Positions 1 to 64,000 of a DNA stretch of 64,000 nt are shown piece after piece. The DNA lies in contig JAKCWG010000423.1 of NCBI GenBank assembly GCA_021464415.1, positions 1-64,000 on the forward strand, written 5' to 3'. Origin of the DNA: Lonicera japonica (taxonomy: Eukaryota > Streptophyta > Magnoliopsida > Dipsacales > Caprifoliaceae). Made by a program: the position numbers and the translations under genes. The notes under the pieces were generated by a model that saw nothing but the letters and a program-made list of their open reading frames with translations, was not told where the DNA came from and made no database searches. The first letter of the stretch is position 1. The number at the start of each line of letters is the position of its first letter.

Positions 1-88
1 AAAGAATGCTGCATGTTTTTAGCAAAGTAAAAATATTAACCACAAAAACTAGAGAAAACCAACTTTCAGAAGAACCTAATAAAATCAC

Positions 89-3000
89 CTCCAACAAAGT
101 CACAAGCCGATGGCCTCAACTCTGGTTCCCTGCGCATTATAATATCTCACATAAATAATACCCAAGATGGAAAGGGAAAATATAATGTTAAATTAGAACT
201 CGTGGCACACTCGTTGCGTTTGGAATATCATATATAGTAATTCCTTGCATCAAGTAGATATTTAAAACACATTAAGCCTACGTGATGGCATTTGGTCAAG
301 TAGTGATAACATGCATTCTTCATATTTAAGGTCATGGGTTCAAATCCTAGTTCACACACTATTTTTATTTCTAAAGCATGAACGGTAATTTCATGATTTC
401 ATATGCATACTAGAAACCGTCCTCCTAATATGTATTGTGAAGTAATACAGTAATAGATAGAGAAAAAAATTACATTAGACAATTCAGTGATAAAGGGTAG
501 ACTATGAATCCACAAGGTACTGATCTATGGCTATCTTTTTAAGGATTCACCATCACATAGAAACGTCATAAACTCTGAAGATGTTGTTTGGTTAGCATGC
601 TCTTTATCATCTAATGTTTGAACATCAAGCACCCCAAGAAAATTTTCATCACAGATTTGAAAACAAAAAGTAAAAAGTAAAAACTTTTTCATGCAACTGG
701 TGTTTTGTGCCATTTATGTTGACTAGAAGTCTAGAACTATAAAAGTGCAAAATGATTGGAGAGTGAGTTAATATATATACTTTTGTAAACATTTCTGCAG
801 AAAATCTTTTGCCTCAACAGAGAGATGCTCGGGGATTGGCGGATGAGACTTTGTCGTTCCAACATGGAAGAGAGCCGCAACCTAAAAGGCACCTGTTGTT
901 AGCATTCAATGGAAGAACGTGCTACAAAAAAATTGAACTCGAAGTTAAAGATATCTGTAGTAGGGAGAACTGAAAGACATTAAAAAAATGGTTTTAAGTG
1001 CGTACCTCTTGGTATTGTTGGCTCCAGGGAGGCTTTCCTGTAGCCATCTCAATTATTGTACATCCAACGCTCCATATATCAGCAGAGCTAGGAGATTATG
1101 AACAGTTAAGTTAATAATATGTACAGTTTTTTAGCCCAAAGTAAATAGAAAATAGATATAGTGGCAAATAATTGAATGCTTCTTAATCTTTAATTTCCCA
1201 AATTTCATCACAAACACAATGGTGTGATGTACCAATGTGGTCCCTGTGCCGAGGATGCAGCACTCAAAGTTAATTATACCAAGTACCCACATTCAAATAA
1301 GGTCAAAAGTGTTTTCTACTCTTTGCCATGCATTAAGTTTTAAGGTAAGCCTTCAGGATGAAGATTTGGTTTTGTATAGGAATCTTATTCCTATTAGGTT
1401 TTATATTGCCCAATTCTTAATTGGCTTTGTATTGTCCAAATACTAGTTGGATTTGTGTTATCCAATTTCTAGTAGGTTTTGGCTTTGTGCAATCCTAGAC
1501 CCATATGATTTATACTCTATAAATAGACCCTTTGTCATAGGTTTTATTCATGAGTTGTGTTGTATTATTTACTAGCTAAATTATAGAGTATATTTGAGAG
1601 ATAATATTGAGAGTTCTAATTGGCGGCTAGGGTTTGCTTTACGCATTGTACTCGGAATTGGTCTTATCAATAATAGCTATCACCTAGTGGATTAGTGGCG
1701 GTTTTGCCGATACCACCTAATTGCTTGCGTGCTTGGTTAGTTGTTTTCTTCTTTAATCTCTTGTTTTTCGTATTGCTTGAATATTAGTGGTGCTTGTTTC
1801 CTTAATTATTGTACGCATAATTATCTGGTCGATCCTACGCTTGTGCTAAGGCTTGTTCTAGCGGTATCTTAACACAACAATTTAGCATCAAAGGAAGATT
1901 TATTCTTTAGGATAATTGTGTGATAGTTAGAGATGTCTACTGTTGATACACCAGAAGGGGGTGCTAAGGCGACAGATACCCCACCTTTGAAAGGAGCGTC
2001 TGCTCCTAAGGTGATGGCTGCGGTCAAATTCGATATAAAGAGATTTGATGAGAAGAAGACAGATTTTGCGATGTTGCTGTGCCAGATATTCGATATCCTT
2101 GTCCAACAAGGTTTGCACAATGCATTGTTGGAGAATAAAGATAAGCCCGATGAGTGAGCCGACACCGATTGAGCTGAGTACGATAGACAAGCAAGTAGTA
2201 CAATTCGTTTACATCTTGCTCCAAACATGATGTACTATGTGATACGTGAAACATTTGCCTCGGTAATTTGGAAGAAGCTCGAGGATCAGTATATGACGAA
2301 TAGTATCGAGAATCGTCTATACTTGAAGATGAAGCTATTCCAGTATGAATTTTCAAGGGGTACATCCATGAACGATCATCTCGACGGGTTCAATAAGATA
2401 ATCTCATATTTGCAGGGTTAGACGTCAAGATTGATGATGAGGATAAGGCGATTTTGCTTCTTAATTCGCTCCCGGAATCCTATGATCATCTAACCACCAC
2501 GTTTATACATGGGAAGGAAAATGTGACCTACGATTTGGTATTGTCGGCCGTCTTGGCTAATGAAAAGCGCTTGAAGGAGAGAGGAGAATCCAACTTAGAT
2601 GCACTATTCACTAGGGGGAGAAGCGATGAGAAAAGCAAGGAAACTGGAGAAGGTCGCGGTCGAAATCTCGGAGACCGACTGATAAGAGTAAAATAATTTG
2701 TCACAAGTACATAAAATCTGGACACGTGTGTCGAGAGTGTCCAAATAAAACCAATGGTAGTGGAGAGAATAAAAGTACGATGGAGAACACGAACGCGGTA
2801 ACGACGCCAAAAGATGAGGACTTCGAGAGTATGTTGGTTGTGACTCCACGGGTTAGCTCTTCGAGTGAATGGATCTTGGATAGCGGGTGTTCGTATCACA
2901 TGTGCCCAAACCGGGAATTGTTCCATACCTTCACCAAGGTTGACGGGGGCAAGGTTTTGATGGGTAACGACCATGCGTGTAAAACGATGGGGATTGGTAC

Positions 3001-6000
3001 GATCCGACTAAAGATGCACGACAGGGTGGTACGTACTCTTGGTGATGTCCGATATGTTCCTGATCTAAAGAAGAATTTGATCTCTTTAGGGGCTCTTGAT
3101 TCCAATGGGTATCGTATAATACTCGAGAGTGGAAACTTGAAAGTTCTCTCCGTGACCATGATTGTGATGCAAGGAAAGAATAAGGGTAATCTCTATTTTC
3201 TTCAAGGATGCACAGTGACTGAGTTTGCTTCGGTTACAACTGAAGAGACTGACACAATAAGGTTATGGCATATGCGATTGGGTCATGCTGGGGAGAAGGT
3301 TATGACAGTGTTAAGCAAGCAAGGGCTACTTGAAGGTGCGAAAAGCTGCAAACTGAAGTTTTGTGAACATTGTGTGCTTGAGAAACAAACTCGAGTAAAG
3401 TTTTGGACGGCGGTACATTGCACGAAAGGAGCACTTGATTATGTGCACACGGACGTCTGAGGGCCGACAAATACTCAATCCTTAGATGGAAATCGTTACT
3501 TTGTAACTTTTGTTGATGATTACTCAAGCAGAACTTGGGTCTATCTCATGAAGCATAAGAACCAGGTTTTTGATGTGTTCTTAAAGTGGAAGACGATGGT
3601 TGAGAACCAGATTGGTAGAAAAGTTAGAGTGCTCAAGTCAGATAACGGCAGGAAGTACACTTGCGATCCTTTTAAGGATTTCTGCCAACGGGAAGGTATC
3701 GTTCGCCACTTCACGGTTAAAGATACACCTCAACAGAATGGGATAGCGGAAAGGATGAATCGTACACTCCTTGAAAAGGTGCGGTGTATGCTTTCCAATG
3801 CCAATTTGGATAAGCGGTTTTGGGCCGAAGCCTTATCTTACGCTACGTTCTTGGTTAATCGTTTGCCATGCTCGGGAGTGGAATACAAAACACCTATAGA
3901 GGTGTGGACCGGATCTCATGTTAATTACAACATCCATGTTTTTGGCTGTCCAGCTTATTATCATGTTCAGGATGAGAAAATTCAATGTTCTAAAAATCGT
4001 GAATCGGAAATCGATCGGCGAGGTGGGGAGTGGGGATTTTTCATTTTATCGGGGATTTATCAGGGATAAATCGGAAAAAATCAGATATGCACTGTTCACC
4101 ATATAAATAATATTTTCAATAATATATTATATAACAATAATACAATATACTAAATAAAACATAATTGTAAGGGTAGCAAAATAGATATTAATAGATTAAG
4201 GTGTAAAGTGTTAAATAAAAATAATTAAGGGGGTGTTTCGTAATTTCTTAAAATAAAATAATATAAGAAAAAATCTCATCCTCAGTCGGTCATTTTCGTT
4301 CCCTTCTCTCTCTCTATCTCTATCTCTTCGTTCCCCCTCTCGTCGACTCTTCGTTCGATGATTTCTCTCTCTCTCTCTCTCTCTCTATCTCTTCGTTCCC
4401 CCTCTCTCTTCAACTCTTCGTTCAATGATTAACTATTACGCTTGTTGTGTCCTTAATTCCTTGTCGAAACAGAGCAGCAGAGAGACTGAGAGGAACGGCG
4501 AGTGAGAGATAGAGAGAGGTACATCGAGGTTGAGGTCGAGGAACGGCGAGCTCGACCGTCGAGTGAGAGAGAGAGAGGAACGGCGAAGAGTGAGAGTGAG
4601 AGATAGAGAGAGGAACGGCGAGGTCGAGTGTGTGAGAGTCGTCGAGTGAGGAAGAGAACGAATAGGGTTTGGCCGTTTGGGATAGAAAACGTTGTCGTTT
4701 AATTTGGGAACGTTAAAAAAAACTTTCAATTTATCGCCGATTTGATTTATCGCGATTTATCGACGATAAATTGCCGATTTCTCCACAGCCGATATTTTGA
4801 ACCGATCTTGCATAATCCGATCGGCACCTTGCCGATTTCCGATAAATCGCCGATTTATTGCCGACAAAAACCGGTTTTTAGAACACTGAGAAAATTTATC
4901 CTAAGGCTCGTAAGGCAATATTCTTAGGCTCTTGTGATGGGGTCAAAGGTTACAAATTGTGGTGTCTTCAAAGCAAGAATATCATAATTAGTAGGGATGT
5001 GACGTTTGACGAGGCATTTATACTCAAGACGATCTCGTCAACAAACGGTAGTTCTCCAATCCCGATTGAAAAGAAGAACAAGGCAAGCAAAATAGTGGTG
5101 GAAACAGAAGTGACTACTCCAGTTAATACTCAAGTTACGGATTCGGTGGATGAGTCCAACAAGAAAAAGACGACTCCCGGCGAGGATTCAGAGATTCTGA
5201 CAGTGGAATATGGTCAACAACAAACAATACTGTCTTTGGCTAGTGGAAGGGAGCCTAGGGCTCGACGAGCACCGGTTTGATATGAGTATGAAGATCATAG
5301 TGTAGTGCATTGGGGTCTTGTGGAACATTGCCAAGGTGGAAAATTGAAGATTTTGCTCTATATAGGAATCTTATTCTTATTAGGTTTTATATTGTCCAAT
5401 TCTTAATTGACTTTATATTGTCCAAATCCTAGTTGGATTTATATTATCTAATTTCTAGTAGGTTTTGGCTTTGTGCAATCCTAGACCCATAAGATTTATA
5501 CTCTATAAATAGACCCTTTGTCATAGGTTTTATTCATGAGTTGTGTTGTATTATTGGAGTTAGAATACTGGGTTACCGCGAAGCTGCCTACGCTACCTTT
5601 CTATTGAGTCTAAACATATCTTCAATGTCTTAAATCAAATAATTGAAGCACACATTGTAGTCTTTTAGATAATGGTATATTTAAAATTTTAAATATTGCA
5701 ACTCAGATAGCATGCAATCACCAATATGGATAAGGAAACAATGGTTGTGCTTACAAGTTATGACCAGTCTGGAGTATGACTTCAGGAGCCATCCAATACG
5801 GGGTACCCTTCATGGACTTGGCACCTGAAACAGTAGCCTAGAGTAACCCAATATCAATTACACAGGATATTCAACCAAAGAGGGGTGGAGCCAAAAATTT
5901 GGTTATGTAGGTGGGGGAGGTTTCGCGAAATTAGTATTACTACAATTTATTTTCGAAACTTAAAGGGGGACAAAATAGCTAATATATGTATACTTTTTAA

Positions 6001-9000
6001 TTGTGTGAGCACGATTTAACACTAAAATAGCAAGTTTTCAAAATTAAAGGGGGGCAATTGCCCCCCTACCCTCCTTAGATACACATCCCCCTGCCAATGC
6101 AACCAAAGGTTGTTTTACGTGATGAAATAGATCCCCAGATAAATTGGAAGTGAATGAGCAGCATACCAGTTCAACAACTTGTTTGGATGCACCAAAATCA
6201 GCAAGTTTAATGCATCCTTTGTTATCAACAAGGATGTTTGCTCCCTAAACATAGATGAAAAATACATATTATTGCTCAAATGTTAAAAGGTAAAACATGG
6301 AGTTAGTAGAGAAAAAGGTACCTTGATGTCCCTGTGCATTATGCCATTCTTGTGAAGATAATCAAGACCCAACATCAATTGTTTTGTGTACATTCTTATA
6401 ACCTGCTTAACAGAATAATAGGTTAAATAGACAAGCAGTTCAAACACCAATGTAATGCAAATTGGAAAATAAACTTACAGCCTCAGGGAAAGATCCAAAT
6501 TTCCCTAACAGTGATGATATTGATCCCCCAGGAACAAATTCCAACAGAATATTTAAAGTTTCCTCCTCTCGCACAGTTCCTAAATATCTCTGAAGAACCA
6601 ATAAGAATGATGGATACAGTTGGAGACATTCCATAATCCCAACTTCATTAGAAAGAACATTAGACTGCGATACTTACAACAATGTTTGGATGAGAAAGAT
6701 TCTTAAGAAGCTTAACTTCTTCCTCAAGCTCCCTAACGTGAGCCTACTTACAGCAAATTAAAAACAATGTAAACTCAGTCAAGACCCAAGACAAAAAATA
6801 TTTAAAGAATTGCAAGAAATGAAAACAAGAAATAAATGAACAGCTAACCCTAAATATCCCAATAGTCAGTACGTGATTATAATTTAGCCACTGATGAAAT
6901 GAATGTAAAAGAGACAAAACATACAATGCCTAAGATCATAATTATTAATTAGAACCCTTTTCTATTTCCTTAGTTCTGCAAACAATCATAAGTTAGAGAG
7001 ACAAACTTACAACAATAATGCAATGGTTGAAATTAGACTGGCAATTGATGACTGAAATGAGTTTCTAATAATGATGAACAGGTATATTCCAATATTGAAT
7101 TTCATTGACGTGGTATAGGCATTCGACACAGTCAAACAGATATAAGTTAAAAGCTAAAAATGCAGCAATAAAATTAGAGGAAACGGAAAAAGCACAGGAT
7201 AATAATAAGAAAGGCCGAAAGGGGCAGTGGCCATATGATCATTTTGAAGTAGATGCTCATCCCTAACCTTTGCTTTCTCCTTGGAAGCACTGTTTGCAGC
7301 AACCAAAACCTAAAACATAGAATACCAAAAATACAATTAATTACCAATAAACAACTCCAAGTAATACGAAAGTGGTGTTTGTTTTTACCTCTTAATGCTA
7401 AATAGATTTCCCTTTTAATGCTAAATAGATTTCCATTCTGCATTAAGAGGTAGAAAAAGGTGTTTGTTTTCTTGCCTTTTAGCCTGAATTGGGTTAAATG
7501 TCAGCATTCACTGTTAGGAAGCGAGTCATGTGCTGAATACTTAATTTAACTTCAATGAAATTGTATTCCCATCAGTACCCTAATCTTGTTATTCATCAGC
7601 TATTGATATATATATATATATATATGGGAAAGTTCAAGCTATACCAGTGTAAGATTAAGAACTTTTACACCCATCCATAACTTTTTCCCATATTCATAAT
7701 ATATAATTCCTAAGCTATTTTTATTGTGTGTATCAAGCATGCAAAGTTTCAAACCAATCCAATATTTGTAACCATATAATCACTATACTTGCTTTTACTT
7801 ATTTTTTATAAGGTTTATAATTCAATATAACATGATTATGATGAGTGACTTATGCATCTCCTATTACTTTAATTATTTGAACGCATGGTGTAACTTGAAA
7901 CCTCCCCACACATACATATAAATATATATACACAGTATAATAAGAGTGAGGTTTCGGACAAAAGAATTTGGGTGGGGCATCCGTCAGGGGAATTTTCTTG
8001 CAAAGCCTTCTTTGAATTTCTTTCATACCCTCCTTCATTCTCCACCTTCTCTCAGTTCAGTGTCATTTGGAAAGGAGGAATTCCAACCAAGATCAAAGTG
8101 TTTGCATGGCTAGCCTCTTTGGGGAAGGTGAGTACGTGTGACATGGTTCAAGTTAGGAGGCCTTTTATGTCTCTCTCGCCATCATGCTGTGCATTGTGCA
8201 GGAAGGAAAATGAGAGTATTGATCATATTTTGCTTCATTGTTAGTTTGTTAAGTATATTTGGTCAAAGGTGCTAGAATTGTTTGGTTTGATGGGAGTTTT
8301 TCCTAAGAAATGGAGTGATTTCCTCGTTATTAAATGGTATTTAAAGCAAAATAGTAGGAAAATCAAGCAGTTGTGGCAATTCTCTATTATAGCTATAGCA
8401 TGGCTAATCTGGTCTAAACACAACCAGAGGATATTTGAAGATAGTAGCAGTGATCCGTCGCATATTTGGGAATTTTCTTGTTTTCTGGTTGGGCAGTGGG
8501 CAAAAGCCTCGGGGAGTTCTGATTTTTTAGATTGTTCTTTGTTCTCTTTAGATTGTTTTAGTGTTGTAGGGGGTTGAATGATCTGTTTGTTTGGTTACTA
8601 GGCGGCTAGTGTTTGTTCTTGTTCAGGTTGTTAGAGCTTTCAGTGGATGTCTTATTCTCTGTCCTCTAACTATCCCGTTGATGTAGTGGTATTTTCCTTT
8701 TGGTTTATTAATACAGTTTCTGTTTCCTATCAAAAAATAATAATAGTAATAAGGGTAGAATTGACAAAATGTCATTATTCTGCATTGAGAAGAGCCAAAT
8801 ATAAATCAAACTTATTTTTCAGAGATCCATTCAGTATAAAATTGTTAACATAATCTATTCACCATTCAGCATAACATATAAATGTCATCCATTTAGTATT
8901 CAGAGCTAAACATAAATCCAACTCAACTTTTAGAGATTCCATTCATCATAAAACTGTAAATATCATATATTCAAAGCCAAATACAAATTAAACTCACTTT

Positions 9001-9427
9001 TTTGAGATTCCGTTCAGCATAAAATTATAAATAAAATATATAAAGCATTCAGAGCCAAATAAAATCAAACACATTTTTTAGAGATTCCGTTCAGCATTAA
9101 GCATTCAATGTGCAGCATTCGATACTCAGCGATCAAAGGCTAAAAAAACAAACAACCCTAGAAATCAACCTGTTTAACGGCGAGAAGCTCTCCGGAATCG
9201 AGATTCATGCCCATATAAACATGGCCAAATGCACCACAGCCGATCAATTCGCCTCTCCGCCACCGGATTGGCGGCGCCGGAGGAGCATTATCTTTGGCCG
9301 GCGGTGGCGACGCCCTGGAGGAGAACACTCTGGATTTGCGGATGCAAGTACTGATCTTGTCTGCTAGGGTTTCGTCGCCATTCCCGTACACCAGTGATCG
9401 CCGAACTGATCCGAATATCTCCTGCAT
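89..9427 (-). CDS. ANP: MAPKKK of the ANP/NPK1 type (kinase domain, 3' part outside window)
   Basis: Serine/threonine MAP kinase kinase kinase; family members phosphorylate MAPKKs in the cytokinesis and stress cascade. Minus-strand exons: 9427-9170, 7309-7268, 6743-6678, 6589-6479, 6402-6322, 6244-6167, 5837-5755, 1087-1006, 881-781, 129-89. All junctions are GT-AG and stay in phase (301 codons through exon 9 plus one base of exon 10). The start [13 protein letters not shown] matches the ANP/NPK1 N-terminus. The glycine-rich loop IGCGAFGHV (about 62-70), lysine in AVKQ (K85), HRD (182-184), DFG (202-204) and GTPYWMAPE are all present, so the kinase looks catalytically intact. Exon 10 reads [13 protein letters not shown] where relatives have a motif ending ASELL; its 3' boundary is the least certain. 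The regulatory C-terminus is beyond the left edge. Intron 7 (1088-5754) is inflated by a retrotransposon, and introns 1 and 6 hold other elements, but no exon is damaged. Confidence 0.9.
130..780. other. MAPKKK intron 9, with a tRNA-like B-box segment
   Basis: Intronic DNA between exons 9 and 10. Around 325-350 a box-B-like GGTTCAAATCC follows a weak box-A-like stretch near 285-305, as in tRNA-derived SINEs. No tail or target duplication was found, so a SINE remnant is only a suggestion. The 60-codon minus frame at 531-713 lies within this intron and is not coding. Confidence 0.3.
1359..1879 (+). repeat. 5' LTR of intronic copia element
   Basis: Starts TGAAGATTT and ends ACAACA; its first 200 bp recur at 5345-5556. 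A TATA-like TCTATAAATAG lies near 1516-1526 in the LTR and again in the 3' copy. It is followed at 1881-1893 by TTTAGCATCAAAG, a degenerate match to the initiator-Met tRNA primer site usual for copia elements. Confidence 0.8.
1933..5280 (+). pseudogene. Broken copia gag-pol (RT/RNase H deleted)
   Basis: Pieces in order: gag N-terminus (1933-2157), UBN2-type gag (2227-2696, with stops and shifts), a degenerate zinc knuckle with CRECPNK (about 2700-2750), aspartic protease DSGCSYHM (near 2877-2900), GAG-pre-integrase LWHMRLGHA (3263-3290) with the integrase HHCC finger, and the integrase core with [15 protein letters not shown] and the FWAEA region (3548-3960). After the hAT insertion the integrase tail continues with [17 protein letters not shown] (about 4905-4960) and a linker to 5280. 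No RT or RNase H is present. Confidence 0.85.
3983..4888. mobile_element. Non-autonomous hAT foldback element inside the copia element
   Basis: The 906-bp insertion has inverted ends CAATGTTCTAAAAA (left) and, on the other strand, CAGTGTTCTAAAAA (right). It is flanked by the perfect 8-bp direct repeat AGAAAATT (3975-3982 and 4889-4896). TIRs beginning CA(A/G)TG with 8-bp duplications are the hAT signature. Inside, a CT-rich arm (about 4300-4415, with TTCGTTCCC) is mirrored by a GA-rich arm (about 4480-4650, with GGAACG), so the element can fold on itself. It interrupts the copia integrase frame and has no transposase. Confidence 0.88.
5345..5556 (+). repeat. Truncated 3' LTR of intronic copia element
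   Basis: Matches the first ~210 bp of the 5' LTR with scattered substitutions and stops abruptly at GTTGTATTATT; the remaining ~310 bp of the LTR is deleted. Confidence 0.8.
5881..6100. mobile_element. Small hAT-like element in MAPKKK intron 6
   Basis: A 220-bp insertion flanked by the 8-bp direct repeat AACCAAAG (5873-5880 and 6101-6108). It contains a GGGGGGCAATTGCCCCCC palindrome (about 6049-6066) typical of plant hAT MITEs. The ends (AGGGGTGGAGCC and CCCTGCCAATGC) are poor inverted matches. No coding capacity. Confidence 0.6.
7948..8746 (+). mobile_element. 5'-truncated LINE (ORF2 C-terminus with zf-RVT domain)
   Basis: The frame 7972-8577 has one stop, at 8242. It encodes the tail of a plant L1 ORF2: the [11 protein letters not shown] region, then the zinc-binding [18 protein letters not shown], then a conserved [12 protein letters not shown] stretch. 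It ends in an A-rich tail (8731-8746). Near-perfect 10-bp target duplications flank it: TAATAAGAGT (7938-7947) and TAATAAGGGT (8747-8756). It lies antisense to the host gene, in intron 1. Confidence 0.85.
8790..9115. repeat. Degenerate tandem repeat, ~100-bp unit
   Basis: Three to four diverged copies of a unit with AGAGATTCCGTTCAGCATAA followed by an AT-rich stretch and CAGAGCCAAATA. Intronic, no coding potential. Confidence 0.6.
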
Positions 9428-9720
9428 TTCCGGCTGTAGTTGATTTGTGTGCAGTGGAAATGGAATTCTAGGGTTTAAGTCTGAGTGTTGAAGCGAGAGA
9501 GTAAGCGATTGCGATGTCTATGAGATTCATCTGGTTTCACAGTAGAGGGAGAATGAAGGATTTTTTTGGGTTTCGGAGTGAAGCAATGGAGAGGGAGAGT
9601 GGGGGGTGGTGGGGTGGGGGGAGGGGAGGGGAGGGAAAAAGTGAGAAAATGTTTTCAAATAATATAATCAATCCTTTTGTGGAAAAAAAAAAATATTTAT
9701 GACAAACTAATTAGAGTGTT
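9428..9720 (-). promoter_or_regulatory. MAPKKK 5' flank with G/C-skewed tract
   Basis: Sequence directly upstream of the MAPKKK start. It contains a nearly pure G/A run (about 9597-9640) on the plus strand, so the gene's own strand reads C/T-rich, as many plant leaders do. No clear TATA box is visible. Confidence 0.35.
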
Positions 9721-9802
9721 TCTAACTATATTTTTGTACTCATGTTATGTCTGTGCAATATAAATATATAAATAATTTAAGTAAAAAATATTTATAAAGT
9801 AT

Positions 9803-10260
9803 GAGCATTTGCAACAGTGACGTAAAAATTGAATCTTAAATCATACGTATCAATTCATTTTTATAATAACAAAAAAAATATCTTGAAATTTTGAAATAAC
9901 CAATAAAATTATATAGTTTGTTAACTATCAATTTAAACAATTTATTATTTATTTATTTTTTTTTGAATTTTTTTCATAAATATTTTTATAGTCACAATGG
10001 ATCTTGATTTATTTGTATGTATTGGTGAGTATATTTCAAATATATATATTTTTATTAAAATTCATATTTTACATTTTAAGTTATTACATTTTCAAATTTT
10101 ATTTAAAAATTGAAGAGAGAAAGTTGACGTACCGTTATAAAAGGGGAGTGTATTTTACCCAACCACTTTAAAAGACTGATGGTGATAAAAAAAAATTAAA
10201 ATTATAAGTTAGTGTAAATTTTACACAAAATAAAAATATAAAAAACTGCTTGAGATGCTC
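9803..10260. mobile_element. Probable MITE with GAGCAT ends
   Basis: GAGCATTTGCAACAGT at the left is inverted as ACTGCTTGAGATGCTC at the right (about 10245-10260). The interior is AT-rich and non-coding. The target duplication is not clear. Confidence 0.45.
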
Positions 10261-13200
10261 TCATAAGTTACCGGGCGATTGAGGTTTATTATTCTAACAA
10301 ACATAAGGGTTCAAATGTCATTATTTACACCAAAATAATATTTTTTTGTGAGATTAAAACAAACAATGGCTAAATCATCATATCAACAACCTCACACGGC
10401 TTTTATAATAAATGAAAATCCATTCTAGCTTTATGTAATAGTTAATCCTTTTTCAAGCGGTCTTTAATTTTGTGTCTCGTGTAATCGGGTTGCTTATTGT
10501 TTAGCTGGTCATGTATTTTTTTTATTCACATTTAGAAACTTGTGACTTTTTATTCCTAAATTAATTATTAGACCTTGAATCCCTTGATTAATTAATATTC
10601 TCGCATTCCTAGCGACATTTAAAGATTTTTGATTTTTTTTTCTGAAGAAAAATATTATAGCAAAAGTATGCATAGGAAAAAATGTTAAATACACCTCATG
10701 TTAAAATAGTGGAGATAGGTTTCATTTCTCCACCATTTAACTAGTTTCGAACCATGGGTAATTCGTTTTTCTTCTCCTTTTTTGGTGGTAAAATACTAAG
10801 GGTTTATTTGATAATAACATGAAAAAAAGAAAAAAATTAATTAATTTTTGTGAGAAGTTGGAAAATAAATTAAGACATGTGGTGATATGTCTTTTCACTT
10901 TGTGACTTTTTTCATGAAGAAATTTTTTTCTTTTACAAAAAATAATAAAAGAGAGAAGACATCTACTCAAAAAAATGATAATGAAATGAAAAACATCTCA
11001 TCACATGGCTCAACTTATTTTTTCATCTTCTTACTCAAATTAAGTGTTTTTTTTTCATATTGTTAGCAAATGGAGCCGAAATTTATCAATGTACCACTTA
11101 TATAAAAAAAAAATAGGAATGGCCATTTGGGAGGTTCCTTTCCCTGCAATAGAATTTATAAAGTTTGTTTCTTTAGGCTTTGAAATAGACATGGAGTTGT
11201 TAATTAAGAAAGTAAATAAATGGAATGCAATAAAATAGAAAGAAATGAGTTTAATTTTATTATTATTTTGATAGTTAAGAATAAAAAAGAAACGAGTGAA
11301 AATAACTCTTCTTCGAATAGAAATAAGGGGGAAAAAGGAGGGGACAAAATGTATATTGGTAACTAATTATAGTTAAATTTACAATAGGGTAAATAATTTA
11401 TCAAAACCTTTTCATTTCTCTCTGGATCCTTCTACTATTGAAAGTAAACAAAATAAAGGAATACGAAGGATTAGCAATTTATTTATTTATTTTAAAAAAA
11501 GAAAGAAAGTCCAAATCTCTTACTTTAACTATAAACAACGAAACCCCCCCCCCCCCTCTCTCTCTCTTAACACACATCCCAGTCTTTTGAGTGCCACCTT
11601 TCCCAACTAAGCAAAATCCCACTCCTTTTGCTTTCTTTTCAATTCCCCTTATAACATCATTTCTTTATTTCCTTTCCTTCTCATTTTCTCAATTCAAACA
11701 GATCATAAGATTGATATATATTCCATTTGATTTGATTTGCTTTTGCCAAAAATCTATTTTTTAGAAGGTATACAAAAAGGAGATATATCTTATATTTGCA
11801 ATTGTCGAGACTCAACATTCTTCGCCACTCAAACAAACATCTATTAAATATTTCATGTGTGTGGGTTTCTTCTAATGAATTAAGAAAATAATTTGATAAC
11901 TACTCTTTTAAGCTTTATTTGACCATGTCATACATGACGTGTGTACACGCATTATTTATTTTAAAATAAAAAAAATTGTAATAGTTGAAATAGTAGCACA
12001 ATGGTAAGATTTTTTGTATTGTAAATTAGGGGTGACAGGTTCAGGCATTGTTAGATAAAAATTTTAGTCTTAAAACAAATAAATGAAGGGGTAAAATTGA
12101 GAATACCTAAAATGGTGTCATATCCATCAACCCAAATTTGCTTTTAATAGTAACTAGACATCTAAGTGCATGCGATGCGTGTCAACATAAATTAGAAATT
12201 ATTTAATAAATGTACGTTTAAATAGTTTAGTGCTTAAGTGTTTTTCTTTATAACCTAGAGATCAATTGTTCAAATCCTAATGTGCAACTCATTCTTTTAT
12301 TGGGCAAAAGATAAATGTAGGGGCAAAATAGACAACACAAAATATTGGTATCAAAACTGAATGTGAGGACTTGGTTTTTATATAAACTACAAGTGGTGGC
12401 ACACGCAAATGCGTGCTAGTAGTATAAAGTATACGAAGGTTAGTATAGTCGACAGTCCTTAAGAGATCGACTCCAAATATACACTAGACACGAGCGTGTA
12501 CACGTCTATTTTCTTTGCACACTCTTCATCTATTCTAAAATAAAGATTGTGATTGGCTTAGCTGATAAGCCTCGGTTTATTAACAAAGATGTCTAGGATT
12601 TAAGCCCTAGGACTTATATTTTTAAATAAAATTATAAAAATAATCATACTAAGGATAAAATTGGAAAACCATTAATTTGATAGATCTCTTGGCTTTCTTT
12701 ATTAATATAGATATATAAAGTACACAAATGCATATTAAAAGAATTGTAATATCCAAAATTGATACATTTTTAAATTGTTGTTTCATAAAAAAAAAATTAA
12801 AAAAAAATCGTTGAAAGACACAAAAATGAAACAAAGAAAGAAAGAAAGAAACTAAAAAATATATGAAGTGGAGAAAATGGGACATTTAGAATTAGTGGGA
12901 GTTTGGAGTTATAGTTTTGGACTTTTGGGGTCATATAAATTATAATTATACCAAACATGTTTCTATGTTAAATAAATAATGAAGGGTATATTATGGAATA
13001 TATAAATGTTGGTGTCATAAACGACAATGAATGGTTCCCTTTCTAGTATAACTAGATTAATTTGCACATATGATTCGTGTGTATTTGGTATGTATAAATT
13101 TTGATAGATAATTTTTAACAAAAAAGATGAACGGGTTGGTGGTTAATAATAAGTACATCTTACTTAGAAGTTGGAGGTCCATTTTTAAAATTTGCTATAA

Positions 13201-15112
13201 TTATCTTTATTTTATTGAAAAATAATTTTATGGGTAAAACAATCATCATAAAAGTAGGACACAACTTCATTTGGCAGTTAAAATTTGTCCTTACTTTATA
13301 TAATAGTATAAATGGAGATACAGTAGCCACAAAAACACACACAATGTGTGTTTACGCTTGATAAATCTATGTTAGATAACACGATCGATTAGTTAGATAA
13401 GACGATACGAATCGATACAAAATTATAAGTTAATGGGTCGGTCATTAATAAATTCAGGTGGTTATCGAGTTCACATGTTAGACATGAAATGATAACAAAT
13501 TGGTTGCGAGTTGACCCTTAACGAATTCAGGTGTCTTGTTAGAATGGTTAAACTTGTTAAATGTTTAAATAAAAGTAAAAACTTGTTAGATGTTTAATAA
13601 AATTTTATAATATATAAATATTTATCCCTAATTCATATATTTTATTTTTTTTAGTTTTTTATCCATCTTATTTCTATTGCAAATTTCTTAGAATTTGTTA
13701 TTTTATTTATCTTTTCTAAAGTTTATATCCTTAACAAGTCGTGTCTGGTCACCCGATAACGTAACAGATTGTATATGAATTCCCAAAACTCACTCAATAA
13801 CTTATCAGGTCGTGTTCAGGTGGAGGCAAAATATACTCGCATTCGTCAAGACTTGACAGACACAAAACCAACTCGAACCGATCTGTTACCTGGTCTAAAA
13901 AGAATAAATAAAATTAGGCAATTTAATGGTTAAGATCATCTTAAAGTTATTAAAAAATCATGAGTTCAAATCTTAGCATATATTTATGTTTTTTAACATT
14001 AATGGCAAAATTGGTGTCATCGCCAAATCTATATGGTTCTAGTTTATATACACACACATATATATATGTCTAACACAAACTATACGTAATGCCTCACGTA
14101 GCTTAGTGGTTAAAGATAATCTCAAGTAATTAAGTAGTTAAGATAATCTCAAGTAACCAAGAAAATGAATACATGTAATAAATTCTTTTTCAATAAACAC
14201 ATACAAAAGAAATACATAGCTTTGGTAGGATTTAATTTTGTTCGATTCGTTTATGCAAGTCGAAAATCTAAAACCGAACCTATTTAGTTTCTTCATTTCT
14301 GTTTTTTCTTGATTGGATTGGGTGGTTTTTGGATATGTTGCATAGCATTACTAATAACAAAGGAGTTGAGGTTTCAAATCTTGGCGTCAAAACATATTTT
14401 TACAATGTTACTTATAATAATGACAAAAGTGGAAAATCACCAAAAATTGGTCTTATCACCAAATCCAATGGCTCCCTGTTTACCAGGAAATGCTCTTGCA
14501 AGGATAAATCTATCATTGTAACTTAAAAAAGACAACAAATTTTCAAGAGATATAAAGCAAGAAGAAGGTTATTAGTAGGTTTTAAAATTACAAAATTACC
14601 CTTCACACTTGAAAAATGTAATAAAATTATTGCTTAAACAGGAGCTTGAACAAATGACCATAAAATTTAAGAAAATATGTTATTTCCGCTGTCACTTACT
14701 TTGTTTTAAAATTTTACACATAATATAAAAATAAGGAAAGAGATTCGACAAAAATAAGGAAAGTATGAAAAGTTCCAAAAATTGATATTTGCCAACTTTT
14801 GTTATTTGGGCCATTTCTAATCAAAATCGTCTGAGCTCTAAGCCCATGTCACTCAGACTCCATTGTCATCAAATGAGAAAAAGACAATAAAAAAAAGAAG
14901 AATCCCTCTATGAGATTGCAATTCAAATCCTGTACCAAATATACATACAAGAAATTAGATGATCATCTACTAGATAAAATGATCAACAAGACATGGATTC
15001 AACTAGTATGGCAGAAGGATTGCACCGCCACAATGAAATCCATGATTGAAAAATAGAAGAATAAAAAGTAAGAGTAAGTGTCTATTTTTAAGGATTATGA
15101 AACAAACACTAA
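10261..15112. other. AT-rich spacer between MAPKKK and kinesin genes
   Basis: No credible gene. It contains a poly-C/CT tract (11545-11568) and several repeat ends with TAGA followed by a GCGTGT motif (11936, 12150, 12395, 12484, 13049), interspersed with box-B-like TTCAAATC segments (12269, 13970). These look like fragments of small Helitron- or SINE-like repeats. The short frames here have no recognisable homology. Confidence 0.5.
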
Positions 15113-18100
15113 TCAAGAAGCCAAGAATGACTTCCTACCACTTTTCATGCCTCTCATCTTGAGTGGGCTCCACACTAACTGTTTCCGTTGCAACGCCACA
15201 ACCGTGGGATGTTTCGGCTTCCAAGAACCTGGCGCCTGCGAAGAAGGTGGACTCCCCATGAACTTGCTGCTCCTCCTCGGGCCCACCGGTGTTGCCTCAA
15301 CCAATGGCCGTGATTTCTCCTTCCATATTGGTAATGGTGATGCGACCGTGGATCTACGCTGCACCCTTTGCGGGTCCCACCCGAATGATTGCCGGCTGAT
15401 CGAACGGTCATAGCTAAATCGATTAGTGGAGCCTTTTAGTGGGGTAGTCATGTTTGAGCACATCCTTTGCGGGTCCCACCCGAATGATTGCCGGCTGATG
15501 TGACGGTCATAGCTAAACCGATTACTGGAACCACTTAGTGGGGTGGTCATATTGGGATTCATGGTTGCGATCGAGGCTCGTCTTTTAGGCTGAGTTGTTT
15601 GAGTGGATTTAACGGCGATTGAACACCTTCTTGGCTTGAAAAGTGACTTCGATTTATTTGCAGCTGTTGATGATGCTCTTTGTTGATTTTCTTTGTTGAA
15701 TGTTGTAGTAGTAAGAGGTAGAAATGAAGTTCTTGATTTGTTGTGTGAGGGAATAATTGGAGATGGTGGTGGAGGTAAAAAGTTGGTGATTCTTCTCAGA
15801 GGAGACCGGAGTTTTGAAGGAGCCAGTGGTGGTCTTTTCTCTATTACTGTGTTGTTTTGTTGCTGCTTATTATTAAGAGAAGATTGAGCAGAAACAGCAG
15901 CTAAAGCTCTGCTTTCTTGCTTTTGCCTAGTTCTCCTCTCCTCTGCTAATTGGTTCTCGAGATCTCGAACCTGTTGAGAAAATTTGATTAGAAAATGGTA
16001 ATCAAGTTAGGATTGAGGTCTAGCAACATGCCAACACAACTCAAACATGAACAAGAGATGTAAGCAAGTTTAGATTAAGCCTCAAGGGTTCGGCTCATTA
16101 GTGTACTGACCCGTTAAACTGGGGATAGCAACCCGACAAGCAGGTTCCCGACTAGACCAAACGAAATGACTTAGGTTTGGGTAGTAGTAGTAGTAGTACT
16201 GTTTAGTAACGAGGAATGTTTGGGTTCAAACATATTTAGCCCATTTGACCTGGCCCGGCACGACGTATATATATTATATACATATAATAGTCGGGTTTGG
16301 GTATTACTATTACTATTTTGTAAATGTGAGAAGTTGGGTTCCAATAAATTTTGACCATTTCACCTGGCCCAGCCCAGCGCGAAAGTATATAAAAAAGTCT
16401 GGTTTGGCTAGTACTGTTGTAAATGGGGAGGGCTCGGGTTCAAATAGATTTAGCCCATTTGACCTGTGTTGGTTCAACGTGAATATATGTGTGAATATAT
16501 GTATGTATATATATATATTAAAATACCCCTCTAATACCATTTAATTACAATGGGTTTGGGCAGAGTGGGTTCAAGTCAAGGCATATAATAAACGGGGCAG
16601 GTTTTCCAAAATAAATCCGCTTCGTGGGCGGCATTATTTTAACAGGTCAGGTTTGGAATTTGGCCAAATCCAAACTGTTTGCCAGCCCTTCGTTAAACTG
16701 AACAACAGGTTATGCAAACACAACACGAACCCGGACCTAAATTGGTTGGGTATGGATGAGCCCCATTTCAACAAGACTTGACTAAGATCTGACACAAACC
16801 ATTGTGAACCCTAATTAAAGTCAAACAACTAATCAAATTTCAACTACCAAATTTCAAATGCCAATTGAAAAGAGGGAACACCCCCAAATGAGTGTTATGA
16901 AGTAGCTTTAAAAACTCAAGGTTATCACGGGCATATTACCTTCTCTTGCAAATTTCTGCAGATGTGTTCTCTGGCAACAAACCTTAATTGCAAAGACTGC
17001 AAAGCATCCTGCAGTTTCTTTGTCTCCTTCTCATCATGCTTTGCCTTTTCGGCCTGTTTTTACAAATAACGTGTACATATATACCACTTTCAAGAGTTGT
17101 TTAATCATAAATTGAATATGTAATCGGAATAAGTTTCTTTTGTGCAAAATTACCAGTTGCTTGTACTTGAAAAGGTCTGTTGTGTCTGTCTGTTTGCGAG
17201 CAGGGCCATGTTCAATTCCTCGTACACGACTTGCAAAGTTCAGTGAGCAAAGGGTTTCACCAAAGTCATCCGCACTCGGGCTGATCTGGACAAACATGAG
17301 GGTCTTGCAATCTCCTCCTGCATTTACATGTCCCAGTTTAGTTTACTCAAAGGGTTTAGGCATAACACATAAAATATATATAAAGCCAGTTCGGTTAAAG
17401 ACATTCTAATTTATAAGTTTATTATTGATGAATTGTGAGCTTGTCCATTTCAATATATATTTATGGTGTGTTGTTTCTCCCAAAAATTATGTAGGTTGTG
17501 AATTACAGGTATTTCTACAAAATTTCTTATTTAATTTCTCAATAATTAACTTTAACTTTTTATATTTGTTAACGCCTGCAACCAAAACTAACAATAGATG
17601 ATATGTGAATCAAATAGCTTCAAATAGTCCAAAGAAGCTCACCTAGAGAGCTCTGCAGAATATGAGTTAGCTTTGAATTCCTGGTTAGACAAGACGAAAA
17701 GAAACAAATAAGGCGATAGTACATTACAACGAAAGAGAGTAGATATATATAGAGAGAGATATGCCTGTAAGGAACGTGAGCAGTCTTAGATGCAAGAGCA
17801 GAGATAACATCCCCAAGTGCTGACAATGATTTGTTAATAAACTGAGACTCTTTCAACCTTTCACCTTCAACTTCAATCTTCCCCACACGCTCACTTCCAG
17901 CCAAATCTACCAGCCAAAGGTGGCTCCTTGTTCTCTGCCTATTTATCAAATTTACCCCCGTAACAGTCACTCGTACCAAACTGCAAGAAAATAGAATATT
18001 TTTGTCATCATCATCACAAGTGAATTGACTAAAAACCAATTGGGTTTTTGCGACTCATATAAAACACATATTGATGGCAGTTCATAATTTCTTTAAAATC

Positions 18101-21100
18101 GTGTTTAGCTTCAGCATTCAGTGAAATGGATATAACAAAAAATGCAACGTAGACCAAAATGGCTGACAATTTACCAGTGAGAACGGCTGCTAAGCTCATT
18201 AGCATTAGTAGATCCAACAGATCTGGCTCGACTTCCACGCTTGAGCAGTTCCCAAACTTCATTGGTACCATATACACGGTCTTCAACGAGTCCCGGAACT
18301 TCTTGGGTTCCTTCTGCTGATTGCTTTATTTCCAGCCTTTATTCACATATATAAATCATTATCAAGTATTCAATCTCATGCAAAACTGAAGCAAACTAGT
18401 TGAATTTTTTTTTTCTTGAAACTTTTTATGACAACTGACAATCTAGCCACTTCTAAAACTTTTACAGGCACCCACATGTTTGGCTCCATTTCCACTGGAC
18501 TATGGGAACTACTGTCTCTAAAATGCTCCAAGTCCATCACCTTTGCTGAAGGGGAAGGTACATTGTAGTTTTAGATGACAGAGATAAATTATCTCACTCA
18601 ATGTGAATGAAAGAGCTCAATCTATAATAGCATGGTGTAATCAGTATCAGAGAAAACAAAAATTGGTTGTTGATATTTAGAAGCAAGTCAAGTCATGGCT
18701 TTTTTTTTTTTGGGTGGGGGGGGGTTGTAAACAATAATTGTCAACACCTAAAGACCTTGAAGTTGTACTAAATATGTTAACATTTAAAAGTGCGGATTTG
18801 TTGGTTATCTTCTCCTACTCCACTGTACTGATTATGAATAGATTCTATTGCAATTGTATCTGAAGTCATGACTTAAAATTCAAAAACCTATTCAACCAAA
18901 AACTAAAGCTAAAGAGAGCTTACTTTTTAGCAGGTTGGTCCGGGTTCTCAGCCAGTAGGTCCCTTATCTTTTCATTGTAAACCTCCAACATACTTACACA
19001 CAGTTCATATCTTGTAACGCTACTCCTTTCATTTGATATCTTGAACAATTCCTCCAAGGTCCGGTAATTAACTCCCCTATTTTCAGGGGTCCCTTCCATT
19101 GTAAACGTCTTACCAGTCCCCGTTTGCCCGTAGGCAAATATACACACATTGTATCCATCCAACACAGAGGTCACTATGGGCAATGTTTGAACGAAAACAG
19201 CCTCTGCAAAATTAGGGGTCTTAATATGAGAAAATTATATATTTTAAGAACATCAATCTTAAAAGAGGAAGACCAAAAATGGTTGGATTTTCTGAGTTAC
19301 CTTGGTTGTGTTCGGGTCTAAATACATGATCAAACTTAAATTGCTTTCGGGAAGAATCAGTGCCAATGATCTGTAGCTCATTTTCTTGACAAGATTCAAA
19401 ATCAACAATTGAGGTGGACCCTTTGGCAATTTCATCTTCATTTAATGGTCTACATCTACAAAAGACCCTGATGTTGCCTTTAAGTTCAATCACTTCATTA
19501 TAGAGCCGCTTCCTTGCATTGGACTCTTCAAGGTACTTCTTTTTCAAAAGTTCATGTTCAACACCTTATACACCCAAAAAGGCAAGAATAAATAAGCAAA
19601 ATTAGAACTCACAAACTAAGCAATCAGAACAAAGAAAGCGGTAAAGGAACGTACTAAGACCCTGAAGAGCATTGAAAACTTCAGAGCCGGGGAAAGATTC
19701 CACAGTCATGCCTTTCACTTCATTGCACAAAACTTTATGATCTTTCCTCAATGTCTGAAATGAAAGGACCAATTAGAGACATTTACAAACAGATGCAAAC
19801 CAAATTTGTCCTTATAATAATGAATATTTTCCAGAACAGAATTATTAGCAAAACTTTTACCTGTACTTTGTTGCTCAAGTCCTCAATTTTGTTCAGAATT
19901 GGAAGAGTTCTCTCTTGATCGGAAGAAACTTCTGGGCTATCAATTGACACATTACTATCACCCGTCAAATCGCTTTGCTGCTCAACTTGTTCTGAAACAA
20001 AAGTCTCAAATTAATACAGACATCAGAAAAAGCAATAGAAATCAGTGAATCAGTAACCCTCTAATTTCCCAATTTAGATGCTGAGTAATTTTCAGCAAAG
20101 AAAAGCACTGCTCTACTTGTTCTCAAATGGTTCATTATTCAAGACAAAGAACACAAAGCTTCACTCAATTTACCCTACTCTTAAGATACTATAACTTTGC
20201 TAAAATCTTTAATTATGGTACATTAATTTCCTTATTTTTCACTGCAAATAAACAGAGAACTAAATCAGGGAGAAAAAAAGGAAAAAAATAAATCTGGTTC
20301 CTGAGATAGACATTTTAAAGGATGTGGTCCGCCAGTCCCTCACATATACACAGATACTGTATTTGCATCACACACAGATACATATATACTATGTAATTAA
20401 GTTATTGCAAGATACTGTGAAGCCAATACGCAAACAGTGTGAGACAAGTATACTGTGAGGCAGATACTAGGAACACTGTGAAACAAATACACATATATTG
20501 TCATTGGCGTAGTCAGAAAATTTTGTCAGCACAATCCAGTAACAACTTTAAATGTATCTATATCACTCAAAATGCATTAGGGTTCCAATTTGGAAGAGTT
20601 TACTAAGAAAAATGTGATTGGGTTACATACTTTTTTATTTCTTTTATAATTTGACACCACTATTAACTATTTTTTCTAAATTTAAGTGGTGTCAATTATA
20701 CACACTAGCTCAAATTTATCCAAAATATACCATATTTATACGTATATATAAATATTAAGAGCGGTCACTAGACCCCACAACACTATGGTCGGCCATGCCC
20801 CAAGTGTGAGGCAGATACTGAGCGAGAGACTGATATTTTGACACGGCTAAACAATATTTGCAAGAGACCGCATCCTTCAAAATTTTCATCTGACCAGATC
20901 CTAAAAGCCCCCCAAAAAAATTCTTATATGTAAATTCAAACTATATGCAAGAAAACTATTTCTTAATTTCGAGGGGAAAAATCAAAACCCCAAAGAAAAT
21001 CACATACCTGATTCACAATTCGGAGTTTCTAGGGTTTGATCTGAAACAAAATTAAGAAGCTTCTTCTAATCAACAACATTTCAAAATTCCCCCAAATTAT

Positions 21101-21248
21101 AGAAAGTGACTACACAAACTCGAACTAGGATACAAGAATATTACGAAAAACAACACAATTTCATCACTTAAATCGATTGAGATTGAGAGTAAATGCACTA
21201 AAAAAATTCAAAAATGCTACAGATCTATGAGAGTTGTGTACCTTCCAT
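15113..21248 (-). CDS. KIN14: KIN-14 family kinesin (At5g27550-like), complete
   Basis: Microtubule motor of the KIN-14 class, which is typically minus-end directed. Exons: 21248-21242, 21040-21008, 19991-19861, 19754-19655, 19564-19301, 19203-18924, 18336-18175, 17980-17765, 17680-17643, 17317-17154, 17053-16940, 15970-15113. They total 2367 nt, giving exactly 788 aa. The first exon codes only the start and two codons (MED across the junction). Motor domain about 120-460: [10 protein letters not shown] (121-130), P-loop GQTGTGKT (204-211), switch I NELSSRSH (about 318-325), switch II DLAGSER (351-357). A coiled-coil-like segment (about 465-530) and a basic, proline-rich tail follow. The C-terminus [18 protein letters not shown] is conserved in this subgroup. 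All introns are GT-AG except intron 8, which begins GC. A 33-residue tandem duplication sits in the tail. It looks functional. Confidence 0.93.
15365..15553 (-). repeat. In-frame 33-codon tandem duplication in kinesin tail
   Basis: Residues about 643-675 and 676-705 both begin NMTTPL, contain NRFSYDR and [12 protein letters not shown], and differ at only a few positions. The DNA copies are 99 bp apart and also nearly identical, so the duplication is fairly recent. Confidence 0.9.
16165..16510. repeat. Minisatellite in kinesin intron 11
   Basis: Three diverged copies of a ~115-bp unit: GGTTTGGGTA plus TAG/TAC triplets, then GGGTTCAAATAGATTTAGCC and CATTTGACCTGGCCC, then a TA-rich spacer. It lies within the 969-bp intron between exons 11 and 12. 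Confidence 0.7.
20293..20911. mobile_element. MITE with nested insertion in kinesin intron 2
   Basis: TTTTAAAGGATGTGGTC (about 20312) is inverted as GACCGCATCCTTCAAAA (about 20868-20884). Outer weaker matches (ATCTGGT and ACCAGAT) suggest the ends. The segment GTGAGGCAGATACT occurs on both sides of a central AT-rich block, consistent with a second element inserted inside. Boundaries are approximate. Confidence 0.5.
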
Positions 21249-21420
21249 GACCAACAATTGTTAACGATGTTGCGAAATCTTCTTTCTCTGGGCTTCGAAT
21301 TTGAAAGAGAAAGAGAGAGTAAGCGAGATCAAGAACTTGAAAGCTAAAGTCTGAATTGTAGAGAGAGAGAGAGAGAGAGGGGGGAGAGAGAATGTGAACT
21401 GTAGAGAGAGAGAAGTTTCA
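21249..21420 (-). promoter_or_regulatory. Kinesin 5' flank with GA microsatellite
   Basis: Upstream of the kinesin start. It contains a GA repeat (21361-21379) and further GAGA stretches, read as CT-rich leader on the gene strand. No TATA box can be assigned with confidence. Confidence 0.4.
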
Positions 21421-22200
21421 AATAATTTTTTGAATTAAAGAATCTAACGGATACATTTTCATTGTGAGGAGCGTTTTTGGATGACGGTCGTTTCAATAGC
21501 TAGTCGCAACTTGTTACTTTTGGGCGAATTATTTTATATTTTGGGTTTAATTTTTTGATTGTGTTATCGTGTATCATTGAGCACATGTTAACTATTGTTA
21601 TCGACTGATTGGGTTACGTATGTAGTTTAGGCCACTGTTAGTGTAAGATACGTTAGTGTGTGAGGAATATATGAAATATGCGAGATTATAAGTAAGGTCA
21701 TCCATGTGGTAAGAAGAGCGTAGGAATTGTATAAATAAAAGATGATATTGTGTATTGAGATTATGCGAAAAATAACATAATAAATTATATTTCTCTCTAT
21801 GTGTTTTCTTCTTCTTCATGAATTTCTATATCTAAATTCTAAATTCTCTTTTATCAATCTCTAATTCTTCCTTTTCAATTCTACTTTAATTACCGCTCAA
21901 TAATTCCAAGTGTTGGATCTGACAATTACTCAACTCGTAACATTAATAACCTATTTATAGCTAGAAAATGCTTAAATACATATGTAATAAGGTATAGATT
22001 CTTACAAGTGGAATTATTATTTCTATTAATAGCATGCTTAACATGTGTTTTTAATGCTTAAATTATTATTTTCTAATTTTTTTAATACATGCAAAAAACA
22101 ATAAGATAAAATTGGTGTTCAAGCTAGAGAGAGAGAAATAGGAGGATAGGTTTGTTAATTAGGTCAAGCAAGTCTAAAATTCGTTGCCAGCAAAATTAAG
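21421..22200. other. Spacer upstream of kinesin gene, no gene seen
   Basis: AT-rich sequence without recognisable coding or repeat features. Confidence 0.4.
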
Positions 22201-22201
22201 A

Positions 22202-22263
22202 ACTGAGTTTTCAGTGAGTTTAAGCTAATGTTACTGAGTTTTCAGTGAGTTTAAGCTAATGTT
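22202..22263. repeat. 31-bp tandem duplication
   Basis: Two identical copies of a unit starting ACTGAGTTTTCAGTGAG. The second copy runs into the left end of the hAT-like element. Confidence 0.85.
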
Positions 22264-22888
22264 CTAAAAGGGGACAAGCGGACGTAGGGCGGTCATAGAG
22301 TGCCTAGGCGCTCTAAGCGTTCACAGCGCCTAGGCAAGGGCCTAAATAGTCATTTTTATAATGTTTTAAATATAAATGTATATAACACTTGTATAATAAC
22401 AAAACAAGTGAAACATAGTCATTAAATCTACTATCTAAAACAAAATGGAGCCACATGTTGACATCCATTCGAAATTATCAATTTATTTGAAGCAATAATA
22501 AAAAAGAGTTAATGAAAAGAAAATGCAACAGTAAATGAAAAATAATAAAAAAGTTCAAGATAGGCTCGAGGAAATAAGGTAAAATGATAAGGTTATAATT
22601 AGCCAAAATTAGCTTTTCTTATTCTACGTCTTTTAAATATTGTGATTATTGACTAGGGTTCGGTTTTAATCGAAAAAATGAAATATGAGTTTACTTATGA
22701 TATTTGATAGATTGTATCCGTTTTCTTAAATAAATTTTATTTTTTTAAACCACGATAAGATGAGCCTAGCCCCTCTTAGTCCCGCCCAACCCGATTAAGC
22801 GCCCGCCTAATTTATCCCGCCACCTAAACACATGCCTAGGTATTAATCGGGGTGCTGAGCCCCGCCTAACTTGCCTTTTATAACACTA
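22257..22888. mobile_element. hAT-like MITE with GCCTAGGCG motifs
   Basis: Ends are TAATGTTCTAAAAGG and, inverted, TAGTGTTATAAAAGG. They are flanked by GTTTAAGC (22249-22256) and GTTTGAAC (22889-22896), an 8-bp duplication with 6/8 matches. The interior carries GCGCCTAGGC-type motifs common in such elements. Non-coding. Confidence 0.6.
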
Positions 22889-23429
22889 GTTTGAACCGGG
22901 CAAATGTGAATAAAACCATAAACCCAAATTAAATTTCAGCCTGAGCTTAAATTTCAAGTACTCAGTCCGAACTAAACTCGACCCACTTGTACTAAGTTGC
23001 ATGTGTCAATGTTTAATTTATTATACTATCCACTGTTGTGATGGTTTGAACCCGATCCCTATGCATTGTACCACTTTTAATCATTATTAGTGTCATGGTG
23101 GGATTTTATGCAATGGTATTTTAGAATTTGGATATTGTTTACAATGATTTAAAATTTTCATTGATACAAAGGTTTGTGGATATTTAGTAATTATTGTATA
23201 GTACTTTAGACCATGCTTATCAATTAAGCTCACCATATATATATACACACAAATTGATAATAAATTATGAGTTGAGTTTGAGCATATATGGTAAATTTTA
23301 TTTTGAGCAAAGTTCAGGCTTGAGTATTCTCAAAATAATTCAAGTTAAATATGAATAATACCAAACATGACTTATATAACTCAATTAACAAGCCTATATG
23401 AGAAGTGATGGCTTAAACTTTGCACCTTG
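22889..23429. other. Spacer between hAT-like element and LINE
   Basis: AT-rich, with a short TA repeat near 23237. Nothing further recognised. Confidence 0.4.
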
Positions 23430-25812
23430 TCGTTAGAAATCAACATTGGGAGCACCCCAAGGTCTCCTCCTTCCTTACATGATACTCCCCCACCCCTTCA
23501 TTGGCGATTTAACACTAAGTTTAGAATTTGTCGACCTTTAACAAAAGCTCCTTGTGCCTCCCCCACCGTCTCAACTAGCACCTCCCATAACCTTAAAGAT
23601 AGGACCTTGGCCAATAACTTATAAAGACTAGTGACAAGGCTTGTCGGTCTATAATCCTTAAGCTTAAGTGAAGCAATCTTCTTCGGAATAAGGCAAATGT
23701 ATGTCGTATTAGTGCGCGCATTGACCACCCCTTCTTATAGAACTCCTTAAACACCTTCATCACATCTTTTTTGATAATTTCCCAACCTTTCTTGAACACT
23801 TCCATCGTATAGCCATCTGGGTCAGGCGCTTTGTTCACATGCATCTATGGCCTCCCTAACCTCCTTCTCCTCAAGCGGTCTTTCTAAACAGCATCAATCG
23901 GAGACCAATCTGAATCCTTAAATCCTACACAAGACCTTTCCTTTGTATATAGTTTCGAGAAAAAGTTCATCAACTCTCTTTATTTTGGCCTCATCCGCCA
24001 CCATTACCCTATCCTCTTTTTCCAACTTGTAAATCAATTTATTCACCTTTCTTTAATTGACAACCCGATGAAATAATTTAGAATTTGCATCCCACTCTAT
24101 CACCCCCTTAACATTCACCTTTTGATTCCAAGAATTTTTCTCCTTTAACAGAATTTCATCCAACTCCTTTAATTTTTTTTCTCCTCCACCACTTCCACCC
24201 TAGTTGGACCCCTTGACTCCCCTTCATCAATCTCTTGAATTCTTTTAAGAACTGCCTTTAAGGACTCTAATGTCACTGAAGACCTCTGTTTCCATTGTTT
24301 CATTCTCATTTTCACTAGTTCAAACTTCTTTATGAACTTATAACCTTCATATCCACTAACTGAACGTTCCTCCTACCATTCCTTGAATTTTCCCAAAAAG
24401 TCTGCTTGATATAGCCATATGTTCTCGAACCGAAATGGAGTCAGTCCCCATCGAAAAAGTTTATTATCCAAGATCAATGGGAAGTGGTCCGACACTAATC
24501 TAATGAGCACCTCCTCTCTAACCAATACAAATTCATCCCAATCTGAACAAAATAAAAATATATATAGTCTAGAATATGTATTCCCGTTTGACCAAGTGAA
24601 ATTAACATTGCTCATACCCGGATTGTTTAACTCTAAATCTCTGATAAAAGTATCGAACTTCTTCGTACCTCTGGTCCACCTCCCCGAATCGCCCTCATTT
24701 TTTCGGATGAAAATCAAATTTTATTGAAATCCCCTCCCAGGCACTACCTGTTCCAGCATAACCAGCTTAGATCCGCCAACTCTTCCTAGAACTTAGCCCT
24801 CTCCTTGTATCTACATGGCCCGTATACTCCTGTCATCCACCATCCCCCTTGTAACGGTTTCAACTTGACTGACAATGTGAACTTCTCTTTAATACACCCC
24901 TCCCCCGATAGAACTCTCATATCCCAATGACTAAAATCCCTTCTAACCTTCCCACAAATAAAAGAAAGGCCCAATCTTTGTGTTTAACTCCCCACACCGC
25001 TCAGACGACTCCCAATTAATTTTCTTTTTCTTTATTTCTTGCAAGATTACCACTTTCGGATTCTCCCTCAGCACTATCTCTTTAACCTTTCTTTTGTTCT
25101 CCCTCCCCCACAACCCCCTTACATTCCAAGAGATTATCTTCAATGATACCGCCTAACACCACTCCTAACTGCACTACCCTCACCCCCTTTCTCATAATTG
25201 ACATTGCATTTTAGATTCTAAAACTCTCTGGTCCTTTTTCTACCTGTTCCATTCTTTTTCTTCCAGTTGCCCCTGTTCTTTGGCGTTGTTATAGTCATCC
25301 GTACCCCCATTCTCGTTAAGATGTAGCTGAACTTTGCCCTCTTATGACTATTTAATCCTGACCACATCTTTTCCCCCTGATACATCTCTCTAAACGTTCA
25401 TTCTGTTGTATAACGAAACTGCCTCAACCTCCTAAAACCTCCATACTGTTCATCTCTTCCCCTTCAGCTGTTAGTAATAGAAGTAATGGTGATTGTTTCG
25501 ATTTATTTGCTTGTGGTTGTGCCTGTGCTTCCAAATACTGTGACATTAGCAGTGCTGTTAGAGACAATAGTTGCACCCCTATAGCACCACTCCCCTTCAT
25601 AACAGACATAAAATGCTAATTTTGGTACATTAAATCTACCCCTCCTTGTTATAATCTGCCATCACCTGACTTGGAACTGAATCTGCAATGGTCTTTGAAG
25701 CCTCAGCGCTCATTCTTGTTTCATGTCCTCCCACCATATTTATCCTGGTAAAATGAGATAGCACCACTATTATCCTCTTTTGAGTTATAATCGTCACCAT
25801 AATCATCACCCT
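23430..25812 (-). mobile_element. LINE (L1 type): ORF1 end, endonuclease and start of RT
   Basis: Read on the minus strand. The end of a degraded ORF1 (about 25812-25200) precedes an apurinic endonuclease starting MKIISWNVRGLWGRENKRKV (25143) with FTWSNGN and a later VSDHFPL (24540-24480). Next come the RT start with KAPDPDGY (near 23830) and IPKKIASLKLKDYRPTSL (near 23680). The RT stops at about 23430, so the catalytic part of RT and the 3' half are gone. Many stops and frameshifts. The 5' part of the same LINE continues at 41155-41881, beyond the LTR insertion. Confidence 0.82.
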
Positions 25813-28240
25813 TGTAACGCCCCATATGTCTCTATTTCACGGAATCACGATACAAGTCGCGTGTAAGGCAAAAGTGTACTTCGGATAGCCATATTTTACT
25901 CCAAAAGGATCTGAATGGCTCAAAGACTTCCAACAAGTTACATTAATATATTTAAGCATGTTAGAATAGTTGTAAGTCATTTCGTGTGGTTCGAGTCAAA
26001 ATCGGGATGTAGATTGCAAGTTTTTAATTTACCCGACTTTATAAATTTTGGATAACTTGGAGGAAGCGTAACTTCTTCGTTCCTCGCCAAATTGAGTTTC
26101 TATTCACTAAGGGCTCTAGATTTTTATGCAATCTACAACTTTCATGTTTTGGCTGAAAGCCAATTCAAGCTCCTACTAGGTCGAAACTGAGCGCGAAATA
26201 GGCGAATCGCTAACAGATGTTCATTCGGTAACATTAACGCGTTGACTTCGATGCATTTCTAGGAATTATCCTTCGGGAATTTGAAAAAGCTTCCTTCTGA
26301 GAAGTTGTAGATCTTCTAATAAGCTTTTCGTGGACATAACGATCATCTCAATCGGACTTTCGAGTGAGAAGTTATGGTCGTTTAAAATTCAGTACAGCAT
26401 GCCCAAAATCAACTGTGAACAGTGACGAAAAATTGAGAACGGGACTTTTATATATGTCTGTTCACCTCCATTCCTTCTCATTTTATCACTTTCACTTGAG
26501 GGCTTCTAAAAAGAGATAAAATATGCGATTTTGGGAGTTTTGAGCATGATTTGAGATCACGACAGTAGCTCTTCCTTCTTCCCAATCACCGAGCATTATT
26601 CATCGTCATCTTCATCATTTTCACCTCTTTCCATGGCTGAAAAATGGGGATAGCTTGTGATTCTCTTGACCCAGCTCATCTCGGCTACGATTCTTCGAGG
26701 GATTAACCCTATATAGGTGGGAACATTATTATTGAAGCTTGTTTTCAAGTTATTATGACAAATTCTTACCAAATCAAACAACACTTAGAGTTTTCACTCA
26801 AAACACACGTTCATGGGGGGTTCGGGCTATTTTATTTCGAATATTTGGTTGATTTACATTACATATAACTTGATTATGATTCTTATACCAAAAGCCCCAA
26901 TTTCAAATGGGTTTTAAGTATTGTGAGAATCCGCAAATGCGACCCCCGGGTCTCGTCCCCGCTCGTTGGGCGTCTGAAGCGTCGGAACTGATTCCGTCGC
27001 TCCATTTGCTTGGAGTTGTTTGATGATTCTTATCATGTGTCCCTACGTCTATTCTAGATGCAAAGGGATTCGTTCAGAGTCGCCAGTACGTTTTACGAGA
27101 AAATGGACAAAAAAGGTTGTGTAAGGGGAAAGGCTACAGATAAGCCTTTCTTTACACATTTGTCTGCGAAACCAGGATTCTATAGGGTTTGGGAACTATA
27201 TTACGGTTTGGGAAGGTGTTAAGCACCCATTCCGCCCTTTCGGTCTCTAGTGGTCTTTATATGTTTATTCTATGTTGAAAAACTTGGATGCTTTTACTGA
27301 CAGTCTACTACTCTTCAAATGAAAACCCTAATTTCTGGGGGAAAACGGGAAAGTGATGAAAACCTTTGTGTTCCGAGATCCGATATTTTTATTTAAAAAG
27401 GTGTAAATACAAGTGACAAAACCTTTTATTTTGAAAGAGTATCCCGTATTATTTCCTCAGATAATGACGGTTTTCTCGTGTTGTGTTTACTTTTGTAAAA
27501 GTTCGGATCTATGTCGGGACTAATTTAATATGGAACTAGAACTCTTTGGGGAGAGTTATCAATCACGTCGCAGTCTATAGAGAAGACAGGATATGTTGAT
27601 TCTAATTCCTAGATAAGTCGTATCAGTCTGGGTTTTGAAAACAGAATTTTATCCGGACGATAACATACTTACTCTTCTGGTTTTGCAAATGGTTTTATCA
27701 GGGTCTTTTGTTTTGAAAACGGTAGACTATTTATAACTTGGCAATAAGTTTATTCAAATAAAACGTGGACAAAACAACAGAAATAAAACAAGTACACAGA
27801 TAGACCTATTTTTCGAGCGCGTTAGGAATCTAGCCCAACCATGTTGCCACTTCGCTTACCAGGACGGGGATCGACCTGCCCGGTCAGGTCGCGGGGTGCG
27901 GGGCAGCGCCCCGTTAGGAAAAAATCGAATTCTAAAAGTTTACAATAAAACTAACATGCGAATATCTTATTTAATTACGAGAAGAAACTTTATTTACCTT
28001 CCCGACGAGAATAATAATAAGAAAGAGAATATAATACGGCAGAGAGATCTCCGGCGATAATAATCTTCTCCTTCTTCAGATATTTCCGAGAATTCGATTC
28101 CAGAGACGGGACACGTCGAGTGTCGGGAATAGATTCGATAATTCTTCAGAGATAAGATGATAAAATGCTTGATAAAATCAGACTAAAACTCAGAATTTCT
28201 AGATTCAAGTTGCTGCCTCTAACCCTTGGGGGGTGTTGGC

Positions 28241-28249
28241 CTATTTATA
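28241..28249 (-). promoter_or_regulatory. TATA box of Ogre-like LTR
   Basis: Minus-strand TATAAATAG in the context GCAGTATAAATAGGCC, at the U3/R position expected for an LTR promoter, directly downstream of the palindrome array. Confidence 0.65.
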
Positions 28250-28264
28250 CTGCTCGGGGAAGAT

Positions 28265-28583
28265 TGTCGCGCGACATTTCCCCAAAAAAGGCAAGTGTCG
28301 CGCGACATATCTGTTTGTCGCGCGACAATCGGCTGAAGTGATGGGTCCTGACACTGTGATGTGTCAGAAAGTGGTTGGTCGGGTGCAGAGAGTGATTGTC
28401 GCGCGACATAGTGGGATTGTCGCGCGACAAGCGGCTGAAGTGATGGGTCCTGACACTGTGATGTGTCAGAAAGTGGTTGGTCGGGGTGCAGAGAGAGATT
28501 GTCGCGCGACATTCCAATGATTGTCGCGCGACAATGTGATATGTCGTGCGACAATCCTTCATAAAAAAGGTTTGTCGCGCAAC
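28265..28583. repeat. Array of TGTCGCGCGACA palindromes upstream of LTR TATA box
   Basis: Seven perfect 12-bp palindromes start at 28265, 28296, 28316, 28397, 28418, 28500 and 28522. Two variants follow at 28542 (TGTCGTGCGACA) and 28572 (TTGTCGCGCAACAA). A ~102-bp unit containing GTGATGGGTCCTGACACTG is duplicated (about 28330-28410 and 28432-28511). On the LTR's own strand the array lies 16 to about 335 bp upstream of the TATA box. Confidence 0.95.
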
Positions 28584-30534
28584 AAACCCCCCCGGGGTAG
28601 TTTCGGATGCTCGGGTGGGTCCCGGGCTCCAAAAACAGTAGTCTCGTAGGTCGTTTAGGGTTCTTGCGGGGGTCACGGATCGGGGTGTCTACAAGTATGG
28701 TTTGCATACGACCCTCATATACAGATACGATAGCGAACAACCACTTTGATATACATATATATGAGGATATATATAGCATTAAAAGTATGATTTGGGTATA
28801 ATTACTTGTGTTTGCGATGTTATTATTGTACTTTGGTTATTATTTTCTTTTTTTATGAGTTTTGCTAACTACTCGCCAGTCCGTAACTATGCTGGGCAGA
28901 TTTATAAGATTATTTTGAGTAAATTAAGTACAAAAACTATATGGGGAAGTTTATATTAAACTTAAAACTTATCAATTATATATTATACTTGCTTGGAGCT
29001 TACATGATAGAAATCTATAAAACTTCCCATACGGATGATATTCTTAAATAAGCCACTAGTTTCAGACTTGGTGACGTGAGTTTAAGTACAACAACAATAC
29101 TACCGTTTGATTTACGGTATATGTATATATATGTATGTATGCACTAGCTATATATGTATACATATGAGACATACCCTTATATGTTGGAACATATATGTTT
29201 TCATGGTTTATGCAAGTTTGTTATTTAGATATGAATGAGATTTCTTATGCGTTGTTTGAGGTTTCATATATATATATATATATATACATGGGTTTGGGCA
29301 CTTTAACATACCATTTGGTTATTACCTGTGGCGTATAGCTTGGAGGCTATGCGAGTTATGAGATTGTCCTTGGGGAACATAACCTATGTGATATTTGGAA
29401 AAGTAAGTTTGATATATATATATATATATATATCTGTATGCTGGTGTATGCACATGTAAAATGTATCTTTGAGTCAAGCATATAGAATTATGATATTCCA
29501 TGCTTTCGTAAACGATAATTATGATCTTTATACTAGTTTGGGTATATTAAGTATGTGTTTAAAATAAAGATAGCTTTTTATTACTTCTATTCTTGTTGGC
29601 TAGTTGATGGGTTCGAGATGAACCTTATTATTAGTTATCCGGCACAATTACTCGCTTATGGGCTTGTTACTTGGATGATTTGATTTGTACACATACATGG
29701 TTGCGCTAGTCTATGGTAGGTCCCAGGTTTGGTTTCTAAAGGTTGGGGTCGTAAGTTAGGACTGAGTGCCCCTGGGTGAAAGACCCGAAACCATGCACAA
29801 AAACGAACTGGAGGCCCTACTGCCGCGTGGGTGAAAGGCTACGAAATGAAGACCTGGTAGTACACTTGACTAGTTACAAGTTGTTGAGATAATCGCCGAG
29901 AGCGAGATATTTTTTAGACGATATGATTGTGGTGCCCCGTTGTATAAACTAACCAACGGTTTTTTATATATATATTTTTTCTTACCAAAGGCTATTTGTA
30001 TCTGAATGATACTTCTTTTACCGTATGTATGAGGTATATGACTATTATATGTTATTAGCTAGCTTTCAATTGTATTTTCAATTGGCGTATATCTTATGAT
30101 ATTTCGGGGATGGGAAAGCATTGGCATGCATATCTTAATATGATTTTTATTACAAAAGAAAATTACTTTCATTACTACACCTCGCACGCATTCTTTCTAC
30201 AACGCATTTTATATATCTATATTAAACCTTATAGTTCCCACTGAGCCCATGTTTGACTGATTCCCATTTTTCCAAATCGATTTTGGAGGTATATCTCGGG
30301 GGATGGCACGATTGTGAAGTCTATAACCATTTATTACCCTAGACATTTATAGTCGTCCTTAAATGACTTATCTTTTACTAATTTTGAATATCATTTGTAT
30401 AATTGAATTTTAATTTGATTAAATGTATAATTATTGAAAATGATGTATAGCATTTTAACTTGGATTGGGACCTCGTTGGAGGATTTGTATTGTATAGAAA
30501 TTGTATGAGTGATGCTTATGTGTGGAGTGTATCC

Positions 30535-31930
30535 TGTAGGTCAGAAAATACCCTAGAGGGGGGTGAACAGGGTTTTTAAAACTTAATGAGTTTTTTAAAA
30601 TCAATTTTAAAATATTCGATGTCTATGTCAATCAAGCAAACAATAAACAAGGATAATTCCAATCACAAGGTGCAAGTAACACAATATAAGAGTTCAAGAG
30701 TTAGAAAGATTGAACCGATCAAAGTCGAAGACTTTTTGTCTACACAGTTCGGCTTGTTAGCCCCTACTCCGCGCTCAGTTAGTACCCCGAGAAATTTCAC
30801 TATAACCGATCTCCTTCTGGGTGAAAATCAAACCTCTACAAGTGTATTCTTCTCACACACTTTTACAAGTATTAAATCTCTCTCAATACTCACACAAGAA
30901 TTCACTCTTGCTATCTTAAGAGATAAACCTCTCTTAATGTTTGAAAGAAATAATTTGGTGACTAACACCAATGTACAATAGCTCAATAGTGTATGAAGAT
31001 TACAACTTAAGCTCACACTAAGAGATATCAAATTTGATCAATAAAATATAGCTCAAAATAAAGATGATTGATCAAGAGAAATGTTCTTGAATCTTTGAAT
31101 ATTGAATGTAAATGAATAGAATAGTGTAGGAATGATTCAAGAGTGTTTAAATAAGTCTTAGATGGTGTATATATAGTCTAAGACACCATATGGCCGTTTG
31201 GAGGGAGTTGGTAAAAGTTAGGTACCAAAAATGGTAAAAAATCAAAACTCCAACGGCTAGTTTCTAGGCCATCAGTCGACTGAGCAAAGCTGATCAGTCG
31301 ACTGAGCAAAGCTCATCAGTCGACTGATGGTCTCCTCTGGTCTGCTGCCAGATTGACCAAAAATCCCATTTTTCACACTTTTGCAAATTAACTCAAAAAT
31401 CAATTTTGAGGATAGGGGATGTTTAAAATTGATTTTCTAAGACTTCTATCATTGTTTTTGTAACAAAATTCATTCATAAAAATTTATAGTGAATTTTTCA
31501 AGATGACTAGTTTTCGGTAAAAATACGTTTTCAAGGATAAAACTAGTTTTGATCAATCTTGTCAAGGTTAAATCATTTTATGAGCCATGTAATTGAACAA
31601 TGATATCTTTTACATAAAATCTAAGTACTCACTTAATTATGAACACCAATGAATCTTCGAGAGCTTTGTTTCTATCTTCGATTCTATTCTTCCTTGGCTT
31701 TTGGTACTTCATAGAGATGCCATTGAATGTGTGTTGACAAGAGTTGTGTGAGATGTAAAACTTTGATTGCAATACTTTGTAGATGAATGATCTTGATCCC
31801 GACTTTTCGGTTAAGTCCACGTGTGATCAATTTTATTGTGGCTATAACTTAAAACATCAACTACGTTAAATTACATGAGATTAAGTTTATTGTTATTATC
31901 AAAACAAGATTAATGACTTTCAAGTCAACA
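30535..31930 (-). repeat. 3' LTR of SIRE-like element
   Basis: 1396 bp. On the minus strand it starts TGTTGACTTGAAAG and ends CTGACCTACA. A TATA-like TATATATA lies at 31168-31175. It carries three TCAGTCGACTGA palindromes (31272, 31294, 31316) where the other LTR has one, which accounts for nearly all of the 45-bp length difference. Confidence 0.92.
31272..31327. promoter_or_regulatory. Triple TCAGTCGACTGA palindrome, 22-bp period, in LTR
   Basis: Three perfect 12-bp palindromes start at 31272, 31294 and 31316, separated by GCAAAGCTGA and GCAAAGCTCA. They lie about 97-152 bp upstream of the LTR TATA box on the minus strand. The 39201-40551 LTR keeps a single copy at 39938-39949. Confidence 0.85.
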
Positions 31931-32485
31931 ATCTCCCCCTTTTTGATGATGACAATAAATTAATGTGTGTTTGCGATTAAGATCATTAGTTGAGTTTTCT
32001 CAACGGGAAAACTCCCCCTCAAACTATGCATTAAAGAGAATATGGAATAAAGCAAGCATGCATAAGTAAATATACAGATCTTAATAAAGAGACTTCAAAT
32101 AAAGTTTAAACCAAATACTTAGAGTTAGGCACAATTTAAAACTGGGAATGATAAACCATAGAAGTTCATGGAAAAACCAAACATAAAAAAAAACAAAAAA
32201 AAAACTTAAAGGAGTTCATAATTAAACTGATAAAACTCAAAAAGTATGTACCAAGCACTCTAGCACACTTATTTCTCCCCCTTTGTTATCAACAAAAAGG
32301 AGAGAACCCAATGACTATTCTTGTGGGTCTTGTGGCCATTGACCCCAACCTTGATCAACTTGATGCGGGTTCCAAACCGGAAAGACATGCTCTGGATGGT
32401 AGCGAAAAAAGGCTTATTCATGAGCTCTTTGTCGATCCTCAATTCGATTGAATCGGTTCGTCATGTTGGTCGATAGAGCTTGAAC
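31931..32485 (-). other. 3' untranslated part of SIRE-like element
   Basis: Between the third ORF and the 3' LTR. It contains the polypurine tract next to the LTR and A-rich stretches; no frame. Confidence 0.6.
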
Positions 32486-32588
32486 TTAACCCGATAACCC
32501 TTGAATTGCTTGAAGAAAGGTGGCATTTGAGGATTGGCTACGGCCTTGAGAGGTAGTGGTTTCAGGGAGTTCGGAACTTTCTCCTCCC

Positions 32589-32619
<31 letters not shown>

Positions 32620-33567
32620 CACCCACTTCTTCGGATGAGCCATCACTTTCATCACCACTTTCATCTCTATCTCTAGGATCATTGGGAGTCCATTGTCCAT
32701 ATACCAAGTTGTATTTCATCAACCGAATCACCTTGGCGCTATAGGTCTCCTCACTTGTGGGAATGATAACATCGACCTCGTCTTCGAGTCGGATATTGTA
32801 AAATTTGAACAGTTGAGTGAGGGCCATTCCATAGACCAACCCTTGCCTTTTTCGATTAGTGATCTCAAAGAGATGATGGAACATAAGGCTAGCAAAGTCC
32901 AATCAGTGTCCCATTACTATCGCCCATACCAAGAATAGCTCCAAGGCATTGAGTGCAGCACGACTACCACGCCTTGGAATGATCGAGTACCCAAGGATTG
33001 AATGTATGAGACGGGCATCAAGTTTAAGCATTGAGGCCTTGATTTCTCCTTGCGTATTGCGAAATCTACGCTTGAGTATGATTCTTTTTGCAGCATTCTT
33101 ATTAAAACTGAGAAGATCCCCAAAGTTGGATGGAACTTCCGTTACATTATCAACGAGGAATTTGAATATTTCGACTAATTCGGCTTTGTTAAAACTAATT
33201 TGTTGCCCATTCAAAAGTGTAACAAGACGAGCCTTGTTGGGACGCCCATTGTCAAGAACCGGATTGTGTAGTTTTGCATAGAATAGCCGTATAAGCCGTG
33301 GGTACACATTTTCACGGATGTTCAAAAATCTATGATTCCTTAATTTTGAAACAATCCAGCAACATTCAAACCATTTAAAGCGAATAATTGAAAGTTGAAT
33401 TGTTTACCTTCGACGATAGCCCGTGTTGAATAGTCGTTGTTGAAATTTGCTTCGGCTTCATTGGAGATGAACAAAGGTAGTAGTGGAGCTTGAGGTGGTT
33501 GTGCCGATGATGAACATACTTGTGGTATGCTCTTTCGTGGGCGACGGGAGCGAGATGGTTGAGACAT
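32486..33567 (-). pseudogene. Third ORF of SIRE-like element (plant retrotransposon ORF after pol), broken
   Basis: Starts MSQPSRSRRPRKSIPQV (33567) with a basic, serine/proline-rich N-terminus. The 33567-33340 frame is shifted relative to 33325-32903, which begins MNIRENVYPRLIRLFYAKL. A TGA at about 32903 then separates the last part (to 32486), which contains GLVYGMALTQLF, an acidic run of about ten glutamates and a serine-rich end. The middle resembles the 'putative plant transposon protein' family often found downstream of pol in plant LTR elements; its function is unknown. I see no clear signal peptide or membrane span to support an envelope role. A CT-rich leader and palindromes precede it. 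Confidence 0.7.
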
Positions 33568-34072
33568 AACTATGGAGATTGGTGAAAGAAGTAGGTTTTA
33601 AAAAATTAGGGTTCTTAGGAGATTTGAAGATTTTGGGGTGAAAATTTGTGTGATTAAAGGGAATATGTGGGAAATAGGTTGGATGGAGTAGTAAGATAAG
33701 TTTTGGTAAAGAAATTTGGTGTAAGATAAAGTTTTGAGATGAAAATTGATAATGATGGCTAGGGTTAGGGTTTGAGAGAGGTTGAGATGGGTTTGAGAGA
33801 TTTTGAGATGAAATAGATGAGATTAATGTGTGATTTAATGTTGGAAGTGAAAATTTTTTGGTTTAGATGGAGTTTAGATGATGAAAATAGAGAATATATG
33901 ATGTTTATGAGGGTTTGGGATGAGTTTGGTGTGAGTTTTCTCGAAATGGAGAAGAGAGAAATGAAGGGAAAACAGGGGAAATAGAATGATATAGTGTAAC
34001 TGTTGTCCAGCACTGCTCAGTCGACTGATGAACCTCCTTCAGTCGACTGATGGTTCCTGATCAGTCGACTGA
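33568..34072 (-). promoter_or_regulatory. Candidate internal promoter and leader for third ORF
   Basis: Three TCAGTCGACTGA palindromes start at 34017, 34039 and 34061, again spaced exactly 22 bp. Some 20 bp downstream on the minus strand lies a TATA-like CACTATATCATTC (33984-33996). About 400 nt of CT/CA-rich, G-poor sequence follows, including AAACCCTAACCCTAGCC, before the ATG at 33567. This is the look of a plant 5' leader and suggests separate transcription of the third ORF. Confidence 0.5.
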
Positions 34073-34302
34073 CCACCTATTCTGCCATGATTTTCTAGAA
34101 TGTAGCATTTTAAGCCATGATCACCTAGAATGAGCAACTTTACAGCATTTTTGCTATAAGAAAGATATTAGTACATCAAATAAAATGTAATAGAGGCATT
34201 AGGTACACAAATACATAAATCATATTTAATCAACCAACACATAATTTTTGTATGCTTTAGATACAAGCATTAATGATCAATATACATGAAAATTTTGGTC
34301 AA

Positions 34303-37275
34303 CTAGATATCACATGCTCTAGTCATACCAATTTCACGTCGAATACAGCTAAAGCGATCATCGGAAAGTGGTTTAGTGAAAATATCCGCAAGTTGCGATT
34401 CGGTGCCAACGAATTCGATGTCAACATCACCTTTTTGCACATGATAACGAATAAAATGATATCTTATCTCAATGTGCTTAGTACGTGAGTGTTGTATGGG
34501 GTTCTTGGTCAAGCTAATAGCACTTGTGTTATCACATTTAATGGGAATGTGGTTAAGACTTAATCCGAAGTCTTCTAGTTGTTGTTTAATGTATAAAGTC
34601 TGAGCACAACAACTTTCGGCCGCCACATACTCGGCTTCGGCAGTTGAAAGGGCCACCGAGTTTTGTTTCTTGCTTGACCAAGATAGTAATGCTTGTCCTA
34701 GGAAATGACAAGTGCCACTAGTGCTTTTCCTATCGATTTTGCAATCGGCAAAATTCGCATCGGAATAACTAATCAAGTCAAAAGAGTTCTCTCTTGGGTA
34801 CCACAAACCCAAGGAACTAGTACCGGAAAATCCATTTTACGGCAAGTAAATGTGACTCTTTAGGATCCGCTTGGAATCGTGCACAAAGACATACACTGAA
34901 CATGATATCCGGCCTAGAGGCCGTCAAATATAATAGACTACTGATCATATCTCGATATTTCTTGATGTCTATACTTTTACCTATCTCGTCTTTGTCAAGC
35001 TTCAATGTTGAACTCATAGGAGTGCTCATGGATTTGGCACCTTCCATGTCGAATTTCTTCAAGAGCTCCTTCACGTACTTCTCTTAATTAATGAAGATGC
35101 CTTCTTTGCATTGCTTCACTTGTAATCCAAGGAAGTAGTTCATCTCTCCCATCATGCTCATTTCGAATTCCTTTTGCATACATGTGGAAAAGTCCTTACA
35201 AAGATTTTCGTTAGAAGAACCAAATATAATATCATCAACATAGATTTGTACAAGTAGCATGTCATTGTTATGATTTTTGATAAATAAGGTAGTATCAATT
35301 TTACCTCTAACAAAACCATTGTTAATAAAAAATGAGCTAAGTCTATCATACCATGCTCTAAGTGCTTGTTTAAACCATATAATGCTTTCGATAATTTAAA
35401 TACATAATCCGGATAAACGTGATTTTCAAAACCGGGAGGTTGTTTCACATAAACTTCCTCTTCAATAAAACCATTTAAGAAAGCACTTTTCACATCCATT
35501 TGATATAATTTAAAATTCTTAAAACATGAATAAGCAAGTAGTATGCGAATGGCTTCTAAACAGGCTACGGGTGCATATGTTTCTTCATAATCAATGCCCT
35601 CCTCTTGATTGTATCCTTGGGCAACAAGTCTAGCTTTATTTCTAACAATTACACCACTTTCATCCTTTTTGTTACGAAATACCCATTTAGTACCTATAAT
35701 GGTTTGATCACTAGGTTTGGGAACAAGTGTCCACACTTTTTTTCTCTCAAATTGATTGAGTTCTTCTTGCATAGCCATCATCCAAGATTCATCTCGTTCG
35801 GCTTCAATAATGTTCTTAGGCTCATATTGAGAAACAAATGCCACATTATTGCATACATTTCTTAATGAAGATCTAGTCATAACTTTACTAGATGGCTCTC
35901 CAAGAATTTGATCAATAGGGTGGTTGGACACAAATTTTCAACTCCTAGGCAAATCATTTGAGTCTTGCTCGGTTTTGTTTTCTAACTCCTTAGGAGGAGC
36001 TTGAGCACTCGATATTTCTTCCTTAGATGTATCATTAATTTGAATATCCGAGATCTTTTGGATAATTTTAACATCATCATCGGAACGTACTATGGGTGAG
36101 AAAGAATTTGACTCATCAAATATAACATGCATAGACTCTTGGACTACTAAACTTTTCTTGTTATAAACTCTATATGCTTTACTATTAGTGGCATACCCAA
36201 GAAAAATTCTTTCATCGGATTTAGCATCAAATTTACCTAAGTGATCACGATCATTCAAAATAAAACATTTGCAACCAAAAACCTTAAAATATGCAATATT
36301 TGGTTTATTGTCATTCCATAACTCATAAGGAGTCTTATCTAACTTTTTACGAATGATAATATAATTAATCACATAGCATGCGGTGTTAACGGCTTCCGCC
36401 CACAAATACTCTGGTAAAGAATGTTCATTAAGTATAGTCCTAGACATCTCTTGAAGAGATCTATTTTTCCTCTCAACAACACCATTTTGTTGAGGAGTTC
36501 TAGGTGCCGAAAAATTATGATCAATACCATGCTCATCACAAAAGTTCTCAATATCAACATTGTCAAATTATCTACCTCTATCACTACGAACATGCACAAT
36601 AGAGATGCCTTTTTTATTTTGAACTTTTCTACAAAATTTAGCGAAGGCATGTGGAGTTTCACTTTTGTGGGTGAGAAAGAACACCCAAGTGAGTCTAGTG
36701 TAATCATCAACAATAACAAGAGTGTACAATTTGCCACATAGACTAGCAACCGAAATAGGACCAAACAAATCAAGATGCAACATATCAAGTGGTCTAGATA
36801 TAGTAATATCCTTTTTAGACTTGAACGATGATTTGTGTTGTTTACCAAGTTGACATGCATCACAAATTTTATCTTTAACAAATTTGATTTTAGGCAATCC
36901 TTTAACAAGCTCTTTCTTAGACAAAACATGAATTAAATCCATATTAGCATGTCCTAGTCTCATATGCCATAACCAAGATACATCATTTATAGCGGATAAG
37001 CATTTAACATCTTGTTGTGATAAATCATCAAGCTCAAGAGTATACACATTGTTAGTTCTATATGCAACAAGTAAAATGGAATCATCACTAACATTCTTAA
37101 CAATGCAACGATCGAATTTAAAAATAACTTCATAACCCTTATCACATAATTGACTAATACTAAGTAAATTATGCTTCAAACCATCAACTAATATAACATT
37201 ATCAATGCATGTAGAATGCTTACCAACCTTACCTATACCGATGATTTTGCCCTTGGCGTTGTCCCCGAAAGTCAC
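34303..37275 (-). pseudogene. SIRE-like pol: integrase, reverse transcriptase, RNase H (broken)
   Basis: Minus strand, in order. A pre-integrase segment runs VTFGDNAKGKIIGIGKV to [14 protein letters not shown] (37275-36950). Integrase follows with the CDACQLGKQHKSSF finger, DDYTRLTWVFFL and the usual catalytic core (about 36900-36370). RT (35931-35100) has [42 protein letters not shown] and, after a frameshift near 35365, IYVDDIIFG (about 35228-35250). RNase H (35074-34303) has SYSDANFADCKIDRKSTSG and LSTAEAEYVAA, then KHIEIRYHFIR. Several stops and shifts. A stop just before 37275 separates it from gag. Confidence 0.9.
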
Positions 37276-37620
37276 ATTCCCTCCTCACTTGAGAATTAGA
37301 CTTAAGAAGTTGTTCTTGTCTCCCGTCATGTGCTTTGAGCAACCACTATCCAAGAACCACTTGGTTTTGCTACCCTTGGCTTTCAAGCATACCTACACCA
37401 TGACTTTGAGTAACTTCTCCTTTGGTACCCAAAATGTGTTGGGTCCCTTTGGGTTAGCAAACATAATGGTTCCTTTTGGAACCCAAGCAAGTTTTCTTTT
37501 AGGGAAACCTTCATTTCGATAGAAACAATGATCCACATGATGAGTATTTCTACCACAATATGAGCAAAGATGAGTGGGATCATGAGGTGCATATGTTTTA
37601 AAGAAGTTTTTGTAATCCTT

Positions 37621-39144
37621 TTAGTTGTCAATTTGGTTGTAACCCAAATCGACTTTGTCAAATACACACCTTTGCATTCCTAATAGTTTATCCAAATTAT
37701 CCCTACCATTGGTGAATTTGGCTAAGCTATTAGTTAGATCATCCACTTGATCTTTTAATTTGACATTTTTTACTACAAGTGTGTTTGGAATTTCCTTTTC
37801 CTTTCCTTTCTTCAAAGTATTGATTTCATTTTTCAAAACCATGTTTTCTTTCTCAAAAGTTTCACACTTGTTAGAAATTATCAAATTCTCCTTTTTGAGG
37901 CTTGCAAACTTCTTAGATAGATTTTCAAATTTATTATGCAATTCCTCAAACATTTCATATAACTCATCATAGTCATTTTCATCATGAGCATCATCATTTA
38001 TAGAAACATTGTCATTACTAAATGAATCATAAATGAAGTCTACCTCATCGTCTCTTGCCATAAGGCAAAGATTTGTCGTCTCCTCGTCGCTAGAGTCGGC
38101 ATCGGACTCACCCTCTTCGGAATCACTCCAAGTCCCCTTGAGGGCATGCCTTACTTGTTTGAAGGCTTTATCTCTTTTATCTCTTCTCTCCTTTCTTCTA
38201 ACCGAGCAATTGGTTTTGAAGTGTCCTGGTTCATGGCAATGGAAACATTTCTTGACTTCTTCGTTTTCAACTCTTGGTTGAATTGATCGATCAATGTTCC
38301 TCTTTGATGAAGAACCAAAGTTATTTCCTTTTTCTTGAAACTTCTTCTTATTAGCTAGAAATTTCATGAAGTTTCTAGAGAGGAGAGCCATGTTATCGTC
38401 ACCGCCCATTGACTCTTCATCATCCTCTCGTTGACTTGCCTTGAGAGCAAGAGTCTTCTTGGCTTTTGAGTCAACTTCTTCTTCTCTCTCCAATTCCTTC
38501 TCATGGGTTTTAAGTGAACCCAATAGTTTGTCCATGCTTAGCGTTTTAAGGTTCTTGGCTTCTTGAATAGCCGTTACTTTGGGTCTCTACTTCTTGGGAA
38601 TAGTTCTAAGAATCTTTCGAATCTTGTCTTCATTAGAATAAACCTTTCCAAGGAGATCTAAAGCATTAGTAATAATGAAAAACCTACTATACATAGAAGC
38701 AAGTGATTCATTAGGCTCCATTTTGAAAAGCTCATAATCATGAACAAGCATATCAATATTGTCATCCTTGACTTGTGAGGTTCCCTCATGAGCAACCTCT
38801 AATTTGTCCCATATTTCTTTTGCGGTTTTACAACTAAAAATTTTGTTGTATTCGTCCATAGTTAATGCACAATGTAAAGAATTTAAGGCTTTAGCATTAA
38901 ATTGGATTTTCTTAATGTCATACTCATCGTATTCGAAAATTGATTTAGGAGTGACATTACCCCTTTTATCGGTTTTGGTAATCTTATATGGTCCAATGAG
39001 TGTAACCCTCCATTGTTCAAAATCACTAGCTTGAAGAAAAGTACACATGTGATTTTTCCAATAGCTATAATTTTTGCCATCAAATAGGGGTGGCCTAGTG
39101 GTGGAAGAACCTTCGTTAAGTCCGGTTCCTTGATAGATAGACAT
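37621..39144 (-). pseudogene. SIRE-like gag with CCHC zinc knuckle, one premature stop
   Basis: Starts MSIYQGTGLNEGSS at 39144, just downstream of the primer site. The UBN2 region has PPLFDGKNYSYWKNHM and EIWDKLEVAHEGTSQVKD. At about 38587 a TAG interrupts the frame where the family usually has tryptophan. The same frame continues as 38535-37621 with the zinc knuckle CFHCHEPGHFKTNC, a long acidic stretch (ESDADSSDEE) and a coiled-coil-like region. It ends at a stop codon at 37621-37623, in frame with the pol start region. Confidence 0.88.
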
Positions 39145-39200
39145 GATCGTAAACTCTAAGATTGTAAAATCAAAACAAGAGTACAACATCTGATACCAAT

Positions 39201-40551
39201 TGTAGGTCGGAAAATACCCTAAAGGGGGGTGAATAGGGTTTTTAAAACTTAATGAGTTTTTTAAAATCAATTTAAAAATATTCGATGTCTATGTCAATCA
39301 AGCAAACAATAAAGAAGGATAATTCCAATCACAAGGTGCAAGTAACACAATATAAGAGTTCAAGAGTTAGAAAGATTGAACCGATCAAAGTCGAAGACTT
39401 TTTGTCCACACGGTTCGGCTTGTTAGCCCCTACTCCGCGCTCGGTTAGTACCCCGAGAAATGCCACTATAACCGATCTCCTTCCGGGTGAAGATCAAACC
39501 TCTACAAGTGTATTCTTCTCACACACTCTTACAAGTATTTAATCTCTCTCAATACTCACACAAGAATTCACCCTTGCTATCTTAAGAGATAAACATCTCT
39601 TAATGTTTGAAAGAAATGATTTGGTTACTAACACCAATGTACAATAGCTCAATAGTGTATGAAGATTACAACTTAAGCTCACACTAAGAGATATCAAATT
39701 TGATCAATAAAATATAGCTCAAAATAAAGATGATTGATCAAGAGAAATGTTCTTGAATCTTTGAATATTGAATGTAGATGAATATAATAGTGTATGAATA
39801 ATTCAAAAGTGTTTAAATAAGTTTTAGATAGTGTATATATAGTCTAAGACACCATATGGCAGTTTGGAGGGAGTTGGTAAAAGTTTGGTACCAAAAATGG
39901 TAAAAAATCAAAAATCCAATGGCTAGTTTCTGGGCCATCAGTCGACTGATGGTCTCCTCTGGTCTGCTGCCAGATTGACCAAAAATCCCATTTTTCACAC
40001 TTTTGCAAATTAACTCAAAAATCAATTTTGAGGATATGGGATGTTTAAAGTTGATTTTCTAAGACTTCTACCATTGTTTTTGTAACAAAATTCATTCATA
40101 AAAATTTATAGTGAATTTTTCAAGATGACTAGTTTTTGGTAAAAATACGTTTTCAAGGATAAAACTAGTTTTGATCAATCTTGTCAAGGTTAAATCATTT
40201 TATGAGCTATGTAATTGAACAATGATATCTTTTACATAAAATCTAAGCACTCACTTAATTATGAACACCAATGAATTTTCGAGAGCTTTGTTTGTATCTT
40301 CGATTCTATTCTTCCTTGGCTTTTGTACTTCATAGAGATGCCATTGAAGGTGTGTTGACAAGAGTTGTGTGAGATGTAAAACTTTGATTGCAATACTTTG
40401 TAGATGAATGATCTTGATCCCGGCTTTTCGGTTAAGTTCACGCGTGATCAATTTTATTGTGGCTATAACTTAAAACATCAACTACGTTAAAATACGTGAG
40501 ATTAAGTTTATTGTTATTATCAAAACAAGATTAATGACTTTCAAGTCAACA
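39201..40551 (-). repeat. 5' LTR of SIRE-like element
   Basis: 1351 bp, directly repeated relative to 30535-31930. It carries one TCAGTCGACTGA palindrome (39938-39949) and the same TATATATA promoter region (about 39832-39840). Confidence 0.92.
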
Positions 40552-40770
40552 TATCCAACTGTTGTGTTTGAGATTTCATTTGTATGAAAATGGTTTTCAA
40601 ATTTTACAAGGCGGATTGTTGTTTAAACGAATTTCACATGCCGAAATTTTTATAAAACAGGTTTTCAAACTGATCGAGTTTTATCCAAGAAAAAGATTTT
40701 TAAAAAGTTGTGACTTTTATATTTTGAACCCGCCGTCGCGCACGTTATCCGTGATTAACCAAGTCCCGGA

Positions 40771-41471
40771 GGTGAAAATCTCGGAACGGGATTCGGGGCA
40801 TCACAACCTTCGGACTTGGAATGATTCCAAAACTAAAACCCAGTTTCTGAAGTCTCACCATTTTCTGCCCTATTTGACATTAAATCTTCATACTTGCTTA
40901 CACCTTTGTCTTGCTTCCCCTCTTTCTCCACCCGCTTGCTCCCTTTTTTAATTATTGTATCATCACTCTCCCCTTCTTGTGTACGTAATTAGCCTTCAAC
41001 GATATTACCTCTCCTCAATTATTTTCGGCTGCCTAACATAAGGCCCAGTTAACTGCTTGGTCCCGAAGCTTATTTTGCCATTACTTATGACTGAATTAAA
41101 CTCGCCTCCACTGACTAGTGGTGAAAATCTCAGAACGGGATTCGGGGCGTCACAACCCTCGGACTCGGAATGATTGCCAAACTGAAACCCAGTTTTTAAA
41201 GTCTCACCATCTTATGCCCTATTTGACATTAAATCTTCATACTTGCTTACACATTTGTCTTGCTTCCCCTCTCTCTCCACCAACGCCTGCTCTATTTTTT
41301 TAATTGTTGCATTATCACTCTCCCCTTCTTGTGTACGTAATTAGCCTTCAACGATATCACGTCTCCTCGATTATTCCTCGCTGCCTAACATAAGGCCCCA
41401 ATCAACTGCTTAGTCCCGAAGCTCATTTTGCCATTGATTATGACTGAATTAAACTCACCTCCACCGACTGG
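40771..41471. repeat. 349-bp tandem duplication spanning the gypsy LTR/LINE junction
   Basis: Copy 1 is 40771-41119, copy 2 about 41120-41471. Both start GGTGAAAATCTC, contain the last 35 bp of the solo LTR and ~310 bp of the flanking LINE, and differ by scattered substitutions. The duplication therefore happened after the LTR inserted. Confidence 0.9.
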
Positions 41472-41881
41472 TCTAATCCTCGCCTGGTCGACTGAATCAG
41501 ATTCATACTCATTAACCCCTTATTAAAGCACTCTATCCTTTTCCCTTTCCCCCCATTAAATACCACATTCTTAAAGCTGCCTTCATTTTTCTCACGTGTC
41601 ATCGTATGAGTAATCTTTTCTTGACCTCTATCACTACCGGCTACATTTACGATACACCATTCAAAACTACACATTTTCTCTCCATCTCATCTTAGATAAA
41701 TTTTGCATCGATTAAACTTGCCCAGGAACGGTGGGAATTTATATTTACTTCTCTCCTGGAGGTTCAAATTAGACAGAACTTTGAGTCTGATCGGGAATTC
41801 TTCCTCCCCATAGACATGTCGATTTCTGCCATGATTTATCTTTGCCTCCAATTTTAATTTTTGCATTGAAAATTTGCTCAA
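41155..41881 (-). mobile_element. 5' part of the split LINE (ORF1 start)
   Basis: The minus-strand frame starting MSKFSMQKLKLEAKINHGRN (41881), and a second frame (41674-41438), are probably the degraded ORF1 of the LINE whose ORF2 lies at 23430-25143. This rests on orientation and on the target duplication ACCCT joining the two parts; I do not recognise the ORF1 sequence itself. Confidence 0.5.
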
Positions 41882-42429
41882 ACCATGATGGTATGATTAA
41901 CAGGGCCTCTATTCACTAGGTTTTCACTCCTATAGTTTTCACTAATATAGGTCATTAAATAATGCAAAAAATCTCATGTTCTAAGCTGACTCTCCTATGT
42001 TCAAGCGTGGTTGAATAGGGTAAGGTTTAGGTTCTTTCATATTTGGTAGGTCTTACGATATATCTCAAGAGCGTAAGTACGTATAAGGACCTTTTGATAT
42101 ACCTCTATTGGGTACATGAGGGGTAAATCGCTTTATATACCTCGGTAGGGTACTGGGCCAAGAAGAGTAGTCCTAAGCGCTTTTGGCTAGTGTGGACCCG
42201 CAAGTCCACGACCTAATCACAACTCTGGTCCCGAGGTTGATAGGGTAAATTTACACATGCAAAAATGCATGATAATTCACGAGTATGTGCGAAATAGCAA
42301 TCTGGCTGTTCATCTATGTTATCCCAGGACTAAGGCTTGTAAGTCCTACATTGAATAAATAGCAGGAATTAAATATATGATCCATTATATAAGAGCTTAG
42401 TTCTCATTATCCCTAGCAGACTTGGCTAC
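41882..42429. other. Spacer between LINE and second Ogre-like LTR
   Basis: No frame or repeat structure that I can assign. Confidence 0.4.
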
Positions 42430-43478
42430 TGTGAGAATCCGATCTTTCGACCCTGCAATTCTCATTTTGAAATCTTTTTTAAAAAATATGTTTTTAGAGT
42501 TACTAGTTTGTTTCACAAGAAAACAAACAAAAGATTGTATAAAAGATAATCCAAAAACAGATTGTCTTTTACATATTGAAATCAGAGATAACTTGATAAC
42601 TTCTTTGCTAGGGTTCGGGAACTACGTTACGAATTGGGAAAGTGTTAGGCATCCAATCTGCCCTTTCGGTTTCTTAATGAATCATGTACTTAATTATGAT
42701 TTAGATATCTTGCAACTAGTTTGAATGTTTTTAAAATAATCCTTTTAGATAAATTCAATTTGAAACAATATTTATGAAATCAGACTTGTGTTCATAAGCG
42801 CCTATGTATTCATTCGTAGAATGAAATTAGAGTCGCATAGTTCCACATGTTTGGAAATTATTTTTTGTGGGGTTTTGTTTTGAAATGTGTCAAAATAGTA
42901 TTTTAGTGTTCTTGTAATACTTTAGAAAAGACTTGTTTTTTAAAATGGTGAACTTCTTTGCAAATTATTTAATTTTCTTGATTAAAACTTGTATTTAAAT
43001 GTGAAATTTAAATTCAAAAAAATTATAGACACGTAACTGAAACGCTTAAAAGAAAAGTCTTACTTTTTTGTTGAGGAAATTTTCCTTCTTCTCCAAGCTT
43101 CATTCTCCTTCTTCAAACTCTCTCTCTCTCTATATTCAGAGATTTCTCTCTCTTTAAAACTATTTCTCTCTCTAAAATGCTCTAAAAATTCCTCTGTAAA
43201 CTCTCTATAAATGCCTTTATCTCTCTATCCAAAATTAATGAATTTATGATGATATGAAATGAGACCCCGAATGTCTTATTTATAAGCAAAATTTTCTCTG
43301 GAAACATATCAGGAAAAGGGTGCTACCCAAGGCTGTAGTACGAGGTTGCGGCAGGGACTTGCAGTTGCATGCATGCATGCAAAAAAATGACCCAAAAATC
43401 CTATCATGAATTCTGAATGCATGCATGCAAAAATACAATTATAAATTTTCATGAAGGTCACGAATTAAGGTGTCTACA
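42430..43478 (-). mobile_element. Second Ogre-like LTR (solo), with RY-type palindromes
   Basis: Runs TGTGAGAATCCG to GGTGTCTACA like the LTR at 26922-28693, and shares the block around GGGTTCGGGAACTACGTTAC to CTGCCCTTTCGGT (42610-42670). On the minus strand TATAAATA lies at 43277-43284. Palindromes TTGCATGCATGCATGCAA (43365-43382) and TGCATGCATGCA (43418-43429) lie 81-145 bp upstream of it. The flanking 5-mers (GCTAC and CTCCA) do not match, so recombination or deletion is likely. Confidence 0.75.
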
Positions 43479-45803
43479 CTCCATAATCAATTGTTTAAAA
43501 CCTTTTTTTCTTAAGCAGTTCCATTTTCAACCCCCAGTGATTTTCCCCAATTCAGATCCATTTCCTCTTCTTGCACACATTTGTCTCATTGGTTAAATTG
43601 CTCCTTCTCTTTTTCTCCCGTCTCTCTAATTCCCTTGAATTGCTACGTTTTTGGGTAGACTATTTAACAATTTCAATCCGTTAAGAAACTCTAAAAATCC
43701 AATTCTCTACCCTCCATCTCATCTCCATTGGTACTTCTTTAATATGTATGTCTTATTTCTCTCCTTTTAGTTAAATTGTTGAATGCAATTTTACCTTTTT
43801 ATTTTCCTCTTAATCTCTATGTTATTCAACAAACAACTTTCATTTTTCCCTTTCTATGGTGTTTTGCAAGGAAATGGCCTCTAACTGGAATGATATTTCA
43901 TTTGTCTTCCTCACAAAATTGTCTCACCAATTGTACGAGGTGGTACTTTGATATTTTACTTCAAGTATTCTTTGTATGTTTTCAACTTGTTTTCATACCC
44001 TATTGGTCCTTCCAACTTACTCTAATCTCTTTCCTGTGCCAGGTAACCACTAAGTTAAAATGCTACAAAGAAGTTATATTCTTTTATAGTAGGTGCTTCA
44101 TTATCTCTTACATTCTGTAATATTAGAGATTGATTATTGATTATAATTGATTTCTATGTGGTAATTTGGTCCTCCATGTTGACTATGTTGAGAATGTTGG
44201 ATTAGAAGTATATATACTATCAATTAATTTTCATGTGATTAAGAGTTAGTTATGAGTTATATTTTTTGCATTTTAGTTTTATTTAAAATAATACTATTTT
44301 GTTATGTTAAGATTAAAACCTAATAACAAATTAACATTATAGTGGATATTGCAATGGTTCAGATTTGAAGTTCTAATACAGTAAAAGTAAGGATTTCACT
44401 ATTGTTTTTATCACTTATGGTACTTTATGGAGATTTTTGTTAAATTGGTTTTTGGACTGTGACGTTCGATGGGAATTTTTAGTATACAAGGGTTCTAGAT
44501 TCTCTATGATTATTAAAAGCCTCACTGGATTATATTAAAGAGCTTTGAATTTAAGTAAATCAAATTTTATTAGTTATTGTGGAAGTTTTGTTTAATCAAG
44601 TAATTAGGCAAACGATGGGTGGCGTCATATATGCCAATTCAACCAAACTTCATTTTAATTGATTCATCTTCGCTCATAGCAACATAGGTGTCTCAGATTA
44701 ATTAGAAGAGATTTATAAAGAGGGTAGTAGGAGGCAAGTACAAGCTTCGTCGCAAGACTAGAAGTAGTCCCTATGGTGAAATCTTTCTTGGTCTATGTTT
44801 GATTCTCTCTCTATATTAATTTCTTGGTTTTAATTTTTCGATTTTTTTTCCATTTTTGTAATGCTAATTCTATGAATTTTTGATTGGTAACAATTCAGCC
44901 ACCCATGTAATACTTTTGAGATCATTGTTGTTAAATTGTAAGAATCAATTCCTGAATCCTATTTGTTTTTATACAATACAATTATATCTTGACCTTATTA
45001 TTGCTATAATCAGGTTTTTGAGACTCAATTTGATAATGCTCTCCTATCACTTTATTAATTTATTTGTCTCATGTAGTAGTTTTAGCCATCTTTGTTTCTA
45101 GATTCATTTTTGATGTGATTTTCTTTAGAAGCCTAAATCTCCATTTCTTACACCCTTTTGAGTACAAAAGTTGTGAGAGGTGCCATTTTAATTGATACAA
45201 CAAGGTGTCTACCACAAGTTGTTGTAAAGGAAGATGGAAGTGAACGTGTCTGAACTCACAAATGCTTTTAATTAATAAGGAGTTGGAAACTAATTATAAT
45301 ATTCCTCACATTGTATTTTGAATTATCTGTTATATTATTATGTGTACATTGAATAATTGACATAAAACTTGAAATCTTTTTTCATTTTTAAAATTTTAAA
45401 TTATTCCCGAGAGCCATTTTGCTTTATATTACTTTAACTTTCTAATTGATCTTAGTTTTATTATATACGTTATGTGTTTGAATTTTATTTGTTTTTCATC
45501 TCAGTTGCTTCTTATCCATTAGTATAACATTTGGCTTGGCAAAGTGATGAAGAACTACTAGATCATCCAAGTCTGTAGACCTTTTTGATACTGTTAGAAG
45601 CATTACATGCATTATTTGGCCCTTAACAAGGAAAGTTGAGATCTTCACATTCATTCAATATATATATACTAGGGTATACCCGTGCCATCTGGTACGATAA
45701 AAAGAACAAAAAATAATAATTAGATAAAATATAATTACGAGAAAAAAATGAGGATCGGAGATGTATATGACCTGAAATCATCTCGACCCTTTTATAATGT
45801 AAT
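43479..45803. other. Non-coding spacer
   Basis: AT-rich with CT-rich stretches near 43560-43700. The longest frame (43776-44120) is hydrophobic and of biased composition, with no recognisable domain. No gene supported. Confidence 0.4.
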
Positions 45804-46860
45804 GATGTTGATAGTGCAAAAAGTTTATCCAATTAATCCCTCCAACCACGAGCTGACACGTGGCCATCCACTTTGAATTAATTAGACCTGTCCCAGCGCT
45901 GGGAGCTCTGTTGAACTACCTCAGGAAGGACGAGCTCCTCAAAGAGTGGGGACTCGCTCGAGAACTGGGTCTGTACCAATAGCTGCGGAGCTCGGTCTCC
46001 AGAGCCCTTTCAACAGGCCTTGTAGCTCCTTCTCGCTCAACCACTCTGCTAGAGTAGTTGGCAGAAGCATGAGCGACTACCACCTGCTCTACAGAATACA
46101 CAAAACTCCCATCTCCTTCATTAAATGCACACCTACCGCATTTAATGCATCGAATTTCATGGAGAAACAAGGTCAGAGTTGGTGATGACAGAAGCATGGC
46201 TCCCAAACTTGCTCTGGGAGCTCTAACCGCACGTTTCCTCCAGTCATATATATACAAGAAGCATTTACTTCTTGGAGAGAGGTTGGCCAACCAAAAAGAG
46301 AAGACTTCAACAACCAAGAACAACCAAGCATTTAAATACAAGTGTAATAGGCAAGAAAGACAGAGCTACATAGCCCACCACAGAGCTCCTAAGTTAGAGA
46401 GAGGAAACCCTGGTTGGCTTAGCCTTTTCCTTATGTTGTAATAGTGTGAGAATAGAACAATTAAAGAGCCTTTTGTGAATTTGTAATAATTATTTGATCA
46501 TCATCAATATAAGGCAAACCGAGCTCCGAGCTTTATTCCATAGGGGATGACTAATCTGTATCTTCATATGAGGCCAACCTCCTCTCCATATCTTTTTCTC
46601 ATGCCATATTGTTTGTCTACATTTTGACCCTGTCTTATTCCACATAAGTAAACATCATAAATTATTTGACTGTGTGGGCGGAAACGGGCCTGCTCTAGAT
46701 TTTCGCACCAACAGATGTTATGAGTGTATTTAAAAGAGAAAAAAATATTATATTCGAGGTAGATTAAACTGTAATATAAAAAATTATCGCCCTGAAATCG
46801 CCTCAACACTTTTATATTATAATGGTGTTATAAGTGTATTTAAAAGAAAAAAATATTATT
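45770..46860. repeat. ~90-bp tandem repeat split by the solo LTR
   Basis: Joining 45770-45808 to 46719-46790 restores a unit (CCTTTTATAATGTAATG ... GAGTGTATTTAAAAGAG) whose second copy is intact at about 46790-46870. The LTR therefore inserted into one copy of a pre-existing duplication. Confidence 0.7.
45809..46713 (+). mobile_element. Solo LTR (gypsy-like), 905 bp
   Basis: Starts TGATAGTGCAAAAAG and ends TTTTCGCACCAACA, flanked by the perfect 5-bp duplication GATGT (45804-45808 and 46714-46718). The end resembles LTRs of Tat/Athila-type gypsy elements. A TATA-like CATATATATAC lies at about 46227-46237. It is distinctly GC-richer than its surroundings. It contains a CCCAGCGCTGGG palindrome (45892-45903) and an inverted repeat ATTAAATGC/GCATTTAAT (about 46122-46147). 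Small frames across it are not genes. Confidence 0.85.
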
Positions 46861-46983
46861 TTTGAGGTAAGTTGGACACTAATATAAAAAAATTCTGCCA
46901 CATTTGGCTTTGTTCGGATTGAAACATATTTGATTGGGATATTTTATTATTTTTAATTTTATTTAAGTATCTTTTATTTATTG

Positions 46984-47465
46984 TATAATATTTTCAATAA
47001 CTAATGGGTTATAAACACATTAAGTATGTCATTATATCTGTATTGTTTTATAACTTTTTTTGAATTTTTTTTATACATAATTTAATAATCACAATAGATC
47101 TTGATGAACATATTTCAAATATATAAATTTTATTAAAGGTGGATTTGTAAATTTAAAGTTATGGCATTTAATTTTTTTTTAAAAATTTAATGAGAGAGAA
47201 ATGTATATTTTCAATAACTAATGAGTTAGAAATACGTTAAGTATGCCATTATAGTTGTAATGTTTTATAAGTTTTATGTCATTATATTTATAATGTTTTA
47301 TAACTTTTTTTTGATTTTTTTATACATAATTTAATAATCACAATGGATCTTCTTTTATAGATGTTGATGAGTATATTTCAAATATATAAATTTTACTAAA
47401 GTTGAATTTGTAAATTTAAAGTTATAGCATTTGAAAGTTTTTTAAAATTTAATGAGAGAGAAATG
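46984..47465. repeat. AT-rich tandem duplication, ~220-250-bp unit
   Basis: Two diverged copies beginning TTTTCAATAACTAATG and containing TACATAATTTAATAATCACA and TTTCAAATATATAAATTTTA. A related stretch is seen near 9960-10090, so this belongs to a dispersed family. Confidence 0.65.
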
Positions 47466-47837
47466 TTGTAGAAAAATAGAGAGATGTAAGAGTTATATTT
47501 GTGTATATGTTTAGTGTGTGATTAAATGTTGAGTTGATTTAACATCTTGTTGTGACTATAAAAGTGATATAACGGTCTAAAAGTGTTAGCACTATTACAA
47601 ATTAATATGAGACATTAGATTGATTTATTATTTTATTACAAAAAATTCTTATTTTATAATATAGATGTTCTTGCTTTGTGACTTTTTCCATCAAGAAATT
47701 TTCTTTAGTGGTCGTGGAAGAAAAAAATTCACAAAATATATAAAGGAATAATGATATCTATTCATAAAATAAACATAATATGAAGAACATCTTATCACAT
47801 ATCTCAACTGATTTTCAAATTCTTATTAAATTAAGGC

Positions 47838-48216
47838 CCTGTTTGGTCGCTCTTTTTTTTTTTGTTTTTTTTCCGAATTTAAAAAACCCAATTCAAAATT
47901 AACTCTACTTGTACACTTTTTAAATTTTATCTCACTTTACTTTCTCTCTCTAATTTTGTTTTTAAAATACCATAACTTTGAATTAAAAAATTAAAATTAA
48001 ATAAAAAATATATATATTTAAAACATACTCGTCGAGATTTATAAAATAAGATCCATTGTGACTATTTTTTGAATTTTTTTATAAGATTTTTAGTTGGTTG
48101 AAAAAAACTTAAAAAAAAAACCAAAATTCACTTTTCAATATACTTTAAAATTCTATCAAATACCGTATTTTAAAAACTCAACTTAAAAGCTCAATTCAAA
48201 ATATACACCAAACATC
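47838..48216. mobile_element. Possible MITE with CTGTTTGGT end
   Basis: GGCCCTGTTTGGTCGC at the left, a common MITE start in plants, and ACACCAAACATCAA at the right give a weak inverted match around TGTTTGGT. AT-rich interior. No target duplication established. Confidence 0.3.
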
Positions 48217-48299
48217 AACTAATTTTATTTTTATTTTTATTTTTTATATTGTTTTTAAAGAAGCCTAAAAAAAAGGAAAACATATTTCCTTACTTCAAA

Positions 48300-48475
48300 C
48301 TGTTCAAAGCTACGGTGAAACTTTGAAACACAAAAAACCCTATTCTTCTCCGCCGCGCACCCCCTTAGGCCTCAGCGTCTCTCTCACTCTCTAACATAAT
48401 TTCCCCCCTTCTGAGTTCCACCGCACACCGCTACACCCTCCGGACGTCAGCGTCAGCCGTCAGGTTTTTGATTTT
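48300..48475 (+). promoter_or_regulatory. Leader-exon-like segment with splice donor, no gene attached
   Basis: A CT-rich stretch (CTTCTCCGCCGCGCACCCC ... TCTCTCTCACTCTC) ends in CCGTCAG followed by GTTTTTGATTTTTCTCTAGA. This is the look of a plant housekeeping 5'-UTR exon and its first intron. No matching coding exon follows before the TNL start 1.3 kb downstream, so it is either an orphan leader or a distant first exon. Confidence 0.35.
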
Positions 48476-49802
48476 TCTCTAGATCTGCTTACTATTGCAG
48501 ATTTTTTTTTTACTATGCTACTCAGATCCGATTGATTTTTCTATAGTTTCTTTAATCGGGTTGAAGTTTTTCTTCTATCAAGTAGTGTTAGATTACATGT
48601 ATGTATGTGTGTAAATCAATCGGACCCAATGATTTCGTTTTCCAATTCCTAAAATCAACAGCCCTTGTATATATATATATAATATATATATGTATGTATG
48701 TGCATATGTATGCTGTTTAATCTGCGGAGCAAAATCTGAACATCCAACTTTGGCCCAAGAATGGTAAAAATACAATTTTGATTCATGGAGGTTGAATTGT
48801 ATCTTAGCTTTATAAAATAAGATTTGATATATTTACCTTTTAGTTAATTTATTGGATAATCAATCGGAAAACATTAGAATATGTATCAGTATTTAAGTTC
48901 AAGATAGGGTATTAAGTACTAAAAAATTTCACTCCAAAATATTAAAATACAAAAAATATGTATCTATACTTAAGTTCAGCCAGTAAGTACTTCATAATTT
49001 CATTAAAAAATGAAAAAAATTGGAAAATAAATAGACACAGAGAACTCTGTTTCTAAACCAAAAATGAAAATTGAGTTTATAATATAATAAGCTATACTTG
49101 TCTTCCAATTAATCTATTGCATAATCAACTTAAAGACAATAAAATATGTTATTAAAGTTCAAGATGGGCCAAGACATCATAATAATTCATTCAAAAATGC
49201 AAGAACAAAATAAATTAAACGATAACTGATCGGGGTCATTGACCTTGTATACTTGTTGATGTTTTTTAATAAAGTCATGGCTTAATTTGATTTTCAATAA
49301 CTTCAACTTCAACTCCAAATTATTCCATTCTAGCACCAATTCCTTCCATTCTTCTCAAGTATCTATTAATTCCTTTCATTCTTCTCAAGTATTTATTAAT
49401 TCCTTTCATTCTTCTCAAGTATCTATAAAATGATAATATAAATTATTAATAAAATAACACAAATAAGAACTCTCTACAATATAAATTAGCATGATAAATT
49501 ATACTAATTTTTTAATACATCAATTAAAAAAAATAATAAATTTATTAAAATTTACAGAAATATTAAAGAGTCTATTTCTTAAAATCTATTAAAGTCTATA
49601 TGAATTTATTAAAATATATGAATTTCCATATAATTTAAAATAATTTATAAATTTTAAAAAATTCACATATTTTAAAAAATTTATATATTTTTTTAAAATT
49701 TAAATTAAATACACGTCTTTCCTTTCATTTCATCAGATAGAAGGTGATAAAGAGAGAGACTTCTCGGTACCTTGAGGGAGAGAACGAAGAGTGAAAAAAA
49801 AT

Positions 49803-52800
49803 ATGTATAGCGAGGGATCTTTCTGGCCACCTTCAATTGTGACAATTGCATCTATTGCTGCTACTGCTGCTTCTATCGTCCTTACCTTGTATCTGATTCA
49901 CCGCAACTCTCTTCATAGAACGAGTCAAATTCCACCTACCCCAACTTCACTTCTCAGCACCACTACTACTACTGCACCATCTACTTCTCCTGCAGTAGAT
50001 CTATTATTGGGGGAATACGAAGTATTCTTGAATTTCTGTGGCCAAGACACTCGTAAAGGTTTCACCGATTTTCTCTACACCTATCTTCATGGGGCCGGTA
50101 TTCGTACTTTTAGGGATGATAACGAGCTTCGCGTCGGTGAAGAGATTGGCCCCGAGCTTCTCAAAGCTATCAAGGGTTCAAAAATCTCGATCCCTATCTT
50201 CTCCAAAAGTTATGCTTCCAGTAAATGGTGCCTCCGTGAGCTAGCCGAGATGGTAGAGTGCCAGTTGAATGGGACACAAAAGATTTTCCCTATTTTTTAC
50301 GATGTTGAGCCTTCTGGCGTGAAACATCAAAGTGGAAGTTACGAGAAAGCCTTTCACGACCACAAGAAGGATTTGAGTTTGGATGAAAAGACGGTCCAAC
50401 GATGGATGAACGCTTTAAGAATAGTTGCAGAATTGAAGGGACTGGAATTGAAAAAAGAAACTAATGGGTAAGGATGCGTCATCTTTTTTTTTTTTTAAGT
50501 TTACTTATTAACCTTTGAATACTAAATGCTTAATATTGAAGGTTGAATCCAAACTCTGAGAAGTGTTTGTTTAAATTTAATATTAATCATTCACTGTGGT
50601 TAATACCTACTAATGATGAATGCTTAATCATTTAAAAGAATAATTGTTAAAATAATAGAAAGAGTGTTGTGGTGAATTCGAAAATCGAACGAAATTACCC
50701 TGTTTCAGTTTGGGGTGTGCTAGTGTTTAACATAACTGAGGACTCAAAAATAATATTATTCACAATCACTAGTGAGAAAACAACTCTTAGAGCCATTATG
50801 AATGTTGGGTCTATGTATAATATAATTACAATCGTAAGAGTTCATATTTTTTTTCACCAAAATAAGTAGGAGCAAACATAGAGTTATTATTTTTGTGACC
50901 AAAACAAGTCTTGCGTTAAAATTTATCTTTTATAAAAAGAAAATATATGAAAACCGAATAAAACCGAGCCGAAAAGTTTGGTTTAGGCCTTGGTTTGGAA
51001 GGTTTAGAAAGCAGACCAAAATCGAAACCGAATTTTCAAATTCGGCTTTGATTGAGTCTCCCTAATTTCCACCTCAACCGAAACCGAAAACATCCCTAGA
51101 TAGACCAATTCTTCCAAACATAGGGGGAGGGGAAGGGGGGAGGGGAGGGCATAACATGGGGATATTCACAGTTACAAATCTTGCTTGGGGAGGATATAAC
51201 TTATAAGCCACCATTTGATCGCTGTAGCTACTGCTTGGGTCTCATTATACACTATTTTCCTTTGATATTTATTATTCTTTTCTAGGCAAATTAACTTTTC
51301 CCTTTTTATATGGGTTATATATGTATGTGGTAGGCATGAAGGAGAACTAGTAAAGAAGGTTGTTCAAGATGTGTTGCTTGCGTTGAAGAAGAATTTCACA
51401 CAATTGCCTGACAACTTGGTTGGACTAGATGATCACGTTATAGCCATGAAGGAATTACTAAATGTCGACTCCACTGGAGTAAGGGTTGTTGGAATTCATG
51501 GAATGGGTGGCCTAGGCAAGACAACTATTGCCAAAGTCATCTACAACCAACTATGTGAGGGGTTCGAATGTTGTTGCTTCCTTGAAGATATTCGAGCAAA
51601 TTCAGATCACCGGAACGGTCTTGTCAATTTGCAAACCCAACTTCTGTCTAAGATCAGAAAGAGGGAAGTCGGCAAAATTAACAATGTTGAAGAAGGAATC
51701 AACGACATCAAAGACGCAATTGGCATGAAAAAGGTTTTCATTGTTCTAGATGACGTGGATGATAAATATCAATTTGATAAACTTGTTGGAAAGTGCAATT
51801 GGTTTGGTGCAGGAAGTAGGATCATAGTGACAACAAGAAATAAAGAGGTTCTGGATAAACTCGAAGCAACTTGTCAGATAGAAAATCTACGGGATGTATA
51901 TGGGAGTTATGAACCACATTTGATGAAATTCAATCATGCCCTTGAATTGTTTAGCAGGTATGCTTTCATGAGGGAATCTCCTCCAGAAGATTATGGTATC
52001 CTTGCTCAGAAAGTTGTATCTAGCGCAGGAGGACTTCCTTTGGTTCTTGTAACTACAGGGTCATTATTATTTGGAAAGGACAGGGCTTTATGGGAAGAGA
52101 AATTGAGGAAGCTAGAAGAAATACCTCATGAGCAAGTCCTTGAAAAATTGAGAATAAGTTTCGATGCTTTAGATTACGAGCAAAAACAGATATTCCTTGA
52201 TATTGCATGTTTCTTCACTGGAAAAGATCTAATAAATCCTTGTTACATGTGGGATGCTTGTAGATTTTATCCGAGAGACGGGCTTAATGCTCTTTTCCTT
52301 AGGCATATGGTAAAAATTGAGGATGATAATAAGTTGAGGATGCATGATCATCTAAGAGACCTTGGTAGGCAAATAGTTCGTGAAGAAAATATGACTGAGC
52401 AAGGGGCGCGTAGCAGGTTGTGGAGTCGTGAAGATGCCTTGGACCTATTCGAGAGTCATATGGTACGTAGAGTGCATCATCAATTTTAGCCTTCTTATTT
52501 AGTATTTATTATTTCCTCATTCATGTAAATGCAAATAATATTCTTTCGAAACTAGAAGATGTATTACCAGGTGTTTTGACCGTCACATTATTCATTTGAA
52601 TACATGTTTTTTTTTTTTTTTTAAACAGGTAACAACAAAGGTTGTAGCTCTCAATCTTAACATAAGGCAGGACTCGGAAGATTGTAGCCAACGTTTTGTC
52701 AGAGAAGATTTTGAGCAACTACGAAATCTAAGGTTTCTCAAATTGGGTTGGGCAGACCTTGATGGAGATTTCAAGCAACATCTTTCAAAGTTAAGATGGC

Positions 52801-54187
52801 TTAAATGGGAATGCCCTGGAAATTATTGGCCAACCAATTGTCACTTGAAAAATCTTGTTATTCTCAATCTGTCATGGTCTAAAGTCACAGACAACTGGAA
52901 GGGTTGGAGTGAAATCGAGGTCTTATAGAATATGCATCTGTTGTTGTTTCCCTTGTCGCATTATATTCATATTCCCCTTGTAATTGACTTTATTTTCTTG
53001 TTTTACAGAAAGCAAAAGGGTTGAAAGTTCTAATTCTCACCAAGTGTCGTGGCTTAAGGAGAGCTCCCATCTTTTCCCAATTTTCAACTTTAGAGAGATT
53101 GAGTCTTAGAGGTTGTGAAAATTTGGAAGAAATTGACCCATCTATTCAGGATCTAACAAATTTGAGAGTTCTAGACATGTCCGGTTGTTATAGCTTAAGA
53201 ACATTTGACTGCTCTGCATTTTCAGCTTTAGAGACATTGAAGTTCGGTGAGTGTACAGAGCTATGTACACTTGATGGTCTTGAACAATTAGAATCGTTAA
53301 GATACTTGGATTTGAGTGGTTGTGAGAGTCTCGAAATATTGTTGGATTTGTCGAAATGCAAGAAGTTAGAAAAAGTAGTTATGATTTGGTGCCTGGAGCT
53401 AACTCAGATCCAAGGCCTAGATAGATTGGAGTCCCTTCAACTTTTGAATATGACAGCTTGCGAATTCATAGAAAGATTACCTGGCCTATCGAACTTGAAA
53501 ATGCTAAAAGAACTACATCTAGGTTCGTGCAAGAAGTTGCTTGAAGTTGATGGCCTTGAATTTTTGGAATCCTTGGAATATTTGAACATGTGCAAGTGTA
53601 TATCCATAGAAAGGCTACCTGACTTATCAAACTTGCAAAAGCTAAAGAAGTTAATTCTTTGTCATTGCAAGAAGTTACGTGAGGTTAGGGGCCTTGGAAT
53701 TTTGGAAATGTTAGAGAGACTGGACTTGTCGAACTGCCCATCTCTGGTAGAAGTCCCGGATCTTTCGAACTTGCAAAATTTAAAGGAACTATTTATTAGT
53801 GAATGGGATGATTTAACTGAGATTAGGGGACTTGGGGAATTGAAATCCTTAGAATTGTTGAACATTTCTAAATGCAGCTCGATTGAACAGTTGCCTGATT
53901 TGTCAAATCTAAAAAATCTAAAAGAAATATATGTTTCTGACTGCGAGAAACTAACTGAAATCGGAGGACTTGAGGAATTGATGAAATCACTAGAACGGTT
54001 GGATGTATCTGGATGCAACTCACTAGAGAATCTTCCATACCTGCCAAACACAGAGATATTGGGCAGAAATTCCACTGGTATATCTCAATTTTCTGTTGAA
54101 ATAACATTGTATCTTTTAAATTGGATTTTTTTAATGATACTTCCTAATTATAATCCTCTCTCTATTCTGCATAATCCTTGGTCTTAG
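49803..54187 (+). CDS. TIR-NB-LRR immune receptor (L6-like) with N-terminal anchor
   Basis: Intracellular disease-resistance receptor; TIR domains of this class have NADase activity on activation. Exons: 49803-50467, 51334-52462, 52629-52919, 53009-54187 (1087 aa, all GT-AG, phase consistent). I chose the ATG at 49803; the open frame begins at a GTG 12 bp earlier. Residues 12-32 form a hydrophobic anchor, as in flax L6. TIR about 71-205, with the expected catalytic glutamate in KWCLRELAEM (E146). The usual FRGxDTR motif reads FCGQDTR. NB-ARC: P-loop GMGGLGKTT (about 278-286), kinase-2 VFIVLDDVDD, RNBS-B GSRIIVTTRN, GLPL, FLDIACFF, MHD (about 558-560). LRRs from about residue 600, with repeated LxxLxLSxC units. 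Alternative end: splicing from 54077 to 55398 would stop at 55423 and give 1059 aa. The gene looks intact. Confidence 0.93.
50468..51333 (+). other. TNL intron 1, with G-rich tract
   Basis: 866-bp intron. It contains an ACCGAA-rich degenerate repeat (about 50948-51090) and a G-run block at 51123-51149 with five runs of three or more G on the coding strand. Confidence 0.7.
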
Positions 54188-54401
54188 GAACATGCAAGTC
54201 TCTCTCTCTCTCTCTACAATTTTTTTCTTCAGCTTCTATTTTGTCAAGGATACACGGCTTTCTTCTTGGATTCATGCTTAGTTTCAATGTTACATTCCAC
54301 TAGTCTTAAATATATTAAGAGTTCTACTTTAAAAGTTAAAACATTTTAAGAAATCTGGTGAACTTTCATAAACATCCATGGTTGTTATTGTTGAGATATT
54401 C

Positions 54402-54946
54402 GCTTTGTAATTAAAGGTTAATATGGTATGTTTTTAGCCTGGACTCTTAATTCGAGATGTACCAAAAAAAATAAAAATTGATCAGAAACGGAAACTTATA
54501 TTGATGAGAAAAATCGATACAAGAGAGGAAGCAGCCAACAGAGGTCGAGAAGACCACTGAAGGCAGCAGCTGAACAATAAGCGTCAAAAACACCAAAAGA
54601 GCATCAAAATATCAATCCGTACAATAAACAGCTAGTCCTAACTCCTAAGGCCCTTGTAACAATAAGATCTATCCCAAAACCGCTGCCCAATCCCGAGAAA
54701 TATCTGTAAGTGAATACGCTCCAAAGGCATTGGATGAAAAAGCCCATAGTGATGCTAATGCCTTAACTCCGCCCCATAGCTCGTCTACATTCACTTCTAA
54801 AAAATTCTCGCATTTTGTTCCTTCCAAATGTACCGCGTCACTGCCAAATAACATCATCTCCAAATGTTTTAACCTTCTTTCGGGTTCCCTTGATATACCA
54901 ACTGATCGAAAGTACACTATACCATATTAACCTTTAATTACAAAGC
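54402..54946. repeat. Perfect 28-bp inverted repeat flanking a LINE tail
   Basis: 54402-54429 (GCTTTGTAATTAAAGG...) and 54919-54946 are exact reverse complements. Weaker complementarity extends outward (GAGATA near 54392 and TATCTC near 54955). It encloses the LINE fragment just downstream of the TNL coding end. Confidence 0.85.
54475..54917 (-). mobile_element. LINE 3' end (ORF2 tail and 3' UTR)
   Basis: The minus-strand frame 54917-54669 ends with WGGVKALASLWA ... ISRDWAAVLG, the usual ending of plant L1 ORF2. About 190 bp of 3' UTR follows, ending near GTTTCCGTTTCTGATC. The polyA tail expected on this strand is absent, and inverted rather than direct repeats flank it. Confidence 0.6.
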
Positions 54947-55867
54947 GATTCTTTATCTCAGTTTTCTTAACTTTCCGGGGTTTGAAACTTGATCTTGATG
55001 TGCTCCATTAAAAGAAATTTGGCCCATGTATCTTGAAGCGCAGAATTTAAGTATTCTTATATTTTCTGAATGCTGTATAGTATACACCATTCACGTCGTT
55101 CTGGATCTGTTAAATTTCCTGTCTCCACACTACGCCCTTCACTAATGGTTTCGTCAATTTTGCACATGATGAATTTGATAGATGGATAACGTTTTGTTCT
55201 TCTTGACATGCATTTAAATTTTGAAGTATCAAGCTAATCTTTTTTAAGAAAGCAATTGATCAATGCACTCAAAATGTTATTCAGTTTATAGGGCATAAAT
55301 TAAACATTTTGAGGAAACCGATATTTACTGAAATTTGGTTGAGATGATCTTTATGATGAATAATCTAGTAACAGTATTTCTTTTTTATCTGTTGAAGAGA
55401 TCAGCGAGTTGTTGGATGCATAAAACACAGAATGCAAAGCAGAAAGTAAGATTGATTGAAGAGTTGGGTGGAGAAGACTCCTGAAGATTGGAACTTTAAG
55501 AAAGAATTGTTCTACTTATTGTTGTAAGTAACTTTCATTTAATCTCATTGTTGTTGCAATGAACTTTCACTTACTAGTTTAGTTGTTTCTTTTTTTTCTT
55601 CCTTGTCAATTTAACTTCAATGTTGCGGCACTCATCTGATGCCCGATCTGCAGTATACAAAGGTTTGGCTTTTTTTTTTAACAAATGAGACAGGTTTGGC
55701 TTTGCTATGTCATGTTCTGTCACAGTTATGATTTTTCATTTTGACTCTATTACTGTTTTTGCGCGTGATTCTAAATTTGTTACTTAATCGTTTAAAAGTT
55801 GTTTGAATATGTTGATCAAATTTAAATTTCCTTAAATCCAAATTTGGTGCCTGCTCGCAGTAGGTTG
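54947..55867. other. Downstream region of TNL
   Basis: No independent gene. A possible terminal TNL exon AGATCAGCGAGTTGTTGG (55398-55423) follows the acceptor-like CTGTTGAAG. Confidence 0.4.
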
Positions 55868-55875
55868 GTGTAGAA

Positions 55876-56366
55876 CAGTGTTTTCAAAGGCTTACACATT
55901 CACGTCTCGATGCGCTTCTTGGAGCACTTTTTCTAGAAAACACACAAGCTCGTTCATGAGTGTTTTGATGCACAAAAGGCTTGCGCCTCTTTGTGCTTTT
56001 AGCGCCTTTTGTACGCCTCCGTGAACTCATATTGGTTGCTGCTGTATATATAGATATGAAGTATATATTTATACTCTGTACTTTTATTGCTATTAGAAAA
56101 CATAAGCAAGAAAGATTAGACAATGCTGAGTATGTATTTATACATTTGGTTAAATTTGAATATTATTTGCTACTTTGAGAGATGATTCTGTTATTCTTAT
56201 TTATTTGTTTTTACTGTTCGGCATGTCTGTTAGTTATTTCTTATTTTGTAATTAAAAAAGGTAACGCAAATTGCAGAAAAGGCTTACGGTTTGGAGCCTT
56301 GAGGCTTACGTCTCGCCTTTTAAGAAGAAAACGTATCGACTCATGAGTTCGCCTTTTAAAACGTAG
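55876..56366. mobile_element. hAT MITE with CAGTGTTTT end
   Basis: The left end CAGTGTTTTCAAAGGC and the right end, read inverted as CTACGTTTTAAAAGGC, are flanked by GTGTAGAA (55868-55875) and GTATAGAA (56367-56374), a 7/8-matching 8-bp duplication. The interior repeats GCCTT/AGGC motifs. Non-coding. Confidence 0.75.
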
Positions 56367-56518
56367 GTATAGAATGTGGGTATTAGAGGAGCCTGTTTGA
56401 AGTTATTTGAAATTTTGGCTTATGTTGTAACTAATGTACTACTAGTGCTATTCTTTTATGTTTCTTGGGTTACATTTCAGATTTAATTCATAATTCATGT
56501 AAAAAGAATTATTTTCAG

Positions 56519-56680
56519 GTAAAATCGAGGTTTAACAGAGGCAAGATTCTACCTGTCATTATCACCAACACCTTCCATCCCAACAGAATTCCTATTTTTT
56601 GTATGGGTCGATATCCATTAGAAAGTGTAGAGATTTCGAAATCGATGCAAAATCTCATGATTGTCGGAAGGGTAACTCAA
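56519..56680 (+). CDS. Orphan exon-like open segment, unknown
   Basis: 54 codons between an acceptor (TTATTTTCAG) and a donor (GTAAGTGATT), phase 0 at both ends. They encode a peptide beginning VKSRFNRGKILPVII and ending SMQNLMIVGRVTQ. Composition looks protein-like. I do not recognise it and find no partner exon nearby. It may be a relic of a duplicated gene. Confidence 0.3.
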
Positions 56681-59068
56681 GTAAGTGATTATATGTCTGT
56701 TGCATTGAATTAGTTTGCATTGGATATGTGACACTCCGAATCCGGTCATGGGATTTGGATTCTCGGGATCCGGTTAATTACATATGCCGTCACTCGCAAC
56801 GGTGGGTGTGGTGTGAAATTTAAAAGTTTATCAAATTCTTTAATAAAAGTTTACTCATTTTGAAAAAATATTTGAGTTAAATTAATATTACATTCCAACA
56901 CCATGTTTATATGAAAATTCGTCTATAGGAAACACTATAAAATAAATAATGGTTCTATAATCATACAATGATATTTAACATTCCAAATACATTGATTTTT
57001 GGACTAATTTTACGTGATACAACGAGATTTGATGCATTTATACATTGAGTTCTAGAAATACATTAAAAGGGTCCAACCATCCCCACTCAGCACACAAAAT
57101 ATACACCTAAGTTTATACTCTTTTACACTCTCTCGTAACCCTTTCTTTTTTTTAATGAAGTGTCATAACTCTTTAACTCATAAATTGGATCTTAACGAAA
57201 TTTATATTTTTGAAATCTACTAATCAATATCTATAAAGTAAGATCTATTATAAATGATTAACTATTTAGATATTTTCTAATTTGATTTTTTATATTTTTT
57301 CAATAATAAACTTATGTAAATATATATTATAGGCAACTATTTAGGCATTGGGCGTATGTTTTTGCATTTAATGTCGTGTGACAATTTGTTATTTATGTTG
57401 AATTAAGTTAATAATTTTATGTTCTAATAATAATGTAACTTTGGTTTTATCGTGAATAAAGTTTGAGGGAGCCTAAAAATAATTAGAACATATCGGGCCA
57501 AGTCAACCTCCAAGCCCATAGCCCAAGTTGGCATGTTTGAATGGGTTTAGGGAAAACAAAGTGAAGACCCAAGTTGGGCCGTATGCCGAGTAAATGCGTT
57601 AATGTTGAGATGGTTGTGCTTACGTCATCAAATGCTGAGATGGTCATGCATGTGTGGATTGTGGATAAGAACATTGACACCTGTAAAGTGTTAAGTAGTG
57701 GCCAAGTTTTGATTTTTTTTAGTCTTTTACTGTTTGTCCTACTGGAATATTGTAACCCTCTATACTTGAGGGAAAAACTCAATACAAGGGTCCTAACTTT
57801 TAGGCAAGAAATTCTAAAGAGCGAAAGCTGATAACTTGTATTATATTTTCTCTAAACTTTCTACCTTTGAGCCAATGTACAAACACACACTTAAAAGGAT
57901 ATGACATATTGCCGAAATAGTATGAAAGTTTTTGGAGGTACTTATTTGCAGTAAAAAATCCTAGTCTCATTCTCTTTTACTTCATTATTTTATTGAATTG
58001 TGTTTGAACCCAATCTCTAATGGGAAGACCCAAATTTTTGACACCCACAATGTAATACCCTGTATTCCATTTTCAAGCTAATCCTCCCCTTAAGCCCAGT
58101 CAAAGCCTAATATCTGTTAGGGCATGAACATTTGGTTCCAGACCATAATAGTTAGTCGAGAATAATATATCATAACCATACCGGTTAGGCGAGAATCATA
58201 GAAATTGGTGCTTGGCTTGGGTAGAATAATTTTCGGACATGGATACGACTCACATGGCCTTAGTTCTACATATATGATACGCTCTAACACGTGAGAAACT
58301 AATAGTTCATTAATTGGCTATAACAATACTGTTTGTCTTAGGAAGTAGTTGCACTGCGACTGGGTAACCAATTGTGATAGTATCAATGAGTGGACTAATT
58401 CATTCAAAATTATTTACACTACATAATCAAGTGTTTCCTTTTGGGTGTCTTGGTGTATATATATATATATTTTAAATTCTAAAACTAAAAATGATCGGTA
58501 CATTTAATTATCAATGGAATCAATTAATTTGTCCTTTTGATATAATAAATTAGGGTTCTATATTATTTTATATTTAAAAGCAAAAGCAATAATTTCATTA
58601 ACTAGAAATACATAGCATATTAGATCGAGCATAATTAGTTGGGTTCATAGATTCTTTATAAGATGAAATGTATTTTTATCGAGTTTTATAATAATAATGT
58701 ATTAAATATTAAGTTAATTTATGCGTGTATAAATTTCAGTTAAAATTTGAAAGTTGAATGCGTGATGTTTGCATTTTGATTTGAAGCATAAAAGAAGTTA
58801 AAATAGTATTGAATTTTGATTTGAAGCATATATTAAAAATGATTAAGTTTGGTACATTTACATATTTATAGTTGTATTTCAATTAAAAAACTTATAAAAA
58901 AGGAAAAAAAATCAAAATTTAATAAATGAATTGAATAAATATACTTCTTAATTCTCAAAAAACAACTTTTAAAAAATATGTTAAAATATACAGTAAATTA
59001 AAAGTAGATGTAGTAATAAATTCTGATGACAAAATCACCCTTTGTATATTCAAACACCCACTTGTTAA
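56681..59068. other. Non-coding region with LTR-like fragments
   Basis: 57690-57800 has a GTAACCCTCTATACTTGAGG segment like the transcribed end of a small LTR element. 58071 starts TGTAATACCCTGTATTCC, like a gypsy LTR start. Neither has matching ends. A TA repeat lies near 58456. Confidence 0.35.
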
Positions 59069-59077
59069 AAAGTTAAA

Positions 59078-60179
59078 GAGTAAATACCATTGATGGTCAC
59101 TCAACTATTGGTAAATTTTACCAGTAATCACTATATTTTATTTTGTTACAAACGCATTACTAAACTTTTAGAATGTATCACTAGCGCCCACTCCGTCAAA
59201 TTCCACCGTTAATTTTTAACAGAGACGTTTTTCACCAAAAAGGTTGGGGGCATTTTGGTCTTTTTACTTTTTTTCTTTTTTCTTTTATCTTTTATCTTTT
59301 ATCTTTTTTCTCTTTTCTTTTATTTTCTTTCTTCTTTCTTCTTCTTCTTCTTGTTTCTTCCGCCATTCTTCTTCTTCTTCCTTCCTTCCTTCCTCCCGCC
59401 ATTCTTCTTCTTCTTCTTCTTTCTTCCTTCCTTCCTTTCGCAACAGCAATAGCGGTGGCGCAGCAACGGCGGAGGAGGTGGACTGGTAACGTCGGTGAGG
59501 CACTGCCATTGAAGCTGGCGGAGGTGGACCAGCAACAGCGGTGGTGCTGCCACTGAAGCGGTGATAGGCGCAATTTGATTGATTTGTAGAGAGATGAAGA
59601 AAATGAGTCAATCTCATTTTGGATTTAATTTTGGGGCTTGTATTGGGTTTTTTGATGGTTTAATTTTGGATTAATTGGATTAATTTTGAATCCACTGCCT
59701 GGATTTGGCGGCGGCGACGGCGGTGAATGGTGGTGGGTGCGGAGAGGTAGTGGATTCGGTGGGCGGCACTGATGAGGGGTGGGGGGTTGCGGAGAGGAGT
59801 GACTGCGGAAGGAAAAGCTTAAGAAGAAGAAGAAGAAGAAGAAGAAGTATGGCGGAAGGAAGAAGAAGAAGAAGAAGAAGAAGAAGAAGAAGAAGAAGAA
59901 GAATGGCGGAAGGGGAAGGCGAAGGGGAAGAAGAAGAGTGGCGGGAGAAAGAAGAAGAAGAAAGAAAAGAGAAAATTGAAGGAAAAAAGGTAAAAAGACC
60001 AAAATGCCCCTAACCTTATTGGAGAAAAAGGTCTCTGTTAAAAATTAACATTGTAATTTGACGGAGTTGGCGCCAGTGATACGTTTTAAAAGTTTAGTGA
60101 TGCGTTTGTAACAAAATAAAGTATAGTGACTACTGGTAAAATTTGTCAATAGTTGAGTGGCCATTGATGGTATTTACTC
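59078..60179. mobile_element. Mutator-like foldback element with long inverted ends
   Basis: 1102 bp, flanked by the perfect 9-bp direct repeat AAAGTTAAA (59069-59077 and 60180-60188), the Mutator hallmark. About 190-bp inverted ends start GAGTAAATACCAT. Inside, a (CTT)n-rich arm (about 59270-59440) is mirrored by a (GAA)n-rich arm (about 59815-59990), including CTTCCGCCATTCTTC and its complement, around a GC-rich centre. No transposase; the frames across it are low-complexity artefacts. Confidence 0.92.
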
Positions 60180-60659
60180 AAAGTTAAAAGCATATTTTTC
60201 TCTCTTCGTGCTTTTTCTTCCTTCCTCTCTCTACTCGATTTCTCTCTCTAAAAACAGAACTCTCCTTCGAATATTTTTCTCACCTTAAAAACCTAGAAGT
60301 GATGATTTTGTTTCTCGATCTACTTCTCTCTCACATTATTAAATCAACCCAAATCATCAATCAAACCCCAAATCATCAATCAAACCATTTGTAATTTTGA
60401 AAATAAGAAACATCAAATTCTCTCCCTCTTTTCATCAATCTAGGGCTTCAAATCCTAGGCAGTGGGTGTATCCAAACAACAAATTCCATGTCGATTATGT
60501 TTTTTAAAATAAGGTTCCATATCCATCAACCAATTCAATTGATTTGGGTTTTGTGTTTGAGATTTACGAACACAGAGATTCTTTTTTTGGGGCTAAATAT
60601 AGGGTTGTGTTTTCATCATCAGCCATTGATACAAGGAAACAGAGTGAGAGAATTGTTAT
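60180..60659. other. Spacer between MULE and hAT MITE
   Basis: CT-rich with imperfect repeats of AAATCATCAATCAAACC (60350-60390). No gene supported. Confidence 0.4.
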
Positions 60660-60986
60660 CAGTGGCGGATGTAGGGGGGATCGGGTCCCCCAAGATATTT
60701 TAAATCGCCATTAGTATTAATATTTTTTTTTATATAAATATAGTTGTTGGTTCTCTTTAAATAAAATAATGTATTTTTATTTTGTTATAAATTTTTTTAT
60801 TTCTAAAAATTATTTTAGAGTCTTAATTTTTTTTTATGAAATGTCAATAGTTATACCCATTATTATTTATATTATAAGTATTCAATAAATTTAAGTGGCT
60901 ATGGTTCTTCTTAATAAATTTATAAAGTATCATATTTTTTATGTTATATTTTGGCCCCCGTACTCCAAATTCTGGATCCGCCACTG
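60660..60986. mobile_element. hAT MITE with CAGTGGCGGAT ends
   Basis: 327 bp with inverted ends CAGTGGCGGAT and ATCCGCCACTG, and the perfect 8-bp duplication ATTGTTAT (60652-60659 and 60987-60994). AT-rich, non-coding. Confidence 0.93.
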
Positions 60987-62307
60987 ATTGTTATGGGTAT
61001 CTGAAGGAGACATTTTTCTAGAGAAATGGTTGGGATGAGAAAGAACAAGCGGCTTAATTGCTAAGTGCGTGCTTAATTGAAAAATATTTGCTACTTATTT
61101 AATTATTTTATCTTACTAACATCGGTAACTAAGGCAATGCTGTGCTACCTTCTCGCTTTAACGTTATTTGTATTAAGTAACAAGGAAAATACTGACCTGT
61201 GTATGTCTGATTGATGCAGAACGATAATGAGAATAATGGAAGAAGATAGAAAGGAAGAAGGGGATGCCCATAGGTGATGGCTAACAAACCCTAAGCACAC
61301 ATACTTATCAATTCATAATTCAACTCCCCCTAATAATGAATATTACATGCCTATTTTTAACATACTAAGGAAATCTCTAGAAAACCCTAATCTAATAATA
61401 AATACCAAAAATAATCACAAATGCATTTACTTGCTATAGTGCTAATTACTCTAAATAAAGACATAATCCCAGTTACCCTAAATAAGATAAATACTATAAC
61501 TATCCTTAAGTGCAAGTACATTAAAATACAATACAAATATAAAAATAATCTTCTTGTATTCTGCATCAGTGATATTTGGTTTTCAATGCCGAGGAGAATT
61601 CAGTCTCATTTTCTTCCTGAATTATAATGAGTTAATGCCCAATGTAGTGGTAGTGGACTGTGGGAGATGCACAATTCCATGGAAAAGCATTTAGAGGTAT
61701 TTGATTGTATTTATTTTCTAGGTGGAAATATGTACTTTTTCCATTCAATGATTACGAATTTTCCAATTTTTGGTGTTTGATTGCCTTGCCCACTCTTTTG
61801 CGTAGAATTGATTCTTTGTAAATGCACACACACTTACAACTCGTTCCTTTTTGCTTACGAGTGTTTATTGTTGTCTTTGCAATCATGGCAGGTTAGGCAA
61901 TAGAAGGACCCCAGTTTGATGGTTGTCAATTTGAGACCAAAATGAATGAATTGTAAGAATTTAACTATCATTATAATTTTGTGCTTCGACGAACAATTAA
62001 TCAGGACTTGTTATATGAGTGTTTTAATGGTCTTAAATTACCGGAATATTAACATGTTATATCAAAATATCACCTTAATTTGAACTGTGGCACTTGTTTT
62101 TAATGCATGTGCTAATTAGTTACCTTGGTTTTGTGAATATGGCCTCTCAGCTGACGGGAGATTTCATTACATTGTATAGTGTTCACTAGACCTTTGACTT
62201 GGTGGGCTTGGGGGAAAATCTTTCAAGGAGCGGTATACTTAATTACACTTCTATTGCGATATTATTTTGAAGTGGCTTTCTACATCTATGATTTTTTGTT
62301 TGTTGAC
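60987..62307. other. Non-coding spacer
   Basis: No gene or clear element boundaries. Short frames only. Confidence 0.4.
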
Positions 62308-62757
62308 ATATTGGGAAAAGGATTATTCTATTTAGGTTTCAAAAAGCCTTCGGCAATTCAGCAAAGGAGAATAATACCCTTCACGAGGGTCATAATTCAA
62401 CAGGCTCAGTCTGGAAAACCAAAAAGACAGCAACTTTCTGCTTTGGTATCCTTGAGCAGCTTGACCATGATGTAGTGGAATTTCAGGCCTTAGTTTTGGC
62501 CCCTACTCATGAGCTTGCACAATAGAGTGGGAAGGTTGTGCATGGAATTGGTGACAACCTTCGTGTGAAGGTGCACGCTTGTGCTGGCAGAACAAGTGTC
62601 CGTGAGGACTAGAGCATTCTCTTAAGTGTGTTCCATGTTGTTGGCACTCCTGGGCATGTGTTTGACATGCTGTGAAGAAATTCCTTCGTCTAGATTACAC
62701 TAAGATGTTTGTGTTGGATGAGGCTAAAGAAATGCTTTCATGAGGTTACAAGGATCA
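62308..62757 (+). pseudogene. eIF4A: eIF4A (DEAD-box RNA helicase) pseudogene fragment
   Basis: Fragments of translation initiation factor 4A in the correct order across frames: [11 protein letters not shown] (Q motif), [35 protein letters not shown] (motif Ia), VKVHACAGRTSVRED, GTPGHVFDML and VLDEAKEML, where the DEAD box has become DEAK. There are several frameshifts and stops (for example at 62523 and 62609). It stops after a GYKDQ-like end followed by GTACTTTAAC, which looks like a retained intron start, so a segmental duplicate is as likely as a retrocopy. Confidence 0.88.
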
Positions 62758-62814
62758 GGTACTTTAACCCTGCCTCTGTATACACTTACATTATATATGT
62801 GAATATATAATGTA

Positions 62815-63312
62815 ATAAAAAGGTACCACTCAAGTTAAAAGGAAAATTCTATTGTACTGCGGTTAGACCAGCGATGTTGTATGAGACTGAGTGTTGGGCG
62901 GTCAAAAGCTAACACGAGAATAAACTAAATATAGCTGAGATGAGAATGTTGAGATGGATGAGTGGCAAGAATAGGAAAGATAAGATCAAGAATGTTACCA
63001 TCAGAGAGGGAGTTGGGGTGGCACCTATTACAGAAAAGATGGTTGAATCTCGACTTAGATGGTTTGGGCATGTATGGAGGAGACCTGTAGATGCCGTGGT
63101 TAGGAGAGTTGATCATATATGGAGGGAAGCCTAGTTGTTAGAGGCAGAGGAAGACCTAGAAAAACTATAGGTGAAACTATTAAGAAGGATTTAGAGGAAA
63201 ATGGTTTCACTAAAGATATGATTCATGACAGACCACTATGGCGTCGTTTGATCCATGTAGCCGACCTCACCTAGTGGGATAAAGGCTTGTTGTTGTTGTT
63301 GTTGTTGTATAT
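62815..63312 (+). mobile_element. RTE-type LINE 3' end with (TTG)n tail
   Basis: Frame pieces correspond to the end of the RT of RTE-clade LINEs: FYCTAVRPAMLYE, then MRMLRWMSGKNRKDKIKN, then ESRLRWFGHVWRRPVDAVVRR, then RPRKTIGETIKKDL and WRRLIHVADLT. It ends in a TTG-repeat tail (63288-63308), the usual 3' signature of plant RTE elements. 5' truncated, with stops. Confidence 0.88.
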
Positions 63313-64000
63313 GTATATTCTCTGCAGCATCTACTGCACTATGAGATAAAATAAAATTTGATATTGTGAAGTGTGAACAACACAAATGAGGATGGAAGGA
63401 CATTCAAAGACTAGTAAATTTAATATGTTGTTGTGGGCAACTGTTAACTTCTTGTAGATACATATTCTAGTCGACTTAGTTTGATTCCATTGAAGAGTTT
63501 ACTTGGTGAGACTTATCACGATCCTTTGAAACTGGTGTATAAAAGTTTAGTTGCCTCACTTTTTTTGGTAATGCACTTTTTGTTAAGAAATTCAAAAACA
63601 ACCCCAGCCCCTTATATATATATGCGTGTGCCTTCTTAATCGATGTGGTGATTGGTGACGATGTTTTATTTTTGTTAGTTAGTCCTGTAAGAAGAAGTTA
63701 GACACGTAGGTTAAAAGAAATGTTCTCTTCTTTGTATTAGATCTTGAAATACTTGGTACCTTATATCTAATTGTAGCTATAGATTATATATTGTAGCCAT
63801 AAGATTATGGTTATCAAAGCTAATACTAGAGGAAGCAGTATTTACACATTGTTATTCTAATCTTAGTCTAAACTTTTCTTGCACAGTTAGTTACTCTTAA
63901 AAACTTTTTGAGAAACTAAATAATATGAAAGAATCTTGATTTCCTGTTGGGTTAATTGGGGAGTTTTATTGCTTATGGAATAGTTATTGAAGAGAGGAAA
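63313..64000. other. Right-edge spacer
   Basis: No recognisable coding or repeat features. Confidence 0.4.

Follow-up and report, generated by a model that had tools for sequence, protein, structure and literature searches.

The closest described counterparts of the palindrome arrays reported here are the repeated-motif (RM) boxes of Sireviruses (Bousios et al. 2010, PMC2829016; this and the other papers below are cited from the available part of their text). RM boxes are palindromic; they lie upstream of the TATA box in the LTR, and elements with env carry them before the third ORF as well. The same box was found in LTR and linker in nine of nine env-bearing, box-carrying Sireviruses (PMC2829016, Table 3); linker boxes occurred in env-bearing elements only, while four Sireviruses had boxes without env (PMC2829016). 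Among DNA transposons, the VANC proteins bind motifs repeated within the element that encodes them (PMC5735166). As for additional ORFs, gene23 of maize Grande is reported to have its own promoter and the encoded proteins are nuclear by localisation or prediction (PMC7264820, PMC11963269, PMC11728184), an Athila PF20167 protein being predicted nuclear (PMC11728184). The function of third ORFs in plant retroelements is unproven, and the name “envelope” is disputed (PMC3414828, PMC7264820).

We analysed a 64,000-nucleotide window of Lonicera japonica (contig JAKCWG010000423.1), in which one element has palindromic repeats both in its LTR upstream of a TATA box and upstream of its third ORF, together with related loci elsewhere in the genome.

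A Sirevirus-type element with palindromes at two places

The earlier note had called the element SIRE-like, and a Sirevirus-type copia is borne out by its terminal and multiple polypurine tracts and its copia domain order, in a copy that is decayed. Its features are the following:

30535..40551, minus strand: decayed Sirevirus-type Ty1/copia retrotransposon (LTR pair, target-site duplication, junctions, domains)
30530-30534 and 40552-40556: 5-bp target-site duplication, TATCC on the plus strand
39201..40551, minus strand: 5' LTR with one palindrome (LTR pair)
30535..31930, minus strand: 3' LTR with three palindromes (LTR pair)
31933-31940, minus strand: terminal polypurine tract AGGGGGAG, then AT/TG (AT + TGTTG) at the 3' LTR, as in Sireviruses
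32012-32019 and 32275-32282, minus strand: additional AGGGGGAG polypurine tracts near the 3' LTR, three in all, as in the multiple tracts of Sireviruses
39187..39200, minus strand: 5' junction ATTGG and primer-binding site TATCAGATG, giving the CA/ATTGG junction of Sireviruses
31272..31327, unstranded: LTR array, TCAGTCGACTGA three times at a 22-bp period (sequence match)
39938..39949, unstranded: single TCAGTCGACTGA in the 5' LTR, at the position matching the 3' LTR array (sequence match, LTR alignment)
34017..34072, unstranded: array between pol and ORF3, TCAGTCGACTGA three times at a 22-bp period (sequence match)
31168-31176, minus strand: LTR TATA box CTATATATA, starting 95 bp after the array; 5' LTR counterpart at 39834-39842
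33988-33996, minus strand: TATA-like CACTATATC, starting about 22 bp after the ORF3-side array
33340..33567, minus strand: start of ORF3, ATG at 33567, ending at an in-frame stop; basic cluster near the N-terminus
32903..33403, minus strand: ORF3 piece matching PF20167 (Transposase_32, putative plant transposon protein), E 7e-8
32486..32902, minus strand: C-terminal ORF3 piece, acidic, without Pfam match

The LTRs differ by a K2P distance of 0.035 (46 differences over 1353 aligned bases), and the domains lie in separate pieces, gag, integrase and then RVT_2, with SH3 also found. The primer-binding site agrees with the Sirevirus consensus TATCAGAGC (PMC2829016) at 7 of 9 positions.

The six TCAGTCGACTGA sites claimed previously were confirmed at 31272, 31294, 31316, 34017, 34039 and 34061, and a seventh, at 39938, had been overlooked; allowing at most one mismatch, the window has seven matches against 0.11 expected from shuffles, which rules out pure chance as their source. 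Since the seventh site lies inside the 5' LTR, the claimed LTR triplet is true of the 3' LTR, whereas the 5' LTR has one site and, at the place of the array, a 44-bp gap equal to two 22-bp units. The exact 22-bp spacing in a common phase likewise describes both window triplets but not the family: four sites at 22-19-22 were seen in three of the nine other LTR loci printed (L003, L006, L009) and in three ORF3-side arrays among the listed genome matches (C1:8942883, 11618489, 16485586), and 22 bp was rejected as a conserved phase. Because 22-19-22 recurs elsewhere in the family, the 22-22 spacing of the window looks shortened in both places, and its two triplets look like separate losses from a four-site plan. 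Both arrays do lie upstream of minus-strand TATA-like sequences, CTATATATA and CACTATATC, as the note had said. On the ORF3 side this run is poorly conserved: of three other own-family copies, L005 has it and L008 and L011 do not. Counting runs no more than 150 bp beyond the array, 2 of 4 own-family copies have one, against none of the 27 loci of families A and B described below.

The two-place layout in other element types

The co-variation check suggested in the earlier note came out positive: in five element types of the genome that were read on both sides, the two places share a single palindrome, and the five types use four different ones. They comprise the copia type with TCAGTCGACTGA, two Athila-like types with AAGATCGATCTT, a third with CATGATCGATCATG, and a Tat-like type with TGTCGCGCGACA. 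We found no earlier report of this layout in Ty3/gypsy elements in the literature searched. All four palindromes are centred on a CG, close site pairs are 18-23 bp apart across types, and the palindromes of families A and B have a core, GATCGATC, that the others lack.

Own-family loci (L001-L015) were retrieved by the palindrome itself, and a further 30 loci were cut around PF20167 matches, 150 of 1699 PF20167 candidates having been scored. Upstream of the ORF, 25 of these 30 have a perfect dyad array, two a dyad-like one (L029, L032) and three none. Loci were assigned to A or B by their ORF-side palindrome, hence the downstream side is the test, and there the own palindrome was found in 2 of 2 A and 4 of 4 B loci. 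When the four palindromes were cross-tabulated against stretches of the four families, every stretch had its own site, and the only foreign site was a TGTCGCGCGACA downstream in B, in one stretch of four. The downstream array of A lies inside an LTR: a second copy of the same 551 bases, about 100% identical and equally oriented, lies 10.7 kb upstream. For B, for the fifth type described below and for L038-type copies, the second place is given as the stretch downstream of the ORF.

Family B (L066) has the Ty3/gypsy domain order RVT_1, RT_RNaseH, Integrase_H2C2, rve, and A (L065) has RVT_1 then RT_RNaseH, the integrase core falling outside the stretch; we take both families to be Athila-like. 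The fifth type, also Athila-like and with an ORF3 67% identical to that of L038, carries AAGATCGATCTT downstream (five exact sites) and just after pol (two exact, four decayed), in pairs 20-21 bp apart.

The TGTCGCGCGACA element (L067) contains RVT_1, RT_RNaseH, RVT_3 and rve, with the second RNase H of the Tat lineage, and an exon of its antisense extra ORF (in L059) matches PMD, the plant mobile domain (E 2.6e-17). The Tat type thus uses another protein family than PF20167, an observation that runs against the explanation proposed below. Its TATA boxes follow the last LTR site by 15 bp and the last antisense-gene site by 10 bp; the presence of such a box beyond the LTR array, and in this type beyond the antisense-gene array too, is an observation on the favourable side. 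The window holds a second LTR, whose site and spacers are those of this Tat-like gypsy element:

28265..28533, minus strand: second, unrelated LTR with seven TGTCGCGCGACA, mostly in pairs 20-22 bp apart
28240-28249: TATAAATAGG, 15 bp after the last TGTCGCGCGACA

Three ORF types misfit, with sites downstream only, upstream only or nowhere. In the L038 type, all three copies read carry 9 to 18 exact sites downstream and lack an array upstream of the ORF, where one of them (L068) has a single CATGATCGATCATG; L029 has an ORF-side array and no downstream array was found; L027 and L031 have PF20167 ORFs with no array on either side read. The earlier note had named non-matching sites as refuting its idea, and such cases exist, more as absence (the L038 type) than as mismatch. 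PF04195 was rejected as a route to further antisense families: L061 and L062, beside high-copy matches, are without a repeated CpG dyad, and their ORFs are by eye unlike Retand. Nor was such a dyad found in two stretches beside PMD matches (L063, L064), and the Vitis-type box CGGTCGACCG occurs in pairs nowhere in this genome.

Spacers, conservation and ORF proteins

The earlier note considered the two arrays unlikely to be a simple copy, their spacers being different. In the window, the spacers do look unrelated on the same strand, but inverting one brings 23 bases at one end to 91% agreement, the palindrome itself making up 12 of them. Across the own family, the likeness of inner spacers is weak and stronger when inverted (same orientation 3.20 of 10 versus 2.31 in shuffles; inverted 4.07 versus 2.71; relatedness ignored). 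The claim is only half right, for B spacers are homologous between the arrays: z is 18.5 and 13.0 in the same orientation versus 11.9 and 7.2 inverted, with shuffles that ignore relatedness. Because the same orientation beats the inverted one, the B arrays clearly read as copies in which sites stayed fixed and spacers drifted. For A, z is 21.3 versus 20.3, no difference under the same kind of shuffle, and the test is confounded there because the dyad extends into the spacer; in the comparisons of both families, part-sites and outer arms of extended dyads remained in the flanks. The Tat LTR and antisense-gene arrays have sites in common and unlike spacers, 81 and 73 of 300 shuffles reaching the mean, with one antisense-side unit.

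Conservation was measured on the loci retrieved via PF20167, since loci retrieved by the palindrome (L001-L015) cannot show its conservation. B sites are 100% identical, against 82% between sites and 91-92% in 200-bp flanks; A sites are 98% identical, against 89% between sites and 86-89% in flanks. A palindrome column was defined by an exact site in at least one sequence, which slightly favours identity; with longer cores, sites versus between-site values are 99% versus 81% in B and 97% versus 89% in A. CpGs are kept in 594 of 594 cases within B sites versus 1112 of 1323 outside, and in 1764 of 1828 versus 1318 of 2199 for A. Genome-wide, 1498 of 1901 pairs of own-family central CpGs are intact (about 0.89 per site if independent), and neighbouring CpGs in 496 of 614 cases (0.81), so that own-family site CpGs decay almost alike; this retention was rejected as strong evidence of selection, the difference being small and the pattern demanding more intact bases on the palindrome side. 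The note's argument for selected binding sites thus draws support from co-variation and from sites being better conserved than spacers, and binding itself is a prediction from sequence.

The window ORF3 piece, in its decayed copy, scores 33 bits against PF20167 (cut-off 45), an open copy (L011) 44.7 and a public protein (P0001) 45.7. Nine PF20167 proteins, from the starts used, have maximum 19-residue Kyte-Doolittle means of 0.80-1.74 and basic clusters, and from these starts no clear membrane helix is seen in the types that have both arrays. In L027, L029 and L031 a strongly hydrophobic stretch is encoded in frame just before the start codon used, and these ORF types may therefore encode an env-like membrane protein. 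Structure models of two PF20167 proteins, at mean pLDDT 41 and 35, were too poor to show a DNA-binding fold, and a sequence search of the PDB gave weak matches only (best E 0.035). PF20167 and PMD as one remote family was rejected at an hhalign probability of 0.2%, a weak test with a single PMD sequence on one side. IMG/VR yielded no pattern match and no relatives of the RT or the ORF3 piece.

Explanations and comparison with known systems

Our tentative reading, which we regard as nearly an even call, is that family-specific palindrome arrays common to two promoters are bound by the extra-ORF protein in a VANC-like manner, activating both. The arrays on the LTR side and before the extra gene would be putative sites for a regulator, presumably dimeric given the dyad symmetry, on pairs about two helical turns apart. 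The regulator is predicted to be encoded by the extra gene itself and would drive both transcription units, either by activation or by protection from silencing; the candidates are PF20167 proteins for copia and Athila elements and, for the Tat type, the protein with the plant mobile domain. Against this reading stand the poor structure models, the different protein family of the Tat type, the misfitting ORF types, the four box-carrying Sireviruses without env (PMC2829016), the small difference in genome-wide CpG decay and the scarcity of TATA-like runs after ORF3-side arrays. LTR-linker copying of the kind seen in B, with gain and loss of repeat units, would keep both places matched, and the site would be held constant by its reader while arrays are copied. 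With less confidence, we propose as a possibility that in both superfamilies the extra ORF is a sequence-specific self-activator in a private, VANC-like positive-feedback circuit, the “envelope” of these types being a regulator.

It is rather unlikely that a host transcription factor binds the palindromes, families having captured sites of different factors and arrays having been copied between promoters. Dyad sites close to TATA boxes are the targets of many dimeric host factors, and copying between LTR-side and linker arrays is visible in B. The comparison of RM boxes with PLACE also gave mainly stress-related factor sites (PMC2829016), but a host factor has to contend with four different palindromes in one genome, whose core GATCGATC is common to A and B only, and alone leaves unexplained why linker boxes occur only in env-bearing Sireviruses (PMC2829016).

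We consider it improbable that the arrays act through DNA methylation or RNA, as a CpG-island-like platform or as hairpins feeding or escaping small-RNA silencing. RM boxes delimit predicted CpG islands (PMC2829016), a CG sits at the centre of each palindrome, CpGs within sites are kept, and the observed/expected CpG ratio is 0.65 in the ORF3-side array versus 0.25 in the linker; the LTR array, however, has 0.62 versus 0.55 for the whole LTR, hence no CpG island there, and a CpG platform needs no exact family-specific sequence.

Quite improbable, finally, are neutral tandem-repeat dynamics with palindromes as a functionless by-product of slippage and LTR-linker copying: whole-unit changes (one versus three sites in the element's two LTRs), the homologous B spacers and site decay across the genome would fit, but slippage alone would keep spacer and site alike, whereas sites reach 98-100% against 82-89% between sites in the same alignments, and the Tat arrays share sites without spacer likeness (one antisense-side unit).

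If the arrays are instead what the extra-ORF protein recognises, every family would have a lock and key of its own, and the idea could be put to the test in binding assays in vitro, a single genome supplying several independent pairs; a regulator rather than an envelope would also explain why linker boxes in published Sireviruses are confined to elements with the ORF.

The extra genes resemble plant envelope-like genes in their position, as a third ORF behind pol in elements of Sirevirus and Athila type, and differ in that the types with two-place arrays show no clear membrane helix. They also resemble the additional ORFs of other plant LTR retrotransposons, which lie between pol and the 3' LTR in sense or antisense; the available parts of those reports (PMC7264820, PMC11963269, PMC11728184) describe no LTR-shared palindrome, and Retand antisense ORFs carry TRP28 (PF04195), whereas the antisense gene here matches PMD.

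Compared with RM boxes, the window box, CAG-TCGA-CTG, is without the CGG-CCG core signature, as is that of Tnd-1, and the Vitis box CGGTCGACCG and CAGTCGACTG are two transitions at CpG apart (PMC2829016). At least eight box copies over 3' LTR and linker are expected of an element with RM boxes; the decayed window copy has three plus three, six, and the family arrays of four plus four would give eight. RM boxes are called Sirevirus-specific with respect to classic copia elements (PMC2829016), whereas here gypsy elements share the layout, and the pair geometry given here has no counterpart in the available text on RM boxes (PMC2829016).

VANDALs, in turn, are DNA transposons with motifs given as non-palindromic, and binding and hypomethylation are demonstrated there (PMC5735166, PMC10398659), whereas binding is a prediction here. 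The likeness to VANC/VANDAL lies in an element protein, in short motifs that are particular to a family and recur in its non-coding parts, the region upstream of an element gene among them, and in motif change via tandem-repeat turnover (PMC5735166, PMC10398659); in the elements described here, too, a family-specific motif occupies several non-coding places of one element.

The Sirevirus-type element of the window

The palindrome TCAGTCGACTGA stands at all six positions reported in the earlier note (31272, 31294 and 31316 in the 3' LTR; 34017, 34039 and 34061 ahead of the third ORF) and once more at 39938; with at most one mismatch, the window holds seven matches against 0.11 expected. The host element is delimited as follows.

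30535-40551, minus strand: host element, with the target-site duplication TATCC at both ends
39201-40551, minus strand: 5' LTR
30535-31930, minus strand: 3' LTR

The LTRs differ by a K2P divergence of 0.035 (1353 aligned bases), and copia family matches to gag, integrase and RVT_2 each lie in a separate piece. A polypurine tract AGGGGGAG followed by AT/TG, the presence of three such tracts and a CA/ATTGG junction fit the Sirevirus description in the accessible part of PMC2829016. The element is decayed, with the frames of pol and ORF3 broken up; ORF3 starts at 33567, and a match to PF20167, a putative plant transposon protein, lies in a later ORF3 piece, under the curated cut-off. The 5' LTR, which would be the one driving the element, carries one palindrome and the 3' LTR three, the 44-bp difference corresponding to two repeat units.

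The site at 31272-31283, CAGTCGACTG, equals the Vitis Sirevirus box CGGTCGACCG (PMC2829016, accessible part) with a transition at both outer CpGs, the kind of change that methyl-CpG decay would produce; no pairs of the Vitis form were found in the window's genome. At G000:C1:10201286-10211038, palindrome pairs recur four times with a period of exactly 3240 bp, which looks like tandem repetition of a unit bearing the Sirevirus palindrome. A segment of about 350 bp is present as two copies in tandem, 89% alike, shortly beyond the outer end of the 5' LTR (40771-41472). The window also contains a fragment of another copia element (2630-4069; Pol_BBD, gag_pre-integrs, rve), a 365-bp (approximately) inverted repeat, 81% alike, with TTC/AAG-rich simple repeats within or beside its arms (59078-60179), and plus-strand ORFs with TIR, NB-ARC and winged-helix (Roq1-like) domains and leucine-rich repeats (49776-54187), which have the look of a plant immune receptor gene of the TIR type.

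Palindromes of gypsy elements in the same genome

A genome search with PF20167, in which 150 of 1699 candidates were scored, yielded 30 loci picked without regard to palindromes. A perfect repeated dyad lies upstream of the ORF in 25 of them, 15 with the AAGATCGATCTT kind (family A) and 10 with the CATGATCGATCATG kind (family B), and pol domains place both families in Ty3/gypsy. Two loci (L029, L032) carry paired CGGACCGGTCCG-like dyads upstream of the ORF, and three (L027, L031, L038) have no dyad array there. Among related sequences, P0002 and P0003 are close proteins from Lonicera macranthoides, P0003 being 95% identical to a family A ORF3, which makes a honeysuckle the likely source of the window. 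Three PF20167 matches in one orientation, spaced by about 10.3 kb (G000:C294:57560, 67840, 78132), mark elements in tandem arrangement.

The co-variation of sites proposed as a check in the earlier note was observed: the palindrome downstream of the ORF is the ORF-side one in 2/2 A loci and in 4/4 B loci, the B stretches being defined by position relative to the ORF. B stretches lack A sites, A stretches lack B sites, and both lack those of the window element's own family. The A stretch is an LTR, since 551 bases around the array recur in the same orientation at C1:51959454 and C1:51970199, flanking the ORF with approximately 100% identity. A further Athila-like type, whose ORF3 is 67% identical to that of L038 and has internal stops, carries AAGATCGATCTT sites in pairs 20-21 bp apart: directly behind pol, two are exact and four decayed, and on the downstream side of the ORF there are five exact sites. 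The disagreement between the two places that would have counted against the earlier note was seen more as absence than as mismatch: beyond the downstream end of the PF20167 ORF, three L038-type loci (L058, L069, L071) carry AAGATCGATCTT arrays of 18, 9 and 10 exact sites, and in about 3.4-3.8 kb upstream they have no array or pol frame, one of them showing a lone CATGATCGATCATG there. They are possibly partial elements.

Two other arrays are located as follows.

28240-28693, minus strand: part of a Tat-like gypsy LTR, beginning TGTAGACACCCC, with seven TGTCGCGCGACA sites at 28265-28533
L029:395-545, upstream of the PF20167 ORF: CGGACCGGTCCG-like dyad array, pairs 21 bp, period about 61

No LTR counterpart of the L029 array was found in L055. 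The TGTCGCGCGACA pair pattern occurs 8297 times in the window's genome. In the Tat-like element C1:9830961-9848411, where RT, two RNase H domains and integrase were read, two arrays with an identical set of three spacers lie 17.2 kb apart. On the strand opposite its internal sites (L054:1007, 1030, 1060), CTATATAAA follows after 10 bp, succeeded in turn by an ATG and the first exon, a short one; past the presumed intron, an ORF matches the plant mobile domain (PMD; E 2.6e-17). Sites thus lie in the LTR and at an antisense PMD gene, which extends the two-place rule to an antisense extra gene. Among the matches listed, further internal pairs with spacer AATGGCCACAT are separated by about 1.6 kb from an array of the LTR type (C1:4190628, 4823705, 10002242).

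Array plan, copying and conservation

In the own family, four sites spaced 22-19-22 recur on the LTR side (L003, L006 and L009, of nine LTR loci) and, among the matches listed, ahead of ORF3 (C1:8942883, C1:11618489, C1:16485586). Each 22-22 array of the window looks like this plan minus one site and seven bases; a plan common to both places is therefore real, but the triplet is not a family rule. Nearest-site spacing is 22 bp in the own family (19 between pairs; 21 in L013), 20-22 bp in B, and 18 bp in A; for the Tat type it is 20-22 bp in the LTRs, with 31 bp also seen, and 23 bp at the antisense gene, with 30 bp also seen. A distance of about two helical turns within pairs suggests that two dimers may sit on one helix face.

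In the own family, a TATA-like run lies within 150 bp beyond the last exact site in 9/11 LTRs and, on the ORF3 side, in 2/4 copies. Within the same range, runs were found in 3/3 Tat LTRs and 3/4 B downstream stretches, in 0/2 A LTRs and on the ORF3 side of 0/27 A and B loci. A wider scan of A LTRs revealed CTATAWAWA about 160 bp past the array. The window's partial Tat-like LTR has a TATA box 15 bp beyond the last TGTCGCGCGACA site, and the LTR of the Tat-like element has TATAAATAG 15 bp from its last site.

The earlier note argued for selected sites rather than a simple copy; our results support both. For B, spacer likeness between the two arrays exceeds that of shuffles (which ignore relatedness) and is greater in the same than in the inverted orientation; hence one place received its array as a copy from the other. 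The test is confounded in A by an extended dyad, and the Tat type shows no spacer likeness between its two arrays (one antisense-side unit). The inner spacers of the own family match at 4.07 of 10 positions in inverted orientation (2.71 in shuffles) and 3.20 in the same orientation (2.31), again with shuffles that ignore relatedness. Sites are nevertheless better conserved than their surroundings: in A and B, identity is 98-100% within sites, 82-89% between them and 86-92% in 200-bp flanks, and CpGs are kept in 594/594 (B) and 1764/1828 (A) comparisons inside sites versus 1112/1323 and 1318/2199 outside. Genome-wide, the own-family central CpG is intact in 1498/1901 pairs (both CpGs counted) versus 496/614 for the neighbour, just slightly better retention per site. 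Old copies hence decay, and selection, if acting, must act on the live lineage.

Candidate reader and relation to described boxes

The palindromes are likely read by the product of the extra ORF, by analogy with a sunflower Athila PF20167 protein predicted to be nuclear (PMC11728184), the Grande antisense gene with its own promoter and nuclear product (PMC7264820) and VANC proteins, which read repeated family-specific motifs of their own element (PMC5735166), as given in the accessible parts of these papers. Basic clusters occur in nine PF20167 proteins, in which no membrane helix stands out when they are read from the starts used. Against this reading, the Tat type has a different protein family (PMD, not PF20167), PF20167 structure models failed, hhalign of PF20167 versus a single PMD sequence was negative, L038-type arrays are downstream only (3/3), L027 and L031 lack sites in the stretches read and L029 has them on the ORF side only. 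A host factor reading the palindromes is a serious rival. The L027, L029 and L031 frames have a strongly hydrophobic stretch directly ahead of the start codon used, and make up a second PF20167 ORF class that lacks arrays in both places and may be membrane-linked.

In the accessible part of their paper, Bousios and colleagues (PMC2829016) described palindromic boxes in 13 Sireviruses, in the LTR upstream of TATA, with linker boxes too in 9/9 env-bearing Sireviruses (77/79 upstream of env) and a single box consensus per element; the palindromes of the earlier note are thus another case of a known feature. The L029 dyad array is near to their CGG-CCG boxes. The same text terms the boxes Sirevirus-specific, with none in classic copia retrotransposons, and we found no report of a palindrome common to both places in gypsy elements among the titles and opening lines of abstracts listed from the openly searchable literature. 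What appears to be new is the two-place palindrome layout in gypsy elements of the window's genome.
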